Source: Cenococcum geophilum 1.58
Lineage: Eukaryota; Ascomycota; Dothideomycetes; Gloniales; Gloniaceae
Direction of reading: 5' to 3'
Assembly: GCA_001692895.1 (NCBI GenBank)
Contig: KV748261.1
Span: 248,001 to 312,000, forward strand
DNA length: 64,000 bases
In this document: piece by piece, positions 1 to 64,000 of the stretch
Numbering within the stretch: position 1 is the first letter of the stretch
How the letters are laid out: each line of letters opens with the position of its first letter
The notes under the pieces: generated by a model
Databases searched by the model: none
What the model was told of the DNA's origin: nothing
Seen by the model: the letters and a program-made list of their open reading frames with translations, nothing else
Position numbers and translations under genes: made by a program

Positions 1-1117
1 GTAGATAACTCTCTAAGTCTTTTATACCTCCTTAAGTAGGTACTAGGTAGCTCCTAGGAAGCCCTTAGCCTTAGCTAGGATATAAAAGATTTTATCTAGC
101 CTAGATTAAGCTCTGCTAAATCTAAACCTACCCCTAAAGGTTTCTAATATATTTATTAGTGGTTCCTTCTTATATAGCTTTTAAGAGCCTTACGGCAGCT
201 TCCAAATATCTATCTTAAAGAATGTTGGTTTAGGGCTCTTAACTTTCTAACCTTAGCCTTAGGGAAGCTCTAGCTATAGAGGTAGTATTAATACTAGTAG
301 CTAGTATATATTTCCCTATAAGGCTTAAGTCTTAAGTTAGTAGTTAGTTTAGATTACCTAAAGGGGTAGACCTACTTAGCTTATAGGTAGTTTATATACC
401 GCTACTATACTAATTATAGGCCGGTGGTCTTCCGGGAGGGTTTTAGTTAGTTCCCTAGTTAGATATATTAGTATATTCCTCTAGCATTTCTAGCTTAAGG
501 GAAGATCTTAAAGTCGCCTCTAGTACTTAATCTTTTAATTAGCCTAGGTGGGGCTAAAGGGGTTTTAGCTGCTTTTTAGTAGTATTATAACCGTCGTAAA
601 GAGTATTTATATTTTCTTTAGCGTTACTAGTAACCGTAGGTATGCGAGAGTCTTTAAGCTCCTAAAGTATCTAGGTATTAGGGCTTATTTATCTATCTTA
701 CCTAGAGGGTTATATTATTACAATCTCTTACTATTAGAGGGACCTTCCTATCTTTGCGCGACGGCTTTCTATAAGGTATCCGTGGAGTTTTCATTTAGGT
801 TATTATAAGATTTTAAGGGAGGATAGTAGTTGTAAATAAAAGATATAAATAAATAATCTGGTCCTTAAAGCTAACTACCCTTTTAAGAGGAGTAGAAAGG
901 GTTTATATATAAGGGGATTTTATAGATAGGGGGCTATAAGGACACGATTATAAAATAGGATAGATTAGTAAGAGAGACAAATCCTTAAGAAGGTAAGGCC
1001 TTTGGGATTGTGGAGACTATATACTACGGGCATGTGCTTTTAGTATGTAACTAGCGACTATCTAAAGGGCGTCTGAGGGTTGTCCTGAGGGCAACCTAAG
1101 GTGTCTATAATAATATC
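1..1117. repeat. RIP-degraded transposon remnant, class not settled
   Basis: AT-rich sequence full of stops in every frame, with very few CpA/TpG and many TpA steps. No coding frame survives. The minus-strand stretch just left of 1108 resembles the plus-strand stretch near 22855 (both read approximately CCTTAGGTTGC followed by a TTAGGACAA-like run), so the same degraded family, possibly an LTR element, occurs twice in opposite orientation. The element continues off the left edge of the window. Confidence 0.45.
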
Positions 1118-1249
1118 CCTTATATCTAGTATCTAAAACTATAGGGAAGTAATTATTAGCTATAACAAACTAATAGAGCTAGTAGAATGGCTCCGCCAGT
1201 CTAGCGAACCTTAGGCGCCCCTTTAGCAAACCCTTAATTAAACCCTCTA

Positions 1250-2260
1250 GGCCGTCGAAAACGGACTCTGCACCTGTACGTGGTGACGGCTACGAACCTG
1301 GGTCTTCGAAGTTCAGACCCAGAGCCAACGCAGAGACGTTGCACAGCGCGTGCAAGTAGGACCTGGTGGTTGTATGCGTCGTGGGGCGTAGTGAAAAGTT
1401 TTCANATGGGATGGTGAGATCTCGAAAACCACTACTGACGGTACCCCTTCACAATACAGCTACTAGTTCTCCTATTAAGCACCTGTGTAATCCAACGTGG
1501 ATAATGGCTCTCAAAAACATCCCCCGACCCCCAACAGAAAGCATCGACGACCTCACATCGACGAACGAGCGATCGCGAACGAACGAGCAACGAGCAAATA
1601 TACGGCCCCTCCTAACCCCCAGGGCGATCGCCCGCGGAGCATGCGGTCACTCGCCGTTATTTCTACCGAATACTACCTAGCAGCCTGGATTGCGACCCAC
1701 GGTTTTCCCTGTCTCCTTTCGACGGAGTGGTGACCCTTAGGAAGGGCCTAGCTGGGGCCTAGGTATAAAAGATACCCAAATACACAATATCCCGCTCGCT
1801 TATCAGTATTACGGTGGTTAGAATGGATGAATCCCCCTTACGCCTTCGATGGCCCTAGGGGGGGGGAGGCATGGCGTATATGGCAAAGGTCTACGAGAGA
1901 TAGCATATAGGGGATGGTTAAGATACGGAACACAAAGTATACAGCAATCGATTGGCAAGGCCTAGCTAGGGCGTAGTGAACCCTAGCTTTGGATAAGCTA
2001 GAGAAGGAAGCAGTGGTTCCCAAGGAGTTCGAACACCTAAGGAGGACAGGACGTAGCTGTAGGCCCGCAGGGCCGCTGCTACGGACGGACATGGCAAATC
2101 AGGGGTTTTTTATCCTACTGAGGTGGCTCAGAGGGTTTTTCCGTCCCCTACATTAATAAGGGTTTTCTTCTTGTCAACTTATAAGTTTCCCTTGTGTATA
2201 GAGTAGTCTGCGTGGGCCTAGATAGGATCCGTATCAGACGTTAATTAAAGATCTTACTAC
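1250..2260 (+). mobile_element. Composite retroelement with LINE-like 3' tail
   Basis: A 1.0-kb insertion in LINE copy A, flanked by a 15-bp direct repeat (TAATTAAACCCTCTA at 1235-1249 and 2261-2275). Its last 95 bp or so (from about 2158) resemble the LINE 3' end: they share GGGTTTTCTT, then an AGTAGTCYGCGTRGGCCTA-like run, then CAGACGTTAA. The rest is unrelated to the LINE, is clearly richer in G+C, and keeps many CpA and TpG steps, so it was barely touched by RIP. An inverted repeat CTGGGTCT/AGACCCAG lies near 1298-1323. No convincing protein is encoded; the short open frames have no recognisable domain. One base (1405) is ambiguous. Confidence 0.7.
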
Positions 2261-4483
2261 TAATTAAACCCTCTAACGGCTAAGCAAAATTAAAAATAAA
2301 TAAAACTCCTTTTATAGGCAAACCGTACCTAGGCCGCCGTAGCTACGCTCTTTAAGTATAGGGAACCTACCCCCCTTAAGATAATAATCGGGTATATAAT
2401 TATAATATAGCTAAATATAGAAAAAAATAGAGGGACTTAGGGGATAATTAGAAATAAAAGTTTCTATAGAGATTTGTAAAGAGGTCTATAATACTATTAT
2501 AGTCCAATATCTTAGGAGTAGAGATATTAGAGTTACTCTAAAGGACTAATAGATAAAGGAGTAAGCCGTAAGGGTAGAGGATAGGCTAGGAGAATATATT
2601 AGTATAAAAGTACTCTATAAAGATTACCTAGTTAAAGTCCTAGTGGCTCCTATAAGCCTTAGAGTAGAAAAGGGACGCTAAGCAGACAATGTAGTAACTA
2701 TATAAAATATAGTAAAATAAATAGAACGCCTTATATTAGGACTTAAGATTACCTAGCTTTAATAGCTTTAATAGAAAAAATATAAACTAAGTATATAATA
2801 AGAATAATAAGAGGATATAAGGGTTACTAGAAACTTACTAGGGAGACGCTAAATAAATATATAGCTCCCTTATTATTAGCGTATATATACTAGAAATATA
2901 AAAACTTCTTATCTAAAAAGGAGTAGTTATAGATAGCCTTATATATAATATAAGGTTCTATAACTATAGACTACGCCTAAAATAATGCTATTGCTATATA
3001 TAATAAGGATATACCTAATCCATATACGTAGTATAGGTGTGCTATAGCTACTATTTAAGCCCTTATAATATAAGACACTATATAAATTAAGACTAAATAA
3101 AATATATAAACTATTGCTAAAGCATATATAAGCGTAGAAGAGAGAAAACTATATTAAATATAGGACATAAAAGGCAAAGGCTTAATAGCTACGGTAATAA
3201 CTATACGCTAGGTTATATAAATAGAAACAATAGGCGATAAGCTATGGGGACGTAGGTACCTTCTTAGCGTTTCCTACCTTTAATACTAGGGGGCTAAGCT
3301 AGCTATCCTAAGCCTTAATAGGCTAGAAGCGACGCTGTATAATATTACTAGACTAAATAGGGATATAATAGTTATTATAGGATATAAGGGAGAGGACGCC
3401 CTATAGACAGCTATAGTAAGCTTAAGGCTAGGATAATTAAGAATTAGACTAAATATAGTAAATATAATATATATAGCTAGCCTGTAAGGGGTATATAGTT
3501 AACTAGTAAAAATAGGGGAAGAACTAAAGATAATAATAGATTTAAAAATAGAAGGGCTAGTAGGAATATAAGATATAGAAATAAAAAGCTTTATATAAAA
3601 TAAATAGTAGCTAGGGAGTAGATATAAGAGATAGAGGTTTTAAATATTTTAGAGAAAGTAGAAATAGTAGATGTAAGGAATAAAGAAGAGGCGAAAGACC
3701 CTTACTAAGAGTCCGCCACTTATCTATTATATAATATAACTACAGTAATATAAACCGCCGTCTTATAAGGCCCTTACTAGACAGTTTAGACCTAAAGAAA
3801 TACTATATAAGAGCTGTATTATAATACCTATATATAATTAATATACTGCCCCTTAGGGCTCTAGCTCCTATATAAACTAAAAGCAGCTATATATATATGC
3901 TTTATAATTAGCAAGGCTATTAGCCTAGCCTTATAGTCTTAGTAGGTAGTTAACCTAGGTATTATAGTTATTATAATCTAGATATATAGGGGACCTATAT
4001 AAATTATTAATATATATAACCCTAGGGTTATAGGGGTACTATAAACAGAGAATATTATATTAGTAATAAGCTTGTTAGAAACTAAAGATATAGAGTTTAT
4101 TCTATTAAAAGATATAAACCTTTACCTATAGTAGAAGGGCATCTATATTGCTGCTAAATATTAGGTAGAGTATTTACTAAAAGCTATAAATATCCAGGGC
4201 CTTAAGCTAGTTACCCCCCTAGGAGCAATTATATGGCAATAAGGCATCGCTAAAAGTATAATTAATCTTATATTTATAGACGAAGGCCTATACTAAAGAC
4301 TTGAAAGGTGTACCCCTAAAGAAGAATAGGCATATGCTTTAGACTATATCCCTATTTAGATATAGCTAAACCTAGATATTAAGGTATAACTAAATAGTAA
4401 AAAATACGTAATAAGGAAGCTTAAAATAGACAGTTTCCTTAATATAGTTAAATAATAACTCTAAGACTTAGAATAAATCTACC

Positions 4484-4751
4484 TGTTTATACTAACTTAA
4501 TAGCATAAGTGAGTTGTATCCACGGGCACGAAATACATGTAGTATTATATGCTTGTTTAGATGGTAACTGTCGATTATATAAAGCAGACTACGTGGTCTA
4601 TATACTAATGCACCTCCCCCCTAATTAGTTAGTGCTTTATAAGTGCACCAGACGCGTAAGTAAGTGGTTAGTGCACTGAACGCGTAAACGCGTACCTAGT
4701 GTACCGAACGCGTAAGTACGCGTTTGGTACAACAGGTGCTGTAATTATATA
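4484..4751 (-). repeat. Copia LTR (left copy)
   Basis: A 268-bp terminal repeat matching 10579-10846. It contains a run of short GCGTAA-containing direct repeats in its right half. It is preceded by target duplication CTACC. Confidence 0.85.
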
Positions 4752-7700
4752 CTAGCAGTACTTGAAAAATAAAACCACCTATATATAGCCTCTGTAATTG
4801 CTTTAATAAAACCATAGAATATAAAGGAAAATACATAGGAAATCTCCCCAAGGTGCCGTCTAGGCTGCCTTCTAAACGGTGCCTTAAGCTAGTTGTAAGT
4901 TCTGCTTACAGTCCGTAAAATGAACTGTACGGCCTTTTAATAAGCAGTAGACGAGCCATAAGTTAGATTTTAAGGGCCGCTAAGGCGCTAGTGCTAAGCG
5001 AACTAATGGCGATTTTCTATCCCGGGGATAGAAAATCGTAATTGGTTAATTTAACCACCCTGTAAAATTCGGTAGGTTACATAAGTCCACCAAGTTCCAC
5101 CGTAGCTTTTTACCATTTTCTACCTATACTATATAACGAGCCGTACGGCCTTCTAACGGGCCGTAGATATACTATAGGTGCTCCGTTAGTCCCGTTCTAC
5201 CTATTCTATAACTTTTAGGTTAAGCTTATTTGTGTTAATTAGGGTTTTAAGGGCTTGACACGGCTTTACCTTAGTTATAGCGTCCGCTGGGTTATCTCCG
5301 CTGCTAATTTATTTAACCTCCGTAATCTTACGTTGTTTGTAGGCCTAATATAAGCACATTAGGTTAACCATGAGCCTCTTCTCTTATGTTATACCTAGTT
5401 TAACTAGGTAGTTGTAAAGGGACTTTAAATCGGTGTATAAAACCAAGGGTAACTGCTCTAGTTATAGAATCTTCTGGACCATTAATTTAATTGTAGCTGC
5501 TATATTAAATTTATAAGCTAGTGTATATAGTTTAGAAGCTAGTACACTACGGGTTACTTATTTACACTTAATTGAAGACTAGTATAGTATATTTGCGTCT
5601 TAATTGCGGTCCGTAAGTACAATTATAAAGCCAATTTGTGATAATAGGTCTTTGTTATTAGCAAAGGAGGCGTCCGTAAATGCTAGTAGGCTAAGGGAAT
5701 TTAGGTCTAGTGGTATAAAAGTAAGTCCCCTTGCTACATTGTTAATTTGCCACTAAATGCGCTTATTAAGCTACTTAACATTTTCTTCTTGCGGATCTAC
5801 TGCCTGGGCCGCAAAGGATAAGTTATAGGTAGATTTAGGTTGGCAGACTGTAGCAATGTAGGCGCCTCTTGTACGCTGTGCAGCGTATTGGTCCTTTATA
5901 TTTATGGTCTTACGGGTCTCTTCGCGGGAACTAGTAAGGTCCGTAGGCTTTGCTGTAACGAGCTTTAGGTTTTAAGCTTGGCGTTTCTGAGTTAGCTTAA
6001 TTAGGTTGCCCTTTTGTGTAATTAGGCCTCTATTAAACTTAATCGGATTCTGCTTAGTTAACTACTTTTACGGCTTTGCTAAGAACTTGGCCTTTTATAG
6101 TTTAGTTTCTTTAGCGTCCATAAAGGTCTGGTCTACTAGGAATAGGGTATTATTTATTTAAAGTCTAATAATACTAAGGCCGTTTAATGGGCTGTATAGG
6201 AGGTAGGGGTTATAGGTCAACTGTTTTATTTTAAGCTTACTAACGTAATGCTAGTAGTATATTTTAAACTAGTAGTTCCTAGCTTCTAGTACTCCGTAAA
6301 GAGGTTTTATAACCTATAAAATTGTTCCTGGTTATAGGTTAAGCTCATAGGGTGGTTATATAAAGATGTCCCTACTTAGGTAGGTATTAGACTGCATATA
6401 GGCTTGCGAGATGTCCCGTAAGTATAGGGCTACGGGTTTAGTTTGCTATAGTCCCGGCGCAAGTGCAAGTATAATTCGTTAGCTAACTTGTTAAATTATA
6501 GGCGATTATATAAGGACTAAGTCCTTTCCCTTATTATTATAAGCTTATACAATAAGCCTTAATTTCTTAAAGGCTTTGTTAGTACTAGGGTGCTTAATCT
6601 TGTTAACGAAGCGTAAGTTAAATATACGGACGCCTTGCGGGATGTCTTTCTCTATTATAACTGTAAAGACACCCTTTTTAAGTAGTCCGTTAATCTTTTT
6701 ACGTCGTGAGTCCGTAAACGGGGTTTCCTGTACTAGAACTGATATATCCGTAGGCGGAGATTGCCTTGCGGATATTCCTACGGAGGTTAGGTGATTTTCT
6801 ATTACGGTGTTCTTGGTTATAGGGTGCTTTTAGGGGCGTCCTTGACTACGCTTTACGGTAGGTTTAGTAGGTTTAGTGGGTTTTTAGGGGACTTCTGGGG
6901 TAGGCAAGGGTGCTTCTAGTTTATTTGATTTGGTGGGTGCTTTTAGTTTGTCTAGTTTAACGGGTGCTTCTAGTTTGTCTGGTTTAACGTCATGGGTGTT
7001 TTTAGGCCGAAAGTAGGGTTTTACGGACGTGCTTCTGAAGCTGGTTAGCCCACTAGGAAGCTATACGCAGCACGTCTCGTTTTTTACGGCTAGTAGACGA
7101 TAAGGTCTATTCTAACTGCCGCTTTTACGCTATATAAGGACTTTAGAGTTAAGCGGGAGGTCGTGTACTAGGGTCGTGTTAGGTCCGTTGCGGTAGTATA
7201 GGGCGTTATTAATAGCTTGCTTGGCCCGTAGCTTAACTATTTTAGTTATTGCCTTCTGTATTGCAGCTGCTCGTTTTATAATAGACGGGGTAGAAGGGCC
7301 TAGGTTGCTTATTCTTAGGTAGGCTCCGTAAACTAAGAGGGTAGGTACTAGTCCGTTGGGGCTAGCGGTGTCGTTAATAGCTTTTACGGCCATCTATAAA
7401 GCCAGTTCCTTTTAGATGTCCTTATACTTGTCCGTAATGATCTAGTAAGCTCTTTGTAAGGCTAGGTAAGCTCGCTTAATAAGCCTAATAGACTAGTGCG
7501 CCTTAACTGGAATAGCTTTTGTTAATATAGCCATGGCCGTAGTATACTGCTGGAATTCCTTACTAATAAAGTTCCTACTGGCGTTGTGGGTGATATACTG
7601 CGGAGGTCTGACGTATGTGTCGATCTAGTAGGTCCGTAAAATATCCTAAGTGTGTTTTATAGATATATTTTGCAACTAACGGGCGGCTTAATAGTGGGTT

Positions 7701-10578
7701 ACCTCGTCGATTATATGTAATACTAGACTGCCGTTAATGTATATAATGTCTACGTATACTAAGTGGTTAAAGTTAAGGTCCTTATAAAGGGTGAACTTAA
7801 ATTGGCCTAGGGAACGTCCGTATTTCTGGTAGAAGGAGCAGTATTTAGTTAGGTGGTTAATTGCCTTTCTGTTAACGTTGTTATGTCTAGAGCGTTTAAG
7901 GACTTTATATAGCTTTTCGGCTGACGGGTGGCCGAAACGGCGGTATAGGCGGTGGATCTCCGTACTGGTAAGGTAGTATAGGTTATAGTCGAAAGATTCC
8001 TGAATGTAGGTCTGTAAAGTCTCTCCCTATATAAGGAACGGGTGTCTAAATCGTCGTGTAATTGGTAGGGTAATATGCTTGCTTCCTAGGGCAGTTATAG
8101 GGCTAATTAGGGTGTCCGTAACATTATTATAGTATATTTATAACCTGTCCATGTCTATAAGATAGAGTAGGAAGGGGGTGTCCGCTTTTACTACGTGGAA
8201 GTTAACTAGGCTAATTAGAGTCTTAACTTTAACTGATCTAATTAATGCGGTTAAGCCGATGCCGAATTGGACATTTACAGCCCTAGTTTACATAATATTA
8301 ATGTCCGTATTATCATTTGTGGTGGTCCTATATGCGAGGTATTATCTATAGCCTGTGGTAGACTTCTTAGAGGTACTTATGTCGATTATAATACCGTAGA
8401 ATTTCTTGGGGGTATAGCGTTTTATAGTGATATATGCAAATAGGTCCTGCTTATAATCTATAATATCCGTAATAGGGGTACTTATGGAATGGTTTTTGGG
8501 CGTAACTAAGTGTATAAAGGAACGGTTGGCTAATATGGTCGTAATATTAAAGGCTTAGCTGTCCGTAAAAGGTCTGAAAGTGGTTAAAAATGTCTTTAAG
8601 GTCTCTTGTTCCTAAGCGTCTGAGTTAAAGTTAATTATAAGGGCTTTTATTAACTTATTAGGGGGCTTTTCTACTTCCTTTCCTTTGTATTCTAAAATAA
8701 ACTAGTTAATACGGCTATTAAGTCTCTTTCTAGACTTATTACGTTCTTTCTAGGTATGCCTTATAGACCAACATTCTTCCTTACCATATACAAAGCACTT
8801 CTGGCTGGTTTATCTGCGGGGGTATATTTTTGTACGGGGGTTGTTATAGGGGTTACGGGTGGGACTTAGTTGGTATAGGTGCTGCTGGCGGTAGCGGTGG
8901 TCCGTAAAGTAGACGTCTAAGTCTATTTATGGATATTAAATATCCGTAATAAAGGCTTAAGTGCTGCCTGGTGGGTTTAAGACTTTATACGTTATAATAG
9001 AGGAGCGTAGGTCATTAATAAGGCTAGCTAAGGTATCTATAGGCTTATAGTAGGCGTACTTATAGGGCTCTACTTCCTGGTAGGCTGTAATAAGTTTATT
9101 GTGCAGGAAGTTATCTGTTTGAAGCTTGGTGTTAAGGCCGTGCTATAGGTGCTAAAGGTCTTTAATGAGAATTTATAGGCACTCTATAGTTGATTTTTCA
9201 GTGTTCTTATTAATTACGGTCCGTAGCTTGGTTATATTCCATTAAGTAAGAATATTACGCTTATATTCCGGTCCTTTAAAGTAGTTACGCGTAGCTTTGT
9301 ATAGCTTATTAAAGGGAACACTAAGGGGGTTACTCTTAAGGTTAGTGTAGTAGTGGTTAAGTGCTAGGCCGCGCAGCATAGTGGAGTAGGCTTGGCTAAA
9401 TTCCTGTTTAGGAATATTAGCCTTCTAATAGAGGTCCGTAAAGATAGTAAGTTTAAAGTTAAAGTTATTGTTTTTACTGCTATACTTGGATTCGTTGGTA
9501 TAGAGCTTAGCTAGGTTAGCTAGCTCCTTACCGTAGGTCTTTACTTAGGTAGGTTGCGGATTTGTAACTTATAGATCTGTAGCTTGTGGATATATAGCTT
9601 GCGGATCTATGACTTAAATAACGGGGGTAATTTGGTCCGTATTTTGGTTTATAGGGGTATTATAGTCCGTAATTTGGGTTACGGGGGTATTGTGGTCCGT
9701 AACTTGAGTATTAGGTGTACTTTGGCTAGTAAGATTAATTCTAATGCCACTTAGGTTTGTGGAACGAATTTGGTTAAATGGGTTAGCTATAAGGCTAGAG
9801 ATTCTGTTAAGTTTAAAGGAGGCAAAGAGGTTGCTAGTTTTAATGTGATTTAAGATTTACTCTTTAGTCTATTCCGTTTGGTCCTCTTTACGTAGTGTAT
9901 TGTATAGAGACCGTATAACAGTGACTTATTTATCCCTTTTAACCTATACGCCTTAGTAACGTAAAAGGGTTCGTAGGTTATGGATAGTAGTAGGGTTATA
10001 AGCCTTAAAAATAGCTTCCGTAAAGTCTATAAAGTCTTCCTTGTATTGCTTCTATAGGTCGTTATTTATAAGCTTAAAGTGTCTGTATTTAAGGATTTTA
10101 AAGCTAATGTAGTTGTTAACGTTGTTTGTAGACGTAACGTCGACGCCTTATCTCTACTTCTTTTGACCTTTGCTAACTTACTTGCTAATATCTGCTATAT
10201 TATAGTGTAGTGTGGTACGTAGCGGGTGGTAGCAGCTTATAACGGGTGGGGGAGGTCTTATAACGGTCCGTAAAATCGATTAATAGGTCTATAATGGTTT
10301 ATAGGAGGGTAGGGGGTTTCCGTAAAAGGTCTGAAGAGGTTTAAGGTTTAAGGGGGTTAAGGATAGGGGTTCCGTATAGGTCTATATTTGCGTCTATAAC
10401 TTCTAGTAAACCATACTAAGACTTAAATAAGTATATAGAGTTGGAGATAAGTCCGTAATCCCCGACTTTTAACCTTTTAGTAGGTCGTACTAGGAGTCTA
10501 AATAGGTAGTTGCTGTCGTGTGTATTGCTTGGGGGGAGGTGTTAAGTAATTGCTGATCTGTGCGCGCTTACTAATTAG

Positions 10579-10846
10579 TGTTTGTACTAACTTAATAGTA
10601 TAAGTGAGTTGTATCCACGGGTACGAAATACATATAGTATCGTATGCTTATTTAGATGGTGACTGTCAATTATATGAAGTAGACTACGTGGTCTATATAC
10701 TGATGCACCTCCCCCCTAATTAGTTAGTGCTTTATAAGTGTACCAGACGCGTAAGCGAGTGGTTGGTGCACTGAACGCGTAAACGCGTACCTGGTGTACC
10801 GAACGCGTAAGCACGCGTTTGGTACAATAGGTGCTGTAATTATACA
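10579..10846 (-). repeat. Copia LTR (right copy)
   Basis: A 268-bp terminal repeat matching 4484-4751 apart from a few transitions. It is followed directly by CTACC, the second copy of the 5-bp target duplication. Confidence 0.85.
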
Positions 10847-13317
10847 CTACCTAATACTAACTAAGTGAGGCTTACTAGCTACCCCTAAGAAAATTAATTA
10901 AAGACTAGAAAAAATCTAAGTAGTAATTAAAAGTAGGCTAAATGAGCACTGCGTAATCTTAAAACTAGGCCCCTATACGCGATATATATAGTTTTTATTA
11001 CTAGCTAATAATAAGTAAGAAGTAAATATATAGGTAGCTATAATCTTAAAAGTAAGAGATAATATAAAGATATAAGAAACAAGTTAAAGAATATCCTAAA
11101 AAAGACGTAAGAAATAACTGGAGATAGTTTATAAATAAGTATACTTTTAACCTAAGCCTCTCCTATAATAAGGGCCTTTGGGCTATAGTAAAATAGATAA
11201 AGAAAAAGGTAAGACGCTTAGTAAAAGAGTTATACTTACCGCCCCTATAAAGAGTAAGGGAATTATAAGCCACTAATAATAATAAGGTTTTTCCCCCAAC
11301 TAGCTCTAGTAAACCTTAGTAACATTATAGGTAAAATACTAGTAACTTATCTGTAGGCTAACAGCGATATAATAATAGAAGAAATAGCCAGAACTATTAG
11401 CCGCCTTTTAAATAATATAGTACTAGGACTAGATAGGATTCTAAATAAGGCTTTAAAGACCTATAGACTATTTATATTACCTTAGCTTGCAGATATAGCT
11501 AGAGTATACTTTATAATAGGCTACTACCCGCAACTTAGAAGATCTATAATAACGGTTATTTAATAAAAAGAAGGTAAAGTAGACTACTTAATCCTAAGAA
11601 GCTACTGCCCTATTACTTTAGAAAACGCCCTTAGCAAGATCTTAGAAAAGGTAAGAGCGGGCTATATAGTAGATACGGCTAAGAAATATACCTTACTACT
11701 ATAAAGCTAAATAGGGGCAAGAAAGAACCGCTTAATATTATTAGTACTTCTGTTACTTACTACTATTATTAAATCTACATAAGCTATATAAAGGGACTTT
11801 ATAGTATTAATACTTAGCCTAAATATTAGCGGCGCCTATAATAATATACCCTATAAGTGCCTCCTATATATCCTTAGGGTAAAGGGCTTCCTAGAATAGT
11901 TTATATAATTTATTTAAGGGGTTATAAATTAGAAGGAAATATTACTAGTCTTTAGCAGATACTAAAGCGCTCTTATTATAGTTATAATAGGAATACTATA
12001 AGGATTACCTTTTCCGCCTATACTCTTTCTTTTCTTTATAAGAAATTTACTTAATACCTTTAAAAAAGGGGCGACTTAGGGGATAGGCTTTATTAATAAT
12101 ACAAACCTAATTATATATAGGCTAATAGCTATAAAGAATTACAGAATACTAGAGAAAGCCTATAATATCTATATAAAATAAGCAAGACAATATAGAGTCT
12201 AATTCTTACTAAATAAATACTAGCTAATCCATTTTATAAGAAAACGCAACTAATCTATAGATCTTTAGTATATAATTTATATTTAAGGCTTTAAGGGTTA
12301 ACCAGTTTAAGGCCTAAGGGTATTAAAAGTATAGGTAGATAGTAAGCTCTAGTAGAGCCTATAAAGGCTAAGTATAGTATATCGCAATATCTAGGATAAT
12401 TAATTCTATATAGGGTCTATACTTCTAGAGGTTACGGCTACTATATATAGTAGTTACCTAGCCAACTATAATATATAGATCCAGTATTTGGGCCATTAAA
12501 GAAACTAAAAAAGGCCCCCTTAAATTACTTCTTAAACTACTTTAAAAGGTCTAAATAGTATGCCTCTAGAGTATAATAGACGGGTATAAGTAAACGGCTA
12601 TAGTACTGCTTAAAAAGGATGCTAATACTCCCCCTATAACTATATATTAAAGCCGCTATAATATAAAGGGTATAAAAGAAACGCAACTCTAATATTATAA
12701 AGTATATTAAGATACGCTTAAATAAACTATAAAGGAACTCTAGGGTACCCTATAGGAAAATAAGCCAATAACCCTAAAGTAGGGGAAATATATTAGAAAA
12801 ATAGGTAGAGATAGTAGAAGAAAAATAGTACTATATTAGGGCCTAGGCCTATATAAAAGAGAAAGGGATAGGCGTAAGAGGCTAGTAAAGATAATAGTAA
12901 GAGAGAGAAAGGAGCTAAAGTAGAGTATAAAAAAATACTAGAAAACTATCTACTGTAATATAATACTGATTAGACTAACACTAAAAAGTTAAATAGTAGT
13001 TAAAGATATAGAGACTAACTTAGGCAAAAGGAACTTAAGCTATAGTATAGTTAATACGATTAGGGGTAAATACTTAAGGGCTCTAAGAAGGCCTAATAAA
13101 GGTAAAAAATATAATAGTAATACTCTTAGGGACAGGAATAATAGGACTAAAAGATTAGCTTTACTAGGTAGGTATTTTAGTAGATAGCCTAAGGTACGAA
13201 TATAGCTAGCTAAGATAGATACTAAAACACGTAATGCTGCTATGCCCCTTATACACTAACTAAGAAATAATACTTTTAGTAGCTAATATAGAGAACTATA
13301 ATATACTACTCTTAATA

Positions 13318-16300
13318 ATAATAATTTATTGCTTAACGTCCGATTTAGATCCCTATTGGGCCTACGCGGACTACTCCTTATATATATATATAGGGAGAAA
13401 ACTCTATTTAAGAAAACCCTGTAATTTATCTTCCCGCCTTTTAGGACTCGCCTATAGGGCGCCTATAAGGCTCCTGCGAGTTACCTATAATGCTCCTACT
13501 ACCTTACTTTTTAACCTCCTTAGAAACCACTGCTGCCGTAATAAGCCTATAGACGCGCTAGTATTGTAAACTTTACTTTACTACTATAGAGTCATTAGGG
13601 GGCACCCATTACTTACCCCCCTGCCTTTTATTACTATTTCCTTTATAACCCGGAACTAGTTTAGTATATTTTAGCTAATAAGCTACTAGGTAACCGCCTT
13701 AAGGCCTTTTTATATTAAGAGCAGTATCTTATAGTTCTCTATACTAGCTACTAAGAGTATTACTTCTTAGTTAGTATGTAAGGGGCATAGCAGTATTATA
13801 TACTTTAGTATCTATCTTAGCTAGCTATATTTGCATCTTAGGCTACCTACTAGGACACCTACCTAGTAGAGCTAATCTTTTAGTCCTATTACTCCTATTC
13901 TTAAGAGTGTTACTATTATATTTTCTACCTTTATTAGGCCTTCTTAGAGCCCTAGAGTGTTTACCCCCTATAGCATTAACTATGCTACGGCTTAGGTTCT
14001 TCTTGCCTTAGTTAACCTCTATACCTTTAACTCCTATATACCTCTCTAGCATTGGTCTAGCTAGTATTATATTATAGTAGTTAGTTTCCTGGCGTTCTTT
14101 TATACTTTACTTTAGCTCTTTTCTCTCTCTTACTATTATCCTTACTGGCTTCTTACGCGTCTCCCTTTCTCCTTTATATAGGCCTGGGCCCTAAAGCAGC
14201 ACTATTCTTCTTCTGCTTTCTTTACCTGTTTCTCTAATATATCTTCCCTACTTTAGGGTTATTAGTTTGTTCTCCTATAAGGCGCCCTAGGGTCCCTCTA
14301 TAGTTTATTTAGGCGTGTCTTAATATANTTTATAANATTANAGTTNNNTTNNTTTTNCGCCCTTTATATTANAGNGGCTTTAATATATAGTTATAGGGGG
14401 GGAATATTAGCTTCCTTCTTAAGCAGTGCTGTAGCCGTTCGCTTATATCCGCCTATTATACTCTAAAGGTAGGCTGTTTAGACCTTTTAGAGTAGTTTAA
14501 GGAGCGATTTAAGGGGGCCTTTTTTAGATTCTCTAATAGCCTAAATACTGGACCTATACGTTATGGTTAGCCGGATAACTGCTATATATAGTAGGCGTGA
14601 CCTTTAGAAGTATAAGCCCCATATAGAATTAACAATCCTAGATAATGCGATATACTATACTTAGCCCTTATAGGCCGCTTAGGCCGCATATACGCTCTAC
14701 CGGAGCTTACTGTCTACCTATACTCCTAATACTCTTAGGCCCTAAACTAGCTAACCCCTAAAGCCTTAGATATAAATTATATGCTAAAGATCTATAGATT
14801 AGTTACATTTTCTTATAAAGTGGATTAGCTAGTACTTCTCCAGTAAGAATTAGACTCTATATTGTCTTGCCTATTCTATATAGGTGTTATAAGCTTTCTC
14901 TAGCGTTCTGCAATTTTCTGCGGCTATTGGCCCGTATATAATTAGGTTTATATTATTAATAAAGCCTATCCCCTAGGTCGCCCCTTCCTTAAAGGAGTTA
15001 AGTAGGTTACTTATAAAGAAAAGGAAAAGTATAGGCGAGAGGGGTAATCCTTATAGTATTCCTGTTGCAACTATAATAGGGGGGCTTTAGTATCCGCTAA
15101 AGACTAGTAATATTTCTTTTTAGCCTATAAACCCTTAAATAAATTATATAATCCATTTTAGGAAGCCTTTTACTCTAAAAATATATAGGAGACGCTTATA
15201 GGGTATATTATTATAGGCGCCATTAATATCTAGGCTAAGTATTAATACTATAAAGTCCCTTCGCATCACCTATGCTAATTTAATAGTAGTAGCGAGTAGC
15301 GTAAGTGCTAATAGTGTTAAGCGGTTCTTTCTTACCCCTATTTAGCTTTATAGTAGTAGGGCGTATTCCTCTGCTATATCTACTATATAGTCCGCTATTA
15401 CCCTTTTTAAGATCTTACTAAGGGTATTCTCTAGGGTAATAGGGCTCCCTAGAAATAAGTAGTCTGCTTTACCTTCTTTATATAAAATAAACGTTGTTAT
15501 AGCTCTTCTAAGTCTTGGGTAGTAGCCTATTATAAAGTATACTCTAGCTATATCCGTAAGCTAAGGTACTATTAATAGTCCGCAGGTCTTTAGGGCTTTA
15601 TTTAGAATCCCATCTAGTCCTAGTGCTATATTATTTAAAAGGCGGCTAATAGTTCTGGCTATTTCTTTGGTTGTTATATCACTATTAACCCTTAGGTAAG
15701 TTACCAGTGCTTTACCGTAATATTACTAAGGTCTACTAAAGCTAGTTAGGGGAAAAATCTTTCTATAAGGATTTTTGCCTTCTTCTTATTATCGCTTGTA
15801 GCTAGTAATTTACCTAGTCTTTGTAGGGGCGGGAGGTATAGGTCTTTTACTAAATATCCTACCTTTCTTTTTACCTATTTTATTATCCTCTAAAGACCTT
15901 TATTATAGGGGAGGCTTAGGTTAGTAGTATACTTATTTATAAACCGTCTTTAGCTATTCCTTACTTCTTTTTTTAGGGTATTCTTTAGCTGGTTTCTTGT
16001 GTCTTTGTAATATCTCTTATCTTTAGGATTATAGCTGCTTATGTATTTTCTTCTTACTTATTATTAGCTAGTAATAAGAACTGCGCATTATGCGGACTAT
16101 ACGTGTTATGCGTAGGGGCCCGCTTTTAAAACTGGGCAGTATTCTTTTAACCTATTTTTAATTACTGCCTGGATTCTTTCTAGTCTTTAGTTAATTTCCT
16201 TAGGGGTAGCCACTAAGCCTCGCTTATTTGGTATTAGGTAGATTTCTTTTAGGTCTTAAAGTTATTATTTAACTATATTAAGGAAGCTATCTATCTTAAG

Positions 16301-18862
16301 CTTTTTCATTGCGTATCTTTTGCTATTTAATTATGCCTTAATATCTAGATCTAGCTATATTTAGATAGGGATATAGTCTAAAGCGAGTGCCTATTTTTCT
16401 TTAGGGTTATACCTTTTAAGTCTCTAGTATAGGCCTTCGTCTATAAATATAAGGTCAATTATGCTTCTAGCGGTGCCTCATTGCCATATAATTACTCCTA
16501 GGGGGGTAGCTAGCTTAAGGCCCTAGGTGTTTATAGCTTTTAGTAGGTACTTTACCTGTCGTTCGGCAGCAATATAGATACCCCCCTACCGCGGGTAGTG
16601 GAGGTTTATATCTCCTAATAGGATAAACTCTATATCTTTGGTTTCTAGTAAGCTTATTACCGATATAATATTTTCTATTTATAGGACCCCTTTAACCCTA
16701 GGGTTATATATATTAATAATCTAAACCGGTCCCCTATATATCTGGATTATTATAACTATAATATCTAGGTTAATTGCCTGCTATAACTATAAGGATAGGC
16801 TAATAGCCTTACTGATTATAAAGTACACGCGTATAACTGCTTTTGGTTTATATAGGAGCTGGAATCCTTAGGGGCAGTATATTAATTATATATAGGCATT
16901 ATAATACGGCTCTTATATAGTAAGGATATAGTATTTCTCTAGGTCTAAGCTGTCTAGCAAGGGCCTTGCAAGACGGTGGTTTATATTGCCGTAGTTATAT
17001 TATATAATAGATAGGTGGCGGACCCCTAGCGGGGGTCCTTCGCCTCTCCTTTATTCCTCGCTTTCTCTATTTCCACTTTCTTTACGATATTTAGAGCTTC
17101 TATCTCTTATATCTGTATCCTGGTTACTACTTATTTTATATAAAGCTTTCTATTCCCGTATCTTATATTCCTAGTAGCGCTTTTATATCTAAATCTGTTA
17201 TTATCTCCAGTTCCTCCCCTATTCTTGCTAGTTAGCTATATACCCTTTAAGAGTTGGCTGTAAATATTATGTTTGCCGCGTTAAGTCTAATTCTTAATTA
17301 TCCTGGTCTTAAGCTTGCTATAGCTATCTATAATAGTCTTTCTATAGGGCGTCCTCTCCCTTGTGTCCTCTATAACCCTTATATCTCTATATAGTCTGGT
17401 AATATTACGCGGCGACGCTTTTAGCCCATTAAGGCTTAGGATAGCTAGCCTAGCCCCCCGGTGTTAAAGGTAGGAAATGCTAAAAAGGCACCTATGCCCC
17501 CCTAGCTTATCGCCTATTGTTTCTATTTATATAATCTAGCGTACAGTTATTCCCGCAGCTGTTAAGCCCTTACCTTCCGTCTCCTATATTTAATATAGTC
17601 TCCTCTCTCCTACGCCTTATATATGCTTTAGTGGCAGTTTACACATTTTATTTAGTCTTAATTTAAGTAGTTTCTTGTATTATATGGGCCTATATAGTGG
17701 CCGTAGCATACCTATACTACGCATATAGATTAGGTGTGTCCCTATTATACATAGCGGTAGTATTATTTTAGGCGGAGTTTATAGTTATAGAGCCTTGCGT
17801 TATATATAAGGCCATTTATAATAATACCTTTTTAAATAAGGAGTTTTTGTATTCCTAGTATATATGTGCTAATAATAAGGAAGCCATGCGTTTAACCAGC
17901 GTCTCCCTAATAAGTCTCTAGTAACCCTTATATTCTTTTATTGTTCTTATTATATACTTAGTTTGCATTTTCCTATTAAAGCTATTAGATTTAGGTAATC
18001 TTAAGTCCTAGTATAAGGCGTTCTGTTTGTTTTACTATCTTATATATAGTTACCGTATTATCCGCCTGGCGTCCCTTTTCTACCCTAAGGCTTAAGGAAA
18101 CCGCTAGAACTTTAACTGGATAATCTTTACAAAGCACTTTTATACCAATACGTTCTCCTAGCCTATCCCCTACCCTTATAGCTCGTTCCTTTACCTATTA
18201 GTCTCTTAGGGTAACTTTAATATCTCCGCTTTTAAGGTATTAGATTATAACGGCGTTATAGACCTCCTTATAAATTTCTATAAGGACTTCTGTTTCTAAT
18301 TATCCCCTAAGCCCCTCTACTTTCTCTATATTTGGTTATATTATAATTATATATTTAGATGTTATCTTTAGGGGGGTAGGCTCCCTATACTATAGAGGCG
18401 CAGCTACAGCGGCCTAGGTACGGTTTGCCGGTAAAAAGGGGTTTTATTTATTTTTAATTTTGCTTAGCTATTAGAGGATTTAGTTAAGGGTTTACTAAAG
18501 GGGCGCCTAAGGTACGCTAGATTGGCGGAGCCATTCTACTAGCTATATTAGTTTGTTATAGCTAACAGTCGCTCCCCTATAACTATAAATACTAAACGCG
18601 TCTAATAGGCTTTATATTTTATTAGATGCCTTCTTAATAGAGGTCTTTCTGCTTTATAGTGTAGTATTCGCCCGTTCTTATTGTGGAGGGCTATTACTAG
18701 GCGTGGTTCTGGTGGGCGCGCGCGAGTGCGAACTACCGTCGTTTGACGTATGCCTCCCCTGCGATGCATGCATTTTAGGGGGATTCTCTGGGTATTTTTC
18801 AGGGTTCTTGTGGTTGTTTTTGGTCTTTTTAGGCCGGGTGCAGCAAGAGCTCCAATCCCTAC
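13318..18862 (-). mobile_element. Tad1-like LINE, copy B, full length, antisense within copy A
   Basis: A 5.5-kb element reading right to left. Its 5' end is near 18855 (AGCTCTTGCTGCACCCGGCC on the minus strand) and its 3' end near 13320 (TTGCTTAACGTCCGATTT on the plus strand). It is flanked by an exact 14-bp duplication, TACTACTCTTAATA, at 13304-13317 and 18863-18876, which places it inside copy A. Both termini match copy C, so it is full length, though its reading frames are destroyed by RIP-type stops. Ambiguous bases cluster at about 14328-14375. Confidence 0.82.
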
Positions 18863-19248
18863 TACTACTCTTAATATAAAAAGGCCTTAAGGTAGTTACT
18901 AAGTGGCTTATTAGCTAAAATATGCTAGACTAATTCTACGTTATAAAGGAAATAGTAATAAAAGGCAAAAGGACGAGTAATAGGCGCCCCCTAATGACTC
19001 TATAGTGGTAAAGTAAAGTTTATAATACTAGCGCGTCAGTAGGCTTATTACGGCAGTAGTAGTTCTTAAGGAGGTTAAAAAGTAAGGTAGTAGAGCACTA
19101 TAGGTAACTTATAGGCACTAAGTAGACGAGTTCTAAAAGGCGGAGAGATGGATTATAGGGTTTCCTTAAATGGAGTTTTCTCCCTATATATATATAATGA
19201 GTAGGCCGCGTAGGCCTAATAGGGATTCAAATCGGACGTTAAGCAATA
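18863..19248 (+). mobile_element. 3' end of LINE copy A, beyond the copy B insertion
   Basis: This segment resumes the copy A sequence after the 14-bp duplication and runs to the family 3' terminus. It aligns with the last 370 bp or so of copies C (56890-57260) and D (22215-22600), including the TAATAGGGATYCAAATCRGA-like terminus. Confidence 0.75.
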
Positions 19249-20521
19249 AATAACAATAGTTTTAACTAAATTATAGGTAGTTCAAGGCGTAAGAGAAGAT
19301 AAATTATAGGTTTTTTTTTTCTTAAATAAAAAGGAAGGAGTTTAGAAATTTAATTAAGCGGTAAGAATTATTAATAAGAATTTATTAAAAACTATACTAA
19401 GTAGGGTTAATTAGAGAGAAGAGTAAGTTAGTAGTAAATATATATCCTAGGTACTTTAATACCAAAGTACTTTGAGATATGCTATCGTATAGTTATATTA
19501 GAAAATACTATATTATATATACTGCTAGGATATAGGCTAAATAAGGCGATTTAGTAGAGGTCGTTTATCTAATAGGCCCGAATCTACTACAGCAACTTAT
19601 TCCTTTCCTATTTTTTTAAAGCTATAAAATATACTAATTTAAAAGGTTAGTAAGTAGTTTAGATAACGGGGAATATTATTCTTAATAAAGTCTTATTATT
19701 ACTTAGATATTATAATCGCTCTAATCTTATTAAATAAAACGAATATGTCTACCTTTTTTAGTATTGGTTTTAGTATCTCTTTAACCCGTTGCTTTTATCA
19801 TTATATTATTAATAAAGATCTAGCCAATAAGAAGCTCTCGCCTAAACCTTTATAATAAGAACTACCAGTAATAGCAATAATTAGTTTATTAGTTATAATT
19901 ATATTATATTATATAGAAATATAACTAACTTAATTATAATCGCACCTAATAATTATGTTACATAAATAGAACTCTATAATTAACTGTAGAAATAGCGGAA
20001 ATAAAAAAAAGGAGAGGTAGAGCTTTAGGAGGGGCTTTAGGTAAGCTCTGGGGCAAGTATATTATCTATTATTATTATTAATTCTATTTATTGCCCGATT
20101 TGGTCCCTTTTTAGGTCTATATAAGCTACTACCTTTCTATATAGGAAAAAGCTCTATAGGGGGAAAAACCGAAGTATTTCCTTTTAGCTAGTCCTATGCG
20201 CTCCGCCTTCGCCTAGTTAGTATATCTTTATATCTTTCAGTCTGCCTTACGTACTATACTTTCTAGGTATATTAAAAGCTCTTTAGGGGGGGTAAAAGGG
20301 TTTAGCAATTCGCTAGTATGCTATATATGGCTAGGCGGGGAGTCCTTAAGGGGCTGGAAAGGGGCGTATTCTTTAGGGTCCTCCTATTAGATCTTAAGTA
20401 TATTATCTATATATAATAACTTACGTATATATAAAATTACGTAGAGGTCCGTGCCTAAAAGACGTGATTAATATAACTATATAACCAAATTATAATTACT
20501 TTCTTTAATTATATAACATTC
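19249..20521. repeat. AT-rich RIP-affected debris
   Basis: No gene is visible. The sequence is AT-rich with stops in all frames. Around 20090-20200 the plus strand reads somewhat like the inverted 3' end of a LINE (TTGCCCGATTTGGTCCCT, then a GGAAAAAGCTCTATAGGGG-like stretch), comparable to the inverted 3' end near 57430. This may be a third LINE-type remnant. The right end, TTAATTATATAACATT, is the left target duplication of the next element. Confidence 0.4.
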
Positions 20522-20612
20522 CTAAGGCCACCGCGAAGAACTTGTTAAGGCCCTGCCTAGAGAACTCGTTAAGGCCCCTCTATAAGGGCCTATCTGGTAT
20601 CCAGTACAATTA

Positions 20613-20924
20613 GGTGACTTAGAAGAGGGTCTTAATAGGCGTGGTGCGCGCGACCTGGGGGATGGCGACGCGATGGCGCTGTAACGGCAACGCGATGGCG
20701 ACCAGACGGCCTAACGAGGTGGAAACACGGGCAAAGCTCTAGGCAGGGAAATACAGGCCAGCTTCGACGGCCCCATGGCGTTCAACTCACAGTCGACTTA
20801 CAGGCGACTTACAGGAGGGTCTTAATAGGCGTGGTGTACGCAACCTAATGTGTATATACATAAGGCGACTCACAGGAGGATTTTAATAGGCGTGGTGCAC
20901 GTAACCCGATGTATATATATAAGG
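20613..20924 (+). repeat. Repeat units of about 61 bp in the composite element
   Basis: Units start near 20613, 20803 and 20864. Each begins GGYGACT, continues to a shared TCTTAATAGGCGTGGTG-like core, and the last two end in alternating TA-rich sequence. The last two are adjacent (61-bp period). The first is separated by about 140 bp of GC-rich sequence. Confidence 0.6.
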
Positions 20925-21130
20925 GAGGCTATAAGGGAAACACAGGCTAGTTAGATAAGAACTTAATAGTTAGAGATACAGGCCAGCTTATAAAAGGGGG
21001 GGACACAAGCTTAGTTAGTAGGAGAGGGGAGAGTAGGTCGTCCGGTATAGGACCTAGTATCTCTATAGCCCCTCTCCTGTAAGACACAGTCGGCCTATTA
21101 TAGGGAGACCCTTATAGGCAACGCGAAATG

Positions 21131-21180
21131 GGAGCTAGTAGTGTATAGGGTGTTACGCCCCTATATTACTACTAGCCTCC
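21131..21180 (+). repeat. Long stem-loop in the composite element
   Basis: The left arm (21131-21150) pairs with the right arm (21158-21180) with one bulge of about 2 nt and few mismatches, around a 7-nt loop. It is either a structured RNA element or the remains of an inverted repeat. Confidence 0.55.
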
Positions 21181-22611
21181 TATAAGGCGTAGTGCGTAAT
21201 AGCTACTGCTGGCTTTAGGGACCTTACCCCTTAGCTAGGCTCTAACCCCTAGTGCACCTAGTATATAGGTAGGATTACGTCCTAGCTGGAGAAGATTACT
21301 ACGTGGCTTAAGAGAACGGATGCGCGTATTAGTATATTAACAGACGGAACCGTTCGCCTTTAGGGCGGCTTGCCAGTAAGATATACTTAAGGAGTAAACA
21401 GGAGTTACTTAGGTAGGGGAGGCTTTTTTAGTCTAGGCCTTAACTGCAGAAGGTACCTAAGGCTTCTATATTACAGGATGCAGCTACGACGCCCTTATAA
21501 GATTACGCCAGTAGGCATATAAGAAGGGAGTTACAACCCCTAAAAACGGTAGCTTATGCCTATACCGGCGGAAATAATAAAGAAAGGCGTAAAACCAGAG
21601 GCTATAGAAGGCTCCTAAGCCGTATAAAAGCGTACTAACTCTAGGAGGAGACTCTTATATAGACCGCTAGGGGGCGGTCTAGTACTTAAGCTAATCCCAT
21701 TATAAGATACCTAAAAGAATAGTGAAATTCCCCGTTAATTGGTGGTGGCAGCTAACTACTTATAGAAAGCCCCAGGCCCTTAGGCTTAGTAAGGGAAAGC
21801 TACTTAAAAACTAAGGTAGAGGCCTAAATAAGTAGGCATATTAAACTCTACTATATAACTACCTATACTAGCTAGACCAACGCTAGAGAGGTATATAGGA
21901 GTTAAAGGTATAGAGGTTAACTAAGGTAAGAAGAACCTAAGCCGTAGCATAGTTAACGCTATAGGGGGTAAACACTCTAGGGCTTTGAGAAGGCCTAATA
22001 AAGGCGGAAAATATAATAGCAACACTCTTAAGAACAGGAGTAATAGGACTAAAAGACTGGCTCTACTAAGTGGGTGTCCTAGTAGATAGCCCGAGATGTA
22101 AATATAGCTAGCTAAAACAGACACTAAAGCACGTAATACTACTATACCCCTTACGTACTAACTAAAAAGCAATACTTTTAGTAGCTGGCATAGAGAACTA
22201 TAAGACATTGCTCTTAATATAAAAGGCCTTAAGGCGGTTACCTAGTAGCTTATTAGCTAAAATGTACTAAACTAGTTCTGGGTTATAAAGGAAATAATAA
22301 TAGAAGGCAGGGGGGTAAGTAACGGGTGCCCCCTAATAACTCTATAGCAGTAGAGTAAAGTTTACGATACTAGCGCGTCCGTAGGCTTAGTACGGCAGCA
22401 GTAGTTTCTAAAGAGGTCAAAAAGTAAGGTAGCAAGAGCACTATAGGTAACTCGTAGGCGCCTTATAGGCGCCTCGTAGGCGAGTCCCAAAAGGCGGGGA
22501 GATAGATTACGGGGTTTTCTTAAATAGAGTTTTCTCCCTATATATATATAAGGAGTAGTCCGCGTAGGCCCAATAGGGATCCAAATCGGACGTTAAGCAA
22601 TGGATTATTAT

Positions 22612-24170
22612 ATTAATTATATAACATTTGGAATTATAGAGCCGATTATAATTATATAGTTATTGCTATTATTAGGAACTATAACAACCTAAAGTTATTT
22701 AAATTGCTGATTTCGCCTTCTTAATAGGAAAAACCATATATTTAGTGTTTTTTTTTACAAGATTAATATTATTAGAGAATATTCGTGATATTTTAGATAT
22801 ATAATTTTGCTAATAAAGTCGCAGTGTTTATATAAGGGATATTATTGCTATTACCTTAGGTTGCACTTAGGACAAACTCTAGGCCCATAGTAAGACTAGC
22901 TACTTAACTAGCTACTAGATTAATAGTAGGCTATATAATAAGAGATATAGAAGTTATAGATTATGCTAGGGCGCTATAGGCCATTCTTATAAAGCTTATA
23001 GTTTAGTTTATAGAGTTTCTAGCTTTATATTACTTAGCTTATACCTTAATTTAATAAAGGCCTTAGTTAATAGCTAGATAGTAGTCCGCAAGTACCTTTA
23101 ACGTCTATATAGTAGTAAAAACTAGTAGTATAGCGCGCTATAGGTCCAGAGTAATCTTATTAAAGAGGTCTAGCATTAGGTCTTTATAGGGAATTTAGGC
23201 TTAGCTAGCTAAGTATAAAAAGTGGGTTTAAAAGGCTGGGAAGGTCTCCGTTATTTTATATTTAGGCTTTTATAATTAAGGCGTGCATTTTATATCTTAA
23301 AAGGTTCCTTATAAATAGAAGATAAGTAGTTAATTATTATTTTTTCTAAAATAAAAGGGTTTACTAAGTCTATGGTATATCGCGAACGTAGGTGCGTTTA
23401 GGCGTCTCTACTAGTACAGCTAAAGATATAGACCTTCTTAGCTTGGTTATTAGGGAAGTAATCTTTATTAACCTTAGGCTTATTTTATAGTTAAAGCTTC
23501 TAATTATTAAATATAGGGTTAGTCCTATTTATAAGTAATAGGGGGTCTGTAACCTTCGCGGATTTTAATAATATAGTACGTTAGGCTAGGGCCTTAAGGA
23601 CTATAGCAAGTCTATTTAATAGGTTATCTTAAAATATAGGAGTATTTCTAGTTCTAAGCAGCTTCTATAGCCGTTTAATTTTAGTATTAGCTACTATAAG
23701 CTCTACTTAGGAGGTTAAAATATTAATTATTTCTTTATCTAAGGTATTTGCAGGCCCTATAGCTGCTTTACCTACTACTATATTTTCTAGTATCGTAGTA
23801 AGGGTGTTAGGTAAATCTAGGTAATTTCTTTAGGGGTTCTAATCTATGCGTATCTTATAGGTCCTTTAAGGTTTTATTTTTTCCCTTTAGGTCCTGTCCT
23901 TATAGTCCTAATAATATCCTTAGGGTCCTATTCTATGTCCTTATCCTATTTATAGTCTTATAGATATTCCCAAGTTCCTTTTTAGGAAGAAAGAGTAGTA
24001 TAAGCTTTAGATAATATTAGTAACTTAGTTAATTAAGGCATAAGTACGGCAAGAGGGACGCGTAAGTCTATATAATTGGATTGTCTATAAACAAGGATCT
24101 AAAGCTAGAGAAAGGAAAGGAGAAGAAGAATAGCGCTACTAGATGTTTTATAAGATCTTCATGTCGCGTA
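22612..24170. repeat. AT-rich RIP-affected remnant, possible LTR-element piece
   Basis: Heavily mutated, with no open frame. The start near 22855 resembles minus-strand sequence near 1100, suggesting a shared repeat family. The last part (24010-24170) has a different, less AT-rich texture with short repeats of GTTCTGCCA near 24180-24220. No gene is seen. Confidence 0.35.
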
Positions 24171-24174
24171 ACCG

Positions 24175-24620
24175 CAAGGTTCTGCCAAGTTCTGCCAGCC
24201 AGGTTCTGCCATTTTCTACCAGTGCCGTAATAAAGGCTATATGTAGACTATCGCGGCCTTAATAAAATTATAATTAAGAACTGTTACCTACTACTACTAA
24301 TTAGTAAAATGCTAGATTAACTATTTAGGGCGAAGATCTTTATAAAGCTAAATCTACAAGACGCCTATTATAGACTATATATTAAAGAAGGGGATAAGTA
24401 AAAAACCGCTTTTAAAACCCAATATAGCCACTTTAAATATCTGGTAATGCCTCTTAGGCTAGCTAATACGTCTATAATATTCTAATTATATATTTATAAA
24501 GCCTTAGAGGAACTAGTTAACCGCATATATATTATCTATTTAAATAATAGATAATAGATTAATTATAACATTTAGTAGGTATATACTACTACTAAAATAC
24601 TTATTATATAAGGTATAATA
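24175..24620 (+). mobile_element. Ty3/Gypsy-type reverse transcriptase fossil
   Basis: A degraded plus-strand stretch in which the order of conserved Ty3/Gypsy reverse transcriptase blocks can be recognised: the region preceding the catalytic box, a block resembling SHFKYLVMPLGLAN, and a following YIDDIL-like region. It is broken many times and non-functional. Its LTRs could not be delimited in the flanking debris. Confidence 0.55.
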
Positions 24621-26343
24621 TTTAAAGAGTGCCTATTATAGAGCTTGTTATACTTCGATAGCGAATAAAGTTCATTATAAGCTTAGTATAATATTTAATT
24701 GTAGCAAATTCTAGTGCGTTAATACCTTGGACGAAATGATAAACTTTACCCACTATACTCTCTTAGTAGACTCCAGATCTGCTTATATAATCTTAATTAT
24801 ACCTATATTTATTATATATATAGGTATTATATAGGTATAAAAACTCTCTTTTTTAAAGCTTTTTCTAAGTCTATTTACTTTAAAAATACCAAATAGATTG
24901 TATGGCACGTAAGTATACGTGAGAGTACTAAGAAGAAATCCTTTAGATCAAAGAGGGGGGGGCCTTATCGTAGTTGTATTAGCGGCATTATATACTAAAT
25001 CCGCCGTCGGCTACATACACTAGGTGTTTTAGAGAAAGCCAATCTACTACCTACGGCTCTTCCTAAACTAGCAGGCACCATCGTCCCAGAACTTCTCAAC
25101 AAAGCTACAGAAAGAGAAGCCGCTTATCTCTCTATTAACCCTCCCCGCTTATTAATAAACAACAAATAGCTCGTCTTTTTAACAGAAAAGAATCTTATCC
25201 CAAGTCTCGGTTTACACCCTCTATATCAAAAAATGGCTAAAAGTCAACCTAAAAATAATACCTATGTGCTTAATCGCAATTATACCGCAGCGTTAAGGTA
25301 AGAAATGCCTAGTTATAGACCAAACTAGGCCACATTTCTGACTGGCCATTAAGGTGTAGGCTGAACTACTAATTCTACTTATAGAAAGACACGCTTAAAT
25401 TTAATCTCTACCTAAGTATCCTAACTCTAAAGCTAGACGTAAAGATTACTAACGTTGCTACTAGGACTGGGTATTTTATAAATTACGAAAACAGAACCTT
25501 AATAATTATGCTTATATTACTCCAGCATCTAGATTTTAGACCTCGCTTGTTATTTACTAAAATCTATATAGCTTAATAGATTTAACATTAACATTTCCCA
25601 ATCCCCTCCTCCATACTAGCTCCCCCCTAACATAAATATTAGAACTTAGGATATATTCTAAGATATACCTATTAAATTTATTAGAAAATATAATATTATA
25701 TATATAAAACTAATCGGGTTAGTTATTAAAGATAATAATCCTCTTTTAGTAATATATAGCTTATATAAGTTACTTAGTAATATATCTTAATTCCAGTTAT
25801 AAAAAGAGCCACTACTAATATCTATAGAGCTTAGCGGATATCATTAATAGGATAAGATAGATAATGCTTCGTCCTTTATTACTTTTATTAATCCAACAAT
25901 TAAAACAGAAGTAGTTAAAGCGATGCGTTAATACATATACACCCCTAAAGGGGATATTAAAGGGCTGTATAAGTAAGCATCCTTATATTATATAGAGCTT
26001 ATACTAAAACAAATTAGATAGAGATATTAACTTGCGACCTTTTTAAGCTAACATAGCTTTAAGGAGGCTAAGCTTTATAAATATCAGACTAACCTTAACA
26101 TGGCGAGGTTTTGGACAAATAAGTGAGCTATTACAACCATCCTAGTATTGCTTTAATGCTAAGAAGCCATTAACTACATAGTCCTTATAGAAGAGTTCAC
26201 CGCAAAAGTACTAAAAGGCACTAAAGAAGCTTCTAGGGTCTACCAAATCGTCAAAAACGCGGCAGGCAAAGCCCAGCACGGTATTACAATTATCATTCCA
26301 TAGCTTATAGTGGTAGCCAGGAAAAGTTTCAACTAGCCTAAAT
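24621..26343. repeat. Degraded mobile-element debris up to the edge of the gene island
   Basis: AT-rich sequence with stops in all frames, except that 24990-25560 and 26160-26340 are richer in C and less affected by RIP. The short open stretches there have no domain I recognise. The segment ends at the 8-bp duplication of a hAT MITE. Confidence 0.35.
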
Positions 26344-26508
26344 TAGTAATCTTTTTAGACTAGAGTGGATTTGAGCTCAAATCCACTCCAGTTCAAATTA
26401 CTTAAGGTTTAGCTCATTCCTAAACAGGACTAGCGCTTGCCTATCAAGACTAGCAGCCTACTCCACTCCACTCCACTCCAACTTTAACCCAGTCCAAAAA
26501 GATCACTA
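26344..26508. mobile_element. 165-bp hAT-type MITE
   Basis: The terminal inverted repeats are TAGTAATCTTTTTAGACT at the left and, on the other strand, TAGTGATCTTTTTGGACT at the right. They differ only by transitions. An exact 8-bp duplication GCCTAAAT flanks the element (26336-26343 and 26509-26516). An 8-bp duplication with TAGTG-like termini is typical of the hAT superfamily. The element is too short for a transposase. It contains a perfect 26-bp palindrome and a run of CTCCA repeats (26457-26480). Confidence 0.8.
26363..26388. repeat. Perfect 26-bp palindrome within the MITE
   Basis: GAGTGGATTTGAG is followed directly by its reverse complement, with no spacer. It lies in the left subterminal region of the hAT MITE and may be a transposase-binding site or a duplicated subterminal repeat. 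Confidence 0.75.
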
Positions 26509-26516
26509 GCCTAAAT

Positions 26517-27970
26517 CTCGGAGAAAGCGCTGGGGCGACTAAGAAGCTCTAGGAATAGAGGGGTATCCACTATATCGGAAGCTCATCTCCGAATACCCCG
26601 CCTTGCTTGGCGTCTCAATTCTCGTATGCGCTGTGTTGCATTATTTATTCCGAACGTTGTTTCAGGACGGCATTAAGCTCAATTTGTATTTTTATGCAGA
26701 AGGGATGCAAGGGAAACAATCTGTGTGTCCCCGGGCATTTTTATCAACTCATGTGTTTAGAAACTTCGAGACCAACTTCTTCGGTAGCTCTAGGCAAGCG
26801 TAAACCTAATTACTACACATATGCTATTAAAATGATTATACCTCCTCTGCTAGAAGACTTTGGTTCGGCCTGTAAATGAACGTGATCCACATTTTTCCAA
26901 GTGTACCATTGCATGCATGAGCGGCGCATATATGCATGTCGAGCAGGATAGTGGCTGGCAGAACAGCGCAAGCCCTAGGAGTTGCGGGTGTGCTGTGTAA
27001 GGATATAAAGATTGTTTGCGTATGGCAACGGCCCGCATAGACTTGCTAACAATTAAAGGAGGCTTAAAATTTGGAGTTAATTGATCTTCTAAGGCCCTAA
27101 TTAATTATATATCGATTGCCTATTTATATAGGTAGTGGTTGTAAGGTTTATAATAGACTTTTAGTATTACAGTATTATTTTTATTTATAGGGCTAAATAT
27201 AAATATAGTAAATAATATACTTTAGGTAACCACTAAACCTATTTAAACCGCCCCGAATTAGTCCCAAATATAGCCAAGACACAGATATAGACTTATATTA
27301 TAATTAGTAAGATTCCAGCTACTAGAGGACTTTTTGAGGGAACAATCCGCTATAGAGAAAATCTATATTAAAATTTATATATATTACATCATCTATACAA
27401 TCAACAATCAACTTGCAATCAATCAGCTCGGATTTAGGCAAACAATTAATCAATCAATCAAGCGGAAGGGTCGTCAGATTGTTTGATTGCAAGTCTGGGC
27501 CCGCACGGCACTACCAGCACAGCCGCACAGCTGGCCCAGGAAATAGTACTACAGCTGATCCTGCGTCATGTACGAAGCACTAAATCTACCTTCAGCCACT
27601 CAAAGATAGACTGAAAGTATCACCAACTGTCCCTCCAGATTCCAGTAACGAACCCCAAGGGCTTCACCGGTGGTTGTGAAACACTTTACACACCCACCGG
27701 TTCTTTCTTGCTTGTCAAACTCTCGCTGTTTCGTGACCCTCCAGCTGGATCGGCCTGAGGATTTCTGTGGTGGTAGGCTATATATTCTAAGGCAACCGAC
27801 CATAGGAATGCCGCGCTCCTCAACTGAGTGAATGAAGTCGAACAAGGTCTGAGCCTCATTCGCCTCCACCGTAATCTAGAGAAAATAATTACTTCTCTCT
27901 GCCTTTCTCGAAGCCTCACCGCTTTCCTCTGCGCGCGCAAATTTTCGAAACCACCCTCCAGTCGGCAATC
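26517..27970. other. Intergenic region upstream of the rhodopsin-type gene
   Basis: No supported gene. Short open frames on both strands overlap each other and show no domain. The stretch 27050-27400 is AT-rich and RIP-like. An inverted pair CTTGCAATCAA / TTGATTGCAAG (about 27410 and 27482), with AATCAATCAATCAA runs between, may be a small transposon relic. The last 400 bp should hold the promoter and 5' leader of the next gene. Confidence 0.4.
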
Positions 27971-29147
27971 ATGTCTCCACCAATCCTTACTCCCTCCCCC
28001 CCTCCCCCGGGAGGAGACGAGAATCGCGGTTATCAGGTTCTTATTGTACTGATTGTGACCTTCACTACAGCCCTTATTTCAGTCTGTCTGCGGGTGTGGG
28101 TTCGTTTGCGTATAGCTGGTTCTCTCGGATGGGACGACTACACCATTATCGGGGCTATGGTACGTACTGTGAGAAATATCATGTAAATATAAGTCACCTT
28201 AACTCTGCTGACTAATCTCGTAGGGTATTGGTGTAGTTGGCTTAATCACCTGCATTCCCTCGGTAACGAATGGGTTTGGCAGGCACATATACTATCTTTC
28301 CCAAGAACAAATCGTGGCGGCCAGAATGTGGAATGAATTCTCGCAGCTTCAGAACATCCTCGGAGTCTGGCTGCTTAAGCTATCCATTATCATTTTCCTC
28401 CTGCGCATCCTTGGAAGAACACATAGGAATTTTACCCTATTCCTCTGGGTGCTTTTGGGCGTCTCTACCGCCGTCAATATCTCTTTAGTCATTATTTGGT
28501 TTGAACAATGCACACCTCTCAAAGCAGTGTGGGACTTCCGCCTGGATCATTCGAAATGTCTGACTAAGAACGCTATCGTGGGTGTGGCGTATCTCACAGC
28601 CGGTATGAGGTTTAATCTAAATGAATACTACTCAGTTGCTGACATTTCGCAGGCTTCAACATGGCCACGGACATTATCTGCGCGACGTTTCCCATGTTTT
28701 TCTTCCGCAACATCCAAATCAACCGCGGACGGAAAATTGCTCTAATGGTTTTGACCAGCCTTGGCCTTCTGTAAGTAGTACTCGGAGTATAATATTACCA
28801 TGCACTTACCGCTGACGCCTCGTAGTACCTCTGTTGCTGCCATGCTCAAGATCATCTTCCTTCAAGGTCTTGTTGAAAGTAAAGATGTAACCTGGGCGCC
28901 TGTCAATGTCACCATATGTGCCATTGTAGAGGAATATGCGGGCATATTCTGTGCCGCTCTGCCAGCCTTAAAGCCGCTTTTCAGCAAAGCGCTAGCCCTC
29001 ATACATTACGGCAGAGCAAAATCCAATTCTAATGCCACACGGCTTTTTATCACCCGCGGTTGTGGTGTTACTAGGGCGACAACAGGAAGCGGGCTGAACG
29101 ATAGGGATGAGGGAATTCTACTTGATACAGGAATGATACAGGAATAA
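27971..29147 (+). CDS. PTH11/rhodopsin-domain integral membrane protein
   Basis: Predicted 335-residue seven-helix membrane protein of the fungal rhodopsin-domain (PTH11-like, non-CFEM) family; members are putative G-protein-coupled receptors. Exons 27971-28159, 28224-28602, 28653-28770 and 28826-29147 join in frame across three GT-AG introns (64, 50 and 55 bp). The first helix lies at about residues 21-43, followed by the family signature GWDDYTI (53-59) leading into helix 2. LKLSIIIFLLRI lies in the middle of the protein, and the C-terminal tail is short and polar. There is no N-terminal CFEM domain. The start chosen is the first ATG before the helix; its proline-rich leader is usual for the family. 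The ligand is unknown. The gene is intact, although it sits between two hAT MITEs. Confidence 0.85.
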
Positions 29148-29435
29148 CAGCCACGACGGCTTATGAAGTCAGTGCACACACACGTACGGGAGAAGAACCG
29201 GGCGGTTTGAGCCAATATGAGTATGGAAGGAGGCCAGAGTGAGTGATTCTCAGTTAGTTTGAAGATATCCGTGACTATCACGGGGCGAGATCAACGGGTG
29301 TTCATGGAATCTGTGGTGCTGCTATAAATGTTACCCTGGGTCGACATAACTTAGCAGCGAGGGGAAGGTAGACCTGATAGCTTTGGGTTGGCGGAGTATT
29401 TTTGCGGCCAGGATCCGGGCAGTAACACTTGGCAG
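29148..29435. other. 3' flank of the rhodopsin-type gene
   Basis: Non-coding as far as can be seen. It ends with CTTGGCAG, the target duplication of the next element. Confidence 0.4.
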
Positions 29436-30077
29436 CAGAGTTGGTAACAAGCAAGCTAGCTTGCTAGCTTGGCTTACTTGCTTGATTATTAATCAAGCAA
29501 GCCAGCAAGCTGAAAGGCCCGATTTGGGCAAGCAAGCAAGCTAAATGAGCCCCAGCTTGCTTGCTTGCCCGCTTGATAGGAAATATATATATAAAATTTT
29601 GGGTTGAGAGTTGAATCTGATGATATATTTTTGAATGCAAATACTGTAAACAAACACCGTTTATTCATTTTTCTGTGCCGAGCGTATATCTGCTTCGCAC
29701 ATGTACTTTCACGTGACGCGTCACGTGCAACAGCACGTGCCTCTCGCATCCTTTTAGAGCCTCCCTTGGAGCCTCCGTCGAAGCCTCTGTTGAAGCCTCC
29801 GTCGAAGCCGTCCTTAACACCACACTAAGCCTCGTAATAACCATCTGCACCGTATTATTACTATAAGTTATAGCTATAAAGGAGCTTTAAGGTAACTCCA
29901 GCCTTAATTTTATATACACTAAATATTTCTACACAAAATTAATCAAGCGGCCAAGCAAGCAAGCAAGCCGAACGATTTAACCCAAACAAGCCAAGCAAGC
30001 AAGCTCAAGGTGTCAAAAATTGCAAGCCAGCAAGCTGAGGCCTCTCAGCTTGGCTTGCTTGCTTATTACCAACTCTG
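29436..30077. mobile_element. 642-bp non-autonomous hAT element
   Basis: Ends CAGAGTTGGTAACAAGCAAG and, inverted, CAGAGTTGGTAATAAGCAAG form the terminal repeats. An exact 8-bp duplication CTTGGCAG lies at 29428-29435 and 30078-30085. Subterminal regions on both sides are packed with AAGCAAGC/GCTTGCTT motifs, as is usual for hAT transposase-binding regions. The middle has no transposase frame and contains three CACGTG sites (29710-29740). It is probably mobilised by an autonomous hAT elsewhere. It is little affected by RIP, unlike the neighbouring LINEs. Confidence 0.88.
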
Positions 30078-30085
30078 CTTGGCAG

Positions 30086-31690
30086 TAACTTTACTGCCCG
30101 AATCTTTTGCCAAGTGCGATTCTGCCGGTGTAAAATCAGTGGCTTTGAGCTTGTTTTTAGTGTTATAGATCTTGATTTTAGGGCTGTATATTAATTAATT
30201 GATATAGAGCCACGACGTCGTAATTCAGCTATGCTTAAGTCATGATCTGCACCTGCATTGCAATTATAAGGTTTAGGAAGGGGTTATAATTTAATTTAAT
30301 TATAGATATTATAATGCAAAGTCCCTGCGGCGTAGTAGTACGGTAAGTTCTATAATTGCTTTAATTTGGAGCTAGCTTAATATAATTATACTACTTTTCC
30401 GAAGTTCTTAAGTAGCCTATCTAGGCTATAATGTAAATATATAGGTTTAATATAACTTGGGGCGTTGAAAATAAGATAAGAATAATATAATTAATTTAAA
30501 GCCTTATTAATACGTGATTTAATAGGAAATAACCTTTTTTTTAAAATATTTTTAATACGCTATTAATAGAAACTAAACCCACAACCTCCTATTACCTAAT
30601 TAGGCTAAGGGCCTCGGTGGCAACATAATAAGGCTTATAAGGCTTAGCGGCAATAAGACTTAGCGCTAAGTATTAGAAGTTAAGGCTACTCGGTTACTAT
30701 AGGAGAGCTATAGTGCTTAGGGTAGTATTAAACTTTAAAAAAGTTAATTATTTAGGGTGTCTCTATTACTATAGTAGCTACTACGGTAATAGAGACACCC
30801 TAAATAATTAAGATCGCGATTATTAAAAATCGTATCGCTAGAAAGCTTGCAATAGAGATATTATTAACAACCCCCCACTAATATCGTTAATATTAGTAGT
30901 AGGATCTAGCTAAGTTATAAAGGACTTCTTTATATATATATTAAATATAGTATAAGGCAGTAACTTTAATAGAGTAAGGTAGTAAGCTATAAATCACCAC
31001 TATTAGTTAGAAACGGTTATATTTATTAAAGCTATAAAACAGCGTTAAATAGCTATATCTCTAGTTAACTTTAAGCTAGTATATAATTTCTCAACTAGGT
31101 TTAGCCTGCTATGTACTTAATTGCTTAATTATATAAGTAGAATAACTATAGCTTATATCTTAAATTGCGATAACCTAAGGTCCTAAGTATTTAGCTATAT
31201 AAGGGAGTTATTAGAGTTATTAAAATCTTTAGAGTCTTAGCTAGAGGATATTAGTATAGGAAATAGTAAGCTAAATAAATAGACAAATATATTTAATATT
31301 ATTAATAGTTGCTCTTAAGAGGATTTAGATAAGGTAAACTAACGTTTCCGCTTATTAATAGCTGCTTATAGTAAGCACTACAATCTTATAGGTGCAGTTA
31401 ATATAGGTAGTATATTTAATAATATTTTAAGTTTTTTACGGACCCTTACTATCAATCTCTGCCTTTTTTTTCTATTATGATATCTATTATTTTGCCTACT
31501 CTTTATACTTTATAGCCCTCTTAGCTTGCTTAAGGCTAGTAAAACTACGCTTATTAGCCTTACCCTTTTTTTTAAACGTTACCTTTAAAGTCTAAACTAG
31601 ATTAGGTAGTTTTACTAGAATAGTATTATTCTTTCTATACACTCCTTAAATTTAAGAAGAAGCTATTAAGTTTATTACTAAAATAAGTCT
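30086..31690. repeat. AT-rich RIP-affected patch inside the gene island
   Basis: Rich in TpA and in stops, with no usable frame. It probably holds one or two decayed transposons of unknown class and includes the 66-nt palindrome at 30745-30810. Its right end abuts the truncated gene tail at 31695, so it probably replaced the 5' part of that gene. Confidence 0.45.
30745..30810. repeat. 66-nt near-perfect palindrome
   Basis: Two 25-nt arms (30745-30769 and 30786-30810) are exact reverse complements; each contains AGGGTGTCTCTATTAC or its complement. The 16-nt centre holds the 12-nt palindrome TAGTAGCTACTA, so only one dinucleotide pair breaks a 66-nt hairpin. It could be two transposon ends lying head to head, or a minimal foldback element. 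Confidence 0.85.
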
Positions 31691-31694
31691 ATAA

Positions 31695-31781
31695 GAACTT
31701 CTGGCACCACAGGAGATCAACAAGGCTGTTAAGGAGTGGCCACATGAGAATGCCCTGCCGCTGTACCCAGGCTACGTTTGA
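31695..31781 (+). pseudogene. 3' tail of a truncated unknown gene
   Basis: The last 28 codons before a TGA read ELLAPQEINKAVKEWP... ending in LPLYPGYV. They have normal codon use and no RIP bias, in sharp contrast to the sequence on their left. They look like the C-terminus of a real protein whose 5' part was removed or replaced by the adjacent AT-rich element. I do not recognise the family. Confidence 0.35.
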
Positions 31782-32412
31782 ATAATTAGAATGAGCCATT
31801 TTGTTGCACCAGGCAGAGGAAGAGATACGCACGACAGATAGTTGTTGGGTTCACCGTGGATGGCTATAGCTAGCATTAGTCTCAGTACTCTCACCCACTC
31901 ATTTATTGCAGACCCTTCTCCACTCCATCAACTTAATTCAAAGCAAGCAGACGCCTAAGTTGATACCAGCATGGATTGCTCTGAGTTCAAGTGAGAACCC
32001 GCATTTCGTTGTAATCTCGGGGTCCAAGAGCAGCAAGGTGCAGCCACCATAGACATGCTGTCATTGATACAGCTATTCTATTACCAATGCCAATCTCTGT
32101 GACGTTGTAAGTGTTGTGCCCCATCTCCACCTTGCGTCGGTTCTATGCACCAAAATGCACCGATCTCGTGTCGCTCGCGTGCGGTCCCCCGACATTTTGG
32201 CGACAGATCTGAAGCACCGCATAGCGGCAGAATGTGTTTGACCTGATTGTTAGATCTTGTGGACAGTGTGTAAACCTTGTGACTCAAGCACAGCCGAGTG
32301 CCAAGGTACTGACCCGCTTGAGTTTGTCTGCTCTGGAGGAAACCCGACGTTCACCATCACAAGTCTCAAGCATCATATCAAGACTCATTCGTTCCTTGTT
32401 ACCGTTGCGGAA
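31782..32412. other. Intergenic region before the MFS pseudogene
   Basis: Balanced composition, with no supported gene. Short open frames upstream of 32413 lack any domain. It probably held the promoter of the broken transporter gene. Confidence 0.35.
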
Positions 32413-34182
32413 ATGTCAAATTCCCCACAAAGTGTGTCAAGCGTTGACAAAATGCCTCCCGATTCTTTTCAAACCCATGGGTTCCGCGAGGAAAAGACGG
32501 AGGAAGGACGCGAGGGAAAGAGGAACCCCGCGGGCCTTTTCCTAATACCACAGCTCACGGACTACCCAGAGGATCCTTTGGTATGTGTTTACGAAGGGCT
32601 TTAAGGAGATGACTTATAGATCAATCAGAAAGCTCATAAAATTACATAGAATCAGCGCTTGAGCAAGAAGTTGCGAATCCTTGCAGTGCTCTATCTAGCT
32701 GCATTCTCTGGTACGGTAGCAACAATGGCTGGATAGTTAGCATATCTGACGCAGGCAAGAATCTATCGTAAGAGTAGTACGGATCCCTCTTACTCGGTCA
32801 GTATATTGTTCTATGCCGAATGCCATGAGGAAATGGCTAACCTGTACGGTCTAGATATCTGCTGCAATAGCAGTTTTAGCAGGTGGCCCGCTCGTCTTTG
32901 CACCACCGGCGCAAATTTTTGGGCAATGTTAGGCGCCATGAGGTGTGCGATATGGTCAGCGCAAATGACGAATCAAGGAGACTACATATCATTTATATGC
33001 TCCCGTTTCCTGGGAGGCATATTTGGGTCACTACCTACAGTCATCGGAGCTGACACCGTTATGGATATCTTCTTCCTCCATGAACGCGATAAAGCATTCC
33101 TATGCTATTCGATCAGTCTTCTGCTTGGAACAATTGCTAGGCCGACCCTCGGAAGCTTCATCTTAACAAACCAATCGTGGACAATTTGCTTCTGATGGAC
33201 AGTGCCGCTGCTGGCAACAACGACAATTCTCGTCTCCTTTATTGTAGAGAACACAAGCTTCGTACGAGAAGGTATGACTGGAAAAACCATACCTAGACGG
33301 ATACCTTGCCTTAAGACTCAAGACGTACTTTCCCGGTATAAGTGTTACTCTACATCCAGCTACATCCGAGTTAGTGAGTCATCAAAGCTGAGGGTTGAGG
33401 TTTGAGGGTTCAGAGGTAGGAGCCAGACGTGCCAGAGTAACTGATTCGCTCATCTTGTAGGCTGGACGATCCCTGGCCCCGTTTTTGATTGGCATATCCC
33501 CTGCAACAGTCGTAGTCGGATTGTTCATCATAGTCCTCTTTGGATGGGCGCTCCTTCTTAGCATTCTCTCGCCAATCTTCCTACAGACGCCGGTTAAATT
33601 GGGCGGCTACGGCTTCACGCCAACGCAGAATGCTGCATGTGAGTTCATTTTTTCCAGACATTAGTGGACATCAATCCTGACTAACGCCGAGACCCTCAGT
33701 CAGTTTTGCCGAATGGGTTGGCCTTGGTACCTCTCAAGTATATGGCTTCTTTACTAATGATGGAAATCCCGTTATGGATCTGCAAGAGGTATAAGCATAG
33801 AATATGGTCTCCAGAGCTTCTGCTGCATTGCCTTTGGATGCCAATAGTTGTCATGGACATTTGCCTATGGTTATGCGGCGCAGCACTCGAGTACCATTTG
33901 CATTACATGGTTCTTACAGTTGGGATATACCTGTGTGCCTTTGCAGTGCTTCTAATGGTGCCAATTTGTGTCAATTATGTTGCTGAAAACTACAAAGAGT
34001 ATGCGCCGCAAGCTGCAATTGCTATGGGCGTGTATCGGTTGGGTTGGGGTATCGCGATCCCATTCTTCTTCAAAGAGTGGGAGAAAGCGGTTTCGGTGGG
34101 TTGGGTCCTTGGCACAGCGACTTTTCTCAACCTGTTGGCAGGTATTTTGATTGCCCTGTATGCTGGAAGGGACCTTAATTGA
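32413..34182 (+). pseudogene. Broken MFS (DHA1-type) transporter gene
   Basis: Clear but disrupted major facilitator transporter of the fungal drug:H+ antiporter DHA1 type. The N-terminus (first ATG 32413) runs to YPEDPL before an intron at 32581-32649. Later pieces read LAVLYLAAFSGTVA, SRFLGGIFGSLPTVIGAD, IFFLHERDKAF, GYGFTPTQNAA and LEYHLHYMVL, in family order through to the last helices. In-frame stops occur at 32734-32736 (Gln expected) and just after TICF near 33193 (Trp expected). Frame changes occur near 32862, 32925, 33300-33420 and 33780, partly explainable by introns such as the GTGAGT...CAG one starting near 33639. With at least two stops and several frameshifts, no functional 12-helix protein is expected. 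The TAG fits a RIP change; the TGA does not. Confidence 0.8.
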
Positions 34183-34716
34183 GGCGATTGCCTTTGATGC
34201 AGGGCTTGGTATACACGGAGGAAGGGCAGACAATCTTACGAGAGAATAGCGTTTAGAGGCTGTTACGTGGGAGAAGGCTGAAATGAATATTGGCATTCTA
34301 CAGTATATTGACGTGGGCTAACAGCAGTTCTTTCGTGAATTGCGGAGGATGTAGGAGGGATTCCGGTTACGGCTGCTCTAATACAAAGGATAGCTATCGT
34401 GGTGGTGAGTTCTGAGTGTGTCTAATAAGTTACTGTACGAATACTTTACTGTACGAAAAAGTTACTGTACGATGCGATAGTTAATGTTGGAGAGAGGTGG
34501 AGCGCACTGGGCATGCGGGGAGTGTGACGTGCCCTATAGTGGGGCCTGGAGCGCTGTTAAGAGCGGCAGCTTCTTGTTGCGTTTCATTTCTAATGGGCAG
34601 TCGAGCAGTTGAGCAGTTGAGGCAGGCATCCTGCCTTTCTTCGTCCCACTGTGGCTTCCCGATCTTGTTGCACAGCTGTTGAAAAGACTGGCGTCGCGAC
34701 AAACTTCACTTACAGT
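34183..34716. other. Intergenic region with a short tandem repeat
   Basis: No gene seen. Three nearby copies of TTACTGTACGA lie between about 34430 and 34472. Overlapping short frames near 34480-34700 on both strands show no domain. Confidence 0.4.
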
Positions 34717-35111
34717 AGTCTCCGCGCCTAAGCGATTTTACACCAAAACTCACCTAAAACACTGCTATATTTTACCGCAATAATATTTGCCAAGCTACTA
34801 TTAAAACCATTAACTAGTTCTTACTACAATTAAATTTTTATTAATTATAGGAATTTGTTATAATAATATAGTAAAATATTATTAAGTGGTAAAGTTTAAA
34901 GAGAAGAGGGCATTTTATATATAAATTCACTAAAATTTTATAATACTTAACTTTAAAGTATATTTATATAAACTAATGGTTTATTATTAAATAAAAATAC
35001 TACTTGTTCTTAATTATTAAAATTTTTAGAATAAATTTATAATTTATAGCAGTAGAAATTATGCTGCGAATATAGCGAGTTTTGGTGTAAAATCGCTTAG
35101 ACGCGGAGACT
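34717..35111. mobile_element. 395-bp inverted-repeat (MITE-like) element
   Basis: The left end AGTCTCCGCGCCTAAGCGAT and the inverted right end AGTCTCCGCGTCTAAGCGAT continue as matching arms for 30 bp or more (both reach TTTTACACCAAAACTC). The interior is AT-rich and codes for nothing. A target duplication is not obvious: TA precedes the left end but TT follows the right end. The superfamily is therefore left open (Tc1/mariner-like is possible). Confidence 0.7.
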
Positions 35112-35464
35112 TTTGTCCCATGACTGTAAGCTCGGGCTCCAGGGCGACCAAAGTAGTTATTGCGTGCAGCCACTGCCGTTCGCTACAATTACTATATACA
35201 GTTGGTGGTAACCAAGCAAGATTGGATGCGCGTACCGAATTTTGAAATCTCGCAGCGCTCGGGGAGGAAGCTGGTCGCGGACATGACTGTAGAAAATGGG
35301 GGACAAATCGGTGGTATGTTTTTGGTTAGGGTCCGAGCTTTACTATAGGCTTTTAGGTTGTACTGTGCCGCAATAGTTGCTTCACTCTTTATTATGTGCA
35401 TCTCTTAACTCTCCTACTTCTCCTACTGACTCCGCCCTTATAACTCCTTTTCCTCTTGCTCACC
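35112..35464 (+). promoter_or_regulatory. Putative promoter and leader of the hydrolase gene
   Basis: A 350-bp non-coding interval between the inverted-repeat element and the hydrolase start codon. The last 60 bp are rich in CT (CTCTCCTACTTCTCCTACTG), a common feature just upstream of filamentous-fungal genes. No specific factor site is claimed. Confidence 0.35.
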
Positions 35465-36953
35465 ATGGACCCCCAAATCACTGCTGCGATTCATGCATTC
35501 CGCGAAAAGCTGTACAAGCGCTCCTTCATACCATTGTCCAAACAGCAGGCTGTATCCGCTGTAGACACTCCTGCGAAAGGCCCTGTTTGGGTTAGCAGAG
35601 TCAAGTTCCCAGCAGCACATCTTGAAGGATTGAGCCGAGCTGTCGTCGATGCGGTAAAGGAGCTTGGGAATGGCAATGAACAGTTTGATATTCCCCATAA
35701 CCTGGATATTGTCGGGGAATGGGTAGGATATCGCAGCGGCGTGAGCAAAGCAGAGCCAGAACCGGAAATATGTGATCAGCAGAAGTACGATTGCCTGATG
35801 CGCGACGTTGGCAGTGAAGTTACCATTCTTTACGTCCACGGAGGAGCTTTGTAGTACGTCTCTGCTCCATAGCCCTTTTGCTTTCCTGCCTGGATAGTCT
35901 ATATTTCTTAATACTGATGGAATTTTATTATAGCACTGGATGCCCTGCAACCGTTCGACCTGCAACAGCTGCCCTTGCAAAACTCACTAGGGGCCGCTGT
36001 TTCTCAGTAGACTACCGCCTCTCACCCCAAAATTCTTTCCCAGGAGCTCTCGTAGATGTGCTTGGGGCATACCTCTCGCTACTCTACCCACCCCCAGGAT
36101 CGTACCACAAGGCTGTCTCATCATATTCGATTGTTCTCGCCGGAGAAAGCTCTGGGGCTTACCTTGTGCTTGCTCTTCTATTAATCATTCAACAGCTACG
36201 CCCGTCTCAGCAAATTCAGGATACCGGAATCAAAGTAAGTGGTTCAAAGGTCGGGGTACCGTTTCCTGCAGGAGTTGCATTATACGCAGCCGAGGGTGAC
36301 CGCACCCATTGCCTGTAGGTCTTTTTGCTCGCCAACTACAAGAACCAATCTGTGGTGGGGTGTCTAATCCTATTCTCAGACCATCTTACAAAAACAACGC
36401 TAAACTCGATCTTCTTCAAGACCCTCAACCATGTCTTGACGATCGTTTCCCGCCGGATGCCATATGGCCCTCTAAACCTCCTCGAGGTGACGTCTTCTGT
36501 GAAATTTCTGCCCTCTGTCATCCACTTGTTAGTCCTGCGGCCGCTGCTTCCAAATATTGGTCGAATATGCCGCCAATGTGGTTTGCATACGGGCAGGAGC
36601 AGCTGGTGGATGACGGGCGGATAATCGCAAAACAAGTCCTTGATCGCGGCGGTACGGTGCAGTTCGCCGAATATGAAGGCCTGCCGCATATTTTTGCGTT
36701 TCTCTTCCCGGCCATCCCACAGTCAGCGCATCTAATCGGTAGCTGGGCAGATTTTTGTCTGCGGTGTGCGCAGAACCCGGACGAAATAGAAAGCATAAGC
36801 ATAAGATACGAGGCGACAGATAGGAACCTCGTAGGAAAGAAGATTGGACGGCTTACGGACCTCGATGAGGAGACTGTGAGATCCCTGATGCAAAAGAAGA
36901 AGAAACAATATAAAGTGTGGACAGGTAAGCGAAGCAACAAGGTTTGCCTATAG
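35465..36953 (+). CDS. Alpha/beta hydrolase (HSL/alpha-beta hydrolase-3 type)
   Basis: Predicted 447-residue serine hydrolase; substrate unknown, an ester or lactone by family. Exons 35465-35853, 35934-36314 and 36380-36953 join in frame across GT-AG introns of 80 and 65 bp. The first removes what looks like a stop right after the oxyanion motif. HGGAL (125-129) supplies the oxyanion hole, GESSG (200-204) carries nucleophile Ser202, Asp334 or Asp335 is the likely acid, and His360 in GLPHIFAF is the base, so the triad is complete. WPSKPPRGDVFCE and ALCHPLVSP are typical of the related fungal group. No signal peptide is evident, so it is probably cytosolic. The ATG at 35465 is the first in frame; it follows CACC. 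A lysine-rich tail ends the protein. Neighbouring a broken transporter, it may be the survivor of a metabolic pair, which is speculation. Confidence 0.88.
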
Positions 36954-37378
36954 CTGTTTCTTCATTGTCCTGTCTTGGGTTGAAGTCACACATTAGTGGC
37001 CGGGCTACCATATAACTATTTGTTGCCAAGGGGGGTATTGTGAGGGGCATAATAAAAAACTTGGATTAAGATGCTAAAACCCCATGTTCTGTGTTTTGAC
37101 TGTAATATATTCCTTTTATGACTTCTGTGGTTGTAAGGCCCAAATTCACTAAGAACGCGTAAATTTGTGCATGGTGCTCGATTGGACCTAGATGTATCCG
37201 TGCAGCGCGCCTGTGCAAATGTGTATGGGGGCACGAGAGGGTGGAATCCTTTCCTCACCTTAACTTTTAAATCAACAGGGCGGCCGACGCCACGGCTCTT
37301 CAACGAGAGCATGCTATCCAATCTGCAACCCGATCACAACTTGGAAACTGCTTCAAAATATATGTAACGCCTCTGCTG
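36954..37378. other. Intergenic region
   Basis: 3' flank of the hydrolase gene and upstream region of the next, doubtful gene. No domain or RNA gene seen. Confidence 0.35.
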
Positions 37379-37895
37379 TTGCCCCGGGAGCTTGCGGATA
37401 AGGAGCTTCTTATGTCAGAGGGCGGTTCTTACGATGCTGGAAGTGACAAAAGCAGTAATAAAGACTATAATAATCATTCGGACTGCGACAGTAACAGTAA
37501 CAGTAAGGGAAACGTTCGTGGAGATATTGCGAGGAATAATATATTGAGGAGAAAGAGGAAGGAATGCATGCTGCCCAGGTACCTGGTATGCGAGCATTGC
37601 GGGGAGGAGGCTGATATTACAAAGGACGAAGATGGAGTACGAACTGACACGAGAGTGAAGAGCCTTGAATCTATGCCAATAATCGTTCCTGGTAGGTGAA
37701 CTTGAGACCAACTATGGTAATGGTTGCTGGGTTTATTGGGGTGAGGATGTTGCTGGACCCATAGAGGTTAATGGGAACAAAGAAGAACATCATCCCGAGG
37801 GGTTAGTTTGGACTTGTTGTGGACGGATCGGAGATGCAGACGGTCGTTTACAGGGGCTACGCTGGGCAGTAGACGATAGCAAATACCGTTGCTGA
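37379..37895 (+). pseudogene. Decayed zinc-ribbon-like protein gene
   Basis: The first frame (to about 37690) has an acidic, Ser/Asn-rich N-terminus, a basic RRKRKE patch and LVCEHCGEEADIT. A second frame then continues as GELETNYGNG and EGLVWTCCGRIGDADG to a TGA at 37893-37895. The order CEHCGEE, GELE, EGxVWxCCG matches a fungal family of small Cys-rich proteins with a CxxC...YHPGE...WxCC layout that I know only by pattern. Here the expected second Cys/His segment is missing and the frame changes near 37691, so the copy is probably inactive. No good ATG supports the beginning; the true start may lie upstream or be lost. Confidence 0.5.
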
Positions 37896-38301
37896 AGTTC
37901 GTATACTGACCTTTCGCCCGTTAAATTTCATTAATTACTCTCAGAAGGTATCTTGGTCTTGCGCAAGTATCTTTCGTTATGCACTGGTACGCTCTAGACT
38001 AACCAGAGACCATGGGCGAGCCCTAATTAGTGTGATACAAGAGTTAGCATGCTGAGACCAAGGTGCGTAGAACCAGAAACGATCTGGACATTAATAGCGC
38101 GAGGAACGGAGAAAAAAAAGACATAATACACTTCAGTGCACATACCACATATCTACAGGCCCGGATTACACATACAGACCTCATAAACGCCTATTAGATG
38201 GCGCACGTACGCCAGTGAACCATATGCTTATAGTGAATATTGATCGGAGGAAGACACGCGCTATCCAGTACAATACATAAAGCTCACACATCCTTCGATC
38301 A
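37896..38301. other. Region downstream of GUF1
   Basis: A 400-bp stretch between the decayed zinc-ribbon gene (plus) and the end of GUF1 (minus), so the two genes converge here. No gene or RNA recognised. It presumably carries both 3' ends. Confidence 0.4.
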
Positions 38302-40350
38302 TTAACCCTTAGCCAGAAAACCCTGGAATGCCTTCTGATCAATGGCCACGTTCCCAACAGCTCTCAGCTTCTTCCTTCCCTCCTTTTGTTTCTCGAGTAA
38401 TTTCTTCCTTCTGCTTACATCACTGGCGTGCAGTTTTGCTAACACATCTTTTCTGAATGGCTTGATGGTCCCCCGCGCTACTATCCTCTTCCCTACCGCT
38501 GCTTGAATCACGACCTCAAACATCTGTCGATCGACATGCTGCTTGAATTTCTCTACCCAAGCTCTTCCGAGTCGCTCGACCTGGCTAGTATGCAGAACTC
38601 TCGCGACGGCGTCAACAGGTGCGCCGTTCACAAGGAGCTGCAGCTTGACGATGTTCGAGCGACGGAAGCCTGCGTCTTCGTAGTCAAGTGAGGCATAGCC
38701 TTTCGTTGTGCCTTTCAGCTTACCGAAGAAATCGTCAACAAGGTGGGCGAGCGGGATGTCGTATTTTAGGATGACTTGAGTAGAGGTGAAGAAGCTGAGC
38801 TCTTTCTGCTCGCCGCGGTTGGCTTCGCACAGTTCGATCACCTTGCCGATGTATTCCCCGGGGAAAGTGAGGGTGGCAGAGACGTATGGTTCATGTAATT
38901 CCGCAACCTTCGAATGGTGCACATCCTGGTCGGGAAACTCGGCGGGGTTCGAAATGATGGACTCGGCGCCGTCACGCCAAACGATTTTGAAGGGTACGGA
39001 GGGAGGCGTGATAATAATACTGGCGCCATGTTCTTGGCGCAGACGGTCTTCAAAAACAGAGCAGTGTAGAGTCCCGAGGAAGCCTAACCGCCAACCAGCA
39101 CCCAGGGCATCTGACGACTCTTTTTGTACAGTCACACTCCGATCGTTAAGAACAATCTGGTTGATGCTTTCTTCAAGATGTTCGTAATCGCCTTGGTCGA
39201 CGGGGAATGCCGCTACGAAGACCATAGACTTCGGCTCCTCGAACCCCGGCAGCGGCTGGACTTTTTGTTCGGAACCGATAGTCGTGTAGGTGTCTCCGAC
39301 TTTGGCCTCTTGTGATCGTTTCATGCCAGGGTTGAAGTAGATATACCCGACCTGACCTGCTCGCAGCACAGTCTGAGGTGTCTGATCCGGATACATGATT
39401 CCAACTTCTCCCACAATGTACTTCAGACCAGTGGCGAAGGACGTAATGTGATCTCCGGGTTTAACCTGACCGTCGAATATCCGAACAAGGAGAATAACGC
39501 CCTTGTACACATCGTACCACGAATCCACCAGGAGCAGCCGTAGAGGTCCGGTGTCCCCAACTGGGGCAGGTATTTGCTCAATAACAGTGGGTAAAAGAGC
39601 TTCAACATTTAGACCCGTCTTTGCCGAAACCAAGACTGCTTTCTTCGGGTCCAATTCGAATGTAGTTTGCATCTGCTCGAGAGCTCTCTGAGGATCGGCG
39701 CTTGGCAAGTCGACCTTGTTGATTACCGGCACTAATTGAAGGCCTTGGGAAAATGCGAGATAGAAATTTGCTACGGTCTGTGCCTGGACGCCTTGGCTTG
39801 CATCCACCAGCAAGAGAGCTACAGCTGGATTAGCCATATCGGCCTTTTCAATCGCTCAAGGGACAAATTGTATACCTCCTCCGCAACTCGCATAGCTCCT
39901 TGAGACCTCCGCACGGAAATCCACATGGCCAGGTGTATCCACGAGATGAAGTAGATAGTCCTCTCCCTTGTAGTTGTATATCATAGAACATGTCTGAGCT
40001 TTGACAGTGATGCCACGCTCGCGCTCGACATCTAACTTGTCTAGAATCTGCTTATTCCCGCCGGGTTGAATTGTGCCTGTAAGCTCCAGCAGACGGTCGC
40101 TAAGAGTGCTCTTGCCATGATCAACATGCGCAACTATACAAAAGTTGCGAAACCTTTCTATTGGGATGGCTGCGATCCTTTTCTCTAGATCAGACTGAAC
40201 TCTGTAAGCTTGCGCATTTCTTCGGCTGGTTGAACGGAAAGTCCGGAGGCCAATTGAATTGGGGATGTGGCGGAGAGAGGCATCGAAGTGCGTGGTATTT
40301 GCCCGCCAGCACTGCAGTAGGCTATTCGCAGTCCGAAAGCATGGTCGCAT
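38302..40350 (-). CDS. guf1: GUF1, mitochondrial elongation factor 4 (LepA-type GTPase)
   Basis: Predicted 663-residue ribosome-associated GTPase of mitochondria, orthologous to bacterial LepA/EF4, which promotes back-translocation and supports accurate mitochondrial translation. Exon 1 is 40350-39876 and exon 2 is 39818-38302. The 57-bp intron (GTATAC...CTGTAG with a GCTAAT branch site) restores the family sequence [17 protein letters not shown]. An Arg/Ser-rich, acid-poor N-terminus of about 45 residues fits a mitochondrial presequence. GTPase motifs are AHVDHGKS (74-81), ERGIT (111-115), DTPGH (138-142), NKVD (192-195) and SAKTG. The LepA-specific C-terminal domain ends in [15 protein letters not shown]...FLAKG. 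The open frame extends upstream of 40350 without another ATG. The ATG at 39837 lies inside the intron and is not a real start. The gene is divergent from MAD2 with a 407-bp interval. Confidence 0.95.
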
Positions 40351-40757
40351 GAGTCCGGGGTGGTGGAGTCGTTTTCTATGCTGACAACCTCTCTCGTGCC
40401 CTTTTACCAAGCGTGCGAGGAAAACTTCATGTGCCGTGCCATCTTATCTAATCTCCCCACCTGCCATACTTTCAAGGCTGCATCCTCGCCGAATTTGCCT
40501 GCAAGGGGTCGGCGTTAACACTGCTTTGACACGCTCTTCGCAGATTGCTGGTAAAACCAATTTACAATCATTCATCTATCGAACTCAAATCTGCTTTCTA
40601 CTCTTGCAGAGACAGGCCGCTTTTGCCATCGCACTGTTCAAACACTCCAAGCTCTTCGTCCGTTGCCAAGTCAACAAACCTGTAAACACGAATCGCGAAA
40701 TTCCCTGCCCATCTTCTTGCGACAGCAAGACACTGCATAGAAAATCTTCGAGGAATT
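40351..40757. promoter_or_regulatory. Shared divergent promoter region of GUF1 and MAD2
   Basis: A 407-bp interval between two divergently transcribed start codons. The 120-residue open frame across it (40436-40798) shows no family likeness and overlaps MAD2 exon 1 in another frame, so it is not called. No TATA box or factor site is asserted. Confidence 0.5.
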
Positions 40758-41808
40758 ATGTCTCAATCAAAATTAGTTTCAAAGAAGGATTCCTCTAAGG
40801 TGCACAAGCTTGCGCTGAAGGGTATGTGAGCAATTTCCCAGATCCGCCGAAGAATGCCACGCTAAGTCTTCTTAGGGTCCTCTAAAGTCGTGTCGGAATT
40901 TGTGTGTATCCCATTAAATGCATTACCTCCCCCCAGAATGAGGTTGCTAATCATTTACAGTTTGAGTACTCGATAAATACAATACTGTGCATTAACCGAG
41001 TCTCAATGCCATCATGTGTGCTAATAGACCCATAGGTTCCAGCGGGGCGTCTACCCAGCGGAGGACTTCACAGCGTAAGTACCTAGAGAGTTTCAGCTGT
41101 AAATTGGCTGTACTAATAAAGCACTCAGTGTCAAGAAATATGGCTTGACGATGATGGGTGAGTTTTAGCTCGTTCTTTCTACTGGAGATGTGCACTCGCT
41201 GATGCGCTCCAAGTTACCGCCGACGACCAAGTCAAGGCCTACGTCAAGAAAATAATGTCGCAGCTTAAAGAGTGGATGTACGGCGGCAAAATCTCGAAGT
41301 TAGTTGTTGTGATTACTAGCAAAGAGACGGGAGAGCACGTGGAGAGATGGCAGTTTGATGTTAGTTTTGTCTTTCGCCCCACCAAGGCCTTACTAACTTT
41401 GGAAGGTTCAAATATTCGGCAAATCTTCAAAGAGCAGGTCGTCTAAGAAAGCCTCAGACAAGGAGAATGCGGCACCGGAGTGAGACTAGCTTTATGACGG
41501 ATTTCGTTTGATATGTCCCCCCACTGACAGCAAGTAGGGCCGTAGAGCCACCTGTCGAGAAGACGGAGCAGGAGATTCAGGCCGAGATTCAGTCAATCTT
41601 TCGTCAGATCACGGCATCCGTCACATTTCTGCCAATGCTTGACGGTAACTGCACTTTTAATGTCCTGGTGTACGCAGATGCGGATTCGGACGTCCCGATG
41701 GAATGGGGAGATAGCGACGCAAAAGAGATCAAGAATGGAGAGAAGGTGCAGTTGAGGAGCTTCAGTACGAGTAACCACAGAGTGGATACACTTGTAAGCT
41801 ATAGGTAG
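40758..41808 (+). CDS. mad2: MAD2, spindle assembly checkpoint HORMA protein
   Basis: Predicted 225-residue HORMA-domain protein that, at unattached kinetochores with MAD1, converts to the closed form binding CDC20 and inhibits the APC/C. Eight exons: 40758-40821, 40876-40901, 40961-40986, 41036-41074, 41129-41157, 41214-41359, 41406-41479 and 41535-41808. The seven GT-AG introns are only 46-59 bp; several show TAC-TAAC or GCTAAT-like branch sites. The joined protein reads LALKGSSKVVSEFFEYSI, then KISKLVVVITSKETGEHVE, FRQITASVTFLPML, LVYADADSDVPMEW and finally FSTSNHRVDTLVSYR, all family hallmarks including the C-terminal safety-belt strands. A Ser/Lys-rich insert (SSKSRSSKKASDKENAAPE) after QIFGK is usual in moulds. 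Four consecutive exons are 26-39 nt long, so gene finders may miss them. Confidence 0.95.
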
Positions 41809-44391
41809 GTGACTTAGTCCCTAGATGTATTGGTCGTAGCTGACGGTGGTGTAGGCTTGCGGACTGATATTGTCATTGGGGAATTTTCTTTTGGATCGAA
41901 TGATATGGAGTTTGTGATCGGGACCAATGGGGTGGAGTATGCGGATTCGTGGATACCATTGTAATTTGCCTCTAAAATCATATTTTGCAGACACTTCCAA
42001 CTTATTCAACTGCTACTCGGACATCTCTACTTCAAATGTGTGAGACCTGAACTAGCTAAGTTGGCAGGTCTGATATGACCGCAGAGCATCTATCGCGCAA
42101 AGGACGCTAAAATTTGGCTTCTTTCCTATGAGATAGACGCATCTAAGAATACATACCAAGAATACCACTAATAGTAGCGATGGCAAGGTTAGTATGGTTC
42201 AGATACGTATTGTGCTGCAAGTTTTAGCGAGTAGATGGCTCTGGAAGACGGTCAAGCGGCAAGGATAACAGGCCGTTAGGGCAGATTATATGCACGGAGG
42301 AAATGTTGTCTGTGACGAGCCGATTATCTAACTACATAGTATTTTCCATTGCCTATAGAGCAAAAGTAGAGCAGGTTTTGGTCGAATATGGCCCGAAATT
42401 CTACGGAGGCGGTACCTCAACGGCGGTGCGGCTCCGTCTGCCACTCATAGAGGGCAATTTCCACAGGTCTGCATTCGGTCCTGTGACGATTTGGCTGGCT
42501 GGCTGAGGCAGGTGGTGGAGCGCGCGGCTGGCCTGGCTTGGCGGTGACTAGATTTTCTCAGGGGGTGCGAGGGTTCGAGTGAATAGCGAGGACGAATGGG
42601 TAGGATGCGGCTGATGTTGAGTTCCCAGGGCGATTATAGGACGGATTCGTCTTATTCAGCAGCAATGGCATGATGCAGACACATTGGTAGAGGCAGAGGT
42701 CCATACTTGGCCGGACAATATTGCACGATAGGCGCGGGAGGGGTGTTAATAGATGACGACAATATTTTAATTTCACAGTAGCCGCTATCGAGGATCAATT
42801 GATAGGAGCAAGTATTTATCCTGCATATAGGCTGGTCGGACAAGGCGATGCTTGTCTTGCATGACTTTGCATAGATCTAAAATGTTGTCCTTGGCCATGA
42901 CTATTGAAGTTTAGGGCGCCACCATTCGTTTTCTATCTCATCCTCGGACTCGTCTCTCCATCTTCTGTTACCGCAGCGGCATAAGTCGGCTCGCCGGCGA
43001 CGTGCATCAATAGGATCTATCTCAAAAGCTTGTACCCAGACCTTCGCCGTGTCTCTTGATCGTCGCCGATCAGTGTGGGAACGGCTGGCAAGACCTTGGG
43101 AGGCTCTACTACGTAGTAAGCAATGCACACAAGCAATAAGTACGGTTCCAATCCAATGTGGATAGCTTCAGGGGTTACAGCCAACCGTCAGCTGGGGTTG
43201 TACGGGCGTGGCTTGTCTTGGCTCTGCAAGTTCAGCAGACCACGCTTTCGCTTGTCCCAGCTAGTGTCGCGTGTCCCAACTTGACCGGCTTGTTATCTCA
43301 GCGTGTCCAACTTGTCTCTGCCCCTGTAGGACGCGCCGGTGGAAGCACTCCTGGGTGCTCTCTGCATGCCCTGGCTGGTGTGCCTGGATGGCCTCGATAC
43401 CTAGGAATAGCACTCGCTTCGACACCGCTGCTTCCCTATCATCATGTTTCTCTGTACCGTCTCAGCCCGCCGTGTCCGGATGCCTACCTGGGTGGACGCT
43501 CGACTGCAGTTCGATGATTGCAGTTCAATGATTGCTTCCCTGCCCCCTTATTGTATTATTGTGGGCGTGAAATGCATGTTCGATAGCGCGCATTCTTTTA
43601 ATGGTAAAGTCCATCATCTGCTGAGTAGGGTGGGGTGGGATGGAGGTTGAAGGTTTGACGAACTACCTTCTTCTCAACACTCCGGCAACAACCTCACGCA
43701 GCGCTCCAGACATGACGGAACTTCTCTGTCCCGCGCAGGCGAGCGGATCCGCGTGATGACAAGGAATTCACATTAATCACCGGCCAGGATTCGGCGCCAC
43801 CATTCTCTCGCCAAGTGGGCAGCTAAACCGTGTTGCGGAAGGGGGCATGCAGCTGAGGTCAACTGCCCGGGTGGGCCAAAACAGACGGACGCCGCCTTGC
43901 GCCACAAAAGAGCTATTGGCACCAGGAAAACGGCTGTAATGGCATTTGCTCCCCCTCTCCCTTGGACCAAATAGCCATTCTACAGCTCCATTTATCCTTG
44001 CCGTCTATCCTATTTTCTCTCACTGAGTTTCCCCAACCCCCCCACGCTCGCTGCCCATTCCCCTACGCTTTTAGCTTCGTGCGCGTTCTAGTCTCTCATT
44101 TCTGCTGCTCGATACCATGCTTTGAGTCTTTCGCTCCTGTCTACTTTCAATCATCCGTCTGTCGTTCCCTCCGGCGCAATTCCACTCACTTAGCTTCTTA
44201 GCTGGAGCTGGCCATCCATTATTTTTACCTCTACCAGCCGTCAATTGAAGTCTGATCAGCAACTCTCTGGCATCCTGCTCTACATCTCAACCTCCTGGCG
44301 CGGTCCGGCGCTCTAGCCGAGCAGCGAAGCAGAACAATCTACAGCCGAATTGCAGGAATAAACGCTTTTTTGTTTTCACACACTCGTTATC
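41809..44391. other. Long gene-poor interval before the glycosyltransferase gene
   Basis: A 2.6-kb interval of ordinary composition with no gene I can support. A minus-strand open frame at 42901-43128 (Arg-rich, acidic end) has no ATG and no domain. The plus-strand stretch 43158-43650 has several overlapping frames with repeated CTTGTCC/CCAACTTG-like words but no recognisable protein. The last 400 bp are pyrimidine-rich with CT tracts (44000-44290), consistent with the promoter and long 5' leader of the next gene. Confidence 0.45.
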
Positions 44392-47188
44392 ATGTCAATG
44401 CTAAAGGGTTACTTTACCCCGGCGCGGGAAGATGCCCAGGGAAAGAAATCGGAGAAGGCCGTGGAAATGTCAGAATCACCACGCATGCCAATTTCACCGC
44501 AACTCCAACAACCGCAGGCCCCAGCCTGGAGAACAGCTCCGTCATCACCTTACGCATCGAGGCCTGGGTCAATTTACCCAGTTGGAGATTTCCGAAACGC
44601 TGCTATGGAAGAGATCAACGAGATCAAGTGCGATGTAATGGTGAACTGGCTTCATTCGCAGCAGGAGGAAAAGCTGTGGACCACGGGTGAGCCCGAGGAG
44701 GGGGTAGTGCTGAAGATGTCAAGAGGGAAATATACATGCAGCCCACCCGATCTAGCTGATGAACCCGTGGGCTTCTTCAAAGCAGTAGAGACCTTGAACG
44801 TCCGGGTATTTATACTGAATTGTCTTCATGAGCCGTGCTGACTGGTCTAGGTCGCTATGACGGTGAATACCCGAGTCATCAAGATCCTGCTACACTCCAA
44901 CGATATGCCTTACGTGGAAATTCAACCTGGTCTTCGGTTACAGGTTCTTCCTGACATGTCCTATCTCCCTCGGTGTCAGAAACATCAATTTGCCGCCTTC
45001 ATCGCAGATAGAGGTATCCTAGTTGTATGGGAGGATGAGCCGAAGAAGCTTCTTGCTCGAGCCGACACAATCCAGGAAGCATTGATGAAGATGATCTGGG
45101 GGAACGAATCGGCTTATCCTGAAGAAAACGAAAAGAAAGAGCCAGCGACGGAAGTATCAGCTGTAGATGCGGAGGATCCCGAAAACCAGCCAGAAGAGAA
45201 ACCTCGTCGAATAGTTCTCATCCAGCCCATGCTGGGCGCAGCCACTCTCCTTCTGACTATCCTTGCTATCGGGTCTGGATGGCGTCAAATTGCCATCGAA
45301 ACCTACGTCGACCGGAATTACGCGCGTGCCGCGTTCGCTGCTGTCGCACTGCCGCAGATGTGGTTGGCATTGGTAAGATGTACCATATGAGGAAGACCGA
45401 GGGTGAACCACGGGAACCACGCTAACATGTCAATAGTTCTTTTTCCAAGCTCTTGCAGGAAACGTCGCACAGTTGATCGGTCCAATTGGGCAGATGGCCC
45501 AGAACTCGAAATTCTATTCTGGTATTGCACCACGCCGTCTTGAGCGAGATACGGTGGGCAGCTCACTTCCCCACATTACTATCCAAGCGCCAGTGTACAA
45601 GGAAGGCCTTCATTCAGTTATTGAACCGACGATTAGATCAATAAAGGCGGCTATTTCAACATACGAAATGCAAGGCGGGACAGCCAACATTTTCGTTAAC
45701 GATGATGGTATGCAATTAATCTCTGAAGAGGATGCCAGGGCTAGACAAGACTTTTACGACGAACACAATATTGGATGGGTTGCACGACCGAAGCACAACC
45801 CTAAGCCAAAAGACGGCGAGCAACCATTCCTTCGAAGAGGTAAATTTAAGAAGGCTTCGAACATGAACTACGCAATGTGGGTCAGCAACAGAGTCGAAGA
45901 GAAGCTTAATCGGCTTCATCGTCCACAGACCTGGAATCAGCAAGATGAGAACGCCGCCTACCGAAAGGCCCTGGCCGAGATTGTTGCTGATGATGAAGGC
46001 CGGACATGGGCTGACGGAAACATTCGGATAGGAGATTATATTCTGCTCATCGACTCTGACACCCGTGTGCCCACTGATTGCTTTTTGGACGCTGTCAGCG
46101 AAATGGAACGGTCACCACAAGTCGCAATTATCCAATTCTCTTCCGGAGTCATGAATGTTACGGAGAGTTTCTTCGAGCGCGGTATAACTTTCTTTACGAA
46201 TCTTGTCTATACTCAGATCCAGTATGCTGTGGCCAACGGAGACGTTGCACCTTTTGTAGGCCATAATGCCGTTCTTCGTTGGTCCGCTTTGCAGGAAATC
46301 GCATATGATTGTGAAGACGATCATCGGGAGAAATACTGGTCTGAAGCCACCGTGTCCGAAGATTTTGACATGGCACTTCGTCTGCAAACCAGTGGCTATC
46401 TGGTGCGACTGGCTGCATACACCGGCCAAGGTTTCAAAGAAGGTGTATCGCTTACCGTCTACGATGAACTCGCCCGATGGGAAAAATATGCATATGGCTG
46501 CAACGAACTCATTTTCCACCCGATCCGCTACTGGCTCACGAGGGGCCCTTTTACGAAGCTCTTCCGAAACTTTATAGCCTCTAACATGCCGCTTCCATCC
46601 AAAATCACCATCCTCGCATACATCGGGACCTACTATGCGCTTGGTTCGGCTTGGATTCTCACACTCATGAACTACTTCCTAATAGGCTGGTTCAACGGTT
46701 CGCTGGACCATTACTACATCGACAGCTTCAAGGTCTACTTCGCTATCATCGTTGTGTTCACCGCTCTCGGAAACGTGGCTCTCGCTATTCTCCGCTATCG
46801 AATCGAGGAGAAATCTCTTTTCGCAGCTTTCATTGAAAACTTCAAATGGATCCCGCTCCTCGTTGTTTTCCTCGGCGGCATTTCGTTGCACGTGTCCCAG
46901 GCGCTACTGTGTCACATGTTCAGCATTGATATGTCGTGGGGCGCCACAGCGAAGGAGGTTGAGAATATTACTTTCTTTGAAGAAATCCCTAGGGTCATTA
47001 GTAGATTCAAGTTTACCTTTCTCTTCTGCATTACTATGACAGCTATGATGATTGTGGTAGCAAGATTTGTGCCGGAGATGTGGCGCATCAACTTCTTCAC
47101 ACCCATCTGGCCTCTATCGAGCATTGTCTTCTGTCATTTCTTCTTGCCGATTGCGCTGAATCCGAATCTAATGTTGTTCACCTGGTAG
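44392..47188 (+). CDS. Processive family 2 glycosyltransferase, membrane protein
   Basis: Predicted 895-residue membrane glycosyltransferase of the GT2 group (cellulose/chitin-synthase-like fold). It resembles the fungal GT2 enzymes reported to affect hyphal growth on solid surfaces in plant pathogens; the polysaccharide made is unknown. Exons 44392-44805, 44851-45372 and 45437-47188 join in frame across introns of 45 and 64 bp. A soluble N-terminal domain of about 255 residues is followed by two helices (about 259-282 and 296-325) and the catalytic domain: VNDDG (399-403), IDSDTRVP (517-524), VGHNAVLRW, VSEDFDM (618-624) and ARWEKYAYGCNE, which occupies the place of the usual QxxRW. Four to six C-terminal helices follow to PNLMLFTW. 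All acidic catalytic motifs are present. An open stretch after the stop (to 47367) is protein-like, so the C-terminus is uncertain. Confidence 0.92.
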
Positions 47189-47715
47189 ATGGCAGGATCG
47201 TGCTTGAACTCTTTTCTCCAGCGACATTACAGGCGTTCAAGGGCGTTACGATAGCTGGAATGTCCTTTGTCATCTTCTACTTCCTTATCTTCAACGACTT
47301 TCTCTTTGGCTACGACACTTATTTCTTCCAATCTCTCTTTAACGCGCACAGAGCTAAGGAAACGTAGATGAGGAGATAAACTAAACAGGGCGTTTGTATA
47401 TAGACTGGACTTCGGGTAATTACCCGCAACTGGGTTTGAGGTGCTTATACATTTGAAGGTATTGTAATGAATAATCAAGATTATTGTATAAATTTGCCTT
47501 TGGAGTTGGTTGATGTGTTTACGTATGTATTGGAAGTGTGTGGCGTCCTTCCCGTACAAATCCGTACTTGAAATGGTCCAGTGCCCGGGTGCACGTGGGC
47601 TGCCCTCGAAAGTTACCTACCTTCCCTTCACGTCCCGGGCTTGAGTAAGCCCTCAAAGGCTCCTACTTGACATTCGCTATGGCTTCTTCCACTTTACTCT
47701 TCCCCTTATGCCATC
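47189..47715. other. 3' flank of the GT2 gene and promoter of the CCC1-type gene
   Basis: The frame ending at 47367 (47230-47367, hydrophobic) may be leftover C-terminal coding sequence of the GT2 gene in a shifted frame. The remainder is non-coding. A CACGTG lies near 47591 in the putative promoter of the transporter gene. No regulator is assigned. Confidence 0.4.
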
Positions 47716-48807
47716 ATGGTACTCGTCTCCATCAAAAACCTCTTCTTTCCCCCGAAACCGCTCTTCGGTACTCGGCGGTACTCGGCCGTCGACCTCGAAA
47801 GTCCCTCCACAGTCCCTGCGTCCGCTTCTAGATATTCGAGTGATTATGGGCATTCGTCCGAGTCTACATGCTTTCTTGACAAGACCGAAGCCGGCGTGGA
47901 TCCATTAACATCGAACTCATCAGTACATGCACCATCAAGTTCGCGGAGCTCGATCGATCCCCGTGTCATATCAGATGCGACAATCGGCCTCTCGGATGGC
48001 CTCACTGTGCCTTTTGCTCTCACAGCCGGGCTGTCAGCCCTTGGGAGCAGCAGAATCGTCATCTTCGGAGGCCTGGCTGAGTTGATTGCGGGTGCAATTT
48101 CCATGGGGTTGGGCGGCTGGTTGGCCGCGAGGGGCGAAGCGTACAGTCCCTCTCCACTCCGTTTCTGTCTTTCCTCTGCTCTTCCCCACTCTAGAGACGC
48201 AAGACTGGGAGTTTGGACTTGATTCGATGTTAGCTGACATATCTACTGTCTCAATAGCGAAGCCTATACCTCCACCCTCCATAGTACCCAGCTACTTGTC
48301 CGCCGCTCCCCATCCACCGCTATATCGCTCGCCCATGATATTTTGCAGCCATACGTCTCACCGGACAATGCCAGCGAGCCCTGCGGCCTGAAGATCACGT
48401 CTGACGAGGCACTACTAACGGCCTTTATAATGCGCTTCCATCACAATCTCCCTGAGCCATCGTCTACACGAGGGGCCTGGATCTCGGCCGGCACGATTGC
48501 CGCTGGTTATTTTATTGGCGGCTTCATCCCTTTACTGCCTTACTTTTTCATTGGTGAGGTCGGAAAAGCGTTTTGGTGGAGCGTGGGACTGATGCTTTTC
48601 GCTCTCCTTGCGTTTGGTTGGGGAAAGACGTGGATTACAATTTCAGCAGCATGGAATGGAAGTATGAACGTGGGAGAGAGCGTTAGACAGAAGAACATGA
48701 TTTGGAAGTGCATGGGGGGTGGTATGCAGATGGTAGTACTAGGAGGGATTGCAGCCGCTGCGGCGACGGGTCTCGTGAAGGCTTTTGATAATGCTGGTGC
48801 TGGATAA
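47716..48807 (+). CDS. CCC1/VIT1-type vacuolar iron or manganese transporter
   Basis: Predicted 324-residue five-helix transporter of the vacuolar iron transporter family, which moves cytosolic Fe2+ or Mn2+ into the vacuole for detoxification and storage. Exons 47716-48140 and 48258-48807 are joined across a 117-bp GT-AG intron that restores AARGEAEAYTSTLHSTQLLV. A Ser-rich cytosolic N-terminus of 80 residues precedes DATIGLSDGLTVPFALTAGL (helix 1) and AELIAGAISMGLGGWLAARG (helix 2). The cytosolic metal-binding loop carries the GEAE start and FIMRFHHNLPEP. The last three helices include GYFIGGFIPLLPYFFIG. The family's acidic and glycine-rich features are intact. Fungal CCC1 genes are commonly repressed in low iron through HapX/CCAAT factors; I see no decisive site here. 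Confidence 0.92.
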
Positions 48808-49049
48808 AGCTGGGTAAATAGCCATGTTATAATATATGTATCTAAGCGGCAACATGAAGTTTTTACTATACAGAAATGCTGCGATCGGTGGCTAGGAAGC
48901 CACGGTTCGATTTTCTGTAAAGTGCAGGGTAGCTCTTCGAGCTCATTTTCAAATTCCTACCTAGAGCTTCCAAAGACCTTTAGAGCAGCAGCTCCATTCA
49001 TCAATTCAGCGCCGCACTCTCAACTTCGCATTGCTCCTCTGCTCATAGC
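48808..49049. other. Short intergenic region between convergent genes
   Basis: The 3' ends of the CCC1-type gene (plus) and of the metalloprotease pseudogene (minus) face each other here. Nothing else is seen. Confidence 0.4.
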
Positions 49050-50092
49050 TCAAGAAGCGAGCTTCCTATCCTTATTGCCTACCACTCCTACCGTTTCTGG
49101 ATGCGTATCCGGCTGCTCCCACACGCCCGGCGTGCCGGAATAGCGCCAGATAGTCCCGTCCTGATGCCACGAGTACAGATATATCCCCGCCGCCACGACG
49201 GGCGTCGCCGGAGTCATCGATCAGCTTCCACGCCTCACCGGCAGCTGAATGAGCAAAGATCTGGCCGCCGCGGTGCAGTTTGTAGAACTCATCGGCGGCG
49301 CCGGCGGCGATGGCTTTGGTCGCGTCGTTGCGGTCCAGCAGCGTCCAGACGCCGTGGTCGGGCGGCGAGGCCGTCCAGATGCCGCTGTTTTCGTGCAGCT
49401 AGTAGAGCTTCTTGCCGCTGCTGCTCACGGCCATCTGCTTCACTTTGCCGGTGCCGGACAGTAGAGTCGGTCTGCAGTCGAGGGGTCGCTAGCGATGGAG
49501 GATAAGGCGATGGCACTGGAGATGTTGGAGTTCTCTATTTTATCATGCCATTTTGGTTCCCGCTAGCCATATATTTTGTGTATGCACGTCACATCGTCGG
49601 GGTGTAGCGGATGAAAGGCGTTATAGTTAGGAGGTGTAGGCCACATAACTGAGGCTTCGACATGCGAACGGGGGCCCTATGCTGTGGCCGATTTCGTGCA
49701 AGGCGCAATGTGCGAATAGGCTCTCGGTCGTCCAGTCGAAATCATCGTTGAATGCAATGCTTACATGGCCACTGACAAAAAAGCCGCCTCACACGACCGA
49801 AGATGTCTGCGCTAGTTGAGATTGCCCTGCGGCCCGAATGGGGCGAAGTGAATGTATATATCAGCATCGTTGTCTGCCTTAGTGAAGGTGAGGGTGTAAT
49901 CGCAGCCTAGAATCCGAACGCTGACTTGACAATCTTCTTTTGAGCGCCAGGTGGCAGATCCGACGTGATATTATTGTGCTTCCATTTTGCCTCTTTCGAC
50001 GCCCATCTCTTCCGTACCGACGATGATGCTGGAGGTGTTGTTCCATAATCTGGTCTACTCATTGAAGCAATTGATTCATCGTAAACTTTGAC
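49050..50092 (-). pseudogene. Broken matrixin-like (M10A) metalloprotease with C-terminal lectin-like repeats
   Basis: Read on the minus strand. Family pieces occur in order: KRWASKEAKWKHNNIT and LPPGAQKKIVKSAFG (about 50010-49900), ADIYIHFAPFGPQGNL (about 49870-49825), VSIAFNDDFDWTTESLF and ALHEIGHSIG (about 49765-49675; HExxH with FNDD-xDWT before it is the zinc-protease signature). Farther on, repeat units follow: LLDRNDATKAIAAG, EFYKLHRGGQIFAH, LYSWHQDGTIWRYSG. These match the fungal LYxLHxxGxIWxYTG repeats. The final frame ends in a TGA at 49050-49052. Stops and frame changes interrupt it (for example TAG after SAFGF, TAA after VAYTS, TAG in LY*LHE), the prodomain is missing, and sequence left of about 50100 is transposon. 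The third HxxGxxH histidine is not seen. It was presumably a secreted protease. Confidence 0.72.
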
Positions 50093-51743
50093 TCAGCATG
50101 CTCAGACCAAGAAACCGATGAATATCCGCTGCGCGGATTATCGAATATCCGCAAGCTAACCTATTCGATCGATCGATCTGTTCCTTGGTCTAAGCCACTT
50201 TAGCAAGCTTTTAGAAGCTAAGCCGCTTTGTTTATATAAGGCAAACCATTAACTTTAACAAAATTAATATAAGCAACCGCCACGTCTATTATCCTATAAA
50301 TACCTATATTAGAATTGCCTTAATTAGCTCTCTAATTAATAAATTTTCTAGAACTAACTGCTAGCCATAGGTGCATCTAAAAGGCGTTAAAGAAACCCCT
50401 CTACTTTATTTAGCAGAAGCCAGTCTTCTTAAGCTTTTAATAATAAACTACCCTCTCTATTAACTAATACCGCTAGAGGATTAAGAGATATAGCAGATAT
50501 AGTACCTGAGGGCATTAGCGGTCTCATCCTACCCCTATTATCTCCTCTATTACTATCCTTAGCTTAAATATAGTCCTTAATAGCCTATTTACCGCTACTA
50601 AACTATATAGATCCCTAAGAGGATAAAGAAGTAGGAGTTAATAAAATACCCGTAATATCCGCAATATCCGTAATATTTACTAAGAGGATATCCACCGCAG
50701 AGAAGGTCTAGGTAATTATTAACCGTTTTAAGTTATAGTGGATATCTATAGGAGACCTAGCGCTTAAATGGATTATAATAGCTAAAGGTTTATATAAGGC
50801 ACTAAAGAAGAAAAGAGTAAGGGAGCTCCTTAGCAAACTCCTAGAGGATACTGATATCCTAAATATCTATACTAAAGAGATAAAAAAAATGCGGTATAGC
50901 GGGTATTAGTATTGCTTTTACTATCTAGGGAGAGCTTAAAGAGCTAAGGGAGAAAGAGTTACTATTTAGCAGCTTTAACTAATATATGGATATTAAGCAG
51001 CTTAACCTTAGGCAGTGCTATTAAGCTATAAAGACTTACGTACCTATACTAGAGTATATAATTACAGTATATTAAAAGAATTAACGTAAATATTCTCTAT
51101 ATAAAGGCCGTGCGGTTCTAATAGCTTCTATGCTTATATTTTAGCCTTTTATAAAACTCTATAAATTATATTCTATAGCTGCTAAGGATGTATCTCTAAG
51201 CTAACAGCGTTAAGCGCTATATACTTTCTATACTCTATAGGCTTAGATTAATTAATAATTATATTACTTTAAATTAGTAGAAGGAGCGGGTAGTTTAGAA
51301 GTTAAAGTTTAGCCTATAATCTTTATAGTATAGGTATACACTAACCTATATATAGGTAAAAATCCGCTTAATAGGTGCGGCTTCTAATACAATTATTATC
51401 TATAATAACTTTAACTACCTCTAATAAGTTAGGTATTAAACACTTAGGAATACTGGGACGTTCTATTTACGTATAACTAGTAAGCTTATCTTTAGCGTAT
51501 ATATACCTAATAGTAGGCTTTAATAAAGTATGCTTTATACGGATATTTTAATTAAGTTCTTAGATATTATAGAGGCTCTAAGTAATCTATAAAACGAGAT
51601 ATAAAAGTAGATCTTAATAGCTTTAATTTATAAAGCTATTATAAAAGCGTACCTAGGCCTTAATATATTACTTAGCAAAAACCTATAGTTTAAACATCTA
51701 TATATGCCTACTAAGAACTTAAAAGAGTTATTATTATATTATT

Positions 51744-54700
51744 GAGAGGGAGCTCTTGCTGCACCCGGCCTAAAAAGACCAAAAACAACTAAAAGAACCC
51801 TGAAAAACACCTAGAGAATCCCCCTGAGATGCATGTATCGCAGGGGAGGCACACGTCAAACGACGGTGGTTTGCACTCACGTGCGTCCACCAGAACCATG
51901 CCTAGCAATGGCCCTCCACAATAAGAACGGGCGAATACCACACTATAAAGCGGAAAGACCTCTATTAAGAAGGCATCTAATAAAATATAAAGCCTATTAA
52001 ACGCGTCTAGTATCTGTAGTTATAGGGGAGTAACCGTTAGCTATAATAAACTAATACAGCTAGTAGAATAGCTCCGCTAATTTAGCGAACCTTAGGCGCC
52101 CCTTTAGTAAACCCTTAACTAAATTCTCTAACGGCTAAGCAAAATTAAAAATAAATAAAACCCTTCCTTACTGGCGAACCGTACCTAGGCCGCCGTAGCT
52201 ATGCCTCTATAGTATAGGGAGCTTACCCCCCTAAAGATAATATCTGGATATATAATTATAATATAACTAAATATAGAGAAAGTAAAGGGGCTTAGGGGAT
52301 AATTAGAAATAGAAGTCCTTATAAAAATTTATAAAGAGGTCTATAACGCTATTATAATCCAATACCTTAGGAGTGGAGATATTAGAGTTACCCTAAGGGA
52401 CTAATAGGTAAAGGAATAAGCTATAAGGGTAGGGGATAGGTTAGGAGAACGTATTGGCATAAAAGTGCTCTGTAAAGATTACCTAGTTAAAGTCCTAGTG
52501 GTTCCCCTAAGCCTTAGGGTAGAAAAGGGACGCTAGGCGGATAATACAGCAACTATATATAAGATAGTAAAACAAACGGAACGCCTTATACTAGGACTTA
52601 AGATTACTTAAATCTAATGGCTTTAATAGAAAAATGCAAACTAAGTATATAATAAGAATAATAAAAGAATATAAGGGTCGCCAGAGACTCGCTAGGGAGA
52701 CGCCGGTTAAACGTATAGCTCCCTTATTATTAGCATATATACACCAGAAATGTAAAAACTCCTTATCTAAAAAGGTATTATTATAAATGGCCTTATATAC
52801 GACGCAAGGCTCTATAACTATAAACTCCGCCTAGAACGATGCTACCGCTATATATAATAGGGATATACCTAATCCACATGCGCAGCACAGGTGTGCTACG
52901 GCTACTGTGCAGGCCCCTATAATATAAGAAACTACTTAAATTAAGACTAAATAAAATGCGCAAACTACCACTAAAGCACATATAAGGTGTGGGAGAGAGG
53001 AGACTGCATTAAATATAGGAGACAGAAGATAAGGGCTTAATAGCTGCGGGAATAACTATACGCTAGGTTATATAAATGGAAATAATAGGCGATAAGCTAG
53101 GGGGGTATAGGTGCCTTTCTAGCATTTCCTACCTTTAATACTGGGGGGCTAGGCCAGCTATCCTAAGCCTTAACGGGCTAGAAGTGACGTCGCGTAATAT
53201 TACTAGACTGTATAGGGATATAAGGGTTACAGGGGATATAAGGGAGAGGACGCCCTATAGGAAGACCATTATAGATAGCTACAGTAAGCTTAAGACCAGG
53301 ATAATTAAGAATTAGACTTAATGCGGTAAATATAACATTTATAGCCGACTCTTAAAGGGTATATAGCTAACTAGTAAGAATAGGGGAGGAACTGGAGATA
53401 ATAATAGATTTAGATATAGAAGCACTACTAGGAATATAAGATATGGGAATAGAAAGCTCTATATAAAATAAGTAGTAACTAGGATGTAGACACAAGAGAT
53501 AGAAGCTCTAAATATCCTAGAGAAAGTGGAAATAGAGGAAGCGAGGAATAAAGGAGAGGTAAAGGACCCCCGCCGGGGGTCCGCTACCTATCTATTATAT
53601 AGTATAACTGCGGTAATATAAACCACTATCTTGTAAGGCCCTTGCTAGACAGCTTAGACCTAGAGAAATACTATATCCTTACTATACAAGAGCCGTATTA
53701 TAATGCCTACATATAATTAATATACTGCCCCTAAGGATTCCAGCTCCTATATAAACCAAAAGCAGCCATATATGTGTGCTTTATAATTAGCAAGGCTATC
53801 AGCCTATTCTTATAGTTATAGCAGGCAGTTAACCTAGATATTGCAGTTATAATAATCTAGATATATAGGGGACCGGTATAGATTATTAATGTGTATAACC
53901 CTAGGGTTAAAGGGGTCCTATAAACAGAGAATATTATATTGGTAATAAACTTACTAGAAACCGAAGGCATAGAGTCTATCCTATTAGGAGATATAAACCT
54001 CTACTACCTGCGGTAGGGGGGTATCTATGTTACTGCTGAACGATAGGTAGAATGCCTACTAAAAGCTATAGACACCTAGGGCCTTAAGCTAGCCACCCCC
54101 CTAGGAGCAATTATATGGTAATAAGGCACCGCTAGAAGCATAATTAACCTTATATTTATGGATGAAGGCCTATACTAGAGACTTAAAAGGTGTAACCCCG
54201 AAGAAGAATGGGCACTTGCTTTAGACTATATCCCTATCTAGATACAGCTAGATCTAGATATTAAGGCATAATTAAATAGCAAAAGATATGTAATAAGAAA
54301 GCTTAAGATAAATAGCTTCCTTAATATAGTTAAATAATAACTTTAAAACCTAGAAGAAATCTACCTGATACCGAATAAGCGAGGCTTAGTGGCTACCCCT
54401 AAGAAAATCAACCAAAGACTAGAAAGGATTTAGGCAGTAATTAAAAATGGGTTAGAAGAGCACTGCCCGATCTTAAAAGCGGGCCCCTATACGCGATACG
54501 TATGGTCCGTATAATGCGTAGTTTTTATTGCTAGCTAATGACGAGCAAGAAGAAAATATATAAGTAGCTATAATCCTAAAGACGAGAGATATTATAAAGA
54601 CATAAGAAACTAGCTAAAGAATACCTTAAAAAAAGAAGTAAGGAATAGCTGGAGACGGTTTATAAATAAGCATACTACTAACCCGAGCCTCCCCTATAAT

Positions 54701-57260
54701 AAAGGTCTTTGGAGGATGGCGAAATAGGTAAAGAGAAAGGCAGGATATCTAGTAGAAGACCTACACCTTCCGCCCCTGCGAAGACTAGGTGAATTACTGG
54801 CTATAAGCGACAATAATAAGAAGGTAAAAATCCTTATAGAAAGATTCTTCCCTTAACCAGCTTTAGTAGACCTTAGTAATATTATAGGTAAAGCACCGGT
54901 GACTCGCCTAAGGGTCGACAGTGATATAACAACTAAAGAAATGGCTAGAACCATTAGCCGCCTTTTAAATAATATAGTATTAGGACCAGATGGGATCCTA
55001 AATAAAGCCCTAAAAACCTGCGGACCATTAATAGCACCTTAGCTTGCGGATGTAGCTAGAGTATGCTTTGTAATAGGCTACTACCTAAGACTTAGAAGAG
55101 CTATGACAACGTTTATCCTATATAAAGAAGGTAAAGTAGACTACTTATTTCCAGGGAGCTACCGCCCTATTGCCTTAGAGAATATCCTTAGTAAGATCCT
55201 AGAAAGGGTAATAGCGGACCGCATAGCAGATACGGTAAAGGAACACGCCCTATTACTATAAAGCTAAATAGGGGTAAGAAAGAACCGCTTAACACTATTA
55301 GCACTTACGTTACTCGCTGCTACTATTAAATTAGCATAGGCGATGTGAAGAGACTTTATAGTATTAATGCTTAGCTTAGATATTAGTGGCGCCTATAATA
55401 ATATACCCTATAAGCGTCTTCTATACATCCTTAGAGCAAAAGGCTTCCCAGAATGGATTATATAATTTATTTAAGGGTTTATAGGCCAAAAAGAAATATC
55501 GCTGGTCTTTAGCGGATACTAAAGCCCCCCTATCGCAGTTGCAACAGGAATACTATAAGGATTACCCCTCTTGCCTATACTCTTCCTTTTCTTTGTAAGC
55601 AACCTACTTAACTCCTTTAAGGAAGGGGCGACCTAGGGAATAGGCTTCGTTAATAATATAAACCTAATTATATATAGGCCAACAGCCGCAGAGAATTGTA
55701 GAACGCTAGAGAAAGCTTATAACACCTATATAAAATAGGTAAGATAATATAGAGTCTAATTCTTACTAGAGAAGTACTAGCTAATCTATTTTATAAGAAA
55801 ACGTAACTAATTTATAGATCTCTAGCATATAATTTATATCTAAGGCTTTAGGGGTTAGCTAGTTTAGAGCCTAAGAGTATTAGGAGTATAGGTAGATAGT
55901 AAGCTTTGGTGGAGCGCATATGCGGCTTAAGCGGCCTATAAGGGCTAAGCACAGTATATTATATTATCTAGGATCGTTAATTCTATATAGGGTCTATGCT
56001 TCTAGAGGTTACGCCTACTATATATAGCAGTTGTCCGGCCAACTATAATATATAGGTCTAGTATTTGGGCCATTAGAGAATCTAAGAAAGGCCCCCCTAA
56101 ATCGCTCCTTAAACCACTTTAAAAGGTCTAAACAGCCTGCCTCCGGAGTATAATAGGCGGATATAAGCGAATGGCCATAGTACTGCTTAAGAAGGAAGCT
56201 AATATTCCCCCCCTATAACTATATATTAAAGCCGCTGTAATATAAAGGGCGTAAAAGGAACGTAACTCTAATATTATAAAGTATATTAAGACACGCCTAA
56301 ATAAACTATAGAGGGACCTTAGGGCGCCTTATAGGAGAATAAACTAACAACCCTAAAGTAGGGAAGATATATTAGAGAAATAGGTAAAGAAAGTAGAAGA
56401 AGAATAGTGCTGCTTTAGGGCCTAGGCCTATATAGAGGAGGAAGGGAGACGCGTAAGAGGTTAGTAAGGACAATAGTAAGAGAGAGAAAAGAGCTAAAGT
56501 AAAGTATAAAAGAATGCTAGGAAACTAACTACCGTAATATAATACTGGCTAGACCAACGCTAGAGAGGCGTATAGGAGTTAAAGGTATAGAGATTAACTA
56601 AGGTAAGAAGAACCTAAGCCGTAGTATAGTTAACGCCATAGGGGGTAAACACTTTAGGGCTCTAAGAAGGCCTAACAAAGGCAGAAAATATAATAGTAAT
56701 ACTCTTAAGAATAGGAGTAATAGAACTAAAAGACTGGCTCTACTAGGTAGGTATCCTAGTAGGTAGCCTAAGATGTGAATATAGCTAGCCAAGACAGATA
56801 CTAAAGCACGTAATACTACTATGCCCCTTACGTACTAACTGAGAAGTAATACTTTTAGTAGCTGGCATAGAGAACTATAAGACACTGCTCTTAATATAAA
56901 AAGGCCTTAAGGCGGTTACCTAGTGGCTTATTAGCTAAAATATACTAAACCAGTTCTGGGTTATAAAGGAAATAGCAATAGAAGGTAGGGGGGCGAGTAA
57001 CGGGTGCCCCCTATTAACTCTATAGTAGTAGAGTAAAGTTTACAATACTAGCGCGTCTATAGGCTTATTACGGTAGTAGTGGTTTCTAAAAAGGTTAAAA
57101 AGTAAGGTAGTAAGAGCACTATAGGTGACTTGTAAGCGAGTCCTAAAAGGTAGGGAGATGGATTATAGGGTTTTCTTAAATAGAGTTTTCTCCCTATATG
57201 TATATAAGGAGTAGTCCGCGTAGGCCTAATAGGGATCTAAATCAGACGTTAAGTAATGAA
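51744..57260 (+). mobile_element. Tad1-like LINE, copy C, full length
   Basis: A 5.5-kb uninterrupted non-LTR retrotransposon. The 5' end AGCTCTTGCTGCACCCGGCC starts at 51751. ORF1 sequence lies at about 52100-53600. An APE endonuclease region (LLETEGIESILLGDINLYY near 53950) is followed by the reverse transcriptase (54900-55800: VLGPDGILNKALK, PGSYRPIALENILSKILE, LDISGAYNNIPYK, ATGIL*GLPLLPILFLFF, GFVNNINLIIY where YADD is expected). The 3' tail ends GACGTTAAGTAATGA. A TTATTATTATATT-like duplication of about 13 bp flanks it (about 51730-51743 and 57261-57273). Numerous TAG/TAA stops make it inactive. It serves as the reference for copies A, B and D. Confidence 0.88.
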
Positions 57261-57421
57261 TTATTATTATTATATATGCCTACTATTAATATAATACCTA
57301 TTATGTAAACATCTAGGCTTAACCTAAAACCTATTATAACTAAAGAGGCTTCTATATTTAAAACCTATAAGGTACTAAATAATATCTTTCTTTATTAAAT
57401 AAATCTATAATATACTAATAA

Positions 57422-60400
57422 TAATAAATTCAATTTACCGCCCGTCCCAGTCCCCCTAATAGGTCCACGCAGGCTAATACCTTCTATAGGAAAAACTCTA
57501 ACCTAGAGAAAACCCCACCTCGGGCCGTGCTGGAGAGATAGTAGCGTTCCGACATTAGAGCGCTAGCGGCTCGCCTTCTACCTACCTTTAAGTCTATATA
57601 TTAAGCTAACTGGCCGCGCTTTGCGGACAATCTTACTCTACCCCCTTCTTTCCTTATCCTTTTACCCTTATTCTTTTACTAGTCCTCTAGGCTTTAAAAG
57701 GGCTAGTATCTACTTATATCCTCTGTATCTATTACCTTTACTACCTAAAACTAGAGTAAAATACCTAACTATACTAGCCATTTTGCTGCTGCTTAGGCGC
57801 TTTCTTTATTATTTAAAATATCTTAAAGGCGTTCCGAGGCGCATTTTGCTATAAAGTCTGCCCTTTAGTAGTTTAGATACTAGAACAGCATATAGTAGAC
57901 TATTTACCTTATTTAGCCGCATTCGCACCGTGGGAGAACCACTAGTATACTAACGGATATAAGCTATATATTAAGCCCTATTACCTCTATATAAAGAAGA
58001 AATAGTGCTATAGCCTTTGCTTTTATTAGGCCTTCGTATAATAGGATTATAGGTTTCCCCTATAGGGTCTTCCACGTGGTTTCTGTGCGGTCTTTAGCCT
58101 TTACCTACTACCGTCGTCGCTATTCTAAATCTGCCCATTTCGCGATAAAGGTAGTTGCCCGCCTTTAGTGCTGGTGACCTCCTATACAGTAGCGGCGCTC
58201 CGCCTACGCTTTGCCGGCGTTCCGCTGGCCACGCTTACGGGGGTTTATTATAGCTTCCTACTCTATATAGTCCTTCTAGTGCGCGAGGAAGCCTTATATC
58301 TTATTTTTATAGTCCTTTACGCGTTTCCTAAGCGCTTTTAATAGTACTAGTGGCTGTTTTATTTTTTACTGGCGCTTTACTAATATATTCTAGATACCTT
58401 TAAGTGCCTCTACTAATTCCTTTTCTACCCTATTAAAGGCCGTCTTGGCGGCTCTTTAGAGGGCTATTATTTTAATATAGAGTTGGATTAAGGGAATAGC
58501 CGCTTCCTTCTCTATTATAGCTATTAGTGTTTACTAGTATACCCCTATAACCCTATGGAGACACTAGTTCTGGACTTTCTATAGTGGTTTAAGTAAGCTT
58601 TTCGCTGGCGTTCCGCCGTCGTCCCGTACTCCCCACACTTAGGCGCTATATAGCATTGCTAGTTGGACGGTGGCTGTATATAGGAGGCGTAAGCGGCGCA
58701 TTAATGGGCCCTATATAGACGCGGTAATCCTTAATATTACTTTAAAGGCTACTAAGCCCTTACTTACGGCCTTTTTAACCTACTCTTTCTATTAGAGCTT
58801 AAGGTCTACCTAGATCCCTAGGACTCGTATACTGGTTTTCTAAGGGGCTGTCTTATAGCTGGCGATACGTATGGTAGACGCAAGGTCTATAGTGGCGTGG
58901 TGTTGTCGCCTTATAAAGTGTATAAGCTAGTACTTCTTAGGGGCAAACGCCGCCCCGTATCGATTTGCCTATATAGTGTAATAGTTATAGGCGGCCTCTA
59001 ATTATTAACAGTTCTCTGCTGTGGAGTCCCCCTAGGTAATAAGGTTTGTGTTATCTATAAAGCTAAACCCTAGCGTGCCGCTATTAGGGTGCTAGAATTT
59101 CTCTAACAGCTCTAATATAAAAAAGAGTAATAAAATTAGTAATAAGGGTGACCCCTAGGGGATACCTATCTGTGTTTAAATCTAGTTACTTTTATATCTT
59201 ATAAACTTAATATAGGTTTTATATGCTGTTAGGAAGCTTTATATAAAGTCTATAAGCCACTTTAAAAAGCCTTTTTTTTTTTTAGAATATAGAGGAGCCT
59301 TTTATAGGAGACGTTGTTAAATGCCCCTGCTAAGTCTAGGCTTAGTATTAACACTATACACCTACGGCGCGTTTGCCACGCCGTCTATATATAGGAGCTA
59401 AGCAGTCCTACTGCTAATAGTATGGATTATTTACGCCTTACTCCTATCTAGTTCCAAGGGAGTAGCCCCTACTTCTCTGCAGCCTTAGATATAATATTAG
59501 CTACGTGCTTTTCTAGGACTTTTACTAGCGTGTTTTTAAGGGTAATTGGTCTATAGCTGCCTAGGAGAGAGTAGTCTTTCTTTCCTTCTTTACGTACTAC
59601 TACAGTTATAGATTCTTTAAGGCTTTTTAGTATTATTCTGCTAGTAAAGCAATAACTAGCTACTTCTACTAAATCTTTTATAATAACTAGGGCAACCACT
59701 TTAAGGACCTTATTTGGTATGCTATTTAGCCCTAGAGCTTTTCTATTTAGAAGACTTATAATAAGCTTACCAATTTTTTCTATTAAGATAGTGGGGCTAA
59801 TATTAAGTATATTTTGTTCCCTTATTATCTTTATATCGCTAAGGTCTGCTATTTTAGTTTTAGGAAAGAACTTAGCTGTAAGGATATTAGCCTTTATAAT
59901 ATTATTGTCTATTAAGGGATCCTTAGTAGACCTCCTAAGGTCTAGTAGATAGGGGTCCACCTTTGCTATACTTGCTTTTTTACTCTATTTTAATAGAGTC
60001 CAAAGTCCCTTATTATATAGTTTTAACTAATCTTTAGTAATTTTATAAATAAAGCGTTTTTAGTTATCACAACTAACTCTCCTAGTCTCTTTTTACAGTT
60101 AATTATTTAATGCTAAATATCTTTAGTGGTCCTTAGGGTTGTTATAAGCTTAGAGCTGTTATTACGTCTATTAGGCGCCGGTGTAGAGCTATATAGCCTA
60201 TAGCAACTATTCTTAATAGGCCTGCCGGCTAGGCTATGCTTATAGGCAGTGTTCTTTAAGTGCTTACTTAATCCCTTCCTAAAGGGCTTAAAAGGGGTCT
60301 TTAGATGTGGCCTAGTTAAGCTCCTAGATGCTTTAGAGAAAGCCCTATAAGTCTAGCTTCTTAAGGGCAAGGCGCTGGCGTTCCGCTAGCGGACAGCCGG

Positions 60401-62787
60401 CGTTATTAATTTAGATATAGATCGGTATATGGTCTCTTATAAGGGCCTATTCCTTAACTATACTATAGAAGTTAACTTTTCTGTATAGATCTGGTGATAT
60501 AAACGTAAGGTCTATTATATTCTCCTATTGCCCTCTTTTCCATATAGGCTCTCCTTTTAGTATGGCGAGTACCAGGCCTTTAGCATTGGTTTCGGCCAAA
60601 AGGCGTTCCGCCTGCTCTTTACTGGCTATATGCTTTCCGCCCTATATCGGGTAGTAGGCATTAAAGTCACCTAAGAGTATAATTTCTCCCTTGGCTTCCT
60701 TAATAGCTATTTTAACCTTAGGCCATGCCCTAATCTAAGGGCCATCTTTACGCAGGTTATAGATATTAATAATTATAGCCTTTAGCCCCTTTAGGCGTAC
60801 CTAGAGGGTTACAGTAAAGGGGCCGTGCTATCTACGCTTTTAATACACGGCGTTAATATTCCAGCTAATTATAAAGTAGACCTTTGTTATAGGGAGAGCG
60901 TTATATATAAGTGTGAATCCCCTAGGGTAGTATGTTGATTTAGTGTATCTATTATATACCGGCTCCTAAATTATAAGGACCTAGTAGTCCGCCAGTATAA
61001 CGCTGTTAAAGAAGGGGCGACACGCCCCTTAGTTTATATTTCCGCAGTTATACTAGATAATTATACACTTACTTATTTAAAGTGGGTGTGGGCTTATCTA
61101 TATCTATATCCTATTCCTCGTTGTTTTTACTATTAACTATTATTGCTCTATTAGCGTAAAGCCGGAGCCTTAATTATAATCTATCTCTGCTTACTATTTT
61201 AATAAAAGATAGTTTACCTAGTCCCCGTTTAAGTGGTTATTCTTAGGTCCCTAGGTAAAACATTTCCCGTCCTCTTTTCTTATTAGTGCTAATTATAAGG
61301 TTTCCTGGTATTAAGGGTTGGTATATTATTTCTACGGCTTCTTATATACGGAGCGACTGCGTTAAGAGGGCTATCCTCTTTATTTAGATACCTTTAAGGT
61401 AGCTTTAAAAGGTCCTATACTCCTTTTTTTACTATACTTTATAGGCTTTACCGCAGTTAATATAGGCTACCCTTTCCTTAGGGCAATCTGTGGTGTTATG
61501 TAGTCCCGCATATTACCCACATTTTATTTACTTTCCGTATGCGCTTTATATATGCCCCTATTAATTATAGCGGTAGCATTACTTTATAATTACGCTATTC
61601 TTAAATAGCCTAGTCTTAAAAAGCTAGGATTTAATAACTATCCCACTTTTTATAATCTTTTGCTAAATTGCTTAGGTTAGGGCGCTAATTATAATTATTT
61701 CCCTAGTCTTCTTAGGTTCTCTCTAGGCGCTACTAGAGCTTGCCTGGCGTTTCGCCTACGCTTTAGGGTCGTATAGCTATTAGATCTAGCTAATAGCTAT
61801 TCTAAACACGAGGCGCTTTATAGCTTTATAGATGGATTAAATTAATTCTAAATTATCTACGTCCCTTCTACTGTTAATTAGAGTCTTAAGTAGGACTCCC
61901 GGTACTTTTAGGAGGTAATCTTTTCTTAGTATCCTAAGTCCTAGCGCGTCTGGCCCGTTTAGGATTTAGTCCTTTATTATTTAGGAGGGGATATAGATAT
62001 CTACGTCCCTACTATTAAGGGTGCGTATGGTATATACGCTTAGTATTATTCTCTAAATAGTCTTAAGAAGCTCCCCTAGTTCGTGGCCCTAGGGCTCCTT
62101 AAGCCGGACGCGTACACTCGCTCTCTATAGTGCCGCGACTATGTTTACCGTATGGGCCGCCTACGCAGTAACGGCTGCCTAGGTTTGGACCTGTACTAGG
62201 GGAACTCCTAGGCCTAGGGGTCCTTCTTTACGCGTTTCTTTTTAGATTTTCTTAATACTAGCTTTAATTTGGTTAAGCTAGGCCTTAGTCTCTTATTCTT
62301 AGGTTATCTAGGGGACTAGACGCGTTAAGAGGGCTTTAATATACTATATTGCCTCTTAAATAGAGGCAAGTATCTAGTGCCGTAGAGTTTCTTCCTCCTC
62401 TTTTATAAGATCGTCTTTAATTTATTTAAGTATTTTCTTTAGTTTTTGCCATTGCTGGTAGCTGTCCTTTTCGCGTTATTACCTACCTGGTTTGTGGTTC
62501 GGCTCCCGCGCGTCACGACTCTTATAACTCCAGTAGGAAGCCTGCGCCCCTCCGTCGTCCCCCATGCTCTAGATGGGGGGCAACGTAGTTTTATAGGGTT
62601 TCTCAGTGCGGGGAATAGGATTCCGATATCGGGTTGCTTTATTAAGTGGTTTTGGGCTGGTTTCGCTGCTGTTACGGCTTTTAGGGTTATATATATTAAT
62701 AATTTATACCAGTCCCCTATATATTTAGATTATTATAATAATAACAACTACTCGAGTAGGTTATAGTGATGTTGGTTAATAAAGCTT
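57422..62787 (-). mobile_element. Second-family Tad1-like LINE, minus strand
   Basis: A 5.4-kb element flanked by an exact 14-bp duplication, TAATATACTAATAA, at 57408-57421 and 62788-62801. It runs right to left. The GC-rich 5' leader is at about 62440-62680. An endonuclease region is around 60400-61100, with a GxxNAYYPI-like block near 60650. The reverse transcriptase is around 58900-59960; a 163-codon open stretch at 59469-59960 reads NRKALGLNSIPNKVLK and LGSYRPITLKNTLVKVLE. The 3' end lies at about 57430. It differs from copies A-C throughout but has the same architecture. It carries fewer stops in places than copy C, so it may be younger or less often targeted by RIP. Confidence 0.8.
62681..62745 (-). 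repeat. Scrap of first-family LINE inside the 5' end of the second-family LINE
   Basis: About 65 bp closely match an internal endonuclease-region segment of the first-family LINE (copy B near 16697-16760, copy C near 53845-53910), in the same sense as the second-family element. Shared words include TATATATTAATAAT and CCCCTATATAT. The 14-bp duplication lies outside it, so it was inserted as part of the second LINE. Confidence 0.65.
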
Positions 62788-63770
62788 TAATATACTAATA
62801 AAGTATTTAAGGAGCGACTATTTTTAATCTATGGTAATTAAAAGACTATAAAGCTTATTTAGTTATATTAGGGAGAACGTACTAAGTTAATATCCGCCTA
62901 TAATAGCCTATGTTAGGCTCTACCTATTCTAGCTCTTTAGTACCTAAAGCTAAACTACCTATATATAGTTATATAGTATTACTATAGTGGCGAGTAATTA
63001 GCCTAAGAGTACTCTACGCTATATACCTATATAAACCACCTAGGTTAAAGGAATATCCTAGCTAAGCGTATGCTGTTTTATTATATAGAGGAGCTAATTC
63101 TCTATAGCTTTAATACTTATATTATAGCGTTACTCCATACTTAGATTAAGGACTCCTATAATACTAAGTCGCCTATAAATATTAAGCGGTACCTTAAGAG
63201 TCTATCTCCGTAACGTCTATTAGTAGTAGTTAAGGATATCCGTATAGCTATTTTTGGCTAAAAAGTCTCTTAGGTGGCTAACTATACTAGCTAGCCTATA
63301 GAACCGCGGCGAAAGGGTTACCCTAAGTAGGCTAATAGTGCTATATCCTTATAAATACTTTCTAAGCCTACTAATACAGAGTTTCTAATATATATCCGCT
63401 TTTTATAACTAGTAGAGATATATAAAATCCTTAAGTATGCTATTAAGCTTATGGATATCGGCCTACTTAGCTATATACTCCCCTATATCTATATCTATTT
63501 TATAGGTAGTTAGAATAAAAACTATTTACTAAAGATGTTATGTTTCTTTTAGTTAACTTTAATAGATACCTATTCCCCTAAGCTCTAGTAAGCTATCCTA
63601 GTAAATAGTTTAGTAAATAACCGCGGTAAATAAAATAGTTATTACCTAATAGATCTTAATAATAAGTTACTTAATAGGGAGCTAAAGGAGCTTATACATA
63701 CTTATAGCAATTTAACATTTAACCTAGACTTACTCTTCTACTAGAGTATCTATATAACTACTAAAATATA

Positions 63771-64000
63771 CGTAGAAGTGGAAATGCATCCGTTTTGGGT
63801 GGATATTGGCCGCTGCTTTTGGCGGCCTTCTTACCTCGCTTAAACCCTGTCCTATCGCCGCTTTAAAGTCGCTCGGCTTGTAACTTGCAAGCCATCCCAG
63901 AGGGGTCGAAAACAGTCCCCCTCCAACAACATTCATCGGCGCTTATAGTAAATGGCTATGGCACAGCCTATAAAATCAGTGGCCAGCATCTACTTAAAGG
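63771..64000. other. GC-richer segment at the right edge
   Basis: After about 63771 the composition changes from RIP-like AT-rich to balanced, with CpA/TpG restored. A minus-strand open frame (63730-63936) crosses the junction and has no recognisable domain. It may be the beginning of another element or the terminal region of the DUF6589 element. Confidence 0.35.

Follow-up and report, generated by a model that had tools for sequence, protein, structure and literature searches.

What is the composite element at 20505–22628 of this stretch of the Cenococcum geophilum 1.58 genome (64,000 nucleotides, hereafter the window), and how did a noncoding body come to be joined to the 3′ end of a LINE? 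The first-pass annotation had delimited it as 20505–22627; the start holds, while the end falls one base short of the right copy of the target duplication. This 16-bp duplication, TTAATTATATAACATT, occurs exactly twice in the window, and because its two exact copies enclose both the body and the LINE part, the two were inserted together as one insertion, as originally proposed. We conclude that the element is very probably a chimeric retrocopy, made when reverse transcription of a LINE switched template to one particular RNA, an event that would have recurred throughout the genome. Features of the locus are collected in Table 1.

Table 1. Features of the composite element and of the LINE A copies in the window
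Feature	Position	Strand	Remarks
Near-complete LINE A without body, reference copy	13313..18853	-	Matches Pfam RVT_1 and Exo_endo_phos_2
Left target-site duplication copy, 16 bp	20505..20520	.	Exact; one of only two occurrences in the window
Body1 fragment, noncoding, 5′-truncated, without ~480 nt of the ~1.83-kb unit	20521..21865	+	
Three 57–61 bp repeats in the Body1 fragment (starts 20612, 20802, 20863)	20612..20919	+	
Strong stem-loop in the Body1 fragment	21128..21183	+	Folding against shuffles
Body1/LINE A junction	21865..21866	+	Body1 3′ end ...CCTA meets LINE A position 4788
5′-truncated LINE A, last ~750 bp, short TTA-type tail	21866..22612	+	
Right target-site duplication copy, 16 bp	22613..22628	.	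Exact match to left copy
Second near-complete LINE A without body	51749..57272	+	90% identical to first over 5548 aligned positions

The body differs from its surroundings in base composition, with a GC content of 0.469 (20521–21865) compared to 0.28–0.32 in the flanking kilobases, which bears out its earlier description as GC-richer. The three 61-bp-type repeats described in it were located, and the stem-loop described as strong (within 21125–21190) folds at −32.5 kcal/mol, the shuffle mean being −16.95 (z −5.05, 0/200 as good); a segment at the first of the 61-bp-type repeats (20600–20660) showed no special fold (z 0.34). The body had also been said to encode no protein, in agreement with 55 stop codons (17, 24, and 14 in the three sense frames) that are invariant in 10 aligned copies. 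Rfam gave no match at E ≤ 1 in window 20400–22700 and none at E ≤ 5 in five loci where Body1 is complete, and the exact core pattern had 0 occurrences in IMG/VR. Telomerase RNA was considered for the telomere-like CCCTAACCC present in some copies and was dropped for lack of an Rfam match. A stable fold of the 3′ end (last 100 nt) was rejected: z scores were −1.8, −3.4, and −2.1 in three copies but 0.2 in that of the window, and variation on both sides was seen in only 2 of 41 consensus pairs.

The LINE part of the element is 88–91% identical to other LINE copies in the window. This family, LINE A, which we take to be Tad1-like, has near-complete copies of ~5.5 kb, and pieces of 13313–18853 (with X at stops) matched the Pfam reverse transcriptase (1.6e-9) and endonuclease (3.9e-7) models.

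Although the body had been regarded as unique, it has several hundred copies in the assembly searched (177 Mb in 162 contigs), a rough count from first-look candidates, of which the best 40 were scored in each search. The whole-body search yielded 49 matches from the best 40 of 514 first-look candidates; candidates numbered 434 for the first 400 bases of the body, 445 for the last 400 bases, 530 for a full 1833-bp Body1 copy, and 380 for a 304-bp 5′ piece absent from the window copy. A 23-nt pattern of the Body1 3′ end, allowing ≤1 mismatch, occurred 148 times genome-wide and its reversed control 0 times. Most copies extend ~480 bp further 5′ than the window copy, so that the body described earlier, of ~1.35 kb, is a truncated one. 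The same 5′ start base was found in 26 of 29 distinct loci (L001–L030, in which L014 overlaps L004), reading GCCCGCGAAGCCC in the least changed copies; the later starts are those of the window copy, L002, and L016. In L001–L030, found by the body alone, the match to the element stops at body position 1344–1346, where a LINE or another body follows, and some matches run past this point because a LINE breakpoint lies close by. As judged from these alignments, the full unit, Body1, is ~1.83 kb long with sharp 5′ and 3′ ends.

The Body1 3′ end reads ...CCTG or C-to-T and G-to-A variants of it, the window copy having CCTA where less mutated copies have CCTG. TA/AT ratios of ~2 to 2.4 in 29 measured copies are as after RIP, and the two-state columns of 10 aligned copies comprise 554 transitions and 28 transversions. 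This RIP-like bias, the Tad1-like LINE, and the size of the genome point to a filamentous ascomycete. One subfamily carries a duplicated tail before the 3′ end. Not all search matches are whole: in a few, the Body1 3′ end is missing or an internal gap interrupts the copy, which was counted against the template-switching model.

Junctions between Body1 and its partners were read at 116 places, 69 from body-search matches reaching the 3′ end and 47 from the 3′-end pattern list, in which the Body1 3′ end is present by construction. LINE A is the partner in 55 of the 116, at 52 distinct positions (1414, 3248, and 4239 are each used twice). The first-pass annotation had proposed a genome search with the body, in which different breakpoints would indicate recurrent template switching, and this is the outcome obtained. 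It had also named a body standing alone as contrary evidence; none was shown to do so among the 116 junctions, one of which has an unclassified partner. Its other contrary case, an allele with the 16-bp repeat around the LINE part only, was likewise not seen. Body1 and its partner are directly joined in the same orientation, except that in 7 of the 47 pattern-chosen junctions the known partner begins only 73–225 nt past the junction; one of these 7, L086, begins with Body2, a second repeated sequence described below.

Outside LINE A, the partners are mostly further LINE families, elements with a LINE tail, or a second copy of the body. The partners of the 69 junctions were LINE A (39), LINE B (4), family C (8), another body (3), and sequences with no nucleotide match to the references (15), six of which match LINEs by translation. 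Within this set, the partner of L038 is a LINE by eye, Pfam and translated comparison giving nothing, and that of L041 is shared with L101. The 47 pattern-chosen junctions gave LINE A in 16, a body in 4, other references by nucleotide in 19 (the 7 delayed partners included), a match by translation in 3, and none in 5. The unmatched partner of L101 ends in a LINE-like tail and has an exact 15-bp duplication; those of L107 and L117 contain LINE sequence further on, with no target duplication for L117 in the 2 kb read; that of L120 is Body2; and that of L126, an unclassified repeat with 837 first-look candidates, is the sole unclassified partner of the 116. As for the donor families, LINE B matches reverse transcriptase (Pfam 2.2e-14), and family C and LINE A have common sequence only over the last ~72 nt. 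Of the 15 partners without a nucleotide match in the first set, four make up LINE E, one member with a Pfam RNase H match (1.1e-5), and three make up the repeat-bearing family F, which has its last ~135 nt in common with LINE E.

To evaluate whole chimeras as single insertions, complete ones were examined for target duplications. All 14 tested have one duplication of 14–17 bp around the whole, with 0–1 mismatch and scores of 11–16, and they include the body-body-LINE tandem of L004/L014. In the control, 182 mispaired flank pairs had a mean score of 4.3, with 3 reaching 10 and a maximum of 12, which overlaps the two weakest observed duplications (11 and 12).

The constant body 3′ end, the nearly always different LINE breakpoint, and the single duplication around the whole are the grounds on which we favor template switching. 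The same 52 positions and 14 duplications lend support, from the DNA, to the earlier suggestion of a repeated passenger RNA mobilised by LINE machinery. In the proposed mechanism, a LINE enzyme would nick the target and start at the 3′ end of a LINE or LINE-tailed RNA. With only part of this donor copied, and in most cases just after a template C, the enzyme would switch to a free Body1 RNA, resume at its 3′ end, and copy toward its 5′ end, which would be reached in most copies examined; in the window copy it would have stopped ~480 nt short. The chimeric product would then be inserted, with the 16-bp duplication in the window case, and sequential jumps would give rise to the body-body and body-Body2 tandems. 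We infer both the free body RNA and the order of events. Because there is no A run at the junctions, the acceptor RNA apparently lacks poly(A).

As to the place of the jump, the first partner base is C in 91 of the 116 junctions (C makes up 20% of partner sequence), and CC begins 57 of them. Among the first set's 38 distinct LINE A sites, 25 have A at −2 and 20 have T at −1 in the reference. The junction C may be the donor's or may belong in part to the RNA end. LINE A breakpoints are not uniformly distributed (p 0.01), more of them lying in the 3′ half, which was counted against the model; the median LINE part is ~1.5 kb. Annealing of the body end, ACCTG, with the LINE bases upstream of the breakpoint was rejected: 34 of the 38 sites have 0 nt in common with it and the other 4 have 1 nt, which does not exceed random expectation.

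These sites also bear on whether trans-splicing or ligation joined body and LINE RNA ahead of reverse transcription. A donor exon would give an unvarying body 3′ end with many partner sites. However, AG stands directly upstream of the breakpoint at 3 of the 38 distinct sites, compared to a 10% background, so that splicing is rejected, and the preference for C together with the body-body tandems fits copying better than ligation. Prior joining of the RNAs is very unlikely.

The body could otherwise be the 5′ untranslated region of a LINE, the chimeras being internal-deletion derivatives of one long element. In agreement with this, the body always lies 5′ of the LINE in the sense orientation, and four copies join nearly complete LINE A at positions of about 1, 7, 17, and 21 (L118, L095, L067, and L037, respectively). 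Nevertheless, four LINE A 5′ ends (18853 and 51749 in the window, and neighbours of L002 and L005) share their first LINE base and carry no body, the body joins several LINE families as well as itself, and breakpoint reuse is rare, so we give this origin almost no credence. Equally implausible is an established non-autonomous family in which one body-LINE chimera spread as a unit: L088 and L111 share a breakpoint and the same body at transversions and indels, suggestive of a chimera that moved again as a unit, but the number of LINE A positions refutes this as the main process, and the bodies differ at two other shared breakpoints, by 20 transversions in L005/L056 and by 7–15 in a LINE E trio.

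Such differing bodies suggest that some shared breakpoints are hotspots for template switching; the body comparisons of L028/L121 and L052/L098 are unreliable, as their upstream stretches differ in structure. Comparison of 29 bodies at 35 transversion columns, as sites insensitive to the mutation, resolved five groups, uniform or nearly so. A group of ten is joined to LINE A at seven positions and to family C three times, a group of four to LINE A twice (in one case after a further body copy) and to family C twice, and another group of four to LINE A three times and to LINE B once; the group of ten that includes the window copy is joined to LINE A only. Members of a single body subfamily thus occur with several LINE families, so that one RNA type would have met different donors.

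In L120, Body1 is followed by the repeated sequence designated Body2 (59 first-look candidates), an apparent second acceptor RNA. Six copies from the top of this list of 59 show a unit of ~1.09 kb with a sharp 5′ end (AAGGAACAC or AAAGGAA...) and a 3′ end of ...TATATTCTRG. LINE A is the partner of four of the six, at a different position each time; the remaining two are fused to another LINE, in one case via a Body2-Body2 tandem. Stops invariant in the six copies number 11, 14, and 16 in the sense frames, and Rfam gave only two sub-threshold matches for two Body2 loci, both outside the unit. The 3′ half of Body2 aligns with the middle of Body1 at about 59–72% identity (best E 6e-28), and by this alignment Body2 is homologous to Body1.

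In a common fold of the two, changes on both sides affect 18 of 81 pairs, compared to 14.1 ± 1.6 in shuffles (5/500 as high), and 80 cells are changed on both sides (shuffles 36.5, 0/500); further pair types are not raised, at 58 compared to 60.1 in shuffles. Since only two clades are compared and the alignment itself supplied the structure, the predicted common fold is suggestive only. It is possible, although we consider it unlikely, that Body1 and Body2 form one structured RNA family multiplying as a landing template, a class of non-autonomous retroelement that would need no LINE-like tail and whose 3′ end would receive the reverse transcriptases of several LINE families. If so, each chimera would carry a whole RNA copy at its 5′ end, and copies could become sources; neither an intact or solo source copy nor a source gene of Body1 was found among the body copies read.

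The closest known system is the MINE elements of Magnaporthe grisea, of which 31 WEIRD-MGL MINEs, one WEIRD-SINE, and one tripartite chimera are reported, with 28 different breakpoints, six shared pairs, and the motif GCC*A/U, WEIRD being described as expressed and never found solo (PMC2104539). The MINE-like layout recognized in the first-pass annotation is upheld by the variable LINE breakpoints and the single duplication around the whole. As in MINE-type elements, Body1 chimeras have a non-LINE 5′ part of fixed extent (the window copy itself being 5′-truncated), a variable breakpoint, flanking repeats, and direct joining in the same orientation. In both systems, a noncoding 5′ part is fused directly to 5′-truncated LINE 3′ parts at many positions, with a single duplication enclosing the two, occasional breakpoint reuse, tripartite cases, and no solo copy found (PMC2104539). 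The likeness is one of layout.

The differences concern scale (31 MINEs compared to several hundred Body1 copies by rough count), donors (MGL and Mg-SINE compared to several LINE families and LINE-tailed elements), and the presence here of body-body tandems and of two homologous acceptor RNAs (PMC2104539). The MINE motif is GCC*A/U, whereas here the jump falls mostly after a C is copied, with T or A before it; assigning the shared C to the opposite side might bring the two into agreement (PMC2104539). Mammalian U6 snRNA/L1 chimeras, as outlined there, likewise combine, inside a single duplication, the copy of a cellular RNA with a truncated LINE part 3′ of it, but there a short known snRNA serves as acceptor and L1 as donor, in contrast to a long RNA without an Rfam match and several LINE families (PMC2104539). 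SINEs with a LINE-like 3′ tail such as Mg-SINE are also non-autonomous and multiplied by LINE enzymes, whereas Body1, in the junctions read, has no LINE-like 3′ tail of its own and sits behind a donor element (PMC2104539). A literature search that left out most subscription journals found no other similar fungal case. New relative to MINE are the scale, the several donor LINE families, the body-body double jumps, and a second homologous RNA, Body2, fused alike.

When LINE enzymes switch templates, this is generally regarded as accidental. In this genome, a single RNA lineage together with its homologue would have served as acceptor in a great many separate insertions, the donors coming from several LINE families. 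The Body1 chimeras would thereby constitute a large natural record of LINE reverse transcriptase jump sites, and the nature of WEIRD-like RNAs can now be compared between fungi. By a crude estimate, in which the 55/116 proportion is applied to ~430 copies and set over ~1550 first-look LINE A 3′-end candidates, roughly one LINE A 3′ end in eight has Body1 at its head.

Three copies of Body1, the noncoding unit of about 1.83 kb, displayed a near-identical internal start, the positions lying only a few bases apart: the copy in the window (20521), that of locus L002, and the inner body of L024. The LINE partners of these 5'-truncated bodies differ, so the truncation they have in common may reflect either pausing at this site or a second start of the RNA.

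The L024 inner body and the genomic copies G000:C14:828487-829496 and G000:C14:2840345-2841858 resemble one another in having an internal gap within the 3' third of the body, and in all of these the tail is reduced to a short piece. The ATATATAACTACCTG-type 3'-terminal sequence recurs within the 5' part of the body (alignment A1, about columns 273-287), and the duplicated-tail subfamily carries one more copy of it.

Loci L088 and L111 share one common breakpoint, located in a LINE other than LINE A (the family of the window chimera), and their bodies match at transversions and indels. The two are possibly a single chimera mobilised again as a unit.

The middle of Body1 is homologous to Body2, a second noncoding unit of about 1.09 kb (copies L140-L145; junction L120 at G000:C59:309097), whose LINE fusions occur at differing places (six copies). 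Among the other partners joined to Body1, family C (L020, L021, L025, L027, L029) has only its last ~72 nt in common with LINE A, and family F (L071, L076, L079) only its last ~135 nt with LINE E. This sharing of the 3' end alone is as would be expected of SINE-like passengers of LINE A and LINE E, respectively.

Window positions 1125-19251 consist of elements nested in one another. A third LINE A-type copy is interrupted by a stretch with direct repeats at its two ends and by the minus-strand LINE A at 13313-18853.

Components of the nested region
Feature	Positions	Description
Third LINE A-type copy	1125-1249, 2261-4485, 10847-13317, 18863-19251	In pieces
Direct repeats	4484-4754 and 10579-10849	271-bp, LTR-like, 93% alike
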